64,000 bases of DNA from Oscillospiraceae bacterium (lineage in GTDB: Bacteria; Bacillota; Clostridia; Oscillospirales; SIG627). Shown piece after piece: positions 1 through 64,000 of this stretch. Within the stretch, counting starts at the first letter, position 1. Each line of letters starts with the position of its first letter. Position numbers and translations under genes: made by a program. Under the pieces are notes generated by a model. That model searched no databases and was not told the DNA's origin. It worked only from the letters and a program-made list of their open reading frames with translations. Location of the stretch: assembly GCA_015065325.1 (NCBI GenBank), contig SVQO01000003.1:62001-126000 (forward strand), given 5' to 3'.

Positions 1-1
1 C

Positions 2-94
2 GAACGGGAATTTGCCCCCATTAAAAACAAAGAGGGCATCGACTCCGTCGTATCCGCCCGCGAGCTCCTTGCCAAAAACGGCATTATTTGCTAA
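2..94 (+). CDS. UDPGP-family nucleotidyltransferase, C-terminal end only
   Basis: Only the last 30 codons are inside the window, ending at TAA 92-94; the 5' part lies upstream. The visible tail begins EREFAPIKN and continues GIDSVVSARELL, which matches the conserved C-terminal block of the UTP-dependent hexose-1-phosphate / N-acetylhexosamine-1-phosphate uridylyltransferase (UDPGP) family, enzymes that make UDP-sugars from UTP in the cytoplasm. Assignment rests on this short motif alone, so the exact sugar specificity cannot be read. The next gene is a broken surface-protein remnant, so no operon context is available. Confidence 0.6.
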   Translation, partial: EREFAPIKNKEGIDSVVSARELLAKNGIIC

Positions 95-125
95 TTTTCG
101 TTTATTAAATTGCATTTACAGGTGA

Positions 126-473
126 AATACGATAAAAAAAGACGCATTCAAAGACTGCTTCAATCTTACCTCCGTCACCATCCCAAGCAGTGTCGTTTCC
201 ATTACAGACTCTGCATTTGACGGGTGCTATGCGTTAAAGGACGTTCAGTACGGCGGTACAAAGTCTGATTGCAAGAGAATTTCAATCGGCACGTGCAACG
301 AATCCCTTACCGATGCCACTTGGCACTGCAAGGACGGAAAAGCATCTTTTGGAGAAGAAAAAAACGACTCCCCTATTGTTCTCATCGCAATTATTTCTGT
401 CGCTACCATTGTTATTCTCGCAGGAGCCATCACGGCTTTTCTCATCATTAAGAAAAAGAAAGCCGCTAAGTAA
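126..473 (+). pseudogene. remnant of a leucine-rich repeat (BspA-type) surface protein with C-terminal membrane anchor
   Basis: The reading frame opens just after a TGA at 123-125 and has no plausible start codon. It encodes about 1.5 LRR_5 repeats (AFKDCFNLTSVTIPSSV, then ITDSAFDGCYALKDV), a C-terminal cap ending in WHC, a membrane helix of about 20 hydrophobic residues and a final basic KKKKAAK tail. The signal peptide and most repeats are missing. A GTG at 122 would enter the frame only with a one-base shift in the A7 run at 134-140, so frameshift plus deletion is the simplest reading. The cap resembles the end of the LRR part of the large surface protein at 45107-49873, suggesting a related ancestor. 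Confidence 0.6.
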
Positions 474-531
474 ATAAGAAAAAAGGGGACTGTAAAAAAG
501 CCGGCAAAACAAAGATTTCCCTAAAACAGAA

Positions 532-572
532 AAATGCTATAGAGACACACAGTTTGTGTTTCTATAGCATTT
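532..572. terminator. bidirectional intrinsic terminator
   Basis: An 18-bp stem (arms 532-549 and 555-572, one G-T pair) around a CAGTT loop, A-rich on the left and followed by TTCTTTTTCT on the right. It separates the plus-strand remnant from the convergent minus-strand LysR gene and can serve both. Confidence 0.85.
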
Positions 573-597
573 CTTTTTCTATAAAGATTTGGTTCTT

Positions 598-1536
598 TTA
601 ACCTTCCAGCGTTTGGATGGCTTCGTCTTTTGCTTTTTCGATCTCCTCGATGAATCGGCGGTCAATTTCGGTCAAGCGGTAGCCGTTGCGGTAGATCAAG
701 ACGTCCTTGTAGGACAGAGAAAGACCGCGGACCCGCTTTTGGATCACGTTATGGCGGTCCAAAACGTCCTGAGACAAGGGAGAGACCCACATAAAGGTAT
801 TGGGAACCTGCCCCAAAAGGTCGTATTGGGTGCCACGCTCGTAGATATAGATTTTCTTATCGGTCAGATCGGAAAACTCCGCTTTCTTCACGTAGGCGAT
901 CTGAAGCGAAGGAACGTAGGGATCTCCGTGTACGATCTCGATACAGTCCTTGAAATCCTCTCGGGAAAGATTTTCCTTATTTGCAAGAGGGTGAGAACGG
1001 TCCATCAGAGCAACGTATTCGAATTCCCAGATATCACGGTGCTTGAGATCTTTGTCCTCCATCATTTTCAGAAAATAAGACTCGAAGGAGGTCTGATAAC
1101 GAATAATTCCCAAATTGTAATTACTCTGCAAAATATTGTTGATGGCGCGGTAGGAATTGGTCTCTTTATAGTTCAGATCCATTTCCTTGGAGGTATCCAG
1201 CGAATTGACGAGTCTGGTAAAGGCTCTGGTAATATAGCAGGCGCGAGGCGTGGAAATATTAAAACTCTGCTGCTCCGGCTCCGCCTTCTGATAGACTGCC
1301 TCCAGTTCCTCAAGCTTTGACAGGATCTCCTTCGCCTGAAAGAGGAATTCCTCACCCTGAGAGGTGGTCACGATGCCCTTGGAGGTTCTCTTAAAAATAG
1401 TGATCCCCAAGCTTTCCTCCAGCTCCTTGATGGCGCGGGAAAGGTTTGGCTGGCTCATAAACAGGTTGGTTGCCGCTCCCGTAATAGAACGGGTACGCTC
1501 AACCTCTACGGCGTATTTCAAATGGAGTATATTCAA
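598..1536 (-). CDS. LysR-family transcriptional regulator
   Basis: A 312-residue protein of the usual LysR length. Residues 1-60 form the winged helix-turn-helix (SITGAATNLFMSQPNLSRAI, then LEESLGITIFKRT), followed by a linker helix and a periplasmic-binding-like effector domain to about residue 300. The start is a TTG at 1536 preceded by AAGGAGG with 6-base spacing; no ATG is as well placed. It lies 23 bases downstream of typA on the same strand, so it is probably read from the typA promoter, with the terminator at 532-572 ending both. LysR proteins usually control a divergent neighbour, but none is present here, so the target and inducer are unknown. Confidence 0.9.
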   Translation of the reverse strand: MNILHLKYAVEVERTRSITGAATNLFMSQPNLSRAIKELEESLGITIFKRTSKGIVTTSQGEEFLFQAKEILSKLEELEAVYQKAEPEQQSFNISTPRACYITRAFTRLVNSLDTSKEMDLNYKETNSYRAINNILQSNYNLGIIRYQTSFESYFLKMMEDKDLKHRDIWEFEYVALMDRSHPLANKENLSREDFKDCIEIVHGDPYVPSLQIAYVKKAEFSDLTDKKIYIYERGTQYDLLGQVPNTFMWVSPLSQDVLDRHNVIQKRVRGLSLSYKDVLIYRNGYRLTEIDRRFIEEIEKAKDEAIQTLEG

Positions 1537-1559
1537 AATCGTCCTCCTTTTCGGGTCGC

Positions 1560-3383
1560 TTACGCGTTCTTTTCCTTTGCTTTTGCTTTGGCGCGAAGCT
1601 CGGTATTCAGGATCTTCTTGCGCAGACGAAGGTTCTTGGGCGTTACCTCCAGAAGCTCATCCTCGGCAATAAATTCCATACACTTTTCCAGGCTCATCTG
1701 CCTTGCGGGAGTAATGCGGAGCGCCTCATCCGCACCGGTGGAACGGATAGCGGTCAAGTGCTTTTTCTTACAAACGTTTACTACGATATCACGAACGTCA
1801 GAGGCTTCACCGACGATCATTCCCTCGTAAACGGGCACCTGAACACCGATGAACATTGCACCGCGATCTTGGGCGTTGAACATTCCGTAGGAGGTGGAAA
1901 CACCGTCCTCCCAAGCAACCAGTGATCCGCGGGAACGGGCGGAAAGCCCCGCTTTCATCGGATAATAGCCGTCAAATTCCGTATTAACAACGGCGTTTCC
2001 TTTTGCTGCGGTCAGCAGCTCTGCACGGCATCCGATCATACCGCGGCTGGTGATGGTAAACTCCATACGGGTATAACCTGCGGCAGTGGGAGCCATTTGT
2101 AAAAGTTCTCCCTTACGCTGAGAAATCAGATCGATCACCGTTCCGCAGAATTCGTCGGGGCAGTCGATATAAAGTTTTTCATAAGGCTCACAGAGAACTC
2201 CGTCGATCTCCTTGGTAATAACCGTGGGGCGGGATACCTGAAATTCGTAGCCCTGGCGGCGCATGTTTTCGATCAGAACCGACAAATGCAATTCACCTCT
2301 GCCCGAAACCTTCAAGGTATCGGTGGTATCCGTATCCTCTACTCTCAGAGAAATATTGGACTCCAATTCACGGTAGAGTCTTTCGCGGATGTGGCGGCTG
2401 GTCACGTAGGTTCCGTCCTGTCCTGCAAAGGGAGAGGTGGAAACGGAAAAATACATAGACAGCACGGGATCTTCGATCTCTACGAAGGGAAGCCCCTCGG
2501 GAGTGTTCACGTCGCAGATGGTATCGCCGATCTCAATATCCGAAATACCGGTCAGACAAACGATATCTCCAGCTTCTGCAAAGGTGGTTGCCGTCTTCTT
2601 CAGCTTATCGAAGGTATAAATGCCAACGATCTTGCTTTTCTGAACGGTTCCGTCACGACGAACGACAGAAACGGGACTTTTTTCGTGGATGCCGCCACGC
2701 AGGATCTTGCCCACTGCCATACGTCCGGTATAATCGTTAAAGTCGATGTTGGAAACCATCATTTGGAAAGGAGCCTCTGCATCCACGGAGGGATGAGGGA
2801 TCTCCCCGATGATCACGTCGAACAGACACTTCAGATCGTCGGTCTTTACGTTGTAATCGGTGGTCGCCCATCCGTCTCTGCCGGAAGCGTAGATGACGGG
2901 AAGATCCAACTGCTCCTCGGTGGCACCAAGGTCGATGAGAAGGTCGTACATTTCATCGGTAACCTCCTTGGGTCGTGCCATGGGGCGGTCGATCTTATTG
3001 ACTACGATCACGGGAGTAAGACCCAGAGCAAGCGCCTTCTTTAAAACGGTTCTGGTCTGGGGCATACAACCCTCGTAGGCATCTACCAAAAGGATGACGC
3101 CATCGACCATAGAAAGGCTTCTCTCCACCTCGCCGCCGAAGTCTGCGTGACCGGGGGTATCTACGATATTGACCTTGATCCCTTCATAGTACAAAGAAGT
3201 ATTTTTTGCAAGGATGGTAATGCCTCTTTCCTTTTCGAGATCGTTGGAGTCCATCACGCGCTCCTCTACCTGCTCGTTGGTACGGAAGGTACCGGTCTGC
3301 TTGAGCATGGCGTCTACCAGAGTGGTCTTGCCGTGGTCAACGTGAGCGATAATGGCTATATTGCGAATTTTTTCTTTTTCCAT
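1560..3383 (-). CDS. typA: ribosome-associated GTPase TypA/BipA
   Basis: A 607-residue translational GTPase of the BipA/TypA family, close to the family's usual 605-615. G1 is AHVDHGKTT (residues 13-21), G3 [10 protein letters not shown] (75-84), G4 NKIDRP (129-134); EF-G-like domains III and V and the BipA-specific C-terminal domain follow. It acts in ribosome assembly and stress or cold adaptation at the 70S/50S particle. The start was placed at ATG 3383 because AAAAGGTG sits 6-7 bases upstream; a GTG at 3392 lies inside that ribosome binding site. A SigA promoter lies at 3435-3463, and LysR follows downstream. Confidence 0.97.
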
Positions 3384-3434
3384 AAATATCACCTTTTCAT
3401 TTCCAGCAAAAAATCAAAACATAATCACAGGTTA

Positions 3435-3463
3435 ATTATATCGCAAACCCTCGTTTTTTGCAA
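3435..3463 (-). promoter_or_regulatory. SigA-type promoter of typA
   Basis: On the minus strand, TTGCAA (3458-3463), a 17-base spacer and TATAAT (3435-3440), about 50 bases upstream of the typA start. Confidence 0.8.
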
Positions 3464-3530
3464 GGAAAAAGGAGGTGCAAACCGCAAAATTTCAATTTTC
3501 GATATGATTTTATTCCTTTTTTCACAAAAA

Positions 3531-3559
3531 AACAGCAGGTGAAGCTTTCACCTGCTGTT
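3531..3559 (-). terminator. intrinsic terminator of the PHP/M20 operon
   Basis: A 13-bp GC-rich stem (AACAGCAGGTGAA and its complement) with a 3-base loop; on the minus strand it is followed by TTTTTTTG. It lies 13 bases after the abgB-like stop codon. Confidence 0.9.
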
Positions 3560-3572
3560 TATCGAGGTAAAT

Positions 3573-5003
3573 TTACCAAATCTCGGGCTTGGCATCGGCG
3601 GGAAGCGCGTTGGGATAGGTTTCTCCGTCCAGATGCAAGAGCCAGTTTTCCTTTGCTTTTTCCACCAGAGAGGCATCATTGAAGAATTCCAGCGCGGTGC
3701 AGGCAAGAGCCTTCCCTGCCAACAGCATACCCTTGTGAGCAATACTGCTCTTTCCTTGTGCTACGGTCTGCCAGGAGTGACCGGCAGGGCCTACGGCAAG
3801 AGTAGGAATGTGGCACCAGGCGGTAGGAACAACCCAGCTGACGTCTCCTACGTCGGTAGAACCGCCGGAGGAGGGCCTTTTACCGTCGTTGGGGAGAAAG
3901 TCCCAAATGGGCTTTTCCAGGATTTCCGAATCCACCTTGCCCAGAAGTTTCTTTTTCTTTTCGCGAAGGCCTTCCGCCTCAATCTCGGACATGGTTTCCT
4001 GGAACCGTTTGGCATAAGCGTACTCCTCCTCGGTGTAACCGATGGGAAGAAACGCCTTGATATTTTCCTCCAGATGATCCTGAAGAACGTCGTTTCCGAT
4101 GTAGTCGGAATATGCGGCAACCTGTCGGATATCCACGGTGGTCTCGGTCATCAGTGCAGCACCCTGTGCTACCTTGCAAACTCGTTCGTACAGCTCCTTT
4201 ACCTGGTGCACGTGAGGAGCACGGATGGCATAAAGCACCTGTGCCTCTGCCTGCACCACGTTGGGCGCGGTACCGCCGGAATTGGTTACGGCGTAGTGAA
4301 TACGCGCCTTATCGATCATATGCTCGCGCATATAGTTGACGCCCACGTTCATCAGCTCTACTGCGTCCAGCGCACTTCTGCCCAAATGAGGAGAACCGGC
4401 AGCGTGAGACGCCTTACCGTGGAAGGTAAAGAATACGCGGAAGTTTGCAAGAGAGCCGGTTCCGTTGACACGGCAGCAACCGCCGCCGGGATGCCAGGTA
4501 AGGGCAAGATCACAGTCGTCGAAGGCACCGTCACGAACCATAAAGGCTTTACCGCCCGCATTTTCCTCTGCGGGACAGCCGTAGTAACGAACGGTACCGG
4601 GAATGCCGTGCTTTTCCATATATTCCTTCAACGCAACGACTGCGGCAACGTTGCCGGCGCCTAAAAGATTGTGTCCGCAGCCGTGTCCGTCACCACCGGG
4701 AACGATGGGATCGTGATGGGCAACGTCTGCCTTTTGGGACAGGCCCGAAAGCGCATCGTACTCACCGAGAAAGCCGATGACGGGCTTACCGGAGCCCGCT
4801 TCGGCATAGAAAGCAGTCTCGCCGCCTCCGATGGTACGGTTGATCCGAAATCCCTTTTTCTCAAAATATTCGATCTGAAGAGCTACGGATTTGAATTCCT
4901 GAAAACGGGACTCTGCATAATCCCAGATCTTATCGGAAAGTTCAATAAATTCCGCTCTCTTTTCTTCAACAATAGCGGAAATCTCTTCTCTGTAATTATT
5001 CAT
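3573..5003 (-). CDS. M20-family amidohydrolase, AbgB-like
   Basis: A 476-residue metal-dependent amidohydrolase most like AbgB, the subunit of p-aminobenzoyl-glutamate hydrolase; related M20D proteins cleave N-acyl amino acids or dipeptides. Zn-site motifs are GEYDALSG (about residue 80), GCGHNLLG (about 112) and AEENAGGK (about 150), with a dimerisation lid domain around residues 190-310. There is no signal peptide, so it is cytoplasmic. The ATG at 5003 is preferred over the one at 5018 because GGAG lies 7 bases before it; the upstream ATG overlaps the stop of the preceding gene. It is the last gene of the operon starting at 10106. A partner AbgA is absent, so the p-aminobenzoyl-glutamate substrate is only a family guess. 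Confidence 0.85.
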   Translation of the reverse strand: MNNYREEISAIVEEKRAEFIELSDKIWDYAESRFQEFKSVALQIEYFEKKGFRINRTIGGGETAFYAEAGSGKPVIGFLGEYDALSGLSQKADVAHHDPIVPGGDGHGCGHNLLGAGNVAAVVALKEYMEKHGIPGTVRYYGCPAEENAGGKAFMVRDGAFDDCDLALTWHPGGGCCRVNGTGSLANFRVFFTFHGKASHAAGSPHLGRSALDAVELMNVGVNYMREHMIDKARIHYAVTNSGGTAPNVVQAEAQVLYAIRAPHVHQVKELYERVCKVAQGAALMTETTVDIRQVAAYSDYIGNDVLQDHLEENIKAFLPIGYTEEEYAYAKRFQETMSEIEAEGLREKKKKLLGKVDSEILEKPIWDFLPNDGKRPSSGGSTDVGDVSWVVPTAWCHIPTLAVGPAGHSWQTVAQGKSSIAHKGMLLAGKALACTALEFFNDASLVEKAKENWLLHLDGETYPNALPADAKPEIW

Positions 5004-5014
5004 AAGTATCTCCT

Positions 5015-6451
5015 TCATTTGGAAAGAATCTCATCACATCCCAAAACAAAATGGGTCACCACGCGCAAGGACTGGAAAAACTGATCGAGAACCATACACT
5101 CGTCTCGCTGATGGGCAGCACCATGTCCTGCGGGAAGTGCCGGCTTTTCCACCGTACTTTCGGGATCGTGTGCGCGAAAACCAATGGAAAATGAATTCTT
5201 CAGTGCACGGGAATAGGTACCTCCGGAAAGAAGCTGGGGTCCTTTGTCCACACCGGTCAGTTCCTTGTAAAGCGCACAAAGAACGGGAGGAACGGGGTTA
5301 TCGTCCTCTAAACGGAAGCCCGGACGGTTATTCAACTCAACAATATCGAAGCCGAGCGCATCCCAGCTCTTATGCAAGGTATCCTCCACCGCATTGGGAG
5401 CAAAGGTGTTGCCGTAGCGAATATCCATATTGATCTTCAAAAAAGCGTCTTCCACGCGAACCATTCCGCAAGCGGCGGTCAGCTTACCGAAAGCGGGATC
5501 CTCGTGGGCAAGGCCAAGACCTGCGCCGTAGTGGCAACCGATAGCTTTTGCCGCCTTTTTCATCTGATCGCGATCGGATCCGTTCAAAGCCTTTGCCTCA
5601 GCAAGCAACCGGAAAGCAATCAGCGCGGCATTGACCGAATCCTCCGGATGAGCCGCGTGCTTGGAAACACCGCGAGAAACCAAAAGCAAAGCATCCTTTT
5701 CCTCGGTCAAAGAAAATTCGTTTCTGTCTGCAATCAAGGTGGCAATTTCTTCCTTCAATGCCTGCTTTTTGACGAGACGGACGGTCACGTAATCCAAAAC
5801 AATGTTGGAGGCGTCTCCGCCGTTGAAATCCAGGATATCGGTCAAGGGCGTACGGCTCTTGGTCCAGACGCGCAAAATTCCTTTTTCACCGACGCTGCAA
5901 GGGTAAGAACTGTCGGGTGCCAGATTGATCTCCGGCATTTTTTCGTACTTTGCAAAAGCCGTTACATCCTGCATACCGCTTTCCTCATTGGAGCCGATAA
6001 ACGCCTGTACGGTGCTGGTAACGGGAAGATCAAGCTCTTTGATCATACGCATCGCGTAAAGGCTCTGGATCACCCCCGCCTTATTATCCCCTACGCCGCG
6101 TCCGAATGCCACGCCGTCGATACAGCAGGGCTCAAAGGGGCGGGTCTTGATCCAGCCGTCCCCTGCGGGGACTACGTCACTGTGGCCGTAAAGACCGATG
6201 GTCTTATCCCCTCTCTCCAGGCGTGCAAGCGCATAACCGCGCTTGGCTTCCACGCGTACGGGAAAGCCGTTTTTCTCAAATAGCGCAGCCGCGGCATTCA
6301 GCGCCTCGGCGCACGCCTTGCCGAAGGGAGCGTTTTTCTCCGCTTCACCGCGAACGGAAGGGATGCGGCACAAGGCGAAAAGATCCTCGATCATTTCTTC
6401 TTTGTGACTTGCGATCCATGCACGGATCTTGGCATCATACTGTGTGTTCAT
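5015..6451 (-). CDS. M20-family dipeptidase, PepV/Sapep-like
   Basis: A 478-residue dinuclear zinc peptidase. The metal motif GLYGHSDVVPAGDGW (about residues 85-99), the bridging Asp in GRGVGDNKAG (about 117-126) and the catalytic NEESG (about 155) match the M20A PepV branch, which releases amino acids from dipeptides in the cytoplasm. No signal peptide. The start follows GTGAGGTAGTCAG. It sits between a PHP-type hydrolase gene (9 bases upstream) and the AbgB-like gene (its stop overlaps an upstream ATG of that gene), so all are one transcript. The association suggests that the operon product chain ends in free amino acids, but this is inference. Confidence 0.88.
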   Translation of the reverse strand: MNTQYDAKIRAWIASHKEEMIEDLFALCRIPSVRGEAEKNAPFGKACAEALNAAAALFEKNGFPVRVEAKRGYALARLERGDKTIGLYGHSDVVPAGDGWIKTRPFEPCCIDGVAFGRGVGDNKAGVIQSLYAMRMIKELDLPVTSTVQAFIGSNEESGMQDVTAFAKYEKMPEINLAPDSSYPCSVGEKGILRVWTKSRTPLTDILDFNGGDASNIVLDYVTVRLVKKQALKEEIATLIADRNEFSLTEEKDALLLVSRGVSKHAAHPEDSVNAALIAFRLLAEAKALNGSDRDQMKKAAKAIGCHYGAGLGLAHEDPAFGKLTAACGMVRVEDAFLKINMDIRYGNTFAPNAVEDTLHKSWDALGFDIVELNNRPGFRLEDDNPVPPVLCALYKELTGVDKGPQLLSGGTYSRALKNSFSIGFRAHDPESTVEKPALPAGHGAAHQRDECMVLDQFFQSLRVVTHFVLGCDEILSK

Positions 6452-6460
6452 CTGACTACC

Positions 6461-8269
6461 TCACTTTTTTCCGAAGGGAGAAAGCTCCGCCATTACGATT
6501 CCCGCATCTGCAAAGGCTTTTCTCTGACTGTTCTTACCCACGCTTGCCAAAATCTCAAGGCGAACGTAGCGAGCCTTGCGGGGGGTAAAGCGAATGATCT
6601 CCTCTCCGCCGTAAACGCGGAACAGACCTTCCTCACAGAATTCAAACTTCTCACCGTCCAAACTGGAGGAAATACGGAACACGGAGGGGAAACGGCAGAA
6701 TTTGTCGGGAGGCGTCAAGCCCTCCTCCTTGATCATCTTGTGTCCCAGTCTCTGAGCACAATGACCCAAGGCGTACAGCTCCTTCTCCTCCTGCATATCG
6801 ATCAAGATCGAACAGGTAGTGCCTTCGGTTTCCCAAAACGTTTCGGGATCGGAATTGATCAGGATCGCGGCGTCCTTACCGCTGACCTCATCTACGCAGG
6901 TGAAGGCGGATTTATCAAAGGGAACCACATCGTCTGCGGGGACGGGGTCGATGGCTCTGCCCGTCCAGACCGGGCAAGACCAGACCTTTCTTCCCTCCTC
7001 GTCCCACATACGCAGGAAGAAGTAGCGCGCCGTGGTGCTCTTTACTTCAAAGTCGAAGCCATCGGGAGAGGTAACGTCAAATTCCGCCACGGGCTTACCG
7101 TAATCGGAAATGATCTGACAGCGACGAATGTAGGTGGTAGGATCCTCCTCGAAATAGGAGATCTGTGCGTGGAAGGAATAGGTGTCGGTTTCCGCAAGAT
7201 CAGCGGGAGCTACTTTGCCGTTGACGGAATAACGAAGCTTCACATTTCCGCTCATACAAGCGTAAACGCGGTTGGAGCGAATGGCATCGATAAAGGCTTC
7301 CTTGCTCTTTTCCTTTGCCATAAAGATCGTCTTACCCGGGAAGCGCGCAAAGCCCCACTCGGGACCGTGGGCATCGCTGGAGCAGGTGGTACAAACGCGG
7401 AAACCGTTATCCAGCGCAACGGAATAGGTATATTCGTTGACTAGGTTTGCGTGGCGGTCACCGCCGTCGCCCATTTCCACCAGCTTGATATGCTCGTAGT
7501 GCTTGGGTGTACGGTGCTTTTCCAAGGAGAAATTCCAAATTCCGCCGCGGGAATGACCGATTGCCTGAGGATGTGCCAGACAGCAGATGGCAAAGGGACT
7601 GTCGGAAAGATCCGAGAAATACTGCTCCCAATCTGCTGCCGCAGACATATTGTTGGCGTTGACGGTAACGATCTCGCCGGAATTCTTATGCTCCAGACCG
7701 AAGCGGTCATTTTCAAAAATATTCACCTCGGATTCACTGCCGGGGAACATAATGATACTCTTGGGATCGGTCAAACGGTCATCGGTAAAGCCGCGGAAGA
7801 AATCTCTCTGATTGGATGAGTCGGAATGGTCGGTAATTACACCGAAATCCATTTTCCCGTCTGCCATAATGGTTTTGATCATGTCGATCTGATACGGAGG
7901 CTGGCGGTCAATAAATTTCAGATGATTGTGCTCGTTGGTAGTGTGGTCGTGAAAATCTCCGCGGAAATAATCAAATTCTTCCTCCGCCTCGGCGTGGCGG
8001 AAGGGGGTGACCTCTACGGGACAAACGTAATCCTTTCCCAGATAAGTTGCTGTTACCGTCGCCGTGCCCGGGGCAAGAAGGGTCAAAAGAACCCCGTTTG
8101 CAAAGGGAAGCTCGGGGATATCCGCAAAGCTTCGAATGGAAACGCAATCTCCCTGCACGTGCCAGGTAATCGGCTCAGCGGTCAGATTTGCATTCTCACA
8201 AAGCAACTGCAAGGGCAAAACGTTACCGCAGAAGGAGGTGATCTTTTCGTCACTGAAATAAATTTTCAT
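6461..8269 (-). CDS. PHP-domain metallohydrolase with Ig-like and discoidin-like flanks (paralogue 1)
   Basis: A 602-residue protein whose centre carries the four PHP metal motifs: HDHT (107-110), ITDHSD (145-150), LAHPQAIGHS (231-240) and SSDAHG (297-302), as in the CehA/McbA-like branch of the PHP superfamily (esterase/phosphoesterase-type metal enzymes). Residues about 1-90 look like a bacterial Ig-like (BIG2) domain (GTATVTATYLG), and about 440-602 resembles an F5/8 type C sandwich (ARYVRLEILASVG). There is no signal peptide, odd for a protein with carbohydrate-binding-like flanks. It starts after AAGGAG, 16 bases downstream of its paralogue, with M20 peptidase genes downstream. Substrate unknown. 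Confidence 0.75.
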   Translation of the reverse strand: MKIYFSDEKITSFCGNVLPLQLLCENANLTAEPITWHVQGDCVSIRSFADIPELPFANGVLLTLLAPGTATVTATYLGKDYVCPVEVTPFRHAEAEEEFDYFRGDFHDHTTNEHNHLKFIDRQPPYQIDMIKTIMADGKMDFGVITDHSDSSNQRDFFRGFTDDRLTDPKSIIMFPGSESEVNIFENDRFGLEHKNSGEIVTVNANNMSAAADWEQYFSDLSDSPFAICCLAHPQAIGHSRGGIWNFSLEKHRTPKHYEHIKLVEMGDGGDRHANLVNEYTYSVALDNGFRVCTTCSSDAHGPEWGFARFPGKTIFMAKEKSKEAFIDAIRSNRVYACMSGNVKLRYSVNGKVAPADLAETDTYSFHAQISYFEEDPTTYIRRCQIISDYGKPVAEFDVTSPDGFDFEVKSTTARYFFLRMWDEEGRKVWSCPVWTGRAIDPVPADDVVPFDKSAFTCVDEVSGKDAAILINSDPETFWETEGTTCSILIDMQEEKELYALGHCAQRLGHKMIKEEGLTPPDKFCRFPSVFRISSSLDGEKFEFCEEGLFRVYGGEEIIRFTPRKARYVRLEILASVGKNSQRKAFADAGIVMAELSPFGKK

Positions 8270-8285
8270 ACTTATACTCCTTAAT

Positions 8286-10106
8286 TTATTTGATCAGAGG
8301 ACGCAGATAGAAGGGGGTCAACTCAGCAATGGCGATCTTGGCATCAACGAATTTTTCCCGCTGACATTCTTTGCCTACGGTAGTCAGGATCTCGAGCTTT
8401 AAATATCTTGCATCAACGGGAGTGATCCGAATCATTTCCTCGGCGCTGAATACGCGGAATCTGCCGTGAGATACCACCTTGAATTCCTCGTTGTCAACGC
8501 TGGCGGAAAGGACGTATTCCGAGGGGAACTCACAGTTTTTATCGGGGGGGATCAAGCCCTCTGCCTTGATCTCCTTTTGGCTGAGAATGCGGTGGTAAAC
8601 ACCCAGAGCGTGAACGGTCTTTACCTCCTGCAGATCCATCAGAAGAGTGGCGGTTGTACCTTCGGACATCCAATGCTCGTGCACGTCGTTGTTGATCAGC
8701 ACGCTTGCATCCTTTCCGTTTTCAAGTTCCGTAACGGTAAAGCCTTCCTTCTCCATGGGGAGCAGATCCTCGTTATGATAATAAACGGGTTCTCTGCCGG
8801 TCCAAACGGGGCAAGACCAGGTCTTTCTGCCCTCTGCATCCCACATACGCAGGAAAAAGTAGCAGGCAGAGTTGCTTTCAACGTGGAAATCGAGAGAGCG
8901 AAGATCCTCACCCTCAGTCTCTGCTACGCACATACCGCCGTTGGAAATGACCTGACAGTGCTTGATGACGGTATCGGGCTCGTCGCGCAGATATCCGATA
9001 TCTACGTGAATATCGTAGGAAAGTGCAAAAGGAAGGGTGGCGGGAGCCGTTTTACCGTTGACGGTATAGCGGATCTTCACGTTGCCCGTAGAGGAGGCGT
9101 ACAAGCGGTTGGAAAGAATGGCGTCGTAAAAGGCTTCCTTGGTCTTCTCCTTTGCCATAATGATCGTCTTACCGGGGAAACGCTCAAAGCCCCAAACGGG
9201 ACCGTGTGCATCGCTGGAGCAAGTGGGACATACCTTAAAGCCCGCATCGAGAGCTACGGAATAGGTAAATTCGTTGAGCAAATTCGCCTGGCGGTCGGTA
9301 CCGTCTCCGATCTCCACAAGTCTTACCATTTGACGGAAACGGGGGGAGGTGTTGGTGGTCAAGCGGAAATTCCAAACGCCCTTGCAGGAATGACCAATGA
9401 TCTGAGGATGTGCCAAGCAGGAGATGGCGTAGGGACTCATAGAATAATCGTCAAAGAACGCCTTCCAGCTGTGTGTAGAGGTGCAGGACTGTGCGTTCAC
9501 GGTTACGATCTCACCGGAATTTTTGTGAAATACGCCAAAACGGTCTTCCTCGTGGGAGGCAACCTCAGCCTCGGCACCGGGAAACAGGATCAGCTCGTCC
9601 TGCCCTGCGTCGTAGGCATCGGCAAAGCCGCGGAAATACTCACGGGGATTGAGACAGCCTGCGTGATCGGAAACCACACCAAAGTCCATCAAACCGCTGG
9701 ATTTCATTTTCTTGATATACTCTGCGGGATAGATCTCGGGACCTCTTGCGGAAAACTCCTTGCGGTTGTGAATGTTGCAGGTGTGATCGTGGAAGTCGCC
9801 GATGTAATAATTAAATTCCTCGTCAGAAGAATAAGTGCGGCGCTCGTGAATGCTGACGGGGCAAGTGTATTCCACACCGTTAAAGGTAGCAGTCACGTTT
9901 GCCTTACCGGGATACAAAAGGGTCAGCAAAACGCCGTTGGTAAAGCTGGCTTCGTACTTTCCGACGTAGGTTTTGATCTGAACGCAGGGATCGTCGGTCT
10001 TCCAGGTAATGTCCTCCTTGGAAAAATCCTCGTCTCCCAGCAAACGCAGGGGCAATACGTCCCCTACGTAAGAATCTATTTTTTCGAATGATAACTTTCT
10101 TTCCAT
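8286..10106 (-). CDS. PHP-domain metallohydrolase with Ig-like and discoidin-like flanks (paralogue 2)
   Basis: A 606-residue tandem paralogue of the preceding entry with the same three-part plan: Ig-like N-terminus (KANVTATFNG near residue 70), PHP core with HDHT (106-109), VVSDHAG (about 144), LAHPQIIGHS (about 230) and SSDAHG (about 298), and a C-terminal F5/8-like region ending ARYLKLEILTTVG. Both copies keep all metal motifs, so neither looks degenerate. It is the first gene of the operon, with GGAGG before the ATG and a SigA promoter at 10139-10167. No signal peptide or membrane segment is seen. The duplication suggests two related substrates or two steps, but neither is known. Confidence 0.75.
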   Translation of the reverse strand: MERKLSFEKIDSYVGDVLPLRLLGDEDFSKEDITWKTDDPCVQIKTYVGKYEASFTNGVLLTLLYPGKANVTATFNGVEYTCPVSIHERRTYSSDEEFNYYIGDFHDHTCNIHNRKEFSARGPEIYPAEYIKKMKSSGLMDFGVVSDHAGCLNPREYFRGFADAYDAGQDELILFPGAEAEVASHEEDRFGVFHKNSGEIVTVNAQSCTSTHSWKAFFDDYSMSPYAISCLAHPQIIGHSCKGVWNFRLTTNTSPRFRQMVRLVEIGDGTDRQANLLNEFTYSVALDAGFKVCPTCSSDAHGPVWGFERFPGKTIIMAKEKTKEAFYDAILSNRLYASSTGNVKIRYTVNGKTAPATLPFALSYDIHVDIGYLRDEPDTVIKHCQVISNGGMCVAETEGEDLRSLDFHVESNSACYFFLRMWDAEGRKTWSCPVWTGREPVYYHNEDLLPMEKEGFTVTELENGKDASVLINNDVHEHWMSEGTTATLLMDLQEVKTVHALGVYHRILSQKEIKAEGLIPPDKNCEFPSEYVLSASVDNEEFKVVSHGRFRVFSAEEMIRITPVDARYLKLEILTTVGKECQREKFVDAKIAIAELTPFYLRPLIK

Positions 10107-10138
10107 CTTTTCCTCCCAAGATCAAAGCAGTTTTTTCC

Positions 10139-10167
10139 ATCTTAGCACTTCACGCCCGAAAATGCAA
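10139..10167 (-). promoter_or_regulatory. SigA-type promoter of the PHP/M20 operon
   Basis: Minus strand TTGCAT (10162-10167), 17-base spacer, TAAGAT (10139-10144); the first ATG is 33 bases further on. Confidence 0.7.
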
Positions 10168-10221
10168 GGAAAACGGCAATAAAAGTACAACAAAAATCAA
10201 GAAAAAAACAAAGAAAAACAA

Positions 10222-10259
10222 AAACAAGAGCCAAAAACAAAACGTCCTTGCTCTTGTTT
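10222..10259 (-). terminator. intrinsic terminator after the YitT-like gene
   Basis: A 10-bp stem (10222-10231 with 10250-10259) followed on the minus strand by T-rich sequence. The remaining bases of the 10107-10300 gap hold only this and the operon promoter. Confidence 0.7.
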
Positions 10260-10300
10260 ATAAATCGTTTTTTTCGAAAAATAACGAAAATCACAACAGC

Positions 10301-11128
10301 TCAAAATCCCTCTCCCCGCACCTTCCGAACGTCGCTGATATAGGTAAATGCAGCTCGGTCATATTTTTCCACGATTCCGAGAACGGTGGATACTTCCCTG
10401 CTTCGAACGATACATACGAGACTTTTGCCGTCCCTTTCGGTATAGAAGCCGTGGGTATAAAACCCTGTGACGCCACGCTCCATTTTCTCCATAATTTCCG
10501 CGGCAATTTGCTCACTCTCGGGAGAAATGACGGTGACGGATTTCGCAAAATCACCTCGGATCAAAAGAAAATCCGTTACCTTGGTGCTGATGTAGAGGGA
10601 GATCACAGAGTAAAGCATAATGGAGAAATTGCGAAAAACGATGCCGGAAAGGAGAATGACGGCGGTATCAATAACAAGGATAAAGGTGGCGATGCTCACG
10701 TGAGGGAAAATACGGTTCAAGATCAACGCGGCATAATCGGAACCGCCGGTAGAGCCGTCTCGCATCACCACAAGACCTACACCGACTCCCACCAAAACAC
10801 CGCCGAATACCGCTCCCAAAAGCAGATCGCTTTCCGCGAATACGACCCCTTCAAAAAGCTCCAGAAACAGGGAGAGAAGCACGATTCCCGCGATGCTTTT
10901 CGGGATCGCCTCTTTGGGCAAGGTACGAAAGCCGAAGAAAAAAAGCAGTGCGTTAAACGCAAGAGTCGTTAAGGAAAGAGGCAGGTCAAACAAATGCAAC
11001 AGGACCACGGATACACCGCTGATCCCACCGGTGGAAATTTTGAAAGGAGCGAGAAAGAAATCAATGGCAAACGCCATTACCATAGAGCCTGCAGCAATAA
11101 AAAGATAATCAAAAAATCTTTTTTTCAT
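10301..11128 (-). CDS. YitT-family membrane protein
   Basis: A 275-residue protein with about five hydrophobic segments between residues 8 and 175, including the family motifs STGGISGVS (32-40) and DGSTGGSDYAA (about 124-134), then a soluble DUF2179 domain (about 215-270, with GVTGFYTHGFYT). YitT/DUF161 proteins are common in Bacillota and located in the cytoplasmic membrane; their transport substrate is not established. The ATG at 11128 follows GGGGGATTT. It is transcribed alone from a promoter that interlocks with that of the opposite AraC gene. Confidence 0.92.
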   Translation of the reverse strand: MKKRFFDYLFIAAGSMVMAFAIDFFLAPFKISTGGISGVSVVLLHLFDLPLSLTTLAFNALLFFFGFRTLPKEAIPKSIAGIVLLSLFLELFEGVVFAESDLLLGAVFGGVLVGVGVGLVVMRDGSTGGSDYAALILNRIFPHVSIATFILVIDTAVILLSGIVFRNFSIMLYSVISLYISTKVTDFLLIRGDFAKSVTVISPESEQIAAEIMEKMERGVTGFYTHGFYTERDGKSLVCIVRSREVSTVLGIVEKYDRAAFTYISDVRKVRGEGF

Positions 11129-11137
11129 AAATCCCCC

Positions 11138-11165
11138 TTGACAATCCCGCGGTTTATGCTACAAT
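11138..11165 (+). promoter_or_regulatory. promoter of the AraC gene at 11241
   Basis: TTGACA (11138-11143), 16-base spacer, TACAAT (11160-11165). Its -10 box is the left arm of a perfect palindrome, TACAAT-TCT-ATTGTA (11160-11174). Confidence 0.75.
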
Positions 11166-11168
11166 TCT

Positions 11169-11197
11169 ATTGTAATTTTATGTCCTATTCAAGTCAA
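11169..11197 (-). promoter_or_regulatory. promoter of the YitT-like gene
   Basis: Minus strand TTGACT (11192-11197), 17-base spacer, TACAAT (11169-11174). The -10 box is the right arm of the palindrome shared with the plus-strand promoter, so the two promoters face each other over the same DNA. Confidence 0.75.
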
Positions 11198-11240
11198 AAT
11201 AATCATTGTTGCAGTCATTTTTTAACTTTTTTGAGGTGCT

Positions 11241-12053
11241 ATGAAAGCGGAATTTAACATTGAACGGGAAAAACAAAACTTACTTTTTTACGAAGAAAGC
11301 ATTAACGATGCCGCGCCCATTGCCTTTCACTCGCAGGTGGAGCTGTTCTTCGTGGACGAGGGAGAAATGGTGGCGACGGTGGGAAACCGTCAAAAGCTTT
11401 TGAAGGCGGGAGAAATGGCAGTATCCTTAAGCTTTGAGGCTCACGCCTATTACACACCCGAGGCATCCCGCTCCACGGTTTTGATCATTCCCACCTATCT
11501 TTGCCCCGAATTTATTGAGGAAACGGGAGGAAAACGAACAGAAAACCCCTTTATCACAGACGGAAAAACCGTTGCCCGTATCCGCGAGCTGATCACGTTG
11601 CTGAACAAATGTGAGCATTCCCCCTTGGAGCAAAAGGGCTATCTGTATTTGATCCTGGGTCTGCTTTTGCGGCAGCTTCCATTGGCGGAGGGATGCCACG
11701 AAATGGATCCATCCCTCTCCTCCAGGCTTTTGCTTTATATCAACTCCAATTTTCAGAAGGATATTACCCTTGCCTCTATTGCTGAGGAATTCGGCTATCA
11801 CCCCAGTTACCTCTCCCGTTATTTCAAAGCTACCTTCCGTATGGGGCTCAATCAATATCTGACCACGGTACGTTTGAAGAACGCTTTGCTTTTGATGAAC
11901 GAGAAAAATTCCAAACACAATTTGACTTATTGTGCCCTGGAAAGCGGCTTCCATTCTCTACGCACCTTTCACAGAACGTTTTTGAAGGAATTCGGAATGT
12001 CCCCAAAGGAATACCTAAAATCCCTCCCCCCCGAGGAGATCATTTCGATATAA
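11241..12053 (+). CDS. AraC-family transcriptional regulator
   Basis: A 270-residue regulator with an N-terminal cupin-like sensor (residues about 20-100) and a C-terminal pair of helix-turn-helix motifs: ITLASIAEEFGYHPSYLSRYFK (about 177-198) and the second near LTYCALESGFHSLRTFHRTF, ending in the typical FGMSPKEYLKS. The ATG follows GAGGTGCT. It is monocistronic, closed by the terminator at 12053-12090, and faces the YitT-like gene through shared promoter DNA, which makes that gene its likely target. The inducer is unknown; the cupin suggests a sugar or other small molecule. Confidence 0.9.
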   Translation: MKAEFNIEREKQNLLFYEESINDAAPIAFHSQVELFFVDEGEMVATVGNRQKLLKAGEMAVSLSFEAHAYYTPEASRSTVLIIPTYLCPEFIEETGGKRTENPFITDGKTVARIRELITLLNKCEHSPLEQKGYLYLILGLLLRQLPLAEGCHEMDPSLSSRLLLYINSNFQKDITLASIAEEFGYHPSYLSRYFKATFRMGLNQYLTTVRLKNALLLMNEKNSKHNLTYCALESGFHSLRTFHRTFLKEFGMSPKEYLKSLPPEEIISI

Positions 12054-12090
12054 AAAATACTCCGCAGCAAAATTGCTGCGGAGTATTTTT
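12053..12090. terminator. intrinsic terminator, AraC gene
   Basis: A near-perfect hairpin of about 17 bp (AAAAATACTCCGCAGCAA and its complement) with AATT at the tip, ending in TTTTT; A-rich on the other side, so it may also stop minus-strand reading from the lipoprotein pair. Confidence 0.9.
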
Positions 12091-12169
12091 CACTTATTTG
12101 GCGAAACAGCTTTCTTGTCTGTCAGAGCAGGCATAAATCCGCTCTTTGATCGCGATAAATCCTATACGA

Positions 12170-12958
12170 TCACAGAAAGAAATCCTTAATTCCGGACCAA
12201 AAGGTGCACTCCTCCCACATAGCTAAAACTTCCCCGTCGGTTCTGAAAATAACGAAAGCACTCGATCCCAAAAACCACGAAGGTTTTCTCTTGACAAGCC
12301 AGCAAGAATCTAAGTAACTATAATACACCTCAATCTTGTTAGAAGAATCACCGAATTTTTCTTCCAATGCAAGTTTCCCCTGGGAAACTGCGGTTTTAAT
12401 GTCCTCCGAAGCGGCAAGCACCATATCAGAAGGATATTTCTCTCTTTGCTCTTCGTAATCAACTATGCTAAAAGATTGCACTTGAATATCTTTATTTTCA
12501 TCTACCCGATAGAAGGTTACGGTCTGACCTTCTTCATAAACAGATGAGGCTTTCACCTCGGCAACAAAGTAATTTTCACTGGCGCGGGGCTCGGTGATTT
12601 CATATTGCTCATAAGGGTCAGATTTTCTAGCGATGTCAAACTTATCATCTAGTTTTTTGTCAACAATCACTGCACTTTGATAATTTTCATAAGAAACAGC
12701 TTCTAATCCGCCAGTTACGTACGTAATAAAAACCATCTCGATCTGAATTCCTTCTTTTTTTACCGTTCCCAGCCAATACCAGTCATCAAATGCCTCAAAA
12801 CCAACTTCAAATCTCACGCATCCATCTTCCGATTCCCAAATTGAGCCAAGAAAAGAATACGGCATTTCATTGGAAATCCACGGTGGAATACAACCGGACA
12901 GAGGCAGGAGAATCAAACAAAAAGCAAAAACGATACATAACTTTTTTAATTGCTTCAT
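12170..12958 (-). CDS. predicted lipoprotein of unknown function
   Basis: A 262-residue protein beginning with a signal peptide (MKQLKKL then a hydrophobic core) and lipobox LSGC with the lipidated Cys at residue 23, so it should be anchored on the outside of the cell membrane. The mature part is a mixed alpha/beta sequence with no motif I recognise. It starts after AAGGATATC, 19 bases downstream of another lipoprotein gene, and shares its promoter at 14261-14290. The pairing suggests a joint surface role. No catalytic residues are evident. Confidence 0.75.
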   Translation of the reverse strand: MKQLKKLCIVFAFCLILLPLSGCIPPWISNEMPYSFLGSIWESEDGCVRFEVGFEAFDDWYWLGTVKKEGIQIEMVFITYVTGGLEAVSYENYQSAVIVDKKLDDKFDIARKSDPYEQYEITEPRASENYFVAEVKASSVYEEGQTVTFYRVDENKDIQVQSFSIVDYEEQREKYPSDMVLAASEDIKTAVSQGKLALEEKFGDSSNKIEVYYSYLDSCWLVKRKPSWFLGSSAFVIFRTDGEVLAMWEECTFWSGIKDFFL

Positions 12959-12977
12959 CTTTTGATATCCTTATCAT

Positions 12978-14213
12978 TCAATTCACGCGGTAACCGTAAA
13001 TGTACTTATCCGCGTACCATTCCGGTCCGTTTTGATCGCCGTTAAGAACCTCAAAAGAATCCTCATAGACCCTCAGCACGACGTAATGAGCGCCGGCGCC
13101 AAGATCTTTGGGATTATTCCAAAATGCGATCAAATAAAGACCCGGATCTGACAACTCTTTGGCTTTCACCGGCGTACAATTGATGCCGTAGTCCTTTAAG
13201 ACGTCATCTACGACAAAAGGATTTATTCCCAAATAACCGTCGATGATCAAGCCGCTGCCGCTTTCAATATCGCGAATCGTTTCCGAAAGGGTAGATTCAA
13301 CACCTTTGATAACTTTTACGTTATGAATTGCGACGGCACCGCAGCCGTTTTCCCCTACGTTGCCGGATCCCACCTTCATATCCTTGATCGAAGGATCTTT
13401 TTGATTCGTTACGATCGTATTTTTGGCGTCGGCAGACTCATCTTTGGAATCGGGATCATAGAAGAAATCTTCCTCAAACGTTGCTTCGGCATTCGGCGCC
13501 GAAGTCTCCGGTTTTTTCAAATCGTCTTTGTCTTTTTTGTTTTCCGTCTCCTCTTTTTTGTTCTCGGGGAGTGACGCCTCCGGAGAACCGTACAAGAACG
13601 TTACCGTAGCATCTTTTCCTCTTGCAAATTCAAAGTTATACTGCAAATTCTTTACGTACAAGGTTCTTTCGCGGATCATCCTCAAATAATCAATGTCCCG
13701 ATCCAGCAAATATTGACTGCCCGGATGCAGGTCATATCCCGTATTGGAGTAAATACTTGCGATGAATTTGAATTCTTCAAGCAACGCCTTTTCCCATTTT
13801 TCTTCATACAATAAAAAACGGTCTCGGTCCGAAGCATTTAACAAAGCGGCATACGATTTGCTGGAAAAATGCAGTTCTTCCAGCCACAGATCGGTATATT
13901 TCTTCTGGTGCAATCTCATTTCGTAGATCGTAGTGCCGGGATCGTCCGCCTCATAGTCCCGATCAAGAGGGTTATTTTTGATCAATTTGTAAAACTCTGA
14001 CTCGTCGTCTTTCTCGTCGGAGGGCAAAGTCGTCTTGTCGTTTTCCGTTTCCGAAAGGGTATTTCTCGCCTCTTCCGTTTCCGAAAGGGGCGCCCGGGGA
14101 TCTTCCGTTTTGAGCTGCAATTCTTCGTTTGTGCACGAGCACAGAAGAAAAAGTCCGGCTGCAAGCACCAATACCGACAGCAACGCCGATACAAAACAAA
14201 GTTTATTTTTCAT
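12978..14213 (-). CDS. lipoprotein with C39-like cysteine peptidase domain
   Basis: A 411-residue lipoprotein: hydrophobic leader and lipobox LCSC (Cys about 27), then three 10-residue repeats of the type TE-x(6)-SE (about 35-65), a helical part with W/E-rich sequence slightly like LprI/DUF1311 proteins (about 95-195), a charged Lys/Glu linker, and a C-terminal papain-like fold: GENGCGAVAIHNV with Cys 291, GAHYVVLR with His about 376, and NGDQNG supplying the third residue. This arrangement matches C39-like domains, which cut peptides or only bind them. ATG 14213 is chosen over a TTG at 14222, which is too close to the AAGGAG. It is the first gene of a lipoprotein pair. Confidence 0.7.
   Translation of the reverse strand: MKNKLCFVSALLSVLVLAAGLFLLCSCTNEELQLKTEDPRAPLSETEEARNTLSETENDKTTLPSDEKDDESEFYKLIKNNPLDRDYEADDPGTTIYEMRLHQKKYTDLWLEELHFSSKSYAALLNASDRDRFLLYEEKWEKALLEEFKFIASIYSNTGYDLHPGSQYLLDRDIDYLRMIRERTLYVKNLQYNFEFARGKDATVTFLYGSPEASLPENKKEETENKKDKDDLKKPETSAPNAEATFEEDFFYDPDSKDESADAKNTIVTNQKDPSIKDMKVGSGNVGENGCGAVAIHNVKVIKGVESTLSETIRDIESGSGLIIDGYLGINPFVVDDVLKDYGINCTPVKAKELSDPGLYLIAFWNNPKDLGAGAHYVVLRVYEDSFEVLNGDQNGPEWYADKYIYGYRVN
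14041..14110. repeat. 30-bp tandem repeat inside the lipoprotein gene
   Basis: Two full copies of a TTCCGTTTCCGAAAGGG core 30 bases apart (about 14042-14059 and 14072-14089) and a partial third copy near 14102. Translated, they give three 10-residue units just after the lipidated Cys, a flexible spacer between membrane and enzyme domain. Confidence 0.75.
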
Positions 14214-14260
14214 AGTATCCAATCTCCTTATTCGAAGGACGGTTCATTCTTCACATTTCC

Positions 14261-14290
14261 ATTATCGCAAGACAAAGCGAATTTTGTCAA
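14261..14290 (-). promoter_or_regulatory. promoter of the lipoprotein pair
   Basis: Minus strand TTGACA (14285-14290), 18-base spacer, GATAAT (14261-14266), about 48 bases upstream of the first ATG. Confidence 0.7.
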
Positions 14291-14397
14291 GGGAATTTTA
14301 GGCGAATTTGACACCGAAAAAGAAATTTCGTTTACCTACACAAAAGCAATGTTAGCTTTTTGTCAAATCCACATAGTTTTCGATTTTCGGGAATAAT

Positions 14398-14431
14398 AAA
14401 AAATCCGCTTCGTTTGAAGCGGATTTTTTGT
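14398..14431 (-). terminator. intrinsic terminator of the glp operon
   Basis: Strong stem AAAATCCGCTTC with its complement around a 4-base loop, followed on the minus strand by a T run. Lies 11 bases after the DUF1667 stop codon. Confidence 0.9.
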
Positions 14432-14442
14432 CAGGTCGTGGC

Positions 14443-14787
14443 TTAGTCGATGCTTTTGGTGGCAATGATATCGGCACCGAACACGTCTGCAAGGAGCACG
14501 TCGCCTATGGCGATGGGTGCATTGGCTTTTGCGGCGCGGATCTTTTCCATTGCTTCGAACATGCTCTCCTTGGGAATGGGAGCGGAGGTCTTTACGCTGA
14601 CCATGGTATCCTCGCGGTTTTCCACGCGGATAAAGGAGGTTACGGTGCGGACGGGGTGGGTGCACTCCTCGATGGCGTACTTTTTACCTCTGGGGCAAAT
14701 GTTGCCCACAACGGAAAGGCCTTCTGCGCTTTCCTCAACCGTAAGACTGCAGCCTTTGGGGCAAATGATACAGGTTAAATTTCTCAT
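14443..14787 (-). CDS. DUF1667 protein, third subunit of anaerobic glycerol-3-phosphate dehydrogenase system
   Basis: A 114-residue protein with CIICPKGC (residues 6-13) and NICPRGKKYA near residue 29, Cys motifs conserved in DUF1667 and suited to metal or iron-sulfur binding. Members are almost always encoded behind a GlpA-like and a FAD oxidoreductase gene. Here the start overlaps the stop of that oxidoreductase gene by ATGA, indicating translational coupling. It probably takes part in electron transfer from glycerol-3-phosphate oxidation; this is inferred from context, not shown by the sequence. Confidence 0.88.
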   Translation of the reverse strand: MRNLTCIICPKGCSLTVEESAEGLSVVGNICPRGKKYAIEECTHPVRTVTSFIRVENREDTMVSVKTSAPIPKESMFEAMEKIRAAKANAPIAIGDVLLADVFGADIIATKSID

Positions 14788-16034
14788 TTCACTTCCTCCA
14801 AGCTAACCGTAATTTCTTCACCCTGCAAGGGGAACAATTCTTCCTTCAAGGTGATCTTTTCCATTTCACCGGGAGCAACGCGGGGCTTTACAGCCGTTGC
14901 CAGAACGGTATCACCGCTCTTTGCGGTGATCTTTACCTTTCCGAGAGGAGCGGAAACACGGAAATACAGATCGATCTTCTGTGCTTTTTCGGTATGGATC
15001 CGCTGAGGAAGCACATAACGAACACCTTCGCCGGGCTTCACGGAAGCGATCTTGCCCTCCTCGGTCTCGCCTTTTGCATATTTTGCAGCGGCAACACCTG
15101 CGATCTCACCTTCGTCGGAAACGAAATCGACCAGGTCGTGTACCTGAAGCACGTTGCCGCAGGAGAACACACCGGGGATAGAGGTCTGACGGTTTTCATC
15201 TACCAGAGCACCGCTGGTAACACGGTCCATTTCAATTCCGGCAGTAAGAGTTACCTCGTTTTCGGGGATCAAACCGACGGAGAGAAGCAGAGTATCACAA
15301 GGGATAAAGCGCTCGGTTCCCTCCACCGCTTTGCGGTCTGGACCAACTTGTGCAATGGTAACGCCCTCCAGGCGCTCTCTGCCGTGGATCTTAGTCACGG
15401 TGGTAGAAAGGTACAGCGGAATTCCGAAGTCCTCCAGGCACTGAACGATATTACGGGTCAGACCACCGGAATAAGACATCAATTCGCAAACCGCTTCAAC
15501 CTTGGCACCCTCCAGAGTCATTCTGCGCGCCATGATCAGTCCGATATCGCCGGAGCCGAGGATGACTGCACGCTTGCCTACGGAAAAGCCCTCGATATTC
15601 ATCAGTCTCTGAGCACAGCCTGCGCTGTAAACGCCTGCGGGACGGTCACCGGGAATTCCGATGGCACCGCGGCTTCTTTCGCGGCAACCCATTGCCAAGA
15701 TCACGCTCTTTGCCTGAATGGACTGATAGCCGTCTCTGCCCTGGAAGGTAACCACCTTATCGGGGGTCAGAGAAAGAACCATGGTTTCGGAATAGACCTT
15801 GATGCCTCTTTCCTTGACCATTTTCTCATAGACTGCGGCATATTCGGGGCCGGTCATTTCCTTGCCCATTTTGTGCAGACCGAAGCCTGCGTGGATGCAC
15901 TGCATCAAAATACCGCCCAAGCGGGAGTCACGGTTCAGGATCACCACGTCGCGGCATCCTGCATCATAGGCCGCTACTGCCGCCGCCATACCTGCGGGGC
16001 CGCCGCCGATTACAACAATATCGTGTTCTGTCAT
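14784..16034 (-). CDS. FAD/NAD-dependent oxidoreductase, GlpB-equivalent partner of GlpA
   Basis: A 416-residue pyridine nucleotide-disulfide-type flavoprotein. The FAD dinucleotide fold begins VVIGGGPAGMAAA (residues about 6-18); a second NAD(P) fold is near residue 175 (AVILGSGDIGLIMARR), and the FAD-closing motif is PGVFSCGNVLQVHD (about 287). A C-terminal extension of about 100 residues follows. In Bacillota lacking classical glpB/glpC, this protein accompanies GlpA and DUF1667. It is 9 bases downstream of glpA with a strong AAGGAGG. It probably passes electrons from glycerol-3-phosphate to a carrier; the acceptor is unknown. Confidence 0.88.
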   Translation of the reverse strand: MTEHDIVVIGGGPAGMAAAVAAYDAGCRDVVILNRDSRLGGILMQCIHAGFGLHKMGKEMTGPEYAAVYEKMVKERGIKVYSETMVLSLTPDKVVTFQGRDGYQSIQAKSVILAMGCRERSRGAIGIPGDRPAGVYSAGCAQRLMNIEGFSVGKRAVILGSGDIGLIMARRMTLEGAKVEAVCELMSYSGGLTRNIVQCLEDFGIPLYLSTTVTKIHGRERLEGVTIAQVGPDRKAVEGTERFIPCDTLLLSVGLIPENEVTLTAGIEMDRVTSGALVDENRQTSIPGVFSCGNVLQVHDLVDFVSDEGEIAGVAAAKYAKGETEEGKIASVKPGEGVRYVLPQRIHTEKAQKIDLYFRVSAPLGKVKITAKSGDTVLATAVKPRVAPGEMEKITLKEELFPLQGEEITVSLEEVK

Positions 16035-16043
16035 ACTTCCTCC

Positions 16044-17474
16044 TTACAGTTTCCCGTTAAGGAACTTGCTGCTCTTGCCGTTTTTGGTTACTTCTTCCAT
16101 GGGGATCCCTCTCTCCTCGGAGATCAGACGCATTACCACGGGCATACAGAAGCCGCCCTGACATCTACCCATACCGCCTCTGGTACGGCGCTTGATGCCA
16201 TCCACGTCGTTTGCGGGAGGATTCTGACGGAGAGCCAAACGCATCTCGCCTTCGCTGACGCTCTCGCAACGGCAAACGATCCTGCCGAATTCGGGATGCA
16301 CCTGGATGTAGGCGTTCTTTTCCTCGGGGCTCATTTTGGCAAAAGCACGGGGGTCCTCGCGTCTGGGATTAAAGTCGGGATTTTCCACCAATTCAAGTCC
16401 TGCGTTGGCAAGAAGCTTTACTGCCTCCTTGGCAATGGCGACGGCAGAGGTCAAACCGGGAGAGTCGATGGCACCCAAATGGATCAGACCGGGTACCTTG
16501 CGGCTTTCTTCGATGATGAAGTCACCGGTGCTGACGGAGGAGCGCACACCGGAGAAGGAGGTGATGCGGGAACCGATCCAAAGAGAGGGGACGCTCTTTT
16601 TGCCAAGACGCTCTGCCATGGCAAGACCGTCCTCGGTGGTTTCCACGTGCTCGGGGGACTCGACCTTTGCGGCGGTGGGACCTACCAAAATATTGCCGTG
16701 AGCCGTAGGAGAAACCAGAATTCCCTTACCTTCCTCGGAGGGAACCTGGAAAATAGTGTGGGAAACAAGGCCGTTTTGGCTCTTGTCAAGGAGATGATAC
16801 TCACCTGCACGGGGGATGATCTCGAAGAATTTATCCCCTGCCATTTCGGCGATCTTATCAGAATAGGCGCCTGCACAGTTGACCAAATAGCGGGCGGAGA
16901 CCTGCTGTCCGTTGGTTGCGGTGACGGTGAAAACGCCGTCCTTCTTCTCAATGGCACAAACCTCGAAATTCAGCTTCAGCTCCACTCCGTTATCCATCGC
17001 GTTGCCAACGGCGGCAATAGCCATACCGTAGGGACAAATGATGCCCGCGGAGGGAACACGCAATACGGAGGTGATCGCCTCGGAAAGATTGGGTTCCAGA
17101 GCTCTCGCTTCATCGCCCGTGAGGATCTCCATCCCCTCTACACCGTTGGTAATTCCCCTATCGTAAAGGGCACGAACGGTCACGTCTTCCTTCTCTCCGA
17201 ATGCACAGATCATGGAGCCGTTGCGAACGTAGGTTACGTTCAGCTCGTCGGCAGCCTGATACAGAAGGGGTACGCCTGCCATATTCATTTTTGCTTTCAA
17301 AGTACCGGGCTCGGGGTCGTAGCCACCGTGGATGATACCGCTGTTTGCTTTGGAAGCACCTGCGGCAACGTCGTTTGCCTTTTCCAAAAGACAAACGGAC
17401 AGCTTGTATCGGGCAAGCTCGCGGGACAAAAGTCCGCCGATGACGCCTGCGCCGATGACGATCACGTCTTTCAT
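16044..17474 (-). CDS. glpA: anaerobic glycerol-3-phosphate dehydrogenase, GlpA-type, with [2Fe-2S]-binding C-terminus
   Basis: A 476-residue flavoprotein: FAD fold IVIGAGVIGG (about 5-14), DAO-type substrate domain with ASKANSGIIHGGYDP (about 40-54), and a C-terminal BFD-like iron-sulfur domain with CRCES (about 405) and MGRCQGGFC (about 442), all four Cys present. It oxidises sn-glycerol-3-phosphate to dihydroxyacetone phosphate. AAGGAG lies 6 bases before the ATG. Upstream are a large terminator hairpin (17492-17550) and the antiterminator gene glpP, so expression probably requires GlpP with glycerol-3-phosphate. Related YgaF/LhgO-like oxidases are the main alternative, but the glpP neighbour argues for glycerol-3-phosphate. 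Confidence 0.9.
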   Translation of the reverse strand: MKDVIVIGAGVIGGLLSRELARYKLSVCLLEKANDVAAGASKANSGIIHGGYDPEPGTLKAKMNMAGVPLLYQAADELNVTYVRNGSMICAFGEKEDVTVRALYDRGITNGVEGMEILTGDEARALEPNLSEAITSVLRVPSAGIICPYGMAIAAVGNAMDNGVELKLNFEVCAIEKKDGVFTVTATNGQQVSARYLVNCAGAYSDKIAEMAGDKFFEIIPRAGEYHLLDKSQNGLVSHTIFQVPSEEGKGILVSPTAHGNILVGPTAAKVESPEHVETTEDGLAMAERLGKKSVPSLWIGSRITSFSGVRSSVSTGDFIIEESRKVPGLIHLGAIDSPGLTSAVAIAKEAVKLLANAGLELVENPDFNPRREDPRAFAKMSPEEKNAYIQVHPEFGRIVCRCESVSEGEMRLALRQNPPANDVDGIKRRTRGGMGRCQGGFCMPVVMRLISEERGIPMEEVTKNGKSSKFLNGKL

Positions 17475-17491
17475 ATTCTCTCCTTTTTCTT

Positions 17492-17550
17492 AAAAAAAAT
17501 AAAGGAAGGACTCGGGCGGATATTTCACCGTCCAAGCTCCGTTCCTCTTT
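17492..17550 (-). terminator. leader terminator between glpP and glpA, likely GlpP-controlled
   Basis: On the minus strand a long imperfect hairpin (17501-17550; inner arms GGACGG and CCGCCC, outer arms AAAG-AGGAA and TTCCTTT) is followed by ATTTTTTTT (17492-17500) and then the glpA ribosome binding site. The position, directly before the coding sequence, fits a regulated leader terminator as known for glp genes in Bacillus rather than an operon end. Confidence 0.7.
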
Positions 17551-17576
17551 GTTCTCTCGTCGGAATATTCTTTTTT

Positions 17577-18137
17577 TTACAAATACCACAGCTCTTTTTT
17601 GCCCGTGGAAACGGCAATGGCACCGCTCTGAAGCGCCTCCATAACCTCTGCCTTGGTCTCGATCAGGCCGCCCGCGATCAACGGTACGGACACCTCCCGC
17701 GCAAAACGGGAAGTAATCTTTCCGATCACACCGGGCAAGATCTCGATAATATCGGGATCAGAGGAAGCAAGCACGTCCTCGATCCCCGCAACGCCCTGAG
17801 AATCATAGACGAAAAAGCGCTGAACGGTGACGAGACCCATATCCTTGGCAACCCGAAGCAACGAGGGCTTGGTGCTGATCACGCCGTCCACACCGATCTC
17901 GCTCAAAAAAGCAACTCCCGCACGGTCGCGGGCAATTCCCTCGGAAAGGTCAATATGCACGAAAATCGCTTTTCCCGCACCGTGGGCTCTTTCCACCCGT
18001 TCCCTGACTGTCAGAATATGGCTATGAAACAGAAAGATCATATCCACGGGGGATGAAAGGGCTGCGTCAAAGCCTTCGTCCCGAACCGCCGCAATGACGG
18101 GGGAAGCTTCCAAGGAATCAATAATCTTTGAATTCAA
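17577..18137 (-). CDS. glpP: glycerol-3-phosphate responsive antiterminator
   Basis: A 186-residue TIM-barrel-like RNA-binding protein of the GlpP family, full family length. Conserved blocks are SPVIAAVRD (12-20), IFLFHSHILT (about 35-44), IFVHIDLSEGIARD (about 58-71), DGVISTKP and IEILPGVIGK (about 132-141). With glycerol-3-phosphate bound, GlpP binds glp leader mRNA and prevents termination. Translation begins at a TTG (18137) 8 bases after GAGGAGG. The gene itself lies behind a promoter (18220-18248) and a leader hairpin (18154-18198), and precedes the hairpin before glpA, so it may control both itself and the operon. Confidence 0.93.
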   Translation of the reverse strand: MNSKIIDSLEASPVIAAVRDEGFDAALSSPVDMIFLFHSHILTVRERVERAHGAGKAIFVHIDLSEGIARDRAGVAFLSEIGVDGVISTKPSLLRVAKDMGLVTVQRFFVYDSQGVAGIEDVLASSDPDIIEILPGVIGKITSRFAREVSVPLIAGGLIETKAEVMEALQSGAIAVSTGKKELWYL

Positions 18138-18153
18138 GACAAAATCCTCCTCG

Positions 18154-18198
18154 GTAAAAAAATAGCAAAAGAACGCAGGTAGCCATTCTTTTGCTATT
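18154..18198 (-). terminator. hairpin and T-run just upstream of glpP
   Basis: A 13-bp stem (18161-18173 with 18186-18198) and a 12-base loop, followed on the minus strand by TTTTTT and then the glpP ribosome binding site. It may end the rhamnose operon transcript, or act as a leader terminator for transcripts starting at 18220-18248; the two roles are compatible. Confidence 0.8.
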
Positions 18199-18219
18199 CT
18201 CTTTTAACTCTACTTTAAT

Positions 18220-18248
18220 AATTTAACACAAACAAAATCAAAAGTCAA
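18220..18248 (-). promoter_or_regulatory. promoter of the glpP-glpA operon
   Basis: Minus strand TTGACT (18243-18248, overlapping the last codons of the HAD gene), 17-base spacer, TAAATT (18220-18225). Transcription would start about 10 bases before the hairpin at 18161-18198. Confidence 0.7.
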
Positions 18249-18885
18249 GTAGTTGGGAAAAATCATCAATATAAAAATCGCAAAGAGCGCGGATCTGCTC
18301 CGTATATTCCTCAGAAGATTCGTCGTAAACGCCGCAAACGGGCATATTTGCGCTTTTCGCAGTTTTGTCCGCGTTGTAGTTATCGTCCAGAAAAAGCACC
18401 CGATCTACCGTCGTCCCCATCTTTTCCGCCGCCATTTTGTAGATCTCGGGGTCCGCCTTGGTGGTGAAAAAGTCGTCGCAGGACCAAACGTTGTCAAACA
18501 GCTCGAAAAGTCCCAGGCGCTTCAGGCAAGCATCCAGCGTAACGTGGGGACTGGCGGTGAGCACGTTGAGGGACGCGCCCTTCGCCTTCAGAGCCTTCAA
18601 AGTCTCCTCCACGTTTTTCTTGGCAGGAATGCGGTACCAATAGGCGTCCATCAAATACTCTTTCATTCGCAGGATCAGCTGCTCTTCGGACGCGGGAACA
18701 CCCATTTTTTCCACGTAATACTTTGCGGTACCGATGGTTCCCAGGGGTGTGATGATCTTGATCAGATCGGGTCCGTAGGGAATTCCGAAATCATCCAGGA
18801 TTCGCTTCATTGCCGCGCAATAGGAAGGCATGGAATCCACCAGCGTTCCGTCAAAATCAAACAGATAAGTATCAAAATACTTCAT
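18238..18885 (-). CDS. HAD-superfamily hydrolase, phosphoglycolate phosphatase/beta-phosphoglucomutase type
   Basis: A 215-residue HAD subfamily IA protein. Motif I is DFDGTLVDS (about residues 9-17), motif II the Thr in NVLTASP (about 105), motif III the Lys of TTKADPEIY (about 148), and motif IV FLDDNYNAD (about 170). A helical cap lies between motifs I and II. It starts 9 bases after the GH78 gene with AAGGAG, so it is the last gene of the rhamnose operon. Small HAD phosphatases often dephosphorylate sugar phosphates or by-products; here the substrate cannot be read. Confidence 0.87.
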   Translation of the reverse strand: MKYFDTYLFDFDGTLVDSMPSYCAAMKRILDDFGIPYGPDLIKIITPLGTIGTAKYYVEKMGVPASEEQLILRMKEYLMDAYWYRIPAKKNVEETLKALKAKGASLNVLTASPHVTLDACLKRLGLFELFDNVWSCDDFFTTKADPEIYKMAAEKMGTTVDRVLFLDDNYNADKTAKSANMPVCGVYDESSEEYTEQIRALCDFYIDDFSQLLDF

Positions 18886-18894
18886 TTTTTCTCC

Positions 18895-21144
18895 TTATGC
18901 CCTTACCAACTCAAAACGATAAGTATTTCCGTCCTTTTTCTCATCGAGCACCTTCATTTCGGGAAATTCAAAGAAGCATTCCGCCTCCTCGGGAGAAGTT
19001 ACATTGTAAATAAACTTCTCACCTTCACGCCGCCACTCCACGTCGATCCGTCCCTTTGCGGAATCGTAATAGCCGCGGGCAGAAGTAATGGAGCCGTCGT
19101 GACAGAAATAAGGGATAAAAGAGATCTTCTCGAAGCCGGGAGATTCGATATGGGAGCGAATACCCAGAACGTATTCGTACATCCACTCGGTACAGGAGCC
19201 GAAGGAATAGTGATTAAAGGAATTCATTCCGTCCCGAATTCCCCTCTCCTGCGTAAAGCTGTCCCAATGCTCCCAGATGGTGGTGGCGCCGTTGACCACC
19301 GAATAGCCCCAGCCGGGGTACTCCTCGCTGGTGATCAGGCGATAGGCGATCTCGGACAGGCCCACGTCACAAAGAGTGGGGAGCAAAAATCTAACGCCCA
19401 GGAAGCCGCAGGTAAGCTTTCCGCCGTCCTCACGGAATTTGCGTTCCAGGTGCTCGCGAGCGGAAGCCTTGGAAATAAAGCCGAATTTATAAGCAATCAC
19501 GTAGCAAGACTGGGTATCGCTTTGAATGGTTCCGTCCTTTGCCACAAAGGTCTCGGCAAAGGCTTTTTTGATCTTCTCATACAGAGCCTCGTAGCGGGCG
19601 GTTTCAAAATCCCCCACGGCACGGCAAAGCTCGGCACAAATATAAGCGGAGTGACCGTAAAACAGGGTGGAAAGCATATCCTTATCCGTTTCGTTGCCCA
19701 AGGAAAGCCAGTCTCCGTAGGTCTTGCCGCAGGTGCGGCGAATTCCGTCGGGACAGGTGCTTTCAAAATAATCCAGCATCTTCTTGATGGCGTAGAGATT
19801 GTCGCGGATGATCATTCTGTCACCGTAGGTACGGTAATGGCAGAAGGGAATTTCCGCAATTGCCTCACACCAGCCGGCAGAGGGCCCGAAGCCCACGTAG
19901 TTGTAAAAGCCGATATGAGGCAAGGGTGCCACGGCAGGAACTACACCGTTGCCAAGCTGTGCCTCACGCACGTCGGTCAGATACTTTTCGTAAAACTCCT
20001 TGCACGCCATATTGTACATGGCACTCTGACTGAAGATCTGCGCGTCGGCGGTCCAGCCGAGACGTTCGTCTCTTTGGGGGCAATCAGTGGGAACGCCCAG
20101 AAAATTATCCCGCTGACTCCAAAGAGCGTTTTGATAAATGCGGTTCACCAAAGAGTTGGAGCAGGAAAACTCGCCGCTGACGGGCAGATCGGTGTACATC
20201 GCCTCGGCAACGATATCCAGAATCTCCACCTCTCCCTCAAGCTCAAGCTCCGCATAGCGGAAGCCGTGAAAGGTAAAGAGGGGGCGGAAGATCTCCTTTT
20301 CCTCTCCTGCCAGGATATAAACGTCGGTGGCCTCTGCCTTGCGAAGATTTTCCGTATAGATCTTGCCATCCACGAAAAGCTCTCCGTGGCGCACGGTCAC
20401 CTTTGCCCCCGCCTTTCCCCTGAAGGTCAAACGAAGTGCACCCGCAATGTTTTGTGAAACGTCGTAGGTCAGCTGATTCCCCTCTTTTTTGATCAAGGCG
20501 GGGATAAAGGTGTGCTTGACGCGGATGGGGGGGAGCTTCATTTCTTCCAAATAAATATTGCGAGGGAAACGGAAGGGATCCTCGGTGGGATGCTCCCACT
20601 CGGAATCGTCATAATCCACTGCGGAAAAATCGCCCAGAGAAAGACGGTGATCCACGTATTCGCCCATATAAATATCGGTACGTCGGATCTCACCTTGGGT
20701 ACAAAGCCAGCTTTCATCCGTATTGATTCTCTCAGTTTCGCCGTTTTCATATTCCAGAACGATCTGTGCGCACAGATAGATCTTATCGGAATAGCTGGTA
20801 CGCTTGAAGGTAGCGTTGGAGCCTACGTGACCCACTGCCCATCCGTCACCCAAAACGATGCCGACGGCGTTGCGCTCACCGAGAAAACCGGTGATATCAA
20901 AGCGCACGAAAGGCAGTTTTTTATTATAATCCACCCAGCCGGGAGAAAAATAATCGTCACTGATTGCTTGCCCGTTGACGTAGATCTTGTAAACGCCCAG
21001 CGCGGATGCCAAAATCTGCGCTTTCTTCACTTTTCCCTTGCAGGAAAAGGTCTTACGGAAGTAGGGAGCGGGATTGCCGTATCTGGCTTCGATCCCCTGA
21101 TATTCCCCGGTCTCGTAATTGATCCATTTTGCATTGAAGTGCAT
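18895..21144 (-). CDS. alpha-L-rhamnosidase, glycoside hydrolase family 78
   Basis: A 749-residue enzyme with the family's modules: N-terminal beta-sandwich (1-150, with YVNGQAISDDYFSPGW), a Bac_rhamnosid concanavalin-like part (about 150-330), the (alpha/alpha)6 catalytic barrel (about 335-660) and a C-terminal beta domain. The signature DCPQRDERLGWTADAQ (about residues 367-382) carries the usual general acid region. It cleaves terminal alpha-L-rhamnose from oligosaccharides or glycosides. No signal peptide is present, so it acts on imported material. It sits behind rhaD in the rhamnose operon and supplies its substrate. Confidence 0.95.
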   Translation of the reverse strand: MHFNAKWINYETGEYQGIEARYGNPAPYFRKTFSCKGKVKKAQILASALGVYKIYVNGQAISDDYFSPGWVDYNKKLPFVRFDITGFLGERNAVGIVLGDGWAVGHVGSNATFKRTSYSDKIYLCAQIVLEYENGETERINTDESWLCTQGEIRRTDIYMGEYVDHRLSLGDFSAVDYDDSEWEHPTEDPFRFPRNIYLEEMKLPPIRVKHTFIPALIKKEGNQLTYDVSQNIAGALRLTFRGKAGAKVTVRHGELFVDGKIYTENLRKAEATDVYILAGEEKEIFRPLFTFHGFRYAELELEGEVEILDIVAEAMYTDLPVSGEFSCSNSLVNRIYQNALWSQRDNFLGVPTDCPQRDERLGWTADAQIFSQSAMYNMACKEFYEKYLTDVREAQLGNGVVPAVAPLPHIGFYNYVGFGPSAGWCEAIAEIPFCHYRTYGDRMIIRDNLYAIKKMLDYFESTCPDGIRRTCGKTYGDWLSLGNETDKDMLSTLFYGHSAYICAELCRAVGDFETARYEALYEKIKKAFAETFVAKDGTIQSDTQSCYVIAYKFGFISKASAREHLERKFREDGGKLTCGFLGVRFLLPTLCDVGLSEIAYRLITSEEYPGWGYSVVNGATTIWEHWDSFTQERGIRDGMNSFNHYSFGSCTEWMYEYVLGIRSHIESPGFEKISFIPYFCHDGSITSARGYYDSAKGRIDVEWRREGEKFIYNVTSPEEAECFFEFPEMKVLDEKKDGNTYRFELVRA

Positions 21145-21167
21145 ACTGCTTCCCTCGTTTTATGAAA

Positions 21168-21983
21168 TTATAAATTCAAAAAGTCCTTGCGGTAGGTCAG
21201 TCCGAATGCCTCGGCTACCTCCTTCAGTTCTTCGTCGCGGATGGTATTCAGATGGGGTCTGTTGCAAATGAGCATATAGAGCTGAGCCGCTTTTTCAACG
21301 GTCTCGATCAAACCGAAGGTTTCGTCCATATCCTTTCCTGCGCCGTAAATGCCGTGCAATCCCCATACCACCAAACGGTATTCCTCCATCTTCTTGGCGG
21401 TGGCGATGCCGATCTCGTTGTTGCCGCAGACCATCCAGGGAAGAACGCCGATGCCGTCGGGGAATACCACGATGCACTCGGTGCACATTTCCCAAATAGT
21501 GTGGGTGAATGCCTTGTCATCCAGCTCATGAATATGAGTCATGGCAAGCGTATAGGTGGGGTGGGTGTGCATGACCACTCTGTGAGCGGGATCCTTTTCC
21601 AAACGCACGATATGGCTCATCAGATGGGCGGGAAGCTCACTGGTAAATTTGCCGCCGTCGCGGTAACCCCAAAGAAGCTCTGCGGTGGTGCCGTCCTCGG
21701 CAATGCGGATAACACCCAAATTCAACTCGGGATCCACCTCCACGTTCTTAAAATACTTACCGGTACCGGTAACGATAAAGATCTTGCCGATGAGCTTGGA
21801 GGCATCAAAGCCGGTGGGGATGGTGCGGATCACGTGGGTCAGATCCAGATACTCGGCAACCTCTTCTTCCTTCAAAAGGTAACTGATGTTACCGCCGTTC
21901 CTCTCATCCCAGCCGAGACGGTACATATTTGCGGTGGCTCTTTTCATTTCCTCCACGAAGGGGGCAGTCAAAATGTCTTTCAT
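21168..21983 (-). CDS. rhaD: L-rhamnulose-1-phosphate aldolase
   Basis: A 271-residue class II (zinc) aldolase of RhaD length. Visible zinc ligands are the HTHP pair (about residues 139-142) and His in VWGLHGIYG (about 210), with the catalytic Glu in NGGNISY/PTGFDASKL surroundings typical for the family. It splits rhamnulose-1-phosphate to dihydroxyacetone phosphate and L-lactaldehyde. It lies 4 bases after rhaA, starting after GAGAGG, and is followed by the rhamnosidase gene. The dihydroxyacetone phosphate joins glycolysis at the same point as the product of the nearby GlpA. Confidence 0.96.
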   Translation of the reverse strand: MKDILTAPFVEEMKRATANMYRLGWDERNGGNISYLLKEEEVAEYLDLTHVIRTIPTGFDASKLIGKIFIVTGTGKYFKNVEVDPELNLGVIRIAEDGTTAELLWGYRDGGKFTSELPAHLMSHIVRLEKDPAHRVVMHTHPTYTLAMTHIHELDDKAFTHTIWEMCTECIVVFPDGIGVLPWMVCGNNEIGIATAKKMEEYRLVVWGLHGIYGAGKDMDETFGLIETVEKAAQLYMLICNRPHLNTIRDEELKEVAEAFGLTYRKDFLNL

Positions 21984-21987
21984 GATT

Positions 21988-23244
21988 TTATCCTCTCTTT
22001 TTTAATTCTTTTTCTTCGTATTCTCTTACCTGTTCCAGCCACTGACCGTCGCCGGGAACATCACAAGCAGCGCAATATTCGTTCCAAACCTCGCCGAAGG
22101 GCAAAGTCTTTGCTTCCTCACGAAGAACCATCAGGCGGGTAAAATCCCCCTCATCTTGCGCCTTTTTCAAGGCGGCGTCCGGAGAAAGGAGAGCAAAAAG
22201 CAGAGCCTTCTGCAAATTGCGATAACCCACCACCCAAGCGGCGATGCGGTTGATGGAAGCATCAAAATAATCCAGAGCGATCTTCACTCTGCCTTCAAGA
22301 CCGCCGCAACGAACGATCTCCGACGCAATCTCGCGAGTCTCGTCATCGAAGAGAACCACGTGGTCGCTGTCCCAGCGGATGGGACGGGTCACGTGCAGGG
22401 CGATTTCGGGGAAGAAAGCAAGGAGCGCGGAGATCTTGTCGGAAACGACCTCGGTGGGGTGATAGTGACCGTTGTCCATCAAGGGAATACAGCGATCCGC
22501 ATTCTTTGCGGCGTAAAGCAGAGAAAATTCTGCACTGCCCGCGGTATAGGCTTCCACCCCGATTCCGAACACCTTAGACTCCACGCAAGGCTTGACCTTA
22601 CCGAAATCGTAGGGTTCCTCCAAAATGCGGTCGATGGAATCGCGGTAACGAGCACGGGGGCCCAGGCGATCTCCGGGAATATCCTTAAATCCGTCTCCCG
22701 TCCAGATATTCATAACGCATTCCTCGCCCAGCTCCTCCGCCAAATACTGAGAAATGCGGATGCAGGCCTTGCCGTGCTCGATCCAGAAGTTTCTGGTTTC
22801 CTCGCAAGGGCTGGAAAGGGTCAAGGGATCACACTTGGGATGGGAAAAGAAGGTGGGATTGAAATCGCACCCCATTCCACGAGCCTTGCAAAACTCCACC
22901 CACTTTTTAAAATGCTCGGGACGAAGCTTGTCACGGTCTTCCCATTTGCCGTCTTCAAAGATGGCGTAACAGGCGTGCAGGTTCATTTTTTTCTTGCCGG
23001 GAAGCAAGGACAGGGCGAAATCCAGATCCTGCATCAGCTCCTGGGGATTTCTTGCTCTGCCGGGGTAATTACCCGTAGTCTGGATGCCGCCGGTCAGAGG
23101 CTTGGACGGGTCGGTATCAAAGCCGCGCACGTCGTCTCCCTGCCAGCAGTGGAGAGAAACCGAGACCCCCTTCAACAGTTCTATGGCTCGATCCGTATCC
23201 ACGCCGATCGCGGCGTACTTTTCTTTTGCTTCTGCGTAGTTCAT
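21988..23244 (-). CDS. rhaA: L-rhamnose isomerase
   Basis: A 418-residue TIM-barrel metal isomerase of the usual RhaA size (about 419). Characteristic stretches are LHCWQGDDVRGF (about 32-43), TTGNYPGRARN (about 56-66), MNLHACYA (about 91), and IPLMDNGHYHPTEVVSDKI (about 254), which includes metal ligands. It converts L-rhamnose to L-rhamnulose in the cytoplasm. Its ATG overlaps the rhaB stop by four bases, so translation is coupled. Confidence 0.97.
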   Translation of the reverse strand: MNYAEAKEKYAAIGVDTDRAIELLKGVSVSLHCWQGDDVRGFDTDPSKPLTGGIQTTGNYPGRARNPQELMQDLDFALSLLPGKKKMNLHACYAIFEDGKWEDRDKLRPEHFKKWVEFCKARGMGCDFNPTFFSHPKCDPLTLSSPCEETRNFWIEHGKACIRISQYLAEELGEECVMNIWTGDGFKDIPGDRLGPRARYRDSIDRILEEPYDFGKVKPCVESKVFGIGVEAYTAGSAEFSLLYAAKNADRCIPLMDNGHYHPTEVVSDKISALLAFFPEIALHVTRPIRWDSDHVVLFDDETREIASEIVRCGGLEGRVKIALDYFDASINRIAAWVVGYRNLQKALLFALLSPDAALKKAQDEGDFTRLMVLREEAKTLPFGEVWNEYCAACDVPGDGQWLEQVREYEEKELKKRG

Positions 23245-24623
23245 CCGTTTACCTCCTCAATATCAAAGGATGCTTTTACAATCTTTCTCATATCTGCAAG
23301 GCTCTTTTCGGGAGAAGCGTACATCATCTGGCAAAGCAGATTTCCCAATGCAGTTGCTTCCACGGGTCCTGCCAGAACGGGCTTGCCCGTAACCTTTGCA
23401 GTCAGGGCGTTCAGATAGGAGTCCTTGCTGCCGCCGCCCATAATATGGATGCTGTTAACACTCTTTTCCGCCAACGCTTCCACGGTCTGTACCGCTTTGC
23501 GGTAAGAGACGGCAAGAGAATGGTAAACGGAGGAAAGCAGATCCCCGAGGGGCAGTTCCTTTTCCCCAAGCAACTCGCGAATGGCGTCGATCATATTTTC
23601 GGGTGCCACAAGCGTCGGTGCATTGGGATCGAAGGTCTTGGTGTAAGCGCTTTCCATCGCCATCTGCATCATTTCATCGTAGGTATATTTCTTATTCAGG
23701 TTTTTGCGAATATTTTGGAACAACCACATTCCCATAATGTTTTCCAGGAAACGGTAGCGGTAATGAATTCCGCCTTCGTTGGTAAAGCCTCCCAGCATCG
23801 CCTCCTCACACAGAATCGGCTCTGCAAGCTCAGTGCCGATGAGACTCCAGGTACCGGAGGATACGAAAACGCTCCCCTCCTCCATAGGGCAGGCGGCAAC
23901 GGCGGAAGCGGTATCGTGAGAGGGGCAGAAGACCACCTCTGCGGAAAAGCCGACCTGCTCCGCAATTTCCTTTTTCAGATCGCCCACCTTTTCACCGGGC
24001 AGAGAAAGCCGGCAGAACAAGGCGGGATCGATCCCCAGCTTCTCCAAAAGCTTCCGATCCCAGTTCTTTTCAACAGCGTTGACCAAGGAGGTGGTGGTAG
24101 CGTTGGTATATTCGTTTTTCATCACTCCCGTCAAACGCCAGGACAGGTACGCGGGGATCATCAAAAAGTGCTTGGCGCGATCCAGGCGGCCCACCGCCTT
24201 ATCGCAATATAGCTGATAGATCGTATTAAAATCCAGCGGCTGGATACCCGTGCGGGCAAACAGCTCCGCTCTCGGCAGGACCGCATCCACCTGCTCGGGA
24301 ATTCCCTCTACTCTGCGATCACGGTAAGCGATCACGGGAAGGATCTCCCTTTTGTTTTCATCCAGAAGCACGTAATCCACGCCCCAGGTATCAATGGCAA
24401 TGGTTTGGGGAGCAAGTCCGAGCTTTCCGCATTCGGCAATACCTGCGATCACCTCTTTTACAAGGCTTTCGATATCCCAGGTCAGATACTCGCCGTCTTC
24501 CTTGACTCCGTTTTCGAATCGGTAAATCTCACGGGTCTCGATCTTCCCGTTTTCCAAACGGCCTAAAATATGTCTGCCGCTGGAGGCACCGATATCAATG
24601 GCTAAATGGTACATCTTTTTCAC
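23241..24623 (-). CDS. rhaB: rhamnulokinase
   Basis: A 460-residue FGGY-family sugar kinase. The N-terminal phosphate motif is AIDIGASSGRHILG (about residues 8-21), the catalytic Asp lies in DTWGVDYVLLD (about 78-88), and the adenosine motif is HIMGGGSKDSYLNAL near residue 395. It phosphorylates L-rhamnulose at O1. It is the first gene after the regulator's stop codon, reached through a 53-base gap with a TATGAT -10 box and no good -35 box, consistent with activator-dependent transcription. Confidence 0.95.
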   Translation of the reverse strand: MKKMYHLAIDIGASSGRHILGRLENGKIETREIYRFENGVKEDGEYLTWDIESLVKEVIAGIAECGKLGLAPQTIAIDTWGVDYVLLDENKREILPVIAYRDRRVEGIPEQVDAVLPRAELFARTGIQPLDFNTIYQLYCDKAVGRLDRAKHFLMIPAYLSWRLTGVMKNEYTNATTTSLVNAVEKNWDRKLLEKLGIDPALFCRLSLPGEKVGDLKKEIAEQVGFSAEVVFCPSHDTASAVAACPMEEGSVFVSSGTWSLIGTELAEPILCEEAMLGGFTNEGGIHYRYRFLENIMGMWLFQNIRKNLNKKYTYDEMMQMAMESAYTKTFDPNAPTLVAPENMIDAIRELLGEKELPLGDLLSSVYHSLAVSYRKAVQTVEALAEKSVNSIHIMGGGSKDSYLNALTAKVTGKPVLAGPVEATALGNLLCQMMYASPEKSLADMRKIVKASFDIEEVNG

Positions 24624-24635
24624 CTCACATTTTCA

Positions 24636-24662
24636 CCCGTTCATCATATCACAAAAAACGGG
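24636..24662 (-). promoter_or_regulatory. rhaB control region with inverted repeat
   Basis: CCCGTT (24636-24641) and AACGGG (24657-24662) form an inverted repeat around a minus-strand TATGAT (24643-24648) that could be the rhaB -10 box. No T-run follows, so it is not a terminator. It may be a binding site for the adjacent AraC protein or a stem covering the leader. Confidence 0.4.
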
Positions 24663-24676
24663 ATAGGGGAATATCT

Positions 24677-25651
24677 TTATTTGATAAAAAAACTGTCCTT
24701 ATTTTCATCGCGATACGCTTTTGGACGCATTCCGATACGCCGGGTAAACAGGCGATGAAAATAGCTTGCGTTTTCATACCCCACCGCTGCGGCGATCTGA
24801 TCCACGTTCATTTGCGTACTGCGGAGCAAAAACTGCGCCTGTGACAGCCTTTTTTCCTGCAACAGATCGGTATAGGTCTTTCCCGTCATCTGCTTCAAAT
24901 AGCGGGAGAGGGCGGAAACGTCGCAATGCAACAAAGCACATAGCTCGCCAAAGCTCCCATCCGCGTAATGCTCCTCGATATATCGCAGCACACGGAGCAC
25001 CACTGCCTGCTCGCCTTGTTCCAGACGGAGACGGTCACTGTGATTCATCAGCTGAAGCAACAGAAGACCCATAGTAACCTGATTTACCTTGCGTTTATTG
25101 GGCATTCCGAACAAATAAGCGTAAAGCAGATTCTCCACCAAATTTTGTACGGGGAGAACGTCCGACACACGAAAATGGAGATAGTGGATCCCCTCCTCCT
25201 TGCGGCTGAGTGCATCAATAATAAATCGCTTCAGGGGCGTTTCCTCCTCACCCAGCATAGACAGGACCTCGGTAAAAAAGCGGGGCAGGATCATAAAGTT
25301 AACGGCAACGTCTTTTTCGCCGGCACGAAGGATCTCGTGGCGGGCCGCCAGGCTGAGAAAGAGAAGTTCACCCTCGGAAAGCACCACCGTCTCCCCTTCC
25401 ACCACGTGGGTCACACTCCCGGAGCATACGTAAACGACCTCAATATAATCATGAGAATGAAGCGGAAAGTCTGCAAACCGCGTATGGGTGCGAAGCTCCA
25501 GCATTTTTCCCGAAGCCATCATCCGACGGCTTTCGATAACGCAGCTTCCCTTTTCCATATAAAGGCTTCGGTCCAGATCCTTGGAATCGCGGAGCGCTTC
25601 CTCCTCCGACGACAAGGGTGAAAGCTTTGCCAGGATCTCGTTTCGGATCAT
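24677..25651 (-). CDS. AraC-family regulator of the rhamnose operon
   Basis: A 324-residue regulator: N-terminal cupin sensor (HSHDYIEVVYVCSG, about residues 63-76, the metal/sugar-pocket type) and C-terminal double helix-turn-helix (FGELCALLHCDVSALSRYLK, about 225-244, and VDQIAAAVGYENASYFHRLF). It resembles RhaS/RhaR in plan. It is directly upstream of rhaB on the same strand and has its own promoter at 25675-25703 with AAGGAGG. Activation of rhaBAD by rhamnose is the natural inference; sequence alone does not give the effector. Confidence 0.9.
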   Translation of the reverse strand: MIRNEILAKLSPLSSEEEALRDSKDLDRSLYMEKGSCVIESRRMMASGKMLELRTHTRFADFPLHSHDYIEVVYVCSGSVTHVVEGETVVLSEGELLFLSLAARHEILRAGEKDVAVNFMILPRFFTEVLSMLGEEETPLKRFIIDALSRKEEGIHYLHFRVSDVLPVQNLVENLLYAYLFGMPNKRKVNQVTMGLLLLQLMNHSDRLRLEQGEQAVVLRVLRYIEEHYADGSFGELCALLHCDVSALSRYLKQMTGKTYTDLLQEKRLSQAQFLLRSTQMNVDQIAAAVGYENASYFHRLFTRRIGMRPKAYRDENKDSFFIK

Positions 25652-25674
25652 TTTGCACCTCCTTTTCTGTCGTT

Positions 25675-25703
25675 ATTTTATCACAAAAAAGACAGCCTTG
25701 CAA
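25675..25703 (-). promoter_or_regulatory. promoter of the rhamnose regulator gene
   Basis: Minus strand TTGCAA (25698-25703), 17-base spacer, TAAAAT (25675-25680), 24 bases upstream of the ATG. Confidence 0.75.
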
Positions 25704-25707
25704 GCAT

Positions 25708-25738
25708 AAAAAAGGTGTGCCGAAAGCACACCTTTTTT
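25708..25738. terminator. intrinsic terminator after the YesL-like gene
   Basis: AAAAAAGGTGTGC and its complement around CGAAA, flanked by A and T runs. It stops minus-strand transcription from the recombinase/YesL pair just before the rhamnose regulator promoter. Confidence 0.92.
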
Positions 25739-25742
25739 TCTG

Positions 25743-26705
25743 TTAACCGCGATCCTCGAAAACTGCTTCCTCCTTTTCCTGCGGCTCTGCATCGGATACC
25801 TCCTCGTAGAAGGGATCGATCATATGCCGCTTGATCACGGGCCAAGCACCGTAGATCTGAAGGAACCAAGCGATGGAAATGGTGAAAATAAACAGCATAC
25901 CCACACCCAAAGAAGGGATAAAGCCAAATACCACCACGTTCAAAACGAGAACCAGCAACGAGAAGAAGGAACAGAGCAGGTTCCGCTTTAAGCCGGAAAT
26001 GGCAAGGATCCAGGAATTTTTCAAGATCTTCGTCATTTTCAGATCGAAGGTCACGCACATCAGGTACATATACGGGCGCATCAAGAGATAAATGATGGAC
26101 AAAAATGCCGTCAGGTACAAAAGGATCAGCATCCCAAAGCTTTGAGAGGAATACACGTAGCTGACCAGATCGTAGGCGATAACGAACAAAAACGCCACGT
26201 CGATCAGCCCCAAGAGCAGGGACTGCTTAAAATTGCGCTTGATGCAATGGAAAAAGTCCTGCGCCAGATCCACGGGCTCCCGACGGACGAAATTACGCTG
26301 GACGTAGGTCATGGCAGCCGTAGAAATACCAAAGGTCAGGAGAGTCAAAAGTCCGATCGCCAGCAACAAGTGAGTCCATACGGTGGGATAATTGTTGGGA
26401 ACCTGGACTCCGACCACGCCGTAAAGTGCGTCCAGCGCGGGATTGTCTCCATGCATCCTCACACCGTGCAGAGGCTGAAACAATACGTGGGCAGGCGACA
26501 TATAGGGGGTTCCGCCTACGTTTGCCAAACGGGCAAAGAGGGCAAAAACCGGACAGTTTACCAGAAAGAAAAGCAAATTCAGCGTAACGATACGCCAGAA
26601 TTTATCGCCAAAGGTGGTAAAAAAACGCTTAAATCCGAAATTTTCCGCAACGTCTTTTTTTTGCACGCCCTTACCGGGCTTGATATATCCGTTAAAAAGA
26701 CCCAT
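25743..26705 (-). CDS. YesL-like DUF624 membrane protein
   Basis: A 320-residue integral membrane protein. It opens with a soluble stretch, then about six hydrophobic helices (for example near residues 41-60, 110-132, 165-185, 190-210, 235-255, 260-285) and an acidic C-terminal tail. The short N-terminal FFTTFGDKFWRIVTLN and the layout match DUF624/YesL proteins, which in Bacillota often lie in polysaccharide-use loci such as the rhamnogalacturonan cluster; biochemical role unknown. ATG 26705 is chosen because AAAAGGAG lies 7 bases before it; it overlaps the recombinase gene by 14 bases. The rhamnose operon is directly downstream. Confidence 0.75.
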   Translation of the reverse strand: MGLFNGYIKPGKGVQKKDVAENFGFKRFFTTFGDKFWRIVTLNLLFFLVNCPVFALFARLANVGGTPYMSPAHVLFQPLHGVRMHGDNPALDALYGVVGVQVPNNYPTVWTHLLLAIGLLTLLTFGISTAAMTYVQRNFVRREPVDLAQDFFHCIKRNFKQSLLLGLIDVAFLFVIAYDLVSYVYSSQSFGMLILLYLTAFLSIIYLLMRPYMYLMCVTFDLKMTKILKNSWILAISGLKRNLLCSFFSLLVLVLNVVVFGFIPSLGVGMLFIFTISIAWFLQIYGAWPVIKRHMIDPFYEEVSDAEPQEKEEAVFEDRG

Positions 26706-27519
26706 TATTTTCTCCTTTTGTTCTCGTTTGATACCCGCGGAAGGACGCGGGGTCCGCATTGCCCAGGAGAAGGGTGATCTCCTCCCGTGCCCTCCCCTCC
26801 TCCATCAGATGAAGCGCAAGACTGCGCCGCAACGTGTGAGGGGAGATCGGTTTATCGATTCCGCTGAAGATTGCCCGCTCCTTCAGGTTTTTCCAGAAGC
26901 CCTGTCGCGTGATCCGTGTTCCCCGCGCCGTAATAAAAAGAGGTTTCCTCTCCTCACTGTCAGCGGCATAAAGTTCACGAAGTGCCAAATATTTTGAAAG
27001 AGCGCGCCGCGTTTCCGCGGTAACGGAAAGGGTTCTGCGCCTGCGTCCTTCGCCGCAGAGAAGGCATCCGTCACGCAGATCTCCCAGATCCAGCTCCACA
27101 AGCTCCGTGACCCGAAGACCCGTTTCGCAAAGAAGCATCAGCATTGCACGGTCACGCATTCCCCGGAAACCGGGGAGGGAGTAATCGATCAGCCGGGAAA
27201 ACTCCTCCCGATCCAAAACCGCACGGTCCTTCGGCACGAAATCCGCGGCGCGGATCCCCTCCATGGGATTTGCACAAACGTAGCTTTTCATCTTCAAATA
27301 CGTATAAAAGGAACGGACCACCGATACCTGTCTGGTAAGAGAGGACGGAGAAAGACTCTCTCCCTGTCGGGCAAAATAGGAGACCAGTTCTTCCCTGCTC
27401 GCCCGTTCGGGATGATGGGAAAAGTGCATCAGCAACTTTTCCAGATCTCTGCGGTATGAAATCAGCGAAACTTCGCTGACACCGGTTTCACGCAAAAACG
27501 CTTCCACGATTTCATCCAT
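26692..27519 (-). CDS. tyrosine recombinase, XerC/XerD-like, with altered catalytic positions
   Basis: A 275-residue protein with a SAM-like N-terminal DNA-binding domain (1-85) and a tyrosine recombinase catalytic domain. Visible active-site elements are Arg 136 (ETGLRVTEL), HTLR (His 228, Arg 231) and Tyr 263. Two positions depart from the consensus: the beta-hairpin Lys is replaced within GEGRRRRT, and the usual LGH is LGN (Asn 254). ATG 27519 follows GGAGG by 8 bases; a GTG at 27528 falls on the ribosome binding site. It is coupled to the YesL-like gene and has no neighbouring transposon ends, so a chromosomal housekeeping or cassette role is open. Confidence 0.85.
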   Translation of the reverse strand: MDEIVEAFLRETGVSEVSLISYRRDLEKLLMHFSHHPERASREELVSYFARQGESLSPSSLTRQVSVVRSFYTYLKMKSYVCANPMEGIRAADFVPKDRAVLDREEFSRLIDYSLPGFRGMRDRAMLMLLCETGLRVTELVELDLGDLRDGCLLCGEGRRRRTLSVTAETRRALSKYLALRELYAADSEERKPLFITARGTRITRQGFWKNLKERAIFSGIDKPISPHTLRRSLALHLMEEGRAREEITLLLGNADPASFRGYQTRTKGENNGSF

Positions 27520-27545
27520 ACCGTACACCTCCCCAATTTTCTTCT

Positions 27546-27574
27546 ATTTTACAATAAAACTTTTCTCTTTTCAA
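27546..27574 (-). promoter_or_regulatory. promoter of the recombinase-YesL pair
   Basis: Minus strand TTGAAA (27569-27574), 17-base spacer, TAAAAT (27546-27551), about 27 bases before the ATG. Confidence 0.7.
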
Positions 27575-27588
27575 TGGGTTTCACAAAA

Positions 27589-27622
27589 AAAGAACAGCTT
27601 CTCTTACAAAAAGCTGTTCTTT
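27589..27622 (-). terminator. intrinsic terminator of the deo operon
   Basis: Stem AAAGAACAGCTT with its complement around a 10-base loop, followed on the minus strand by TTTTTTTG. Lies 22 bases after the stop of the metallo-beta-lactamase-fold gene. Confidence 0.88.
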
Positions 27623-27644
27623 CGGTCAGTTTTCCAATCTGTAC

Positions 27645-28454
27645 TTACCTGTTTTTCACTTCCTCCGCTATCATATCGAAATACATCTTTTTGCGGGTCT
27701 CCAGGAAGGTTTTCCAAGCGGTGGGATCGATAAAGGGATTTTCGGTCTCGGTAATGCGTGCGCCCTTGCCGACGGTGTCGTTATTGCCCACGTGGTTACC
27801 GATGAAGATCTCCACCTTTTCATTCATCAGAGCATCGATGGCGGGGACGAATTTTTCACGGATGGAGGTGGGCAGTCCGTAACGGTCAAGGAAGCTCTTT
27901 TTCATAGAGTTGATTCCCACACCGCCGTGGGTGCCTACGCGATAAGTCTTTTCACCGTCGGTCACGTCAAAGAAAAAGGCTTTGGTACCGGGAGTATGGC
28001 CGGGAGCATCCTTTACAAGAATACGGGTATTCCCCAGTGCAATCACGTCGCCGTGGGACAAAAGTACGTCCGGCTTGAATGCTTCGAAATACTCCGTTCC
28101 AAGCTCCTTCGCCCAGGTCAGATCCACGGTGCCGTCGGCGTAGGAGGCATCTTCCTTGCCGATAAAGGTCTTGGCTCCCGTCATTTCCACCAAAGCGCGG
28201 GCGGCTCCCAGATGATCGTAATGGCCGTGAGTGATGACGATATACTTGATATCGTAGGGAGAAAGACCCAAACGGTACATATTATCAATGACCAGATAAA
28301 GGCTCTGAGGATAGCCCGGGTCGATCATAATAAGACCCGCGCCCGTATCAATGATATGGGTAGATGCGGGAACGGTCCCTACAAAATACAGATTTCCGAA
28401 AATACGGAACGGTTTTGTGTATCCGGTCCAGGGATGTGCCATTTTTGCATTCAT
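27645..28454 (-). CDS. metallo-beta-lactamase-fold hydrolase
   Basis: A 269-residue MBL-fold protein. Zinc motif THGHYDHLG (about residues 76-84), a third His in DAPGHTPG (about 150-157), and a final His in GNHVGNNDT (about 225). The overall pattern is that of B3-like or glyoxalase-II-like hydrolases. No signal peptide. Its ATG overlaps the deoB stop by four bases, so it is the last gene of the deoxynucleoside operon. Substrate unknown; it could clear a lactone or thioester by-product, but this is a guess. Confidence 0.85.
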   Translation of the reverse strand: MNAKMAHPWTGYTKPFRIFGNLYFVGTVPASTHIIDTGAGLIMIDPGYPQSLYLVIDNMYRLGLSPYDIKYIVITHGHYDHLGAARALVEMTGAKTFIGKEDASYADGTVDLTWAKELGTEYFEAFKPDVLLSHGDVIALGNTRILVKDAPGHTPGTKAFFFDVTDGEKTYRVGTHGGVGINSMKKSFLDRYGLPTSIREKFVPAIDALMNEKVEIFIGNHVGNNDTVGKGARITETENPFIDPTAWKTFLETRKKMYFDMIAEEVKNR

Positions 28455-29617
28455 TGTTTTATCTCCTTTTCATAAAAGCTTTCCTTTGAAAATGCTTCTT
28501 CCAGCCCAAGGTAATCCGAAACAGTCTGTGCCACGGCACAAAAGCTTTCCGTCACCCCAAGATCTTTTCCTGCAAAGCCCTTCCCCGAGACCAAAACGGG
28601 AACGTATTCACGGGAATGGTCGGTAGAGGGGGTAGCGGGATCACAACCGTGATCGGCGGTAACGATCAAAAGATCGTCCTTTCGCAGCTTTCCGAAAAGA
28701 CGGGGTAAAAACGAGTCGAATTCCGAGAGTGCTTCCGCGTATCCGTCCACGTCGTTGCGATGTCCGTACTTGGAATCGAACTCCACCAGATTTAAAAAGC
28801 AAATTCCTTCGAAATCTCGATCCGCAATTTCCAGACAAGTTTCCATCCCGTGGGTATTGGAAGCGGTTCGGTGTCCCTCGGTGATCCCACGGGAGGCAAA
28901 AATATCCTCGATCTTTCCGACGGATATCACGTCAAAGCCCTTTTCTTTTGCACGATCCAGTAGGGTCGCTTTCGGGGGCGCGAGTGAAAAATCGTGGCGG
29001 TTTGCCGTGCGCTCAAAGCCGTCCTTCCCCGTGACGAAGGGACGGGCGATCACTCTGCCTACGCCGTGCTCCCCTTGCAGGAGCGAACGGGCGATCTCGC
29101 AGATGCGGTAAAGCTCGGGAACGGGAACGACGCTTTCGTGAGCAGCGATCTGAAAGACGCTGTCACCCGAAGTATAAATGATCAGTGCACCCGTTTGAAG
29201 ATGCTCCTCGCCGTAAAGGCGGATCACCTCGGTTCCCGAAAACGGCTTGTTGCAAAGAACTCTTCTTCCGCACCGCTTTTCGAACTCCCCGATCAGCTCC
29301 GGCGGAAACCCGTCGGGATAGGTGGGCAAGGGCTTTTCAGATATGACTCCGCAAAGCTCCCAATGGCCGATGGTGGTATCCTTTCCCATAGATCTTTCCG
29401 CCATTTTACCAAAAGCTGCAGCAGGCTTTTCTTCCGCGGGCAAAAAGTCCGCCCCCCGAATATTGCCAAGTCCCATCCGCAACAAATTCGGCACGTTGAA
29501 AAAGGGCGAAGCAGAGATGCTTTTCAGAGTGTGAGAGCCCTCATCCCCGAATTTCTCCGCATCGGGAAGCTCGCCGATTCCCAAGGAATCCAAAACGATG
29601 ATAAATGCACGCTTCAT
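28451..29617 (-). CDS. deoB: phosphopentomutase
   Basis: A 388-residue alkaline-phosphatase-superfamily mutase of the usual size (about 390). Metal motifs: VLDSLGIGELPDA (about 8-20), the phosphorylated Thr in GKDTTIGHWE (about 78-87), ADHGCDPATPSTDHSRE (about 322-338). It interconverts (deoxy)ribose 1- and 5-phosphates, linking nucleoside phosphorolysis (DeoD) to DeoC. It begins 6 bases after the deoD stop with only a weak ribosome binding site, suggesting coupling. Confidence 0.97.
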   Translation of the reverse strand: MKRAFIIVLDSLGIGELPDAEKFGDEGSHTLKSISASPFFNVPNLLRMGLGNIRGADFLPAEEKPAAAFGKMAERSMGKDTTIGHWELCGVISEKPLPTYPDGFPPELIGEFEKRCGRRVLCNKPFSGTEVIRLYGEEHLQTGALIIYTSGDSVFQIAAHESVVPVPELYRICEIARSLLQGEHGVGRVIARPFVTGKDGFERTANRHDFSLAPPKATLLDRAKEKGFDVISVGKIEDIFASRGITEGHRTASNTHGMETCLEIADRDFEGICFLNLVEFDSKYGHRNDVDGYAEALSEFDSFLPRLFGKLRKDDLLIVTADHGCDPATPSTDHSREYVPVLVSGKGFAGKDLGVTESFCAVAQTVSDYLGLEEAFSKESFYEKEIKQ

Positions 29618-29623
29618 CGCCGT

Positions 29624-30358
29624 TTAAAAGCGCAGTGACGCGCGCAGCGCAAGCAGCATCATATCCGTAAAAGAGGTTTGTCTTTCTTCCGCGGTGGTTT
29701 CTTCACCGGTGATGAGATGGTCGGAGATCGTACAAACGGCAAGCGCTTTTTTACCAAGACGCGCCGCATTCATATAAAGCGCCGCTGCTTCCATTTCCAC
29801 TGCCATTACGCCCATTTTACTCCAAAGCGCAAGTGAAGTCTGATTGGAATCAAGCCCCTCCTCATCGTTGTAAAAGGTATCCGAGGAAAGAAGGTTTCCC
29901 ACGTGGTAACGGAGCCCCATTTTCTCCGCTTCCTCCACTGCGATCTTCAAAAGATCAAAGGATGCGATGGGGGCAAAGGTGCCGGGCAGACGGAAGTTTT
30001 CCGCCATGCGGGAATTGGTACACGCACCCGCTCCGAGAACCACGTCGCGGACCCGAATCTTCTTCTGCATTGCACCGGCAGAACCTACGCGCACGATATT
30101 CTCCACTCCGAAGGCAGAATAAAGCTCGTGGGAATAGATGGCGATGGAGGGCATTCCCATACCGCTTGCCATCACGGAGATCAATTCTCCCTCAAAGCGG
30201 CCGGTATATCCCTGAATACCGCGAACGTTGTTTACCAGGCGGGGATTTTCCAGAAAATTCTCCGCAATAAATTTTGCCCGCAAAGGATCCCCGGGCATCA
30301 GAACGGTTTTTGCAAAGTCTGCAGGGGTACAATTAATATGCGGGGTCGGATACTTCAT
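29624..30358 (-). CDS. deoD: purine-nucleoside phosphorylase
   Basis: A 244-residue hexameric-type nucleoside phosphorylase, slightly longer than the common 235. Family motifs are TPHINC (5-10), VLMPGDPLRAKFIAE (about 19-33), the phosphate and ribose region VGSAGAMQ (about 93), and MAVEMEAAALY (about 187-197) that holds the ribose hydroxyls. It splits purine (deoxy)nucleosides with phosphate. The ATG follows AAGGAG and overlaps the end of deoC by 26 bases. Confidence 0.96.
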   Translation of the reverse strand: MKYPTPHINCTPADFAKTVLMPGDPLRAKFIAENFLENPRLVNNVRGIQGYTGRFEGELISVMASGMGMPSIAIYSHELYSAFGVENIVRVGSAGAMQKKIRVRDVVLGAGACTNSRMAENFRLPGTFAPIASFDLLKIAVEEAEKMGLRYHVGNLLSSDTFYNDEEGLDSNQTSLALWSKMGVMAVEMEAAALYMNAARLGKKALAVCTISDHLITGEETTAEERQTSFTDMMLLALRASLRF

Positions 30359-31019
30359 TTTCTTTCTCCTTTTCGGTTTTGATGATCTTTACCACGCGGC
30401 TGGTTCCCAAACGGTCCGCACCCAGTGCGATAAATTTCTCGGCATCCTCAAGGGTTTTGATGCCGCCCGCCGCCTTAATGCGAAGGGGCTCCTTTACGTG
30501 ACGGGCAAACAGTGCCACGTCTTCAAAGGTAGCACCTCCCGAAGAAAAGCCGGTGCTGGTCTTGATATAATCCGCCCCTGCCTCGCCCACGATGCGGCAC
30601 ATGGCAATTTTTTCCTCCTCGGTCAAAAGGCAGGTCTCCACGATGACCTTGAGGATTTTCCCGCGGGTGGCTTCCCGAACGGCGGCGATCTCCTTGGCCA
30701 CCTCACAAGTCTTGCCATCCTTGAGAAGTCCGATATTGATGACCATATCAATCTCATCGGCACCGTCTGCCACGGCACGGGCAGCTTCAAACACCTTCAC
30801 CTCGGCAGTATTGTACCCGTTGGGAAAGCCGATGACGGTACAGACCTTCACTCTGCCGTTTAAATACTCCGAAGCAAAGCGAACGTAAGAAGGGGGAATA
30901 CAAACGGACGCGGTACCGAAGGAAAGGGCGTCGTCACAAAGAGCACGGATCTCGTCTTTGGTGGCAGTCTGAGAAAGCAGGGTGTGATCTACCCTGGCAA
31001 GAATTTCTGCATTTGTCAT
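30333..31019 (-). CDS. deoC: deoxyribose-phosphate aldolase
   Basis: A 228-residue class I aldolase. The Schiff-base Lys is in YIKTSTGF (about residue 155-162), the second catalytic Lys in RIKAAGGI (about 186-193). It splits 2-deoxyribose-5-phosphate to glyceraldehyde-3-phosphate and acetaldehyde. ATG 31019 is preferred over a GTG at 31031 because that GTG lies in the GTGAGG ribosome binding site. It is the first gene of deoC-deoD-deoB and is driven by the promoter at 31052-31080. No DeoR-type repressor is visible nearby. Confidence 0.96.
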   Translation of the reverse strand: MTNAEILARVDHTLLSQTATKDEIRALCDDALSFGTASVCIPPSYVRFASEYLNGRVKVCTVIGFPNGYNTAEVKVFEAARAVADGADEIDMVINIGLLKDGKTCEVAKEIAAVREATRGKILKVIVETCLLTEEEKIAMCRIVGEAGADYIKTSTGFSSGGATFEDVALFARHVKEPLRIKAAGGIKTLEDAEKFIALGADRLGTSRVVKIIKTEKEKENEVSDPAY

Positions 31020-31051
31020 AGAGTACCTCACGCATAATGGAATACAATATC

Positions 31052-31080
31052 ATTATAGCACCGAAGCAAGCCTTTCGCAA
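31052..31080 (-). promoter_or_regulatory. promoter of the deo operon
   Basis: Minus strand TTGCGA (31075-31080), 17-base spacer, TATAAT (31052-31057). Confidence 0.78.
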
Positions 31081-31170
31081 GAAAAAAAGAGCTTCTTTTC
31101 GTTTTTTTGCACAAATGAAGAAAAATATTCGACAAAGTTTGAGCAAATAGCCTTTTTTACCATGGGTATC

Positions 31171-31199
31171 TTGACAAATTTTCCCGTTGTGTATATAAT
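31171..31199 (+). promoter_or_regulatory. consensus SigA promoter of tig-clpP-clpX
   Basis: TTGACA (31171-31176), 17-base spacer, TATAAT (31194-31199): an exact consensus in both boxes, about 50 bases upstream of the tig ATG. Expected to be strong and constitutive. Confidence 0.93.
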
Positions 31200-31249
31200 T
31201 ATACAGATAGATTTTTATCTACAACAAAAGACTTCAGGAGTTGAGAAAA

Positions 31250-32692
31250 ATGATTTTAAAAAGCGTAAAACAAGGCGAAACCAATCAATCTGTTCTGGAG
31301 ATCCAGATCCCCAAGGCTGACTTTGAGGCCCAGGTGAACAAGGTCTTCAAGAAGCAGGCAAGCAAAATCACCGTACCCGGTTTCCGCAAGGGCAAGGCCC
31401 CCCGTGCCATTGTTGAAAAAATGTACGGCAAGGGCGTTTTCTATGAAGATGCGCTGAATGAGCTTCTCCCCTCTGTTTTGGAAGAAGCAGTAAAGGAAGC
31501 AAAGCTTGACGTTGTAAGTCAGCCCGAGCTGGAGCTTGGCGACATTGACGACGAAGGCGTAGCTTTGACTGCAAAGTATTACACCAAGCCCGAGATCACC
31601 GTAAAGAACTACAAGGGCATCAAGGCTGAAAAGACCGTGAAGAAGGTCGCTAAGGCTGAGGTTGACGCCGAGCTGGAGAGAGTTCGCCAGAGAAACTCCA
31701 GAACCATCGAGATCACCGACAGAGCTGCTGCAATGGACGACATTGCCGTAATCGATTACGAAGGCTTCGTTGGCGACAAGGCATTTGAAGGCGGTAAGGG
31801 CGAGGCCCACAAGCTCAAGCTGGGCAGCGGCCAGTTCATCCCCGGCTTTGAGGAGCAGATCGTGGGTCACAAGATCGGAGAGAACTTCGACGTGACCGTT
31901 ACCTTCCCCGAGGATTACCACGCAGAGGAGCTCAAGGGCAAGGAAGCCGTGTTCAAGGTAGCTCTGAACGGCATTGAAAACGTAGAGCTTCCCGAGCTGG
32001 ACGATGAGTTTGCAAAAGACGTTTCCGATTTTGACACTTTGGCTGAATATAAAAAGGACATCAAGGCTACAATAGAAAAGAGAAACGCCGACGAAGCAGA
32101 GCACGCAGTTGAGGAGCAGCTTCTCACCGCCCTGATCGACGGTATCGAGGGTGATATCCCCGCTTGTATGTTCCAGAATGAAGCTGAGAATATGTTCCAG
32201 GATTACGGCAACCGTCTGATGCAACAGGGTCTTTCTATGGATATGTACCTTCAGTACTCCGGTATGACCCGCGAGAAGATGATGGAAGAATTCCGTCCCC
32301 AGGCTGAGCGTCAGGTAAAGGCTACTCTCGCACTGGAAGCCATTGCAAAGGCTGAGAAGTTCGAACTGAGCGCAGAGGAGATCGAGGCTGAGTACGCAAG
32401 AATTGCCGAGTCCTACAAGATCGAGGTAGAAAAGGCAAAGGAATTCATCCCCGAAGAAGTGATCAAGAAGGACGTTTCCGCCCGCAAAGCAGTTGAGCTG
32501 ATCAAGGCTGAGGCAGTGATCGAGGAGAAGGCAGCAGAAGCCAAGAAGGCTCCCGCTAAGAAAGCACCTGCCAAGAAGGCTCCCGCTAAGAAGGCCGAGA
32601 CCGAGACCGAAGAAAAGAAGCCCGCTGCAAAGAAGGCTCCTGCAAAAAAAGCACCTGCAAAGAAGGCTCCTGCCAAGAAGGCAGAAGAATAA
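31250..32692 (+). CDS. tig: trigger factor with Lys/Ala/Pro-rich C-terminal tail
   Basis: A 480-residue ribosome-bound chaperone and peptidyl-prolyl isomerase. The ribosome-docking signature is GFRKGKAPRAIVEKMYGK (about residues 43-60); the FKBP-type domain lies about 150-240 (GSGQFIPGFEEQIVGH), followed by the helical C-terminal chaperone arms. After about residue 430 an unusual low-complexity tail repeats KKAPA about seven times and ends in KKAEE. The ATG at 31250 has GGAG 9 bases upstream; a TTG at 31241 is too close. Followed by clpP at 26 bases, a classic Bacillota grouping. Confidence 0.95.
   Translation: MILKSVKQGETNQSVLEIQIPKADFEAQVNKVFKKQASKITVPGFRKGKAPRAIVEKMYGKGVFYEDALNELLPSVLEEAVKEAKLDVVSQPELELGDIDDEGVALTAKYYTKPEITVKNYKGIKAEKTVKKVAKAEVDAELERVRQRNSRTIEITDRAAAMDDIAVIDYEGFVGDKAFEGGKGEAHKLKLGSGQFIPGFEEQIVGHKIGENFDVTVTFPEDYHAEELKGKEAVFKVALNGIENVELPELDDEFAKDVSDFDTLAEYKKDIKATIEKRNADEAEHAVEEQLLTALIDGIEGDIPACMFQNEAENMFQDYGNRLMQQGLSMDMYLQYSGMTREKMMEEFRPQAERQVKATLALEAIAKAEKFELSAEEIEAEYARIAESYKIEVEKAKEFIPEEVIKKDVSARKAVELIKAEAVIEEKAAEAKKAPAKKAPAKKAPAKKAETETEEKKPAAKKAPAKKAPAKKAPAKKAEE
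32545..32690 (+). repeat. KAPAKK repeat tract in trigger factor
   Basis: A run of near-identical 12-15 base units encoding Lys-Ala-Pro-Ala-Lys pieces, interrupted by an acidic ETETEE stretch. It resembles histone-H1-like basic tails and is prone to repeat-number change. Confidence 0.8.
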
Positions 32693-32718
32693 TTACCAAA
32701 AACGGGAGGTTTTGACAC

Positions 32719-33303
32719 ATGGCACTGGTTCCAATGGTGGTTGAACAGACCGGTCATTCCGAGAGAAGCTATGACATTTATTCCAGACTCCTCAACGACA
32801 GAGTCGTATTTCTCTGTGACGAGGTAAACGATACCACGGCAAGTCTCGTAGTTGCACAGCTTCTTTATCTGGAAGCACAGGATCCCGAAAAAGACATTCA
32901 CCTCTATATCAATTCCCCGGGCGGTTCCGTGTCTGCCGGTATGGCAATCTACGATACGATGAACTATATCAAGTGCGACGTATCTACGATCTGCATCGGT
33001 ATGGCAGCAAGTATGGGCGCCTTTCTCCTGTCCGCAGGAGCAAAGGGCAAGCGCATTGCACTGCCCCACAGTGAGATCATGATCCATCAGCCCTTGGGCG
33101 GAATGCGCGGTCAGGCAAGCGATATTAAGATCCATTCCGATCATATCCTCAGAACCCGCGATACCCTGAACAAGATCCTGGCAGCCAACACCGGCAAGGA
33201 TCTGGCGCAGATCGAAAAGGATACCGACCGTGATAATTTCCTCACGGCTCAGGATGCACTGGAGTACGGATTGATCGACAAGGTGATCGAAAAGAGAGCG
33301 TAA
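32719..33303 (+). CDS. clpP: ATP-dependent Clp protease proteolytic subunit
   Basis: A 194-residue serine peptidase of standard ClpP length. The catalytic Ser is in GMAASMGAF (Ser about 97), His in MIHQPLGG (about 122) and Asp in the TDRDNF segment (about 171-176). It forms the double heptameric chamber that degrades proteins delivered by ClpX. It starts after GGGAGG, 26 bases behind tig, and precedes clpX by 87 bases containing a hairpin. Confidence 0.98.
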
Positions 33304-33327
33304 GACTCACTTTCGCCAAAAAGACAC

Positions 33328-33359
33328 AAAGTCGGGTAAGTTTTGGCTTGCCCGACTTT
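33328..33359 (+). terminator. hairpin between clpP and clpX, possible partial terminator
   Basis: A 13-bp stem (AAAGTCGGGTAAG with CTTGCCCGACTTT) and 6-base loop followed by only ATTATATC, a poor T-run. It may lower the amount of clpX relative to clpP or protect the upstream mRNA rather than stop transcription fully. Confidence 0.55.
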
Positions 33360-33390
33360 ATTATATCAAAATCTGAAAAACGGAGTTTTT

Positions 33391-34659
33391 ATGGCAAATC
33401 AGAAAAACACCCCTACCTGTTCCTTTTGCTCCAGACCGCAAGAGCAGGCAGGGCTTCTCATCCCCGGCCCCAAGGGCGTCTATATCTGTGATGCCTGCGC
33501 CACCCTTTGCTACGAATTGGTAGAGGAATATCTGGGAGAGCAGGAAAAAGAGAAAAAGGCCGAGAAGGAATTCAATCCCGACTATCTTCCCCGCCCCACC
33601 GAGATCAAAAAGAAATTGGACGAGTACGTGGTGGGTCAGGACGAAGCAAAGAAGGCTCTTTCCGTAGCGGTTTACAATCACTATAAGCGTCTGATGCAAA
33701 AGGATGAGGACGGAGTCGAAATTCAAAAAAGCAACGTTCTGCTCATTGGTGCAACCGGTTGCGGCAAGACTTATCTGGCGCAAACCCTTGCAAAAACCTT
33801 GCAGGTCCCCTTCGCCATTGCCGACGCTACGACGCTGACGGAGGCAGGCTACGTAGGCGAAGACGTAGAGAACATCCTGCTCCGCTTGATCCAGGCGGCA
33901 GACTTTGACGTAGAAAAAGCTCAAAAGGGCATTATCTACATTGACGAGATTGACAAGATCGCTCGAAGAAGCGAAAATCGCTCCATTACCCGTGACGTTT
34001 CCGGCGAGGGCGTACAGCAAGCCCTTTTAAAAATTTTGGAGGGCACGGTAGCAAACGTTCCTCCCCAGGGCGGAAGAAAGCACCCCAATCAGGAATTCAT
34101 CAAAATCGACACCAAAAATATTCTCTTTATCTGCGGCGGTGCTTTTGACGGAATGGAGGAGATCATAGGACGCCGTCAGGGCAAGCAGACCATCGGATTT
34201 CAGGACAAAGCCGGTGAAAGCAAAAAGGAGAAGCTCACCATTGCCGACGTGGTTCCTCACGATCTGATCAAATTCGGCATTATTCCCGAGCTGGTGGGAC
34301 GTATTCCCGTAATCGTTCCGCTGGATGCCTTGAACGAGGATAGTCTCGTCCGCATCCTCACCGAACCGAAAAATGCCCTGGTCCGTCAGTATCAGAAGCT
34401 GTTCCGTTTCGATGAGATCGAACTGGAATTCCGCGAGGACGCCTGCCACGAGATCGCAAAAATGGCAAAGGAACAGAATACCGGGGCACGCGGTCTGCGT
34501 GCCATTATGGAAGGCTTTTTGCAGAAGATCATGTATGAGATCCCGGATCGCAGAGACGTAAAAAAAGTCGTTATTACAAAGGAAGTCGTTTCCTCGGGTG
34601 CAGAACCGAAGCTGGTGCTTCGCAAACAAAAAACGCTTCCGAAAAAAGAAGCGGTATAA
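33391..34659 (+). CDS. clpX: ATP-dependent Clp protease ATP-binding subunit ClpX
   Basis: A 422-residue AAA+ unfoldase. An N-terminal zinc-binding domain has CSFC (about residues 10-13) and CDAC (about 33-36); Walker A is GATGCGKT, Walker [10 protein letters not shown], the pore loop is GYVG, the RKH element is present, and the ClpP-docking IGF loop reads QTIGF. ATG 33391 follows GGAG by 5 bases and begins the zinc domain; an ATG at 33343 would add 16 residues overlapping the upstream hairpin. It feeds substrates to ClpP encoded just upstream. Confidence 0.97.
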
Positions 34660-34662
34660 TGG

Positions 34663-34695
34663 AATGCCACGGCAAATTGAATTTGCCGTGGCATT
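34663..34695. terminator. bidirectional intrinsic terminator after clpX
   Basis: A 15-bp perfect stem (34663-34677 with 34681-34695) with a 3-base loop followed by TTTTCATTC; separates clpX from the convergent minus-strand gene. Confidence 0.9.
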
Positions 34696-34703
34696 TTTCA
34701 TTC

Positions 34704-35777
34704 TTATTTTTTTGCTCCCCGTACGGTAACGGTGAAGTTCTCCTCCACGTCGCTTCCCGTCAGTCGGATGGAATATTCGCCTGCGGACACGTCGTCTGCA
34801 ACGAGAACCGTAACGGTCCAGACGCCGTCCTCCTTGCTCTGCTCATTCTTTTCAGCGGAAAAGCCGGGAATCACCGAGATCCGGTCCGTGGAGGAATGCT
34901 CAACCGTAATGGTGATCTTCTCTCCGGGAGATACGGTCTGGCGGTCAATACTGCAAACGGTAGGTACGTCGTAAAACACATCGAAGGTATAGGTCAAAGA
35001 ACCGGAATAAGCATTTTGCGATTTCTCATACCAATCACATTTCACCGCCAAGGACAAAAGCGTATCGGTTTCCAGCTCTACAAGCTCCATTTCCTCGGGA
35101 TCTCCGGAATAAAGGATCTCCCCCTTTTCGTTCTGCAGGGTAATACTGCAAAAATCCGGCTTCAGTGAAAATTCGAAATTCAGCTCTTCTCCCTGAGGAA
35201 GAACGACCTTGCGATCCGCTTTTTCGGAAACCTTCTGCTTGGACTTTTCTCCGTTGGTCTTGGAAAAGCTCCATTCTCCTTGGATCTTTTTGGCACCGTA
35301 TTTCTTTCCGCCCTGAGAAAATTCTAACGTCGGGAAGGACGAGTAGCTGACTGCATAATCGGTGAGCAAGCTATGCGCTAAAAGTTTTTTCGCTTCCTTC
35401 TCGGGGATACGGAACAATTTTCCGTCAGGATCGGTATAGACGCAGTCCTCCGCAGAGTCGCTCATATAGATTTGATACTTAACGTCCTTGTTCACCTTAT
35501 GAAAGATCGCTTCGCATTTCCGATATTCAGATAAAGGCTTCAGGGTTTCTGCAATAGATTCACCGCTTTCTGCCAAGGAAATGAAAAACTCAAGTTCGCC
35601 TTTGTCCTCGATGGTATGATTTTGATTTCCGTAAACCAACGTCACCGATTCAACACTTCCTTTTCTCAGATCGGTGGACTGATTCTGTCTGAGCACGAAA
35701 ATTGCAATTAAAATCGGAACGATCAAAATCAAAAGCAAGACCAAGACCTTGAAATTCTTGCCACTTTCCTTTTTCAT
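34704..35777 (-). CDS. membrane-anchored extracytoplasmic protein of unknown function
   Basis: A 357-residue protein with one N-terminal membrane helix (about residues 9-29, VLVLLLILIVPILIAIFVL) preceded by lysines, so the rest should face outside. The C-terminal 90 residues look like a bacterial Ig-like fold (VSPGEKITITVEHSS, then GEYSIRLTGSDVEENFTVTV). I recognise no family. Its ATG overlaps the stop of the S24 repressor gene by four bases, a tight coupling that suggests the two products work or are controlled together. Confidence 0.7.
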   Translation of the reverse strand: MKKESGKNFKVLVLLLILIVPILIAIFVLRQNQSTDLRKGSVESVTLVYGNQNHTIEDKGELEFFISLAESGESIAETLKPLSEYRKCEAIFHKVNKDVKYQIYMSDSAEDCVYTDPDGKLFRIPEKEAKKLLAHSLLTDYAVSYSSFPTLEFSQGGKKYGAKKIQGEWSFSKTNGEKSKQKVSEKADRKVVLPQGEELNFEFSLKPDFCSITLQNEKGEILYSGDPEEMELVELETDTLLSLAVKCDWYEKSQNAYSGSLTYTFDVFYDVPTVCSIDRQTVSPGEKITITVEHSSTDRISVIPGFSAEKNEQSKEDGVWTVTVLVADDVSAGEYSIRLTGSDVEENFTVTVRGAKK

Positions 35778-36490
35778 ATTTCTTCCTCACTTTCATTTTC
35801 GGGCGCAATGACCCGTCCTACCAAACGCAGGTCGTCAGTGTCCAAAATCGTAATGGGTGGATAGGCGGGATTGACGGAAACAAGAAGCTTCTTCCCATCC
35901 TCTTCAGCCAAGCGCTTACAAAGGCTCTCTCCGTTGAGCAGGAATATACCGATCTGTCCGGGCATAAGCTCCGATACCCTTTCCACGTAAACCGGATCTC
36001 CGTTTGAAAGCAATGGCTCCATACTGTCTCCGGAGATGCGAATGGCAAAGGACGCCTTCTGCGGGATCTTCTCACGGGTACCTTCGATAAAGCCGTTTTC
36101 CTCCGTCAGAACGGGAAGCGGTTCACCCGCCGCGGCGGGTGCATCATATAAAGGAATGCGAATAAGGGTGCTTTTGCTGATGTCCGCCTCTTTTTCGAGC
36201 AAAGACAAGACCGTATCCTTCCCCCTGGCATCCAAAAGAGCATAAAGTTTCAAGATCCGTTCCTCCTCGGGAGAAACGCCTTTTTTGTCATCCTCCTCAA
36301 ACACCAATTCCTCTACGGAGGTTCCGAGCGCTTTCGCAATACGGAAAGCTACCGCAAGCCGCTCGGTATCGGTTTCCCGCTTCAGCATACTGTCCAGCGT
36401 GGTATAGGCAATTCCTGCGTCCTTTGCAAGCTCTGCCTTGGTCATACCGTTTTTCTTCAAAAGCTCTTTCACCTTTCCGGCAAATGACAT
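35774..36490 (-). CDS. HTH-XRE / S24 (LexA-like) repressor
   Basis: A 238-residue phage-repressor-like regulator. Residues 1-62 form an XRE helix-turn-helix (MTKAELAKDAGIAYTTLDSM). The C-terminal S24 domain shows the self-cleavage pair Ala121-Gly122, catalytic Ser156 (GDSMEP) and Lys192, so auto-cleavage appears possible. ATG 36490 has GAGG 6 bases upstream; a TTG at 36508 is less likely. The promoter spacer holds an ACATT-N8-AATGT repeat, a possible operator for autorepression. There are no phage genes around, so it is probably a chromosomal stress or surface regulator paired with the membrane protein. Confidence 0.85.
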   Translation of the reverse strand: MSFAGKVKELLKKNGMTKAELAKDAGIAYTTLDSMLKRETDTERLAVAFRIAKALGTSVEELVFEEDDKKGVSPEEERILKLYALLDARGKDTVLSLLEKEADISKSTLIRIPLYDAPAAAGEPLPVLTEENGFIEGTREKIPQKASFAIRISGDSMEPLLSNGDPVYVERVSELMPGQIGIFLLNGESLCKRLAEEDGKKLLVSVNPAYPPITILDTDDLRLVGRVIAPENESEEEI

Positions 36491-36522
36491 AGCTTTCCTC
36501 GCTTTCAAAATTCTCGTCGGTT

Positions 36523-36551
36523 ATTATATCACATTTCGTAATGAATGTAAA
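36523..36551 (-). promoter_or_regulatory. promoter and possible operator of the S24 repressor
   Basis: Minus strand TTTACA (36546-36551), 17-base spacer, TATAAT (36523-36528). The inverted repeat ACATT-N8-AATGT at 36531-36548 lies within the spacer, where a bound repressor would block RNA polymerase. Confidence 0.6.
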
Positions 36552-36652
36552 GTCTTTCACGATTTTTCATAATTTAAGCAATTTGTGAACAACATATAAA
36601 CTTTCAGCATTCATTCCAATTAAAATCGTTATAAATAAAAATTCAAAAAAAC

Positions 36653-36680
36653 TTGTTTCTCTACAAAAAAATGTTAAAAT
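36653..36680 (+). promoter_or_regulatory. probable promoter of korDABC-sucCD
   Basis: TTGTTT (36653-36658), 16-base spacer, TAAAAT (36675-36680). The surrounding 264-base gap is AT-rich and shows nothing else except the repressor promoter. Confidence 0.5.
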
Positions 36681-36754
36681 GTTTTCAATGAGATCGAAAA
36701 ATGATTTCAAAAATAAAGAAAGGCAATATTTGCATATTGCAAAGGGTGGGAAAA

Positions 36755-36958
36755 ATGGCTTTGAAAAAAAAGCAGCTTGTCCTGAATTCGCTCTGGTGCA
36801 AGGGTTGCGGTGTTTGCGCTGCATTCTGCCCCAAAGGGGTACTTGCATTGGAAGGCGAAAAGATCGTCATCAGAGAAATTGAAAAATGTATTTACTGCGG
36901 TATGTGCGAATTGAGATGCCCCGACTATGCACTTCATCTTGAGGAGGTAGCAGAATGA
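36755..36958 (+). CDS. korD: 2-oxoglutarate:ferredoxin oxidoreductase delta subunit (4Fe-4S)
   Basis: A 67-residue ferredoxin-like subunit with two 4Fe-4S motifs: CKGCGVCAAFCPKG and CIYCGMCELRCPDY. It passes electrons from the TPP enzyme to ferredoxin. ATG 36755 was chosen because GGGTGGG lies just before it and family members begin near this point; an in-frame upstream ATG at 36701 would add 18 atypical residues. Its last codons overlap the korA start (ATGA). Confidence 0.9.
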   Translation: MALKKKQLVLNSLWCKGCGVCAAFCPKGVLALEGEKIVIREIEKCIYCGMCELRCPDYALHLEEVAE

Positions 36959-38085
36959 AAAAGATCCGTCTGATGCAAGGTAACGAAGCCTGCGTAGAAG
37001 GCGCTATCGCAGCAGGTTGCCGTTTTTATGCCGGTTACCCCATTACTCCCTCTACCGAGATTGCAGAGGGCTGTGCCGTCCGTATGCCTCAGGTAGGCGG
37101 ACACTTTATCCAGATGGAGGATGAGATCGCAGGCTGTGCCGCTGCCGTCGGCGCCAGCGCAGCGGGTGTTAAGTCCATGACTGCCACCTCCGGTCCCGGC
37201 TTCTCTCTGAAGCAGGAAAACCTGGGTTACGCTTGCATTACCGAAATTCCTTTCGTATTGGTTGACGTTCAGCGCGCAGGTCCCTCCACAGGTCTTCCCA
37301 CCTCCCCCTCACAGGGCGACGTGATGCAGGCAAAATGGGGCACCCACGGTGACCACCCCGTAATTGCAATCGCGCCTTCCTCCGTTGAGGAATGCTACCG
37401 CAAGTGCGTGCGTTGCTTCAATCTTGCCGAAAAGTACCGTACTCCCGTAATTTTTCTGATGGACGAGATCGTCGGACACCTCCGTGAGAGTATCGAGATC
37501 CCCGAGGAAAGTGAACTGGAGATCATCAATAGAAGTTGCCCTGAGGATCCTACCCATACTGCACCCGCATACTCCTGCAAGAAGGGTGAGTTGGTTCCCT
37601 GCATGGCACCCTTCGGAAGCGGCGAACGATACAATATCACCGGTCTGATCCACGGTGAGGACGGCTTCCCCACCAACTCCACCAAAACTGCCGATGCGCA
37701 AGTAAAGCGCCTGATCGCAAAGATTGAGGAAAATCTGGATGATATTCTGGAGTGGGAAGAGGATATGCCCGAGGATGCCGAAACCTGTATCGTTTGCTAC
37801 GGCGGAACCGCAAGAAGCGTTTACAGTGCCGTAGAGGAAATGAGAAACGCCGGTGAAAAGGTTGGCTTCTTCCGCCCCATCACCGTTTGGCCCTTCCCTG
37901 TCGAAAAGATGACAGAGATCTCCAAGAAGGTCAAGAAGGTCGTCGTAGTCGAGCACAACAACGGTCAGCTGGTGCTGGAAGTAGAGAGAGTGATCAAGAA
38001 CAACTGTGCCCTTGATTTTCTCGGCAAGGTGAACGGAACCGTTATCACCCCCGATGAAGTCATTGCAAAAGTAAAGGAGGGTTAA
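36955..38085 (+). CDS. korA: 2-oxoglutarate:ferredoxin oxidoreductase alpha subunit
   Basis: A 376-residue subunit containing the pyrimidine-binding TPP fold (YAGYPITPSTEIAE, about residues 23-36; ATSGPGFSLKQENLGYA, about 82-98) and a C-terminal domain II (HNNGQLVLEVERVI, about 335). With KorBCD it decarboxylates 2-oxoglutarate to succinyl-CoA while reducing ferredoxin, or runs the reverse. Order D-A-B-C and the adjacent sucCD genes point to 2-oxoglutarate rather than branched 2-oxoacids, but specificity is inferred from context. Confidence 0.92.
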   Translation: MKKIRLMQGNEACVEGAIAAGCRFYAGYPITPSTEIAEGCAVRMPQVGGHFIQMEDEIAGCAAAVGASAAGVKSMTATSGPGFSLKQENLGYACITEIPFVLVDVQRAGPSTGLPTSPSQGDVMQAKWGTHGDHPVIAIAPSSVEECYRKCVRCFNLAEKYRTPVIFLMDEIVGHLRESIEIPEESELEIINRSCPEDPTHTAPAYSCKKGELVPCMAPFGSGERYNITGLIHGEDGFPTNSTKTADAQVKRLIAKIEENLDDILEWEEDMPEDAETCIVCYGGTARSVYSAVEEMRNAGEKVGFFRPITVWPFPVEKMTEISKKVKKVVVVEHNNGQLVLEVERVIKNNCALDFLGKVNGTVITPDEVIAKVKEG

Positions 38086-38087
38086 TC

Positions 38088-38912
38088 ATGGCATCTAAAT
38101 TGGTAGACAAGTATTTCCGTGAGGATCACCTTCCTCACATCTGGTGTCCCGGTTGCGGACACGGCGTATTGATGCGCGACGTAGCACAGGCAGTGGAAAA
38201 TCTGGGACTGGATCAAAACAAGGTTGTTCTGGTTTCCGGTATCGGTTGCTCCTCCCGTGCCGCAGGCTATATGGACTTCAACACCATGCACACTACCCAC
38301 GGCAGAGCACTGGCTTTTGCAACGGGTATCAAAATGGCCCGTCCCGACCTGGAGGTCATCTGCATTATGGGTGACGGTGACGCAAGTGCCATCGGCGGAA
38401 ACCACCTGATTCACGCGGCTCGCCGCAACATCGGCATCACTGCCATTATCTTTAACAACAACATTTACGGTATGACCGGCGGTCAGTACTCCCCCACCAC
38501 ACCTTACGGTGAAAAGGGTACCACCGCTCCTTACGGCAATATCGACCGTTCCTTCAACATTCCCAAGATTGCCGAAGCTGCCGGTGCAACCTACACTGCC
38601 AGAGGCTCCGCCTTCGACGCAGTCCGCACCACCAAGCTCATTGAGGAAGGTATCCGTCACAAGGGCTTCTCCGTGATCGAATGTGCCTCCATCTGCCCCA
38701 CCTACTACGGCAGAAAGAACAAGAAGGGCAGTGTTGTGGATATGTACCGTTGGCAGAAGGAAAACAGCGTTACCGTTGAAAAGGCAAAGACCATGACCCC
38801 CGAGGAATTGAAGGGTAAGCTGATCATCGGCGAATTGAGCCGCGACGAATTTCCCGAATTGACCGAGCAGTATCAGAAGATCATCGAAAAATTCGGAAAG
38901 GGGGAGAAGTAA
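38088..38912 (+). CDS. korB: 2-oxoglutarate:ferredoxin oxidoreductase beta subunit
   Basis: A 274-residue TPP-binding subunit. WCPGCGHG (about residues 19-26) supplies cluster ligands; the TPP/Mg motif is GDGDASAIGGNH (about 96-107) with NNNIYGMTGGQ (about 124-134) closing it. A third conserved Cys is near CASICPTYYG. It follows korA by two bases with AAGGAGG. It forms the catalytic core with KorA. Confidence 0.95.
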   Translation: MASKLVDKYFREDHLPHIWCPGCGHGVLMRDVAQAVENLGLDQNKVVLVSGIGCSSRAAGYMDFNTMHTTHGRALAFATGIKMARPDLEVICIMGDGDASAIGGNHLIHAARRNIGITAIIFNNNIYGMTGGQYSPTTPYGEKGTTAPYGNIDRSFNIPKIAEAAGATYTARGSAFDAVRTTKLIEEGIRHKGFSVIECASICPTYYGRKNKKGSVVDMYRWQKENSVTVEKAKTMTPEELKGKLIIGELSRDEFPELTEQYQKIIEKFGKGEK

Positions 38913-38913
38913 T

Positions 38914-39444
38914 ATGAGCAAAATGGAAATCCGTCTCGCCGGCACCGGCGGACAAGGTCTGATCACCGGAACCATCATTCTGGCAGAAGCAGGCATTTTT
39001 GAAAATAAATTCGTAGCACAGTCCCAGTCCTACGGTCCTGAGGCAAGAGGCGGTATGTGCAAGGGTGAGGTTATTATTTCCGATGACAAGATCGGCTTTA
39101 CTAAGGTTACAAAGCCCACCTTCGTAATGGCTCTTTCTCAGCTCTCCTTTAAGAAGTATTGCCATGATCTGGACGAAGATTGCTTCGTTCTGGTGGACGA
39201 GAGCATTGAGGTTCCCGCAGACTATAACCACAAAAAGTTTATGAAGCTCCCCATTCTCCAAACCGCCCGCGAGGTTGTCGGCAAAATGCAGACGGTAAAT
39301 ATCGTTTCCATCGGTGCCATCAACAAGATTTTGGGCTTCTCCTCCGCAGAAAATATGGAGAAGGCAGTTTTGATGCACGTTCCCAAGGGAACTGAGGAGC
39401 TGAACCTGAAAGCTTTGGCTGAAGGCGCAAAGCTGGTAAAATAA
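38914..39444 (+). CDS. korC: 2-oxoglutarate:ferredoxin oxidoreductase gamma subunit
   Basis: A 176-residue subunit of the pyruvate/ketoisovalerate oxidoreductase gamma family: LAGTGGQGLITGTIILAEA (about residues 8-26) and QSQSYGPEARGGMCKGEV (about 36-53) are the family signatures. It binds the CoA-handling part of the complex. It begins one base after korB stops, with GGGGGAG upstream. Confidence 0.94.
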   Translation: MSKMEIRLAGTGGQGLITGTIILAEAGIFENKFVAQSQSYGPEARGGMCKGEVIISDDKIGFTKVTKPTFVMALSQLSFKKYCHDLDEDCFVLVDESIEVPADYNHKKFMKLPILQTAREVVGKMQTVNIVSIGAINKILGFSSAENMEKAVLMHVPKGTEELNLKALAEGAKLVK

Positions 39445-39462
39445 CAGGAAGGTGAGTGTCAA

Positions 39463-40626
39463 ATGAAAATTCATGAATATCAGGCTCGGGAGCTGTTCGG
39501 ACAGTTCGGTATCCCCTGCCCCAAAGGAATTCTGGCGTTGACCCCCGAAGAAGCAGTAAGCGCCGCAAAAGAGATCAATGATTATCCCGTCGTTGTGAAA
39601 GCACAGATCCACTCCGGCGGCAGGGGTAAGGCAGGCGGTGTTAAGCTTTGCAAAACCGAAGAAGCCGTAAAGGAGTTTTCCGCCGAGTTGATCGGTAAGA
39701 CTCTTTATACCCATCAGACCGGTCCCGAGGGCAAGGTAGTCCGCAGGATCTTCGTCACGGCCGGCTGTGACATTGCAAAAGAATATTACGTTTCCATGAC
39801 TGTGGATTCCGCAAACGCTTCCATCGTTATGATCGCTTCTGCCGAAGGCGGCACGGAGATCGAAGAACTGAGCAAGAACCATCCCGAAAAGATCCTGCAG
39901 ATGCGCATCGATCCCACCATCGGCTATAAGGATTACAACGGTTGGGAAATGGCTGAAAAGCTGGGTCTGACCGGTGACAAGGCAAAGACTTTTGTGAAAA
40001 TCGCAAGAGGCATGTACAAGCTGTTCGTTGCCAAGGATTGCTCTCTGGTGGAGATCAATCCCCTGGTTGAAACCGCAGACGGTCAACTCCTTGCCATCGA
40101 CGCGAAGGTTAACTTTGACGACAACGCTCTGTTCCGTCACCCCGATATCGTAGAGCTTCGCGACTTTGATGAAGAAGACCCCAAGGAAATTCAGGCATCC
40201 AAGTTCGATCTGAACTACGTTTCTCTGGACGGCTCCGTAGGCTGCATGGTCAACGGTGCAGGTCTTGCCATGGCAACCATGGACATCATCAAGACCTTCG
40301 GCGGTGAGCCCGCGAACTTTCTGGACGTAGGCGGTTCCGCCACCACCGAGCGTGTAAAGGCTGCCTTCGAGATCCTCCTTTCCGACAGCAACGTAAAAGC
40401 AATTCTGGTCAATATCTTTGGCGGTATTATGAAGTGCGACGTCATTGCACAGGGTATCGTTGAAGCAGCAAAAGCCATGGAGATCCGCGTACCCGTAGTC
40501 GTAAGACTGGACGGCACCAACGCTGACAAAGGCAGAGAAATCCTGGGTGCATCCGGACTTTCCCTGGTTCCCGCAGAAACCTTCGCCGAGGCTGCTCAAA
40601 AGGCAGTTGAGCTGGCACGCGCGTAA
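39463..40626 (+). CDS. sucC: succinyl-CoA ligase (ADP/GDP-forming) beta subunit
   Basis: A 387-residue ATP-grasp protein of usual SucC length. N-terminal motif [21 protein letters not shown] marks the family; [17 protein letters not shown] (about residues 45-61) and the Mg site ending in EINPLVET (about 196) are visible; the C-terminal CoA ligase part has [10 protein letters not shown] (about 322). It makes ATP or GTP from succinyl-CoA, completing the path from KorDABC. Nucleotide preference cannot be read with certainty. Confidence 0.97.
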
Positions 40627-40639
40627 AGGAGGAAAACAA

Positions 40640-41539
40640 ATGATTTTAGTCAATGAAAATACCAAGGTGATCGTCCAGGGTATCACCGGTTCTCAGGGCA
40701 GATTCCACACGGAGCAGATGCTGGCTTACGGCACCAAGATCGTAGCAGGCACCACCCCCGGCAAGGGCGGTCAGGAGGTCTGCGGCATCCCCGTATTCAA
40801 CACCGTAAAGGAAGCAAAGGAAAAGACCGGTGCAAATTGCTCCGTTATCTATATTCCTCCGGCGTTTGCCGCAGACGGCATTCTGGAAGCAGTCGACGCA
40901 GGCATAGAGCTTGTAGTGTGCATCACCGAGGGCATCCCCGTTCTGGATATGATGCGCGTAAAGAACTACATGGAAGGCAAGCCCACCCGTCTCATCGGAC
41001 CCAACTGTCCCGGTCTGATCTCCCCCGGCGCTTGCAAGGTGGGGATTCTCCCCGGCTTTATTCACGTTCCCGGTCACGTAGGCGTAATGAGTCGCAGCGG
41101 CACTCTGACCTACGAAGCAGTTCATCAGCTTACCGCGCGCGGCATCGGTCAGTCCACCGCAGTTGGTATCGGCGGTGACCCCATTCGCGGAAGCGGATTT
41201 ATCGACGTTTTGAAAATGTTCAACGAAGATCCCGAGACCTACGCCGTAGTTATGATCGGTGAGATCGGCGGTAGCGGAGAAGAAGAAGCCGCCGAGTGGA
41301 TCGCAAAGAATATGACCAAGCCCGTCGTCTCCTTTATCGGCGGAAAGACTGCTCCCAAGGGCAAGAGAATGGGTCACGCGGGCGCTATCATTTCCGGTGG
41401 CAAGGGCACCCAGGCAGGCAAGGTTGCGGCACTTGAAGCCGCAGGCGTGATGGTTGCTCCCACTCCCGACAAGATCGGCGAGACCTTGGTAGAAGCTATC
41501 AAAAAAGCAGGTATTTACGAAAAGTGCCTGGTAAAATAA
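40640..41539 (+). CDS. sucD: succinyl-CoA ligase alpha subunit
   Basis: A 299-residue partner of SucC. CoA-binding residues lie in [14 protein letters not shown] (about 14-27), and the phosphorylated His is in RMGHAGAII (about 245). ATG 40640 follows AAAGGAGGA by 7 bases; an in-frame upstream ATG would run inside sucC. Last gene of the operon, closed by the terminator at 41549-41579. Confidence 0.97.
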
Positions 41540-41548
41540 AAAGACAAA

Positions 41549-41579
41549 AGAGTTCGTGCAATGCACGGACTCTTTTTTT
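41549..41579 (+). terminator. intrinsic terminator of the kor-suc operon
   Basis: A 12-bp stem (41549-41560 with 41562-41573, one mismatch/wobble) followed by TTTTTTT. Confidence 0.85.
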
Positions 41580-41597
41580 GTAAGTTTGGGAAAAATA

Positions 41598-41626
41598 TAG
41601 ACTTTATGCCCGGCTTATGTTAGAAT
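41598..41626 (+). promoter_or_regulatory. promoter of the 41657-45065 operon
   Basis: TAGACT (41598-41603), 17-base spacer, TAGAAT (41621-41626), about 30 bases upstream of the ATG. Confidence 0.65.
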
Positions 41627-41656
41627 AAAATCATAAAGAAAAAAGGAAGGAACCTT

Positions 41657-43312
41657 ATGAAACATCTTTATCTGGACGTGATGGAAAAGGCAGCAAAGGC
41701 TTATACCGTCGAGCAGATCGATGAGTATATCAAGGACGTTGAGGAAAACGGACTTCAAGATCACGGGTTTCCCAGACTTTCCGCAAATCTTGCGGTTTTG
41801 ATCGCAAACGGGCGGTGCACGGAGCTTTTTTCCCGGGTTGAAGCAATGCTGGAACTATCCTTTAAGCTGGTTTCGAAAACGATTCATTGCGACAACGATT
41901 TTTCCGTGCGCGAGCTCTGCGTTGCTTTTTTGGCACTGCAACAGAATAAAACCTTCCCCGAGGAGCAACTGAGAAGGTGGCTTACCTACCTTTCCGAATT
42001 CGACCCCGAACGGGGCTACGAGATGCTTGTATGGAAGAAAGAGCCGGACTGGAAATGCCACAACATCGTTTCCTATAACTGTCTTTCGGAATTTTTGCGT
42101 TGCAAGCTTCTCGGGCTGGACGCCGATCCTTTTCTGAAAAAGCAATTGCCCAAAGTACTGGAAAGCTTTGACGAAAACGGAATGTATATGGACCCCGGTT
42201 GTCCGATGGTTTACGATTTTGCAACGCGCCTCAATCTCCAGCAAATGCTCTTTGCAGGGTATAAGGGCGTCTTCGCTTCCGAAATTCTGGAGCGGCTTGA
42301 AAAGGCAGATTCCATCACCTTGAAATTTGTATCCGCAACGGGAGAATTCCCCTATGGTGGAAGAAGCCAGGGCTTTTTGCACAACGAAGCACTGTTTTGC
42401 GCCCTATTGGAGGGAGCCGCGCTCCGTAGCAAAGCCAAAGGAGACCTCGAAGCGGCATCTCGCTACCGCGCAGGCGCAAAGCTTTCTCTGGACTGTCTTA
42501 CCCATTGGATCAACAAGGATCCCGTTTCCCATATCAAAAACCGCTTTCCCGCACAGGAGCTGATGGGTTGTGAAACATACGGCTATTTCAACAAATATAT
42601 GATCACCGTCAACATTTGGTTGATGACCCCGCTTTTGTACGCAGATGACTCCATTCCCGTAGGAACGCTTACCTCCGAGTCCGACGCCTTTTCAACCTCC
42701 CCGTACTTTCACCGCTACTTTTTGAAAGCGGGAGATTATTCCCTGCAGGGGGATACGGCGGGACAGGTAAGGCAGGATGCCACGGGAATCGGCCGTATTC
42801 ATAAGAAGGGTTGTCCCTCACCGCTTCTGCTCTCCTTCCCCTGCCCTGAAAACGCAAAATATATAACCTTAAAGCCAAATCCTGGTAACGCCGCCATCGG
42901 CGTATGGAAGCAAGGGGAAGCTGTAATCTTCTCGGAATGCGATAAGGAAAGCACAGTTACCCTCAACGAAACGGTATGTGCACCCGATTTTGCCGGGGCT
43001 TCTCTTACCGTTACCTTTGCAGACGAAAGCACCGTCACGGAACGCGTTTCGGTCACCCCCGATGGGATCACCCTCACCCAGGAGGGCGGCGACGGATTTT
43101 TGCTTCCTGCCATCGTAACCGACGGAGAAAACGAGGGAAGCTTTTTTGCGGAAAAGGACGGTTTTTCCGTTCTCTATCAAGAGCACCACGTGCGCTATCG
43201 CTTTTTGGGAACGGCAGAGGAAGCGGGAATTTACCAAAACCGTAGCGGCATTTACCGCTTTTATCGCGTCCGTTGTAATAAGGTCCACATTTCAATGGGA
43301 GGAAAACGATGA
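41657..43312 (+). CDS. probable carbohydrate-active protein with helical toroid and beta-sandwich, family not recognised
   Basis: A 551-residue protein without signal peptide. Residues about 1-345 are strongly helical, with repeated Trp/Tyr/His-rich loops (WKKEPDWKCHNIVSYNCL, about 126-143; EFPYGGRSQGFLHNEALFCALLE, with GGRSQGF and HNEA as its core, about 229-251; GCETYGYFNKYM, about 305-316), the pattern of alpha/alpha-toroid lyases and hydrolases such as DUF2264 or heparinase-like proteins. Residues about 350-551 look all-beta. The gene starts after GGAAGGA and overlaps the next gene by ATGA. The fold is inferred from composition only; catalytic activity is not shown. Neighbours indicate sugar catabolism. 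Confidence 0.6.
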   Translation: MKHLYLDVMEKAAKAYTVEQIDEYIKDVEENGLQDHGFPRLSANLAVLIANGRCTELFSRVEAMLELSFKLVSKTIHCDNDFSVRELCVAFLALQQNKTFPEEQLRRWLTYLSEFDPERGYEMLVWKKEPDWKCHNIVSYNCLSEFLRCKLLGLDADPFLKKQLPKVLESFDENGMYMDPGCPMVYDFATRLNLQQMLFAGYKGVFASEILERLEKADSITLKFVSATGEFPYGGRSQGFLHNEALFCALLEGAALRSKAKGDLEAASRYRAGAKLSLDCLTHWINKDPVSHIKNRFPAQELMGCETYGYFNKYMITVNIWLMTPLLYADDSIPVGTLTSESDAFSTSPYFHRYFLKAGDYSLQGDTAGQVRQDATGIGRIHKKGCPSPLLLSFPCPENAKYITLKPNPGNAAIGVWKQGEAVIFSECDKESTVTLNETVCAPDFAGASLTVTFADESTVTERVSVTPDGITLTQEGGDGFLLPAIVTDGENEGSFFAEKDGFSVLYQEHHVRYRFLGTAEEAGIYQNRSGIYRFYRVRCNKVHISMGGKR

Positions 43313-44064
43313 AGAAATTCCCCATCGGGCTTTGCTCCGTATCCTTCCGCAAGCACTCTCCCGCAGAGATCCTGCAGGAGATGCAAAGAGCGTCTCTTAA
43401 CGTCATCGAATGGGGCAGCGATATTCACGCACCCGCAGGGGATGAAAAAGCACTGAAGGAGCTTGCAAGCCTGCAAGCTCTGTACGGCGTGACCTGTTCC
43501 TCCTACGGCACCTATTTTAAAATCGGAACGACACCCGCGGAGAAACTGACGGACTATATCCGCGCCGCAAGGATTTTGGGCACTTCCGTTTTGCGTTTGT
43601 GGGCAGGAAGCAAGAATTCCGAAGAATTTGACGAAGGAGAAAAGGAAGCCTTCTTTAAGGAATGCCTCACTCTGGCAACGCTTGCAACGAAGGAAGGCGT
43701 GACTCTCTGTATGGAGTGTCATAACAAAACCTATACCAACCGCTTTCAAAGTGCACTGGAGCTGATGCAGGCAATTCATTCATCGCATTTTCGGATGTAT
43801 TGGCAGCCAAACCAATTCCGAAGCGATGAGGAAAACCTTGCATCCGCCGAAGCGCTTGCCCCCTATACCGAAAATATTCATCTGTTTCATTGGCGCGGGA
43901 AAGAAAAATTCCCGCTTGCACAAGGAAAAGCACTATGGAAAAATTATTTAAAGCATTTTCAAGGGAACCAAACTCTACTGCTGGAATTCATGCCGGACGG
44001 AAGGCTTGAAAGTCTGAATACCGAAGCAGACTGTGCAAAAATGATACGGGAGGAAATGCAATGA
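43309..44064 (+). CDS. sugar phosphate isomerase/epimerase-like TIM-barrel protein
   Basis: A 251-residue protein of the AP endonuclease 2 / xylose isomerase-like fold. It begins PIGLCSVSFR and contains the metal-binding strand ends CMECHN (Glu about residue 140), HLFHWRG (about 190) and LLEFMPDGR (about 223-231). Members act on keto-sugars, inosose or similar polyols and need a divalent metal. Its start overlaps the preceding gene and its stop overlaps the dehydrogenase gene (both ATGA), so the three are a tightly coupled unit. Substrate unknown. Confidence 0.82.
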   Translation: MKKFPIGLCSVSFRKHSPAEILQEMQRASLNVIEWGSDIHAPAGDEKALKELASLQALYGVTCSSYGTYFKIGTTPAEKLTDYIRAARILGTSVLRLWAGSKNSEEFDEGEKEAFFKECLTLATLATKEGVTLCMECHNKTYTNRFQSALELMQAIHSSHFRMYWQPNQFRSDEENLASAEALAPYTENIHLFHWRGKEKFPLAQGKALWKNYLKHFQGNQTLLLEFMPDGRLESLNTEADCAKMIREEMQ

Positions 44065-45065
44065 ACGCCATCCTTTTATCGAATCGAAGCGAAGAACGGG
44101 TGCGAAAGGTCTATACCACAGAGCACGTAGCAAGACTCTCACAACTCGTGGAGTTTCACGATCGGGTCTATCAAAAAGAAGACGTTCTTCGGGATAAAGA
44201 ACAATTTTCGCAGGTTCGCTATATTTTTTCCACCTGGGGAATGCCCGAATTTGAAAAAGAGGAGATCCGCGCCATCTTTCCGAAGCTGGAAGCCGTTTTT
44301 TACGCGGCGGGATCGGTGCAAAGATTTGCCCGCCCTTTTTTGGAACTGGGAATTCGGGTATTCAGTGCCTGGGCGGCAAACGGCATCCCTGTTGCCGAAT
44401 ACACCTTCGCTCAGATCATTCTCGGAATGAAGGGCTTTTATCAATCCTCCCGCATATTCAAGGAGCAAGGGCGCAAGGCGGCAAAGGAATGCTTTGCACA
44501 CTATCCCGGCAATTACGATTCTGCCGTTGGTCTCATCGGTGCGGGAATGATCGGAAAGCTGGTGATTGATCGGCTGAAAACTCTGAAGGTGAAAACCATG
44601 GTATTCGATCCCTTTTTGCCCGATGGAAAAGCGGCAGAGCTGGGTGTGGAAAAGACGGATCTTCACACACTCTTTTCCTCCTGCCAAGTGGTATCCAATC
44701 ACCTTGCCAACAACGAACAGACCCGCGGAATGCTGAAAAAAGAGCATTTTTCAGCCATGCTCCCCTACGCCGTGTTCCTCAATACGGGCAGAGGTGCCCA
44801 GGTCGTAGAGGAGGATCTGATCGCCGTTTTGAAGGAGCGCAAGGATCTGACGGCGGTGCTGGACGTTACCTTTCCCGAGCCGCCGGAGGAAGGCAATCCC
44901 TTCTATACCCTGCCCAACGTGATCCTTACGCCTCACATCGCGGGAAGCGAGGGAAACGAGGTCCGCAGAATGGCAGACTTCATGTTGGAGGAAGCCACCT
45001 CCTTTCTCTCGAAAAAGCATACCCGCTACGAGGTGACCCTTGAAATGCTGAAAACCATGGCATAA
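44061..45065 (+). CDS. D-2-hydroxyacid dehydrogenase (NAD-dependent)
   Basis: A 334-residue dehydrogenase. The nucleotide motif is VGLIGAGMIGKLV (about residues 155-167), and the catalytic Arg, Glu and His lie in NTGRGAQVVEED (about 238-249), VTFPEPP (about 270) and TPHIAGS (about 292). It reduces a 2-oxoacid or oxidises a D-2-hydroxyacid. It is the last gene of the operon before the terminator at 45068-45100. Together with the upstream TIM-barrel protein, it suggests processing of a sugar acid, but the substrate is not determined. Confidence 0.88.
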   Translation: MNAILLSNRSEERVRKVYTTEHVARLSQLVEFHDRVYQKEDVLRDKEQFSQVRYIFSTWGMPEFEKEEIRAIFPKLEAVFYAAGSVQRFARPFLELGIRVFSAWAANGIPVAEYTFAQIILGMKGFYQSSRIFKEQGRKAAKECFAHYPGNYDSAVGLIGAGMIGKLVIDRLKTLKVKTMVFDPFLPDGKAAELGVEKTDLHTLFSSCQVVSNHLANNEQTRGMLKKEHFSAMLPYAVFLNTGRGAQVVEEDLIAVLKERKDLTAVLDVTFPEPPEEGNPFYTLPNVILTPHIAGSEGNEVRRMADFMLEEATSFLSKKHTRYEVTLEMLKTMA

Positions 45066-45067
45066 AA

Positions 45068-45100
45068 AATCTCCTGCTCAGCTGACGTGAGCAGGAGATT
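45068..45100. terminator. bidirectional intrinsic terminator
   Basis: A 13-bp perfect stem (AATCTCCTGCTCA and complement) with a 7-base loop, A-run left and TCTTTG right; shared by the convergent operon and surface-protein gene. Confidence 0.9.
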
Positions 45101-45106
45101 CTTTGT

Positions 45107-48100
45107 TTACTGCAAAGAATACCGTTCGGGGAAGAAAACGTAAAATAGGAGATAGATGGCATCGCTTGCATCCTCTTTCCCGTCTCGGTCAAAATCAACG
45201 GATTGATTTACGGGATAATCATCGGGGAAATTGGTATGGTACAGCAGATAAATGGCGTCGTCCATCGTAATTCCGTCTTTTCGATCCAAGTCACCCGGCG
45301 TAGGCGGAATTTCATTTGTTCTGACCTCTAAAGGAGCGCTCGTCGGAGAAGCCAAATGCGTTTCTGTTCCGGCAAGTCGCTGATAAAAGGTATATTCCGT
45401 ATTATCTGTAAGATTCTCAAAAAGCGCTTCGCTTTGCCAGTTCACACCGTCAATGCTATACTCCATCCCCTCACTTTGCTGAAGCTGAACGGAATTAACC
45501 GTCACTTCGACCAAAACAGGTGCCTGAGGTGCAATTTGCGGCGCTTTCGGAGTGCAAACGGCGTAAGCAACACTCGCTTCGGACGCATCATACGTATCGG
45601 TTTCCGCGAAGCGTTGATAAAACGTATAATCGGTAACGGGCTCCAGTCCGCTGAAAATCGGACTTGACTGCCAAGTTACACCGTCTTTACTGTACTCCGT
45701 ATTTTCATTTGCAACAAGCGTAACGGAAAAAGCGGTGATCTCCTGCGCGATCGGTGCAGAAGGAGCTGACTGAGTCAACTTTGGTGTGGTGACTTGCGTA
45801 CCCTCACTTATATCGCCGGCGGCATACTCGGCAGTTTCGAAAAATCGGGAATAGAAGGTATATGTACTTCCCGGTTTCAAATTCTCAAAAGTCGCACTTC
45901 TTTGCCAAGTCACACCATCCAAGCTGTACTCGCAGGAAGATGAATTCACCAAAACGACCGTAGTCGCGGTAACGCTTTCCGTCTCGGGAGCCGAAGGGGC
46001 ACCTGGCTTGATTTTAGGCGTGGTAACTTTCGTTCCGACACTTTCATCACTAGCATCGGCGTGGTCCGTTTTCGCCACACGTTGATAGAAGGTGTAGGCG
46101 GTAAGCGGAGCCAAATCGGAAAACACAGGGTTTTCCTGCCATAAAATACCGTCCAGACTGTACTCGTACCCGAAAACGGAAACGAGAGTTACGGAGGTCG
46201 CCGAAAGGGCTTCTATGATCGGAGCATCGGGACGAAAAATGCAGCAGACGTTACATTCACAATCCAAATCGGAGTCGTACACGTGAGCGGCACGGGTGGT
46301 TTCATCTGCCGCTCCGCAAAGAGAACACTTCATCCAGTGATTCTCGGTATCCCGATCCATTGTAACGTAATCGTGGTCAACAGTGCGGACCTCCCCGCAG
46401 GTATTGCAATTTTCGTCGCAATCGCCGTCGTAAGAATGCCCGAGTGCATCTTTAATCTTTAAGCCGCAATAGGTACAAGCCACGGGTTCAATGCAAGTGG
46501 GGGCAACCGTTTCGGATAACACGTACTTGTAAACGATACAGGTGCATGGATCGATTTTAAAAGACCCGCAATCGGAACCGGAGGATGTGCTGCTATCCTT
46601 ACGATAAACAATTGCGATGCGATCGCCTGACTTAAGAGAAACAGTCAAACTTTTTTCGGCTACCTCTCCGGATATTGCGTCAAGTTTTTCTTCATTTGTA
46701 CTTAAATATTCACGCTTTTGAATCGTAAAAGTGTCTCCCGGCGCACTTGAAACCTTATAGCGAATCGTCAGATCACAAGCGTGGTTGGCAGTAATAAAAT
46801 AAGCAGAAACAGAAGAATGCTCCTTGTTGGTGGAAACGTACCATCCGTCAGACAGTGCATAAGGATACTGAATATGATTTTCTTTCTTGTGTGCATTCGG
46901 GGATGTTTCGATCTTCGTATAGTGCTCTGCCTTGCGAATCTGACCGCACACGTTGCAAATTGAGTCACAGCCATTGTCAAAAACGTGGGTGGCACGGGTG
47001 TTTTCATCCACCGCTCCGCAAAGTGAACACTTCATCCAATGGTTCTCGGCATCCTGATCCATCACGCTGTAATCGTGAACGTCGGTTCGGGTCTCCCCGC
47101 AGATATTGCAACTTTCGTCGCAGTCATCGTCGTAAGAATGCCCGAGCGCATCCTTAAACTTTAATCCGCAATAAAAGCAAGTCACAGGATCGGTACATGT
47201 GGGTATAGCCGTTTCAGAGGGGACGAAATCGTAATCTGTACAAGAGCAGAAATCAATTTTGAAGGATCCGCAATCATCTCCCGAGGAAATGAGTAAATTT
47301 TTGGAATAGGTGATAAAAATTGCCTCGCTGGAGATCATAGGGATTTCCAGCACCTGTTCGGACGATTCGCCGGAAGCGGAGGCAAGCTCTGTTCCCCATT
47401 TTTCGATCACAAGCCGATCCGAACCGGACTGGCTGGAAGCCTTATAGTGCAAAATGATCTTACAATCGTGCCGTGCAGTGATGGTAAAGGTTGAAGAGGA
47501 ATCCCCCCCTTTGTTGGTGGAAACGTACCACCCATCGGATAATACGAACGGATACTCAGCATCATTTGTCAGCTCATGAGCCGCTGCCGAAACCACGATC
47601 TTCGAACGGTGCCCCGTCTCACGTACCATACCGCAGACGTTGCAATCCCCATCGCACTCAAAGTCGAAAACGTGGGCGGCAAGAGTATCTTCATCCACCG
47701 ATTCACAAAGGGAGCATTTCATCCAATGGTTCTCGGCATCGTGCAACCGAACGGAATAGTCGTGAGGTGCGGTGCGAACCTCTCCGCAGGTATTACACTC
47801 GGGATCACATAGGCTGTCGTAGCTGTGACCAAGCTCTGCCTTAAGCGTTTCACTGCAAATCACACACACCACGGGCTCGGTACACGTGGGTTCCAGCGTC
47901 TCAGAGGGAACCAAAACCTTGCATCCGCAAGACTCGATCGAAAAAGAAGCCTGGTCATCCCCGTAAGAACCGCTTGCGTCTTTCACGTATCCGACTACAA
48001 GCGTATCCCCTTTTTTCATAGAAAGGGTTTTCCTCCCCCCGTAAACCGACCCGGAAACCTGGACTATCGTTGTGAAGTTTTTCATTATCCTCAAATAGTC

Positions 48101-49873
48101 ACACTTGCTCTCGGAAGAAACGTCGTAAAGAATGGTCATTTGGCAGTCGTGTTTCGCCGTAATAATAGCACTCGAGGAAGAAGAATGCACGTTTTGATTG
48201 GAAGAATAATACCAAGAACCGTACTTTTTCACAAAGGGGTAGGACGACGTAGATTGTACCGTGTGCGCAGGAGCAGCTTCCGCCCCCAAAGAATAATGCA
48301 CCGTTTCGCGAAAGGCATTGCAAGCGTTACAATTCGAATCGCAGGCATTGTCATATACGTGCGCTGAAGGCTCTCGAGTCTGACCGCAAATATTGCACTC
48401 CGCATCGCAAGCGTTGTCAAAGGTATGGGCAATGGTTCTCTCCCATGCACAGGTATTGCAAACCGTATCGCAGGAATCATCGTAGGCATGGTTTTCGCGG
48501 CTTTCCTCCTCAACGCCACCACACATAGAGCACTGCATCCAATGCTCATTCTCATCTCGACCGCGAAGGCTGAAATCGTGCTGTGTACTGCGAATTGCGT
48601 CGCATACGTTGCAATCGGGATCACAGGCGGCATCATACACGTGATCTTCCGTACTGTTCGGATCCGCCTGATGGCAAAGTGAACACTGCAGCCAGTGACG
48701 CCCCTCATCTGCTCCATAGACGGAATATGCGTGAGGTGCTACACGAACCTGTCCGCAATCGTTACAGATAGTATCACAAACGTCCTCGTAAGTATGTGCG
48801 TCCCGTAGCAAGCCGCAAACATTACAATCCGCGTCACAAACACCGTCGTACATGTGGTTTTCAGCCACGTTGGGGTTTGCTAAACATGATTTGTAATGCC
48901 AGTTTGCACGGATCAACAGCTCGTTTCCCGAGCCGAGAAGCATTTTGTTCCGCTGTGTCTCCGTTCCCTCAAACCAAACGTCGGTCAAAGCACTACATCC
49001 CGCAAAGGCGTCTGTGCCGATGGAGGTAACACTAAGGGGGATCGTCACGCCCTTTACGTTGCTGCAATAAGCAAAGGCAGAATCCCCGACCGACTTCAAG
49101 CCCGTACCAAAGGACACGGACTGCGCAGAAGAACATTCCGAAAAGGCAAAATCCCCGACGGAGGTTACCGAATCGGGAATCGAGATCTGAGATATATTGC
49201 TTCCGAAAAATGCTCCTTCCCCTATACTCGTAACAGAACCGTCCTTGGGAATTACAGATTGCGTGCAACCGGCAACCAACGTCTTGGAAGACGTTTTAAT
49301 AATGCAGTTGCCATCACTATGGTAATACGGATTCCCCTCGGCAACCGAAAGGTTATATAACCCTTTGCAGCCGGCAAACACCCCGCCCCCCAGAGACGTA
49401 ACGGTGACGGGAACAGCAATGTTAGTCAGTGAAGTGCAGCCTTTGAATGCATAGTCGTCGATGGTATTTAAATTTTCAGGGAAGGTGAAAGAAACAAGCG
49501 AACTGCACCCTCTAAAGGCATATTTGCCGATTCTTGTTAAAGTGGACGGAAAATGGACCCACCCGGCGGAAAAACAATCACAAAAAGAATAATCGCCCAC
49601 GGAAGTGATTCCCTCGAGAATATCGATTCCTCTGATCGAATCAGCAAAGCTCCACCAAGGGGGATTCTTTAAATCCGTATAATTTTTCATGGGACCGGTT
49701 CCAATGGGAGTAATGTACAGCACATCTCCTGAGCCCGAGTAAGAAACCGTCCAATCACAATATAAATCTGATCCACTTCTGACGTCCTCGGCAAACACGT
49801 GCCGATTTGCCACGGGGCTCAGCAAAAAAAGGAGTGCCAGAAAGAGAGCGGTGATTTTTTTCAATACCTTCAT
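45107..49873 (-). CDS. giant modular BspA-like surface protein with Cys-rich, Fn3-like and dockerin modules
   Basis: A 1588-residue secreted protein. Residues 1-28 are a signal peptide (MKVLKKITALFLALLFLLSP). About 60-325 are LRR_5 repeats (for example KYAFRGCSSLVSFTFP). About 330-1205 hold twelve short CD-x2-C-N-x-C motifs, HW-[LM]-x-C-S-x-C zinc-ribbon-like motifs, and three copies of a beta-rich module starting WYVSTNK or WYYSSNQ. About 1212-1520 are four Fn3-like repeats of about 76 residues (EYSLDGVTWQ ... TYTFYQRF). The end (about 1525-1588) is a type I dockerin-like pair (DLDRKDGITMDDAIYLL, DFDRDGKEDASDAIYLL). ATG 49873 is at the signal peptide; upstream in-frame codons run into the GT2 gene. 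Confidence 0.88.
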   Translation of the reverse strand: MKVLKKITALFLALLFLLSPVANRHVFAEDVRSGSDLYCDWTVSYSGSGDVLYITPIGTGPMKNYTDLKNPPWWSFADSIRGIDILEGITSVGDYSFCDCFSAGWVHFPSTLTRIGKYAFRGCSSLVSFTFPENLNTIDDYAFKGCTSLTNIAVPVTVTSLGGGVFAGCKGLYNLSVAEGNPYYHSDGNCIIKTSSKTLVAGCTQSVIPKDGSVTSIGEGAFFGSNISQISIPDSVTSVGDFAFSECSSAQSVSFGTGLKSVGDSAFAYCSNVKGVTIPLSVTSIGTDAFAGCSALTDVWFEGTETQRNKMLLGSGNELLIRANWHYKSCLANPNVAENHMYDGVCDADCNVCGLLRDAHTYEDVCDTICNDCGQVRVAPHAYSVYGADEGRHWLQCSLCHQADPNSTEDHVYDAACDPDCNVCDAIRSTQHDFSLRGRDENEHWMQCSMCGGVEEESRENHAYDDSCDTVCNTCAWERTIAHTFDNACDAECNICGQTREPSAHVYDNACDSNCNACNAFRETVHYSLGAEAAPAHTVQSTSSYPFVKKYGSWYYSSNQNVHSSSSSAIITAKHDCQMTILYDVSSESKCDYLRIMKNFTTIVQVSGSVYGGRKTLSMKKGDTLVVGYVKDASGSYGDDQASFSIESCGCKVLVPSETLEPTCTEPVVCVICSETLKAELGHSYDSLCDPECNTCGEVRTAPHDYSVRLHDAENHWMKCSLCESVDEDTLAAHVFDFECDGDCNVCGMVRETGHRSKIVVSAAAHELTNDAEYPFVLSDGWYVSTNKGGDSSSTFTITARHDCKIILHYKASSQSGSDRLVIEKWGTELASASGESSEQVLEIPMISSEAIFITYSKNLLISSGDDCGSFKIDFCSCTDYDFVPSETAIPTCTDPVTCFYCGLKFKDALGHSYDDDCDESCNICGETRTDVHDYSVMDQDAENHWMKCSLCGAVDENTRATHVFDNGCDSICNVCGQIRKAEHYTKIETSPNAHKKENHIQYPYALSDGWYVSTNKEHSSVSAYFITANHACDLTIRYKVSSAPGDTFTIQKREYLSTNEEKLDAISGEVAEKSLTVSLKSGDRIAIVYRKDSSTSSGSDCGSFKIDPCTCIVYKYVLSETVAPTCIEPVACTYCGLKIKDALGHSYDGDCDENCNTCGEVRTVDHDYVTMDRDTENHWMKCSLCGAADETTRAAHVYDSDLDCECNVCCIFRPDAPIIEALSATSVTLVSVFGYEYSLDGILWQENPVFSDLAPLTAYTFYQRVAKTDHADASDESVGTKVTTPKIKPGAPSAPETESVTATTVVLVNSSSCEYSLDGVTWQRSATFENLKPGSTYTFYSRFFETAEYAAGDISEGTQVTTPKLTQSAPSAPIAQEITAFSVTLVANENTEYSKDGVTWQSSPIFSGLEPVTDYTFYQRFAETDTYDASEASVAYAVCTPKAPQIAPQAPVLVEVTVNSVQLQQSEGMEYSIDGVNWQSEALFENLTDNTEYTFYQRLAGTETHLASPTSAPLEVRTNEIPPTPGDLDRKDGITMDDAIYLLYHTNFPDDYPVNQSVDFDRDGKEDASDAIYLLFYVFFPERYSLQ
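45312..46235 (-). repeat. four Fn3-like repeats in the surface protein
   Basis: Each unit of about 230 bases encodes a stretch with SVTLV, EYS-x-DGV-x-WQ, and TYTFYQR. They separate the Cys-rich region from the dockerin. Confidence 0.8.
46240..48880 (-). repeat. Cys-rich repeat region of the surface protein
   Basis: Twelve CD-x2-C-N-x-C motifs (the last with Leu for the first Cys) spaced 20-60 residues apart, alternating with HWMKCSLC-type motifs, and three copies of a longer module (near 46440-46900, 47160-47600 and 47840-48290). Cys spacing suggests metal binding or disulfides. Confidence 0.8.
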
Positions 49874-49887
49874 TTTGAGTTTCCTGT

Positions 49888-50823
49888 TTACTTTTGATTG
49901 TCGTATTCTTCTTTGATGACGTACAGAGGGCGGGCTTTGATCTCCTCGTACATTTTGGCAAGATACTGACCGACGATGCCGATGCAGAGAAGCTGAATGC
50001 CCGACAGAAGCAAGATCAGAGAGCAAAGCGTGGGAAAGCCCGCAACGGGATCACCGAATAAGAGCGTTTTGATGACCACCACGAACATCATTACGATAGA
50101 GATGAAAAAGAGGATCAGACCCAACACGGAGGAAATGATCAGAGGCTTATCGGAAAATGAGGTGATTCCATCCAGCGCATAGGAGAAAAGAGACCAGAAA
50201 TCCCACTTGCTCTTCCCCTTTTGTCTCGTTTCCACCTCGTAGGGCATATAATAGGTTTTAAAGCCCACCCAGGAAAAAATTCCCTTGGAAAAGCGGCAGC
50301 GCTCGGGCAAAGCGAGAATGGCATCCACCATTTTGCGGGAAAGCACGCGAAAATCGCTGGCGGACCGATGGAACTCAATATCGGTAATGCGGTTGATCAG
50401 TTTATAAAACAGACCCTTGAAAAAGCCTAGCGTCTTCCCCTCCCGCCGCTTTTCCTGATAGGCGGCAACACAATCATACTCAGGATGATCGTTAAGGATG
50501 CCCAGCATTTTCACAACGTATTTCGGGTGCTGCTGAAGGTCTGCGTCGATAATGGCAACGAAGTCTCCCGTAGCGGCACGAAGTCCCGCAACCAGTCCCG
50601 CTTCCTTTCCGAAGTTTCGGGAAAAGGACAGCATACGCACGTGTGCCTTTCCCTCCTCTCCGATCTTTTTCAGTTCCTTTGCGGTTCCGTCACGGCTACC
50701 GTCGTCGACAAAGACAAATTCCACGTGTTCCAGAATACCGTCAAGGCATCGGCAGGTCTCCTCAAAAAAGGGGCGCACGTTTTCCTCCTCGTCATAGCAA
50801 GGAACGACGATCGAAAGTTGCAT
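49888..50823 (-). CDS. GT2-family glycosyltransferase, GtrB/DPM1-like
   Basis: A 311-residue membrane glycosyltransferase. The GT-A domain opens LSIVVPCYDEEENVRPFF, with the nucleotide-binding DDGSRDGT (about residues 40-47) and the metal motif DADLQQHP (about 93-100). Two C-terminal membrane helices lie about 230-255 and 265-290. Relatives move glucose or another sugar from a nucleotide donor to undecaprenyl phosphate. ATG 50823 has a perfect AAGGAGG. It is followed by the surface protein gene, which might be glycosylated, but this link is only positional. Confidence 0.93.
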   Translation of the reverse strand: MQLSIVVPCYDEEENVRPFFEETCRCLDGILEHVEFVFVDDGSRDGTAKELKKIGEEGKAHVRMLSFSRNFGKEAGLVAGLRAATGDFVAIIDADLQQHPKYVVKMLGILNDHPEYDCVAAYQEKRREGKTLGFFKGLFYKLINRITDIEFHRSASDFRVLSRKMVDAILALPERCRFSKGIFSWVGFKTYYMPYEVETRQKGKSKWDFWSLFSYALDGITSFSDKPLIISSVLGLILFFISIVMMFVVVIKTLLFGDPVAGFPTLCSLILLLSGIQLLCIGIVGQYLAKMYEEIKARPLYVIKEEYDNQK

Positions 50824-50862
50824 ACAGAGACCTCCTTTCCATTTTTTCTTTTTATGCATATT

Positions 50863-50891
50863 ATTATATGCCGAAACAGAAAAAAAGTCAA
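50863..50891 (-). promoter_or_regulatory. promoter of the GT2 gene
   Basis: Minus strand TTGACT (50886-50891), 17-base spacer, TATAAT (50863-50868), 40 bases upstream of the ATG. Confidence 0.85.
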
Positions 50892-50917
50892 ACCCCAATC
50901 CAATTTTCATTTTTCCC

Positions 50918-50946
50918 TTGTCCGAGAAGTCACTTTGTGATACAAT
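50918..50946 (+). promoter_or_regulatory. promoter of the ZIP transporter gene
   Basis: TTGTCC (50918-50923), 17-base spacer, TACAAT (50941-50946). The ATG is only 20 bases downstream of the -10 box, so the leader is very short but still holds AAGGAGG. Confidence 0.7.
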
Positions 50947-50965
50947 GAAGAAAAGGAGGGATCGT

Positions 50966-51727
50966 ATGGAAATCGTATTATTGACCGCGCTTGGCGTAGG
51001 CGGAGCCACGTTTCTCGGCGCGATCCTCGGATTTGTTTTTAAAAAAACTACCCACCGCTTCAGCGATATTACTCTGTCCTTTGCGGCGGGTGTAATGCTT
51101 GCGGCGGCAGTGATCGGGTTAATTCTGCCCTCTCTGGAGTACGGCGGAAAATATTCCTTGGTTACAACCGTCATCGGCATTTTCGCTGGAGCATTGTGTC
51201 TGAATCTGATCGATAAATTGGTTCCTCACCTGCACGGGACCGCCGTTTGCGAGGGAGAGGAATGCCATCCCGAATCTCAGGCAAGACTAAACAAGGTGCT
51301 CCTGTTCGTCCTTGCCATTGCCATTCACAACTTGCCCGAGGGTATTGCGGCAGGCGTTGGCTTCGGAACGGAAAACAACGCGCAGGCAATTACCATTGCA
51401 CTGGGCATCGCCCTGCAAAATATCCCGGAGGGTATGGTCATCATCGGTCCGATGCTTGCCGCCGGAATGAAGCCCGGCAAAACCTTTTTCATTGCCTCTC
51501 TGACGGGAGTGGTAGAGGTGGTTGGCACGCTGATGGGTTATTTTGCGGTAAAGGTTTCAAGCAGCATTCTCCCCTTTGCTCTTGCCTTTGCGGGAGGTAC
51601 CATGCTCTACGTCATCAGTGACGAAATGATCCCCGAGACCCACGCTCACGGAAGCCAGAGAGGTGCCACCTGGTCCCTTCTTGCAGGCTTTTGTCTGATG
51701 CTGGTATTCGACGTTCTTTTGGGATAG
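50966..51727 (+). CDS. ZIP-family divalent metal transporter
   Basis: A 253-residue membrane protein with about eight hydrophobic segments. The metal-binding helices are marked by HNLPEGIAAGVGFG (about residues 118-131) and QNIPEGMVIIGP (about 150-161), with a short His/Glu-rich loop near residue 85-97 (HLHGTAVCEGEECH). ZIP proteins import Zn, Fe or Mn. ATG 50966 follows AAGGAGG by 6 bases and matches the usual start; an ATG at 50918 would begin in the promoter. The next gene starts 22 bases downstream. Confidence 0.94.
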   Translation: MEIVLLTALGVGGATFLGAILGFVFKKTTHRFSDITLSFAAGVMLAAAVIGLILPSLEYGGKYSLVTTVIGIFAGALCLNLIDKLVPHLHGTAVCEGEECHPESQARLNKVLLFVLAIAIHNLPEGIAAGVGFGTENNAQAITIALGIALQNIPEGMVIIGPMLAAGMKPGKTFFIASLTGVVEVVGTLMGYFAVKVSSSILPFALAFAGGTMLYVISDEMIPETHAHGSQRGATWSLLAGFCLMLVFDVLLG

Positions 51728-51749
51728 GAGCCTGAAGAAAGGATTATTT

Positions 51750-52739
51750 ATGAAAAAAAGCGAAAAACGCCTTTTGATCGCGGCAGGAATTGCGGCAGTC
51801 GGGGCCATCGGCTTTGCCGCTTCCACCTATCTTATGAGTAAAAAGCTCGTAAAGATCGCGCTGGAACGGAACGCTACCCAAGACACCCCCGAAAATGAGA
51901 AGAAAAAGAATCAGATTCGCGGTTATGCGGACCCCGAGGACTTCGTAAAATCCGTTTCGGAAGGAAAGGCTTATCTGTCAAGTGCCGAAACGGAAATCTT
52001 CACCATCGAAAGCTATGACGGGATCTCTCTGACCGGTCACTACTTTCCCGTGGAAAACCCGAAGCGGATCGTGATCGCTATGCACGGCTGGCGTTCTTCC
52101 TGGAAACAGGATTTTGCCCCCATCGCCGCCTTTTGGCACAGGCAGAATTGCAGTATTTTGTTCTGCGATCAACGCGGCCAGGGACTCAGCGGCGGTGAAT
52201 ATATGGGCTTTGGACTGATGGAACGACACGATTGTGCCGAATGGGTCAAATTTATGCACGAAAAAGAGCCGGCGCTTCCCATTTATCTGGCGGGAGTTTC
52301 CATGGGTGCCGCCACCGTTTTGATGGCGTCGAACTTGGGAATCGAAGAAGCAGTGCACGGGATCATCGCAGATTGTGCCTTTACTTCTCCGCATGCCATC
52401 TGGAAGCACGTAGTCGAAAGCAATTTGCGGATGTCCTACGGAATTATCGGCAGGATCGCCGACGATATGTGCCGACGTACCATCCAAGTCGGAAGCCGTG
52501 ATTTTTCCACGCTGGACGCCATGAAGGAAAACAAGATCCCAACTCTTTTCATCCACGGAACCGACGATCATTTCGTGCCGATCGAAATGACCTACGAAAA
52601 TTACAAGGCGTGCAATGCCGAGAAGCGTCTTTTGATCGTTCCCGGTGCAGAACACTCAATGAGCTATTATTGCAACAAAAACGAATACGAGCGAATGGTA
52701 ACCCAATTTTTCAAAGATTACGACGAAAAAGAATTATAA
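51750..52739 (+). CDS. alpha/beta-hydrolase with N-terminal membrane anchor
   Basis: A 329-residue hydrolase. Residues about 9-28 form a membrane helix (LLIAAGIAAVGAIGFAAS). The hydrolase core has HGWRSSW (oxyanion region, about 111-117), nucleophile Ser in GVSMGA (about 185-190), Asp in HGTDDHF (about 270-276) and His in GAEHS (about 297-301). Similar Bacillota proteins are annotated as esterases or peptidase-like hydrolases; the true substrate is unknown. It is probably co-transcribed with the ZIP gene; the hairpin at 52746-52776 follows. Confidence 0.88.
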   Translation: MKKSEKRLLIAAGIAAVGAIGFAASTYLMSKKLVKIALERNATQDTPENEKKKNQIRGYADPEDFVKSVSEGKAYLSSAETEIFTIESYDGISLTGHYFPVENPKRIVIAMHGWRSSWKQDFAPIAAFWHRQNCSILFCDQRGQGLSGGEYMGFGLMERHDCAEWVKFMHEKEPALPIYLAGVSMGAATVLMASNLGIEEAVHGIIADCAFTSPHAIWKHVVESNLRMSYGIIGRIADDMCRRTIQVGSRDFSTLDAMKENKIPTLFIHGTDDHFVPIEMTYENYKACNAEKRLLIVPGAEHSMSYYCNKNEYERMVTQFFKDYDEKEL

Positions 52740-52745
52740 ATCAAT

Positions 52746-52776
52746 ACGCCCCCGAAAGTACGGCTTTCGGGGGCGT
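52746..52776. terminator. GC-rich hairpin between convergent genes
   Basis: A 13-bp stem (ACGCCCCCGAAAG and complement) with a 5-base loop. Its T-run is short on both sides, so efficiency is uncertain. Confidence 0.65.
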
Positions 52777-52780
52777 TGCT

Positions 52781-53578
52781 TTACAGTTCATATTTTGTGT
52801 AGATCTCCCGCACGTATCGACGGGGCGTGGTTTTCATCCTTCGCTTGAACACGCTGCTGAAGTAGCTTTGTGAGGAAAAGCCGCATTCGTAGGCGATCTT
52901 TGCCAAGGAAAAATCCGTAGTCTGCAAAAGACCGATGGCATGGCGCAGCCTTTGCTCCTCAACGTAATCTCTCAGGGTCATTCCCACGGCAAACTTAAAG
53001 GTATTGTGAAAATAAACGGGGCTTAAGGACACCGCACCCGCTACCCGCTCCAAGGGTAAGGGCTCAGTCAAATGCTCTTTTATATAGCTAAGCGCTTTTT
53101 CAATGAGAATTCCGCTTTCCGCCGACCGATTTCCCGTAAGCTCCGTAGAGCTTTCCTTTGCCACGGTATAGATCAGCTCCAGTACAAGACTCTGCAAAAG
53201 GACCTCCTCCCGAGGAGAAAGCGAATGATACGCCTTGATCAGCTTTTTGAAAATGTCCTCGTAGCGCCCGTACTGATCCGTTTTGAAAAAATCGGCCGTA
53301 TTCATCAGGATATCGTGCAAACGTCCTTTCGGGAGCATCATATGCACAAAATAGCACCGATACGGAAATTTTGTATGTCGGATCTGATTTGGCTTGACAG
53401 AAATGACCACCTCGGGAACAATGGCGATCTCCTCTGCGTCAACGTAGGAAATCCCGCCCTCCTCGATGGGAAGCTCAAGCTCAAACATCGTAGTTTTTCT
53501 TTTTCGGCTGATTGCCGCATTCTTTCGTGCTACGCGAGAATCGAAAATCCCCGCCGCAACGATATCCGGTAATTCCAT
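52781..53578 (-). CDS. AraC-family transcriptional regulator
   Basis: A 265-residue regulator with a cupin-like first half and a C-terminal double helix-turn-helix: LERVAGAVSLSPVYFHNTFK (about 190-209) and FSLAKIAYECGFSSQSYFSSVF (about 232-253), followed by PRRYVRE. ATG 53578 has GGAG 5 bases upstream; an in-frame ATG-free extension upstream lies in the intergenic region. It is divergent from the sugar operon starting at 53688, separated by 109 bases, and is its likely regulator. Confidence 0.9.
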   Translation of the reverse strand: MELPDIVAAGIFDSRVARKNAAISRKRKTTMFELELPIEEGGISYVDAEEIAIVPEVVISVKPNQIRHTKFPYRCYFVHMMLPKGRLHDILMNTADFFKTDQYGRYEDIFKKLIKAYHSLSPREEVLLQSLVLELIYTVAKESSTELTGNRSAESGILIEKALSYIKEHLTEPLPLERVAGAVSLSPVYFHNTFKFAVGMTLRDYVEEQRLRHAIGLLQTTDFSLAKIAYECGFSSQSYFSSVFKRRMKTTPRRYVREIYTKYEL

Positions 53579-53631
53579 TTCTTCTCCAAAAAGTAAGATT
53601 TCTGATAAATACAGTAAAATATCGATAGATT

Positions 53632-53647
53632 TATAGTAATTTCTATA
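53632..53647. promoter_or_regulatory. inverted repeat in the divergent control region
   Basis: TATAG-N6-CTATA within the AT-rich 109-base gap between the AraC gene and the operon at 53688. It overlaps a possible plus-strand TATAAT (53644-53649) without a good -35 box, as expected for an activator-dependent promoter. Weak evidence. Confidence 0.3.
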
Positions 53648-53687
53648 ATACAATAAGAGCAAGAAGATGTCAATAGGAGGTACGGAT

Positions 53688-54362
53688 ATGAATTGCACCT
53701 GGCTTGGACAAGCAGGTCTTCTCTTGGAAAGGAACGGATTTCGGATCATGATCGATCCCTACTTTTCTGACAGTGTGGAAAAGATCAATCCGAAAAACTT
53801 CAGAAGAACGCCCGTTTGCGAAGAATATTTGAAATGCTCCCCTCACGTGATGATCTTTACCCACAACCATTTAGACCACTACGATCCGGAAACGGTCTCT
53901 CATTATATAAACGATCATAGTCACGTTTTGGTGTTGGCACCCCGCTCGGTATGGGACGAGGTCAGGAGGATCGGAGGGGACAATAACTACGTTTTGTTTA
54001 ACCGCCACACCTCCTGGACGGAAAACGGAATCCGTTTCAAGGCAGTTTTGGCAGCCCACAGTGACTTGAGTCCCATCGGCGTCATCATCGACGACGGAGA
54101 AAAGAAATACTACGTAACGGGTGATACCCTTTACAACGAGGAGATCTTCAACGACCTTCCCGATGACCTTGACACCGTATTTCTGCCCGTCAACGGCGTG
54201 GGCAACAATATGAATATGACCGACGCCGCACGCTTTGCCGAAAGAACGGGAGCAAAACGGGTCGTTCCCATTCATATCGGAATGTTTGACACGCTTTCCG
54301 CCGAGCAATTTTCTTGCAAAAATAAATTTATTCCGAAGCCGTATCAAGAATTTACGCTTTAA
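53688..54362 (+). CDS. UlaG-like metallo-beta-lactamase-fold hydrolase, lactonase candidate
   Basis: A 224-residue MBL-fold protein of the beta-lactamase_2 / UlaG-like type. It opens with CTWLGQAGLLLE, then FTHNHLDHYD (about residues 63-72), LAAHSD (about 127), a TGDTLYN motif (about 146-152) and PIHIGMFDT near 201. UlaG opens L-ascorbate-6-phosphate lactone; relatives have varied substrates. AGGAGG lies 7 bases before ATG 53688. As first gene ahead of a sugar-acid dehydratase and a dehydrogenase, hydrolysis of an aldonolactone is an attractive but unproven role. Confidence 0.8.
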   Translation: MNCTWLGQAGLLLERNGFRIMIDPYFSDSVEKINPKNFRRTPVCEEYLKCSPHVMIFTHNHLDHYDPETVSHYINDHSHVLVLAPRSVWDEVRRIGGDNNYVLFNRHTSWTENGIRFKAVLAAHSDLSPIGVIIDDGEKKYYVTGDTLYNEEIFNDLPDDLDTVFLPVNGVGNNMNMTDAARFAERTGAKRVVPIHIGMFDTLSAEQFSCKNKFIPKPYQEFTL

Positions 54363-54373
54363 AAGGAGGAACT

Positions 54374-55534
54374 ATGAAAGTAACGGATATCAAAACCTTT
54401 GCGGTTGACTGCTTCCGCACCAACTGGGTGTTCGTAAAAATTTATACCGATGAGGGTATTACCGGCGTTGGTGAGGCTACGCTGGAATATAAGGAAAAGG
54501 CTCTGATCGGTGCAGTAGAGCATATCAAGGAGTATCTGGTAGGAAAAAATCCCCTTACCATTGAAAAACATTTTCACGATATTTACCGCGACGCTTATTG
54601 GAGAGGCGGAGCAGTACTGATGTCTGCCCTGTCCGCCGTTGAAATGGCTCTGTGGGACATTCTCGGAAAATTTTTGAACGTCCCCGTGTATCAGCTCCTG
54701 GGCGGAAAGATCCACGATAAGTGCAGAATCTACGTCAACGGCTGGTTTGCCGGTGCAAAAACACCCGCAGAATTCGGGGAAAAGGCAAAGATCGCCGTAC
54801 AGCGCGGTGTGACGGCGATGAAATGGGACCCCTTCGGAAAAAGCTACCTGGAAATTTCCAACAAGGATCTGAACACTGCTCTGGAATGCATCGGGGCGGT
54901 ACGAGAAGCCGTGGGAAAGGACGTAGATCTTCTCATAGAGGGGCACGGCAGATTCAACGTTCCCACGGGAATCGAGATTGCAAAAGAGATCGCTTGCTTT
55001 AAGCCGATGCTGTTTGAGGAGCCTACCCCGCCCGATAACCTGGAGGCGCTGAAGGCAGTGCGCGACAAGTCCCCGGTTCCCATTTCCGCCGGAGAACGCC
55101 TTTACACCATGAAGGATTTTAAGGATCTGTTTGAGCTGCGTGCCGCAGACTATATTCAGCCCGATATTTCTCACGCCGGCGGTATTATGGAGCTGAAAAA
55201 GATCGCCGCAGTCGCCGATACCTATTACATTCCTTTTGCGCCGCATAATCCCTCCGGACCCGTTGCCAACGCGGCTACCCTGCAGCTTGCCGCCTGCTGT
55301 GCAAACTTCTCCATTCTGGAAATTATGTACAGCGACGTAGAGTGGCGCAAGGACGTTACCAACGAAAGTCTGCATTACGAAAACGGTTATATCACCATTC
55401 CCGACAGACCCGGGCTGGGCATTGAGATCGACGAAGATGCATGCCTTGCGCATCCCTATCAGCTGCATACCTTGCGGCACTATACCGGCGCCTTGACCGA
55501 TATCAGACCCGCAAAAACCGAATTTTACTTTTGA
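54374..55534 (+). CDS. enolase-superfamily sugar-acid dehydratase, MR/MLE type (copy 1)
   Basis: A 386-residue mandelate racemase/muconate lactonizing enzyme-family protein. Metal ligands lie in IEGHGRFN (about residues 181-188), FEEP (about 212-215) and AGERLY (about 237-242); the catalytic His is in APHNPSGP (about 289-296). This layout is close to D-galactonate and related aldonate dehydratases, which give 2-keto-3-deoxy acids. The first ligand motif reads EGHGR rather than the DFHGR of copy 2, so substrate may differ; an anhydro-galactonate cycloisomerase is another option. AAGGAGG precedes the ATG, 11 bases after the lactonase candidate. Confidence 0.85.
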   Translation: MKVTDIKTFAVDCFRTNWVFVKIYTDEGITGVGEATLEYKEKALIGAVEHIKEYLVGKNPLTIEKHFHDIYRDAYWRGGAVLMSALSAVEMALWDILGKFLNVPVYQLLGGKIHDKCRIYVNGWFAGAKTPAEFGEKAKIAVQRGVTAMKWDPFGKSYLEISNKDLNTALECIGAVREAVGKDVDLLIEGHGRFNVPTGIEIAKEIACFKPMLFEEPTPPDNLEALKAVRDKSPVPISAGERLYTMKDFKDLFELRAADYIQPDISHAGGIMELKKIAAVADTYYIPFAPHNPSGPVANAATLQLAACCANFSILEIMYSDVEWRKDVTNESLHYENGYITIPDRPGLGIEIDEDACLAHPYQLHTLRHYTGALTDIRPAKTEFYF

Positions 55535-55544
55535 GGAGAAACCA

Positions 55545-56432
55545 ATGAAAAAATTTGAAGTAAAGGACCACGAGCCCAGCTTTTTGCCTGACGGAAACTG
55601 GAAGCTGGTATGGGCGGACGAATTTGACGGAACGGAGCTGGACCGCAGCAAGTGGAGCTTCCGATTAAATTACTGGGGCAAGCGCTTTCCCGGCTACACC
55701 GATCAAGGCGTGGTACTGGACGGCAACAGCCACGTAGAGCTGCACCGCACGGAGGTAGATGGCAGATACGTTTCTCCTCAACTTCAGACCGGCGCAAATT
55801 CCTTCGACTATCTGTTGGATCCGGACAAACGGGAAAACCCTTGGGGTCAGGCAGGAATATGGCCCCTGGGAGAGCTGGAAGCACCGAAATTCGTCCATCG
55901 CTACGGCTATTTTGAATGCCGTTGCAAATTCCAGAAAGACCCCGAAACCATGTGGGCGGCTTTCTGGACGCAGTCCCCCACCATCGGCACACGCTTTGAA
56001 CCGGAGTGGGCGGGGATCGAGTCCGATATTATGGAATATTTTCACGAAGGCAGAGCCCATACCACCAACATTTACGGCGGCTACGGCAGACAGTTTGCAA
56101 GAGGCGGTAAAGTAAAATACGATTTGGAAGAAACCGAAGGTGGCTGGCATTATTTCGGTATGGATTGGCGGGAGGACGGTTACACCTTCTATTGTGACGG
56201 AAAAGAGGTTATGCAGTGCACCGACCACGTATCCCACGTTCCTCAGTTTATTTTGCTTACCACCGAGGTACAAGGGTATCGCTCCGGCTTAAACGGAAAT
56301 GAAGAAGGCAAGTATAAGCTTTTGGGCGGCAGAGGCTTTGTGGATGAGCCGCCCTTTTTGATCAAGGATCAATTCGTGGACGACGCCTTCATCTGCGACT
56401 TCGTTCGCGTGTTCGACCGCGTGGAGGACTAA
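55545..56432 (+). CDS. glycoside hydrolase family 16 protein
   Basis: A 295-residue jelly-roll enzyme. The GH16 catalytic signature E-x-D-x2-E is seen as GIESDIMEYF (about residues 162-171), in the usual place after a Trp-rich strand (TMWAAFWTQSP). It opens NWKLVWADEFDGTELDRSKW, typical of the family. GH16 enzymes cut beta-1,3-glucans, agar, porphyran or carrageenan; which one is not decidable here. There is no signal peptide, unusual for this family, so imported oligosaccharides may be the substrate. It is 10 bases after the dehydratase gene with GAGGAG. Confidence 0.88.
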   Translation: MKKFEVKDHEPSFLPDGNWKLVWADEFDGTELDRSKWSFRLNYWGKRFPGYTDQGVVLDGNSHVELHRTEVDGRYVSPQLQTGANSFDYLLDPDKRENPWGQAGIWPLGELEAPKFVHRYGYFECRCKFQKDPETMWAAFWTQSPTIGTRFEPEWAGIESDIMEYFHEGRAHTTNIYGGYGRQFARGGKVKYDLEETEGGWHYFGMDWREDGYTFYCDGKEVMQCTDHVSHVPQFILLTTEVQGYRSGLNGNEEGKYKLLGGRGFVDEPPFLIKDQFVDDAFICDFVRVFDRVED

Positions 56433-56433
56433 T

Positions 56434-57246
56434 ATGAAACAAGCAGTGTTTATTACCGGTGCACATTCCGGCACGGGCTATAAAATTGCTCAGACCTTCG
56501 CGGAGAAGGGGTGGGACGTATTCATCACCAGCCGCAGAGGCCCCGATGCAGAAAAAGCAGCAAAAGCGATTGCCAAGACTTACGGCGTTTTCACCAAGGG
56601 CTACGAATGCAATATCCGCAACGAGCAGCAGGTAATCGATATTTTTTCCGATATTGACGCTTGCGGCAGATTTGTGGAAACAGTGGTACTGAACGCCGCC
56701 AATATGGGCTTTTACCCTCAAGATCCCGCCGCAGGTCAGGATTTCTGGACCGTTCCTCTGGAGGATTTTGCCGAGGTTTTTGAAACCAATTTGGTTTGGA
56801 ATTTTTCCATCGTCCGCCAAGCGGCGCTCCGTATGCGGGAGCATAAAAAAGGTTCCGTTGTCTTCATCAGCTCCAATACCGCCTATCGGGCGATCCCCAA
56901 CCGCGCGGCATATTCCGCTTCCAAGGGTGGCATCAATTCTCTGGTAAAAGCCTTGGCGGTGGATCTGGGCCCCTACGGAATTCGATGCAACGTGGTGCTT
57001 CCCGGCACCATCAAGACCGAGCGCTGGGTGCAAATGGGAAATAAGCAGATCGTCAACGGAAGTCTGACTCCCATCGGCGATATTTCCGATTTTGAGGATA
57101 TTGCCAACGCCTGTTGGTTTTTCGGAACGGATCTGTCCAAAAATATTACGGGCAGCGAAATGGTGGTAGACGGCGGTATGACCTGCCAGCTCTACCCCCG
57201 CATCCTGAATGAATTAAAGAAAAAAGCAATGGAAGAAGAGGTATAA
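56434..57246 (+). CDS. short-chain dehydrogenase/reductase (copy 1)
   Basis: A 270-residue SDR. The cofactor motif is TGAHSGTGY (about residues 8-16), the structural NAAN block replaces the usual NNAG, and the catalytic residues are Ser in FISSN (about 146), and Tyr-x3-Lys in YSASKGG (about 160-166). The C-terminal closing motif is GSEMVVDGGMT. Probably oxidises a free sugar at C1 to its lactone or reduces a keto sugar. It starts one base after the GH16 stop with GGAGG inside that gene. Its stop lies in the stem of the terminator. Confidence 0.88.
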   Translation: MKQAVFITGAHSGTGYKIAQTFAEKGWDVFITSRRGPDAEKAAKAIAKTYGVFTKGYECNIRNEQQVIDIFSDIDACGRFVETVVLNAANMGFYPQDPAAGQDFWTVPLEDFAEVFETNLVWNFSIVRQAALRMREHKKGSVVFISSNTAYRAIPNRAAYSASKGGINSLVKALAVDLGPYGIRCNVVLPGTIKTERWVQMGNKQIVNGSLTPIGDISDFEDIANACWFFGTDLSKNITGSEMVVDGGMTCQLYPRILNELKKKAMEEEV

Positions 57247-57263
57247 GCCTCTTCTTCCATTTT
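57231..57263 (+). terminator. intrinsic terminator overlapping the SDR stop
   Basis: An 11-bp stem (57231-57241 with 57248-57258) whose left arm encodes the last codons of the SDR, followed by ATTTTTC. Confidence 0.8.
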
Positions 57264-58034
57264 TCAACGATTGATTTTGCGAAACGCCAACGGAGTCATT
57301 CCCGTTTCTTCCTTAAAGGCGCGGTGGAAGGTGTTCACGGCGGCAAAACCACATTCCAAGGCAATGCTGGTAACACTTTGTTCCCTATTTTTCACAAGCT
57401 TTTCCTTGGCAGCAGAGATACGGTAAAAGGTTAAAAGTCGGCGAAAATGAATTCCCGTAACGCTGTGAAGCGCATAAGACAAGTATTTTTCGTTGTAACC
57501 AAACCTTTTTGCCAAATCGGATAAAACGATCTCCTCGGAAAAATGCTCGGCTACGTAAGAGATCACCTTTTGAAACAAATTGCCGTCGTTTTGCTTCGTT
57601 TCCAAAAAAGCCGCGTTTTTTAATACCTTGGCACAAATCAGATTCAGGTACCCACTGACCGTACACAAATCTCTCGGATTCAAAAGGTGAAACCGATCCA
57701 ATATAAGAGAAAGCTCCTCCGCTTCAATGGCGCGGGGCACGTAATACCGATTTCGCGCCTCCTTGAAATACAAAGGGATCAGATCTGCCGAAAAAACGGC
57801 GCAAACTACCTCTGCTTCTTCGCAATCGTATTGATGTACGTAATTGGGCGGGAGCCATACGAATTCCTTTTCACGGAGAAGGATCACTTCCCCGTTCACG
57901 GTCACGATTCCGCTTCCCTTTCTGCAGTACAAGCATTCGCTGTATTCATGAATATTTGCCTGTATACGCCATCCAAAATGCTCGCGACAACGAAAATCCA
58001 ATTCTCCGTTAAAATTTTCACTTTGATATCTCAT
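57264..58034 (-). CDS. AraC-family transcriptional regulator
   Basis: A 256-residue regulator with a cupin sensor (HEYSECLYCRKGSG, about residues 29-42) and a double helix-turn-helix (LSDLAKRFGYNEKYLSYALH, about 168-187; VTSIALECGFAAVNTFHRAF, about 216-235). It stands between the two sugar operons, convergent to the first and divergent from the second, so the operon at 58137 is the likely target. Promoter at 58059-58087; ribosome binding site AGGTGAT. Confidence 0.9.
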   Translation of the reverse strand: MRYQSENFNGELDFRCREHFGWRIQANIHEYSECLYCRKGSGIVTVNGEVILLREKEFVWLPPNYVHQYDCEEAEVVCAVFSADLIPLYFKEARNRYYVPRAIEAEELSLILDRFHLLNPRDLCTVSGYLNLICAKVLKNAAFLETKQNDGNLFQKVISYVAEHFSEEIVLSDLAKRFGYNEKYLSYALHSVTGIHFRRLLTFYRISAAKEKLVKNREQSVTSIALECGFAAVNTFHRAFKEETGMTPLAFRKINR

Positions 58035-58058
58035 TCCATCACCTAACCTTTTGGAACT

Positions 58059-58087
58059 ATTATATCTGTTTTTCGCTTGTTTTGCAA
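58059..58087 (-). promoter_or_regulatory. promoter of the AraC gene at 57264
   Basis: Minus strand TTGCAA (58082-58087), 17-base spacer, TATAAT (58059-58064). No good plus-strand promoter is visible in the same 102-base gap, consistent with an activator-dependent promoter for the operon at 58137. Confidence 0.75.
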
Positions 58088-58136
58088 GAAAAAAAGCAGT
58101 TTAATAGAAGTATCAAAGAAAAAAGGAGCGATCGCG

Positions 58137-59228
58137 ATGAGATGGAGCAAGGAAAAAGCGTGGGAATGGTATAACAGCCGTCCTTGGATGCGAGGCTGCA
58201 ACTATATGAGCGCGGATTGCGCAAACCGCGTAGATCAATGGCAATCGTTTGGCTTTGAGGAGCGTTTTGCCACCACGGAGACAGAGCTTGCCCTGATGCA
58301 AGAAACAGGCTTCAATACCGTTCGTCTGATTTTGGAATACGTGGTCTGGGAAAAGGAACACGACTCTTTTATGGAGCGTTTTGATCGCTATATTTCCCTT
58401 TGCGACAAATACGGAATTTCCTGTATGATCGTTTTGGCAAACGATTGTATGCCGCCCAAAACAGAGCTTTGGAAGCTCCCCGACGTGGGCGAGCAGCATT
58501 ACGATTGGGGATACCACGGCGGAAGAAAGCACTCTCAGCACAGTGCTATGCATAGTGGTCCTGCGCCGCATTTTTATCTGGATGAGCCTGAAACAAAAGA
58601 AAAATATTACGAAATGGTTCGGGAAATTGTAAGTAAGTACAAAAATGACGAGCGAATTTGCATTTGGGATGTTTATAACGAGGCAGGCAACAGCCGCAGA
58701 AGAAATCTTTCCCTGCCGATTCTGAAAGAGCTGTTTGCATTGGTACGGGAAATTGCCCCCATCCAGCCCCTGACCGCAGGAATTTTCAGCTTCAGCCCGA
58801 ACGTGGAGAGCATCAACGAATTCATCCTGGAAAATTCCGATATTATCACTTATCACTGCTACAAGGATTATAATTCCCACGTGAAAATCATCAAAAAGCT
58901 GAAAGCATACGGGCGCCCTATCGTAAATACCGAGTGGCTAGGAAGATGCTTCGGGAACGACGTCTTTTCTCTCTTTCCCCTCTTTTATCTTGAGGGAATC
59001 GGCTGTATCAACTGGGGATTTGTCGCAGGAAAGTATCAAACCTACGAGCCTTACGAGGGCACCTGGACAAAGTACTACAGCGGTGATCTGCAGGACGTAG
59101 ACTTTACCAAATGGTTCCACGATCTGTACCGCCCCAATCACCGCCCCTACGACCCCAAAGAAATTGAGGTGATCCGTGAATTCTGCACGCTGGCGGACGA
59201 GGATTTCACCGCAAAAATGAAAAAATGA
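58137..59228 (+). CDS. GH5-like (cellulase-fold) glycoside hydrolase
   Basis: A 363-residue TIM-barrel hydrolase of clan A. The acid/base Glu is in WDVYNEAGN (about residues 179-187) and the nucleophile Glu in IVNTEWLGR (about 278-286); PWMRGCNYMSADCANR at the start matches the cellulase-like group often labelled beta-mannanase/xylanase in Bacillota. No signal peptide, so it acts in the cytoplasm. ATG 58137 follows AAGGAG by 8 bases; an upstream ATG at 58077 would start inside the opposing promoter. It overlaps the mutarotase gene by ATGA. Substrate unknown. Confidence 0.85.
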   Translation: MRWSKEKAWEWYNSRPWMRGCNYMSADCANRVDQWQSFGFEERFATTETELALMQETGFNTVRLILEYVVWEKEHDSFMERFDRYISLCDKYGISCMIVLANDCMPPKTELWKLPDVGEQHYDWGYHGGRKHSQHSAMHSGPAPHFYLDEPETKEKYYEMVREIVSKYKNDERICIWDVYNEAGNSRRRNLSLPILKELFALVREIAPIQPLTAGIFSFSPNVESINEFILENSDIITYHCYKDYNSHVKIIKKLKAYGRPIVNTEWLGRCFGNDVFSLFPLFYLEGIGCINWGFVAGKYQTYEPYEGTWTKYYSGDLQDVDFTKWFHDLYRPNHRPYDPKEIEVIREFCTLADEDFTAKMKK

Positions 59229-60148
59229 GTCGTTTTCAGTTGCTTTACCACGGAGACTGGGAAGCCGTGGTCGACACCGAATGCGGAGCGAATTGCATCC
59301 GATTGCGTAATCGAAAACACGAAGCATATCTTTTGAGGGAGCCTGGGGAGTACCCGCTCGACAACCCATATCTGTACGGAATGCCAATTTTGTTTCCCGT
59401 CAATCGTATCGAGGGCGGCTGCTTTGAATTTGAAGGACGTCTTTATTCCTTCCCCATCAACGAGCCGAAAACAAATTGTCATCTTCACGGAACACTTCAT
59501 CAAACCCCTTTTCAGATCACGCGGCAAACGAAGCGCTTGATCCAATGCACCTTCAAAGCAGAAAAGGGGGAATATCTCGGTTTTCCGCATGCTTTCGAGG
59601 TGATTCAGGAATACGAACTAAAAAGCGATGGTCTGCACCATCGGGTAACGGTGAAAAACAACTCTGACGAAAACATGCCCGTTTTTCTCGGGTTTCATAC
59701 AACCTTTAATACACTTTTTACAAAAGAAAGCAGCGCGGAAAACGTTTCCGTCTGCGTGCCTCTTGCCGAAGAATACGAACGAAATATGGCAGTAAATTAT
59801 TTGCCGACCGGTAAAACTCCAATGCTCGACGAGATTTCCACAGCTTTGAAAAACGGTTTCTTTCGTCCGTCCGACGTCGGCATCAGTCGGCATTACCGCG
59901 GAGCAGGCAGTATGTCCATCACCGACGAAGCAAGAGGACTTCGCGTGATCTATCAACCGGATAAAAAATTCGGATTTCGCCTGATCTACGGCGGCGGAAA
60001 AGAGGGTTATCTGTGTCTGGAGCCGCAGACCTGTCTGGCAAACTGTCAAAACGCACCGTTTTCCCGAAACGAAAGCGGCTTTGACTCTATAAAACCAAAA
60101 AAGTCCAAACGCTATTGCTCGAAGATTTATTTGGAGGAAATCAAATGA
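59225..60148 (+). CDS. aldose 1-epimerase (mutarotase)-like protein
   Basis: A 307-residue galactose-mutarotase-fold protein. The conserved early GANCIRLRN and PVNRIEGGCFEFEGR (about residues 60-74) precede the catalytic His in CHLHGTLHQTPF (about 84-95); a second His and a Glu near the end (CLEPQTCLANCQNAP) complete the usual site. It interconverts alpha and beta anomers of an aldose. Overlaps with the GH5-like gene and the dehydratase gene (both ATGA) show translational coupling. It would prepare the anomer needed by the dehydrogenase encoded downstream. Confidence 0.87.
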   Translation: MSRFQLLYHGDWEAVVDTECGANCIRLRNRKHEAYLLREPGEYPLDNPYLYGMPILFPVNRIEGGCFEFEGRLYSFPINEPKTNCHLHGTLHQTPFQITRQTKRLIQCTFKAEKGEYLGFPHAFEVIQEYELKSDGLHHRVTVKNNSDENMPVFLGFHTTFNTLFTKESSAENVSVCVPLAEEYERNMAVNYLPTGKTPMLDEISTALKNGFFRPSDVGISRHYRGAGSMSITDEARGLRVIYQPDKKFGFRLIYGGGKEGYLCLEPQTCLANCQNAPFSRNESGFDSIKPKKSKRYCSKIYLEEIK

Positions 60149-61296
60149 AAATCACAAGACTGGAACTGATCAAAGTAAAACCTCGCTGGATGTTTTTAAA
60201 GCTATACACCGATACCGAGCTTTACGGCTTGGGTGAACCCGTGCTGGAAGGGCATTGCACCGCGGTAGAGGCGGTTGTCAAAGAATTTGAAGAATACTTG
60301 ATCGGCAAAGACCCGATGATGATCGAGCATCATATGCAAGCGCTTTATCGCGGCGGCTTTTATCGCGGCGGTCCCTTGATGCTATCCGCCATTAGTGGAA
60401 TCGAGCAAGCCATGTGGGATATTAAAGGAAAATATTATAACTGCCCCGCATATGAAATGCTGGGTGGACGATGCCGCGATAAGATCCGTATGTATACCCA
60501 TATCAAGCGCGCAGGCGCCGCAGGCGAATTTTCCATTGAAGAAATGCTCTCCATCGCATCACAGCGACTCGCTGACGGATATAACGCGCTGAAGTACTCC
60601 ATCATCCCTCCCATCAAGCAGGTCGACAGTCCGTCCAATACGAAAGCGCACGTGGAACGCTTTGCAAGGGTGCGTGAGCATATTGGATGGGATGTGGATC
60701 TGGCAATCGACTTTCACGGTAGAGTCAGCCCCGCCATGGCACTTCGCCTTGCCGAAGAATTGAAGCCCTATATGCCCTTTTTCATCGAAGAGCCGTGTCT
60801 GCCGGAAAACGTGGATTGTATGGTCAACATTGCCCGTTCTACCACCATTCCCATCGCAGCAGGCGAGCGCTTGTTCGGAAAATGGGAATACAGACAGCTA
60901 ATCGAAAAGCAGGCGGTCAGCATCGTTCAGCCGGATATTTGTCATTGCGGCGGAATTTTTGAAGGAAGAAAAATCGCTTCTATGATGGAGCTTTACTTCG
61001 GTTCCATCGCACCACACAATCCCCTTGGTCCCGTTTCCCTCGCGGCATGCTTGCAGGTGGATGCCTGCTGCCCCAACTTTTTGGTTCAAGAGCACCCGGG
61101 AAATCCCGACAAGAGCGATCTCGGCGTCGGCTATATCAAGGAGCCCTTCGTGATCAAGAACGGCTACATCGACGTGCCCACTAAGCCCGGCCTCGGCGTG
61201 GAGCTGGACGAAAAGGCGTTGGAGGAAAAAATCTACGATGGAAAATGGACTACGCCCCGTCAGTATTTTGAAGACGGAAGCGTGGCGGATTGGTAA
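60145..61296 (+). CDS. enolase-superfamily sugar-acid dehydratase, D-galactonate dehydratase-like (copy 2)
   Basis: A 383-residue MR/MLE-family protein. Metal ligands: Asp and His in AIDFHGRVSP (about residues 189-198), FIEEPCLPE (about 220), AAGERLFGKWEY (about 245); His in APHNPLGPVS (about 299). These and the C-terminal KPGLGVELDE match D-galactonate dehydratase (DgoD) more closely than copy 1. The product would be a 2-keto-3-deoxy aldonate. The start has GGAGG 7 bases before it, overlapping the previous stop. Substrate is inferred from motifs; related aldonates are possible. Confidence 0.87.
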   Translation: MKITRLELIKVKPRWMFLKLYTDTELYGLGEPVLEGHCTAVEAVVKEFEEYLIGKDPMMIEHHMQALYRGGFYRGGPLMLSAISGIEQAMWDIKGKYYNCPAYEMLGGRCRDKIRMYTHIKRAGAAGEFSIEEMLSIASQRLADGYNALKYSIIPPIKQVDSPSNTKAHVERFARVREHIGWDVDLAIDFHGRVSPAMALRLAEELKPYMPFFIEEPCLPENVDCMVNIARSTTIPIAAGERLFGKWEYRQLIEKQAVSIVQPDICHCGGIFEGRKIASMMELYFGSIAPHNPLGPVSLAACLQVDACCPNFLVQEHPGNPDKSDLGVGYIKEPFVIKNGYIDVPTKPGLGVELDEKALEEKIYDGKWTTPRQYFEDGSVADW

Positions 61297-61312
61297 TATA
61301 AGGAGGAGCAGA

Positions 61313-62092
61313 ATGAACAAATCTGTTTTTATAACGGGCGCACACGACGGAACAGGCTTTGCCATTGCCTCACGCTTTGCGAAAGAGGGCTACACCGTTT
61401 TCATCGGAAGCCGCAAGCAGGAAAAAGCAGAGGAAGCGGCACGAAACATTCAAAATACGTACGGCGTCTTTTCCAAGGGCTATTCTTATCAAACGGAAAC
61501 GCTGGACGAAAATCAGATCCGCGCGATCTTTGACGATATACGAAGCGAGGGCTATTTGCTCGATACATTGGTATTAAACGCAGCCAATCTGGGGATCGGT
61601 CAGGTAAGCCTTGAGGTGGACATCCGCGAATTTATGGGTGTTTACACCACCAATATCGGTTGGAATTTTTTGATGGCAAGGGAAGCCGCCAAGCAAATGA
61701 AGGAAAAAGGAAAGGGCGCCATCGTATTTATCGGTTCCAACTCCTCCCTGCGCGTCACGGAAAACCGATGCGCTTATTGCTCCTCCAAAAGCGCCATCAA
61801 TGCAATGTCAAAATCTTTTGCAGTGGATTGGGGAAAATACGGGATCCGTTCCAACTGTGTGCTTCCCGGTATGATTAAAACCATTCGCTGGGAAAATAAC
61901 GAGAACAACTGTAAATATTGCCTTCCCAATTACACACCCATTCACGACATCGCTTCCTTTGAGGACGTGGCAAATGCCGCTTGGTATATGGGAAGCGATC
62001 AGTCCAGCAATACCACCGGCGCTGAAATTGTTGTGGACGGTGGAATGCTTGCGCAGCTCACCCCCAATATCAATCGAACGCTCTGGGAATAA
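61313..62092 (+). CDS. short-chain dehydrogenase/reductase (copy 2)
   Basis: A 259-residue SDR, paralogue of the one at 56434. Cofactor motif TGAHDGTGF (about 8-16), NAAN block, Ser in FIGSNSS and Tyr-x3-Lys in YCSSKSAI (about 160-167), closing GAEIVVDGGML. ATG 61313 follows AAGGAGG; an ATG at 61238 would lie in the dehydratase gene. The last gene of the second sugar operon before the strong terminator. Like its paralogue it follows an MR/MLE dehydratase, so the pair appears to work in one pathway. Confidence 0.88.
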   Translation: MNKSVFITGAHDGTGFAIASRFAKEGYTVFIGSRKQEKAEEAARNIQNTYGVFSKGYSYQTETLDENQIRAIFDDIRSEGYLLDTLVLNAANLGIGQVSLEVDIREFMGVYTTNIGWNFLMAREAAKQMKEKGKGAIVFIGSNSSLRVTENRCAYCSSKSAINAMSKSFAVDWGKYGIRSNCVLPGMIKTIRWENNENNCKYCLPNYTPIHDIASFEDVANAAWYMGSDQSSNTTGAEIVVDGGMLAQLTPNINRTLWE

Positions 62093-62131
62093 AAAGAACA
62101 AGAGAAGCAAAATGCTTCTCTTGTTCTTTTT
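62091..62131. terminator. strong bidirectional intrinsic terminator
   Basis: A 19-bp perfect stem (62091-62109 with 62113-62131) and 3-base loop with A and T runs at the two ends, between the second sugar operon and the convergent HAD-GDPD gene. Confidence 0.95.
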
Positions 62132-62134
62132 ATT

Positions 62135-63640
62135 TTATCTGTGAAGACCTTTCTTTCTCAGAATGGCAAGAACCTCGTCGGGATTGTCACAGGTGATCAA
62201 CTCTGCGCCCATGGCAACAGCAAGGTCGATGGACTCCTCATCCTTGGCGTAGGAGCCTGCCCACAGACGGACGTCGTATTTCTTACCGAATTCCTTTGCC
62301 TCCTCGATGGAAACCTCACCCTTGGTGATGCCGAATACGCAAGCACAGTAGGCATCCGGATAAATATCACGGGTAGGCTGTCTCACGTAGCGGGGAGGAT
62401 AGAAGGTATGAAGTCTGTATTTAGGCCCGTAAGTATCAACCACGTACTCAAGAAGGTCGCCGTGGAAGGAATTGATGACCACGCGGTCACCAAAGCCGTA
62501 TTCCTCTACGATCTTGATGATCTCGTCACAAACCTTATGAGAAAGCTCTACTCTTCCCTCGGTGGGATACTCCTTCAGCTCAAGGTCAAGGGTCAGGGTG
62601 GGATAATCCTTTACCAGCTCCATCAGATCGATAAGAGTGGGGATCTTCGTTCCGTTTCCTGCATCCAGCTTCTGCAACTCCTCCAGGGTATAGTCCTCTA
62701 CGTTGCCCGTTCCGTTGGTGGTACGGTCAACGGTGGCATCGTGAATAAGGACCAACTTTCCGTCGCGGGTCACGCGGACGTCGGTCTCGATCTGGTCAAC
62801 GCCCAGATCCAAAGCTGCACGGAACGCCTCCATGGTATTTTCGGGATACTTGGAGCGCCAGCCGCGATGCGCCGCAACAAAAACGTTCTTGGGGCTTTGG
62901 GTCCAGTAGTCCACGTCCACCTCAGCCAAAAGCTCTGCCACTACCTTGGGAAAATCCAGATAATTGTCGATGGTCAGATAATTGAAATCCGACTTGTAAA
63001 CGGACTCGTCGTTTCCACCGAGACCGTAGTCGTCACCAATATAGACTACCTCGGAATGCTTGTAGCCGTGCTCCTTGCAATATACGTCCAGCGCATAGTA
63101 TTTGTCGCGGGGCTTGGGTGCCATATCGAAGGAGGAGGAGCCTCCTACGAACACGCAGTAATCACTGAAGGTATTGACCACGTCATCGTAGATCTTTCTT
63201 CTCTTACTGCGGTCGGGGTCAAAGGCAAGCTTGTCCTCTTGCTTCGCCTTCGTTCCCAAAATGGGGAAGGTAACGCATCCGGAGGGGTGGAATTCCACGG
63301 ACTCTCCCGCAAATTCGGTAAAGCCGTATTTCTCACGGAGCATAGCAATTCTGGCGGAAACACTCTCGCGGTCGCAGGGCAAAACCTCATCACGGATCAT
63401 TTCCATTTCGCCGGTCCGATGATTATACGTGCCGCACTGCAAGCCGTAGTTACCGATAATATCGATGGGAAACTGCTCCAGCTGATTGAAAATACGCATC
63501 ACCTGTCCTGCGCCTACCATCAGAAGCTTATATTTCTGGGAAAGGGCGGTAAGCACCTGACGCTGCAAAGCAGAAAGAGGGGTCTTGTGCTGAGTCAGGG
63601 TTCCGTCCAGATCCATTGCGATCAGTTTAATATCTTTCAT
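62135..63640 (-). CDS. fusion of HAD-IIB phosphatase and glycerophosphodiester phosphodiesterase
   Basis: A 501-residue two-domain protein. Residues 1-245 are a HAD-superfamily type IIB phosphatase (motif I MDLDGTLT, 8-15; motif IV VVYIGDDYGLGGND, about 198-211). Residues about 255-498 are a GDPD domain: AHRGWRSKYPENTMEAF, ETDVRVTRDGKL, IHDATVDRTT, and a Glu-Lys-rich LDLELKEYP strand. GDPD frees glycerol-3-phosphate (or glycerol-1-phosphate) and an alcohol from diesters; the HAD part could dephosphorylate the product. No signal peptide. Its ATG overlaps the end of the glycerol-1-phosphate dehydrogenase gene (ATGA). The fusion is unusual. Confidence 0.9.
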   Translation of the reverse strand: MKDIKLIAMDLDGTLTQHKTPLSALQRQVLTALSQKYKLLMVGAGQVMRIFNQLEQFPIDIIGNYGLQCGTYNHRTGEMEMIRDEVLPCDRESVSARIAMLREKYGFTEFAGESVEFHPSGCVTFPILGTKAKQEDKLAFDPDRSKRRKIYDDVVNTFSDYCVFVGGSSSFDMAPKPRDKYYALDVYCKEHGYKHSEVVYIGDDYGLGGNDESVYKSDFNYLTIDNYLDFPKVVAELLAEVDVDYWTQSPKNVFVAAHRGWRSKYPENTMEAFRAALDLGVDQIETDVRVTRDGKLVLIHDATVDRTTNGTGNVEDYTLEELQKLDAGNGTKIPTLIDLMELVKDYPTLTLDLELKEYPTEGRVELSHKVCDEIIKIVEEYGFGDRVVINSFHGDLLEYVVDTYGPKYRLHTFYPPRYVRQPTRDIYPDAYCACVFGITKGEVSIEEAKEFGKKYDVRLWAGSYAKDEESIDLAVAMGAELITCDNPDEVLAILRKKGLHR

Positions 63641-64000
63641 TGCTCTCCTCCGTAATAATCATAGTTCACCCAAAGGGCGGAATAACGATCCTTGATATCC
63701 TTTGCGTAAAGCACGGCGTCACGGATCTTTTTCTCACCGTAAAGGGCGTAAAACTCGTCGATATTCATTTCCACCTTAGAGAGCATTTCCTTGACCTGCT
63801 CAGCGGTGGGCATTTTTCCGAAGATCTCACGGATCTTATCTTCCTTGGCAAGATAGACCTCGCTTCTGTCTGCCTCGTAAGCACCGATCTTCTTCTGAAG
63901 CTCCATAAAGCCGGGACCGACTTCCTTGTAAATGCGGTTCATTTCCGCCTCGTAGAAAGCCTTCTCAGGACGGTAGATGGTCTTGGGGAAAGGCTTTGCC
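63637..64000 (-). CDS. egsA: sn-glycerol-1-phosphate dehydrogenase, C-terminal part (gene cut by window end)
   Basis: The last 121 codons of a gene that continues past base 64000. The visible part starts AKPFPKTIYRPEKAFYEAE and ends YYGGEQ, matching the C-terminal helical domain of EgsA/AraM-type glycerol-1-phosphate dehydrogenases in Bacillota, which reduce dihydroxyacetone phosphate to sn-glycerol-1-phosphate. The catalytic metal ligands and NAD site lie upstream, outside the window, so activity cannot be checked. Its stop overlaps the HAD-GDPD start, so the products are translationally coupled. Confidence 0.72.
   Translation of the reverse strand, partial: AKPFPKTIYRPEKAFYEAEMNRIYKEVGPGFMELQKKIGAYEADRSEVYLAKEDKIREIFGKMPTAEQVKEMLSKVEMNIDEFYALYGEKKIRDAVLYAKDIKDRYSALWVNYDYYGGEQ

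Follow-up and report, generated by a model that had tools for sequence, protein, structure and literature searches.

In a window of 64,000 nucleotides of an Oscillospiraceae genome, four genes lie in tandem on the minus strand (10106-3573), in the order PHP1, PHP2, M20a, and M20b. PHP1 (8286..10106, minus strand) is an ORF of 606 amino acids, and PHP2 (6461..8269, minus strand; 602 amino acids) is its tandem paralogue, showing 53% identity to PHP1 as well as the same architecture by alignment. These two genes are followed by M20a (5015..6451, minus strand; 478 amino acids), which belongs to the PepV/Sapep-type Mn-dependent dipeptidase family, and M20b (3573..5018, minus strand; 481 amino acids), which encodes an AbgB/HmrA/PM20D2-type amidohydrolase. 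The gaps between PHP1 and PHP2, PHP2 and M20a, and M20a and M20b are 16, 9, and -4 nt, respectively. All four ORFs were clearly recognized as coding by a codon-usage scan, which was trained first on the four-gene unit and its neighbouring genes and then retrained on the window; the tandem arrangement described in a first-pass annotation of this DNA was thus recovered at the same place and on the same strand.

A strong Rho-independent terminator (3530..3560, minus strand), consisting of a 14-bp stem and a T-run, lies 3' of M20b and closes the unit. The gap upstream of PHP1 (10107..10300, minus strand) contains, as seen by eye, a hairpin with a T-run after a YitT gene, a weak promoter-like element (TTGCAT-17-TAAGAT, with an extended -10; the promoter scan did not pick up this element), and a ribosome-binding site (GGGAGGA) 5' of PHP1. 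Judging from the spacing, direction, and terminator, the four genes are likely transcribed as one unit. Divergent from YitT, an AraC-family gene with a cupin-like domain (11241..12053, plus strand) is a possible regulator of this unit. In window positions 1-16000, no Rfam family scored as high as its gathering threshold. Elsewhere in the window, inspection by eye revealed an apparent rhamnose catabolism operon (18895-24623) with rhamnosidase-like, aldolase, isomerase, and kinase genes, as well as a 1639-residue ORF on the minus strand (45107-50026) for a large surface protein, in which leucine-rich-type repeats are combined with repeated Cys-rich units and a dockerin-like C-terminus.

The domain composition of the two PHP proteins was examined by profile searches and structure prediction. 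PHP1 is divided into a Big/Ig-like domain (about residues 1-95), a PHP metallohydrolase barrel (about residues 96-342), a beta-sandwich (about residues 343-440), and a CBM32-like F5/8 domain (about residues 445-603). Neither PHP1 nor PHP2 reached the Pfam PHP model (PF02811), and their Pfam F5/8 scores (27.8 and 27.6 bits, respectively) fell just short of the gathering score of 28.2. The AlphaFold2 model of PHP1, built with 11 relatives, had a pLDDT of 89.1 and a pTM of 0.89. Its PHP region is predicted to adopt the PHP barrel fold, with PDB 3E38 as the best match (Z 17.6 over 221 residues, rmsd 3.8), followed by 2ANU (Z 17.0) and 7RTY (Z 15.9). The C-terminal part (residues 447-602) matched a sialidase CBM32 module (Z 18, 1.9 A over 132 residues, 23% identity), and profile hits to CBM32 chains had an E-value of 2.9e-7; this part is thus modelled as a discoidin-like beta-sandwich of the CBM32/F5/8 type C. 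The N-terminal 100 residues, modelled alone, gave a pLDDT of 87 and matched the SU10 tail (Z 11.8), the Big_2-CBM56 structure 7quz (Z 10.2), and SbsC (Z 10), which points to a Big/Ig-like, seven-strand beta-sandwich resembling Big_2 domains. Structure prediction therefore bears out the Ig- and discoidin-like flanks that had been proposed from the sequence, together with the PHP barrel between them.

Such flanks are typical of extracellular glycan-binding proteins; however, no strongly hydrophobic N-terminal segment was present in 12 PHP family members, whereas two lipoprotein-like control proteins from the window had clear hydrophobic N-termini. These data agree with the earlier statement that the PHP proteins carry no signal peptide, and indicate that PHP1 and PHP2 are probably cytosolic. 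The C-terminal domain shares its fold with CBM32 modules such as those of the Micromonospora viridifaciens sialidase and the Clostridium perfringens enzymes, but differs from them in its probable cytosolic location and in scoring just under the Pfam threshold. The mean pairwise identity of this domain within the family is 35%, compared with 48% for the PHP domain, which is the best conserved part of the protein; because of this lower conservation, sugar binding by the CBM32-like domain is not assured.

We next consider the metal site. Both PHP1 and PHP2 contain the HxH, DH, HP, and DxH motifs, which do not vary in a 12-row alignment of the family; the PHP1 residues H106, H108, H148, E179, H233, D299, and H301 are all invariant there, as are H113 and E199. 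By this alignment, the family carries the motif set of the PHP superfamily (HxH, H, H, and DxH ligands plus a bridging Glu). The metal motifs reported by the first-pass annotation are hence present in both paralogues, but its description of motif I needed correction: the motif reads HDHTCNIH and HDHTTNEH in the two proteins, with His at position +7 in place of the usual Asp. In a listing of the motifs of 24 ORFs, this Asp-to-His change was seen wherever motif I of a family member could be read, with the deep-branching L085 (SDG retained) as the sole exception. In distant CehA-like PHP proteins, motif I is mostly HxH...SD.

The trinuclear site of the phosphodiesterase No-PDE offers a reference for these residues; its ligands are H61, H63, and D260 for the alpha metal, H203 and H142 for the beta metal, and D68, H93, and H262 for the gamma metal, with E135 as the bridging residue (PMC11656708). 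By motif order and spacing, residues of the PHP family map onto No-PDE H61, H63, D68, H93, E135, H203, D260, and H262, and H113 would stand in for the gamma ligand D68. No obvious His matching the beta ligand H142 was seen in the PHP family; E199 is a candidate for the missing beta-metal ligand. A His also serves at a comparable position in Escherichia coli YcdX, so by analogy the site in PHP1 and PHP2 is plausibly still trinuclear. The loss of the gamma-metal Asp in nearly all members, along with the lack of the expected beta-metal His, could also mean that the PHP domain is a degenerate, non-catalytic sugar-binding scaffold, for example one that tunes regulation. We consider this very improbable, because none of the other metal ligands varies among the aligned relatives, His is itself a metal ligand, and the PHP domain is conserved better than any other part of the protein.

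What bond such a site would cleave can be approached through two groups of characterized PHP enzymes. The first comprises Sb-PDE and No-PDE, which cleave phosphodiesters (PMC5460133, PMC11656708) at a trinuclear zinc site, and whose only homologue of known structure is PDB 3E38 (PMC11656708). The best fold match of PHP1 is this same structure (BVU_3505), and most of the metal ligands correspond one-to-one. On the other hand, Asp68 of the gamma metal is a His in the PHP family and the full trinuclear ligand set is not reproduced; moreover, Sb-PDE is secreted with a signal peptide and is far shorter (413 residues in the mature protein), while PHP1 and PHP2 have no evident signal peptide.

The second group is CehA/McbA, which cleaves carbamate esters (PMC8292978). 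The NCBIfam model CehA_McbA (NF038032) was the best label of all the family members tested, scoring 44-74 bits (60.8 bits for PHP1 and 68.6 bits for PHP2) with alignments that span almost all of the domain model, and the PHP domain followed by a beta-rich stretch is a shared feature. The affinity to CehA/McbA that had been noted earlier is therefore real, but membership is not supported, as every member tested scored under the curated cut-off of 80 bits. In addition, PHP1 and PHP2 differ from CehA/McbA by the added Big-like and CBM32-like domains and the His in motif I, and there is no carbamate context around them. NF038032 matches occur at 16 places in the 2 Mb source genome, none of them above the cut-off, and those besides the five family copies are other PHP-type proteins. 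An explanation in which PHP1 and PHP2 work like CehA/McbA as carboxyl-ester or carbamate hydrolases, with an ester from plants or a sugar ester as the substrate, draws on this label, on the hydrolysis of the natural carbamate physostigmine by CehA, which relies on PHP-type histidines (PMC8292978), and on a PHP-domain gene listed among the genes of one clone from a rumen carbamate-degradation screen (PMC5730166). With the sub-threshold scores and a nearest solved fold that falls in a group containing phosphodiesterases, we regard it as possible but rather unlikely.

The PHP family is rare and order-restricted. The source genome (a 2.06 Mb draft, about 89% complete) contains five full-length copies, of which the other four are 45-53% identical to PHP1, and four other PHP-positive genomes of the taxonomic family have one copy each. 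Within the order, 11 of 394 sampled genomes carry the family, while in a phylum-wide sample of 398 genomes it was found in the source genome only. On genome contigs, a single-sequence scan with PHP1 found no relatives, which were detected with an alignment query; those with names belong to Clostridia or Oscillospiraceae MAGs, and the ruminant gut is the source of many. In the phylogenetic tree, PHP1 and PHP2 are sisters; the support is moderate (84/86) and the branches are long, so a recent duplication is not claimed. Two further copies, on contig C35 of the source genome (locus L006; 6298-8106 and 13808-15616), are close to each other (79% identity) and lie on either side of a set of AraC, GDPD, FAD_oxidored, and sugar-isomerase genes with Gfo/Idh genes, which makes this a second PHP cluster in the source genome. 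At locus L022, a different PHP-domain protein (8563-9948) with its own N-terminal extension and the usual SDG motif is encoded directly upstream of a family PHP gene.

Both M20 assignments of the first-pass annotation were confirmed by family models. M20a scored 262.6 bits against TIGR01887 (cut-off 207.95) and aligned over nearly its full length to its nearest solved structures, 3khx and 1lfw, as expected for PepV/Sapep dipeptidases; in contrast, it fell far under the equivalog cut-offs of PepV proper (NF005591, 266.1 versus 435; TIGR01886, 199.7 versus 632). M20b scored 264.3 bits against TIGR01891 (cut-off 153.75), and its nearest solved structures are HmrA, the Xaa-Arg dipeptidase PM20D2, and an aminobenzoyl-glutamate utilization protein (alignments to 3ram, 7yh4, and 3io1). 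Relatives of M20b with 46-47% identity were found in three sister species, one of them directly 3' of a pheT-like gene; unlike M20b itself, they have no family PHP gene beside them on their contigs. No close relative of M20a was found in the other genus members searched.

A question raised by this layout is whether the PHP and M20 enzymes belong together. In tblastn searches with M20a and M20b as queries, an M20 gene was found in none of 20 distinct PHP-bearing stretches outside the window, some of which were short or ended by contig ends; among the loci examined, the PHP-M20 linkage thus occurs in the source genome only. The M20 pair thus seems to have been added in this lineage and not to be a core partner. 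Elsewhere, the PHP gene stands mostly in unrelated contexts, beside a co-directional GH39 gene 11 nt upstream (L082), close co-directional GH88 (L016), Gfo/Idh (L081), DUF4838 (L018), or D-serine-dehydratase-like (L068) genes, AraC, GDPD, and FAD_oxidored genes (L006), or BNR sialidase-like and calcineurin-like genes (L008).

These observations bear on the pathway proposed earlier, in which an amino acid or peptide conjugate would pass through a single dedicated route, its ester being opened by the PHP enzymes and its amide then cleaved by the M20 enzymes. The tight spacing of the four genes and their shared terminator are consistent with it, and M20 families do cut amides and dipeptides. Its sole basis, however, is the PHP-M20 linkage; the other PHP loci examined have no M20 gene, the sister-species relatives of M20b are not beside a family PHP, and the co-directional PHP partners elsewhere are unrelated enzymes. 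This largely corresponds to the situation that the first-pass annotation had itself named as speaking against its proposal, with relatives standing alone in unrelated contexts. Such a pathway is possible for the source genome alone, with no comparative support, and as a single dedicated route it is unlikely. The same restriction to one genome would fit a chance rearrangement that placed unrelated, non-cooperating genes in line, and so would the situation in a sister species: its UDP-sugar pyrophosphorylase, LysR, and TypA flank is shared with the window and a PHP gene is nearby, but there is no M20 gene and other genes occupy that place. Gaps of 16, 9, and -4 nt and a single terminator, however, suggest selection for joint expression, and we likewise judge a chance layout improbable.

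The genes around the PHP loci were further compared with a control: 19 PHP loci with 191 genes were set beside 40 regions, picked arbitrarily from related genomes, with 495 genes. AraC, Gfo/Idh, and AP_endonuc_2 (sugar isomerase) genes were not enriched at the PHP loci (p 0.36-0.39), and a carbohydrate role based on these recurring neighbours was dropped. EEP phosphodiesterase genes were present at 4 of the 19 PHP loci (two of the four being sister sequences) and 0 of the 40 control regions (p = 0.006, post hoc and uncorrected), and DUF4838 genes at 3 of 19 versus 1 of 40 (p 0.02, likewise post hoc and uncorrected). In two sister genomes, the EEP-type gene is convergent with the PHP gene (L083, 2290-3936; L084, 10542-12542), and at L018 and L081 it lies within 10 kb of it. 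The gene context hints only faintly, if at all, at chemistry on phosphodiesters or glycans.

Taken together, our tentative preference, held at somewhat less than even confidence, is that the four genes form a cytosolic catabolic hydrolase unit, in which the PHP enzymes cleave a sugar-containing phospho(di)ester and the M20 enzymes were added in this lineage. PHP1 and PHP2 would then be diverged tandem paralogues of a rare, order-restricted family, with a three-metal centre formed by H106, H108, H113, H148, E179, H233, D299, H301, and probably E199. Their target would be a phosphoester or phosphodiester, or with lower probability a carboxyl or carbamate ester, within an imported small molecule that contains a sugar, while the CBM32-like and Big-like domains may position the substrate or hold an oligomer together. 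The PHP product, or peptides imported alongside, would offer the M20 enzymes peptide or acyl-amide bonds to cleave. In this proposal, the bond type, substrate class, metal number, and cooperation of the four proteins are all inferred. The phospho(di)esterase reading derives from 3E38 as the best fold match, the ligand mapping onto No-PDE, and the phosphodiesterase-type neighbours, i.e., GDPD (L006), calcineurin-like (L008), and EEP genes. This bias is weak, since the EEP excess is post hoc and uncorrected and two of its four loci are sister sequences. Also against the proposal, the NCBIfam label points to the carbamate-cleaving CehA/McbA, the beta ligand H142 of No-PDE has no obvious His counterpart, the CBM32-like domain is less conserved than the PHP domain, and the four-gene unit includes no transporter.

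Literature searches on glycan-locus PHP proteins, on metallohydrolases of the CehA/McbA family, and on PsfC yielded no system that matched, and we came across no function ascribed to this family, whose sugar-binding-type domain would reside in the cytosol. To our knowledge, few PHP enzymes have known diester or ester substrates. What makes this locus interesting is the uncommon domain arrangement, the replaced metal ligand, and how narrowly the family is distributed, rather than a pathway. A bolder possibility, which we think doubtful, is that this undescribed intracellular PHP family, with its CBM32-like domain and His-substituted site, cuts an ester-type decoration of gut glycans (e.g., a sugar phosphodiester), and that the peptidases joined to it here allow a glycan-peptide conjugate to be taken apart completely in the cytosol. 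How specificity is set by PHP metal sites could be tested directly through the Asp-to-His change, and, if the PHP proteins do cleave a sugar ester or phosphodiester, they would represent a new type of enzyme for gut glycan breakdown.
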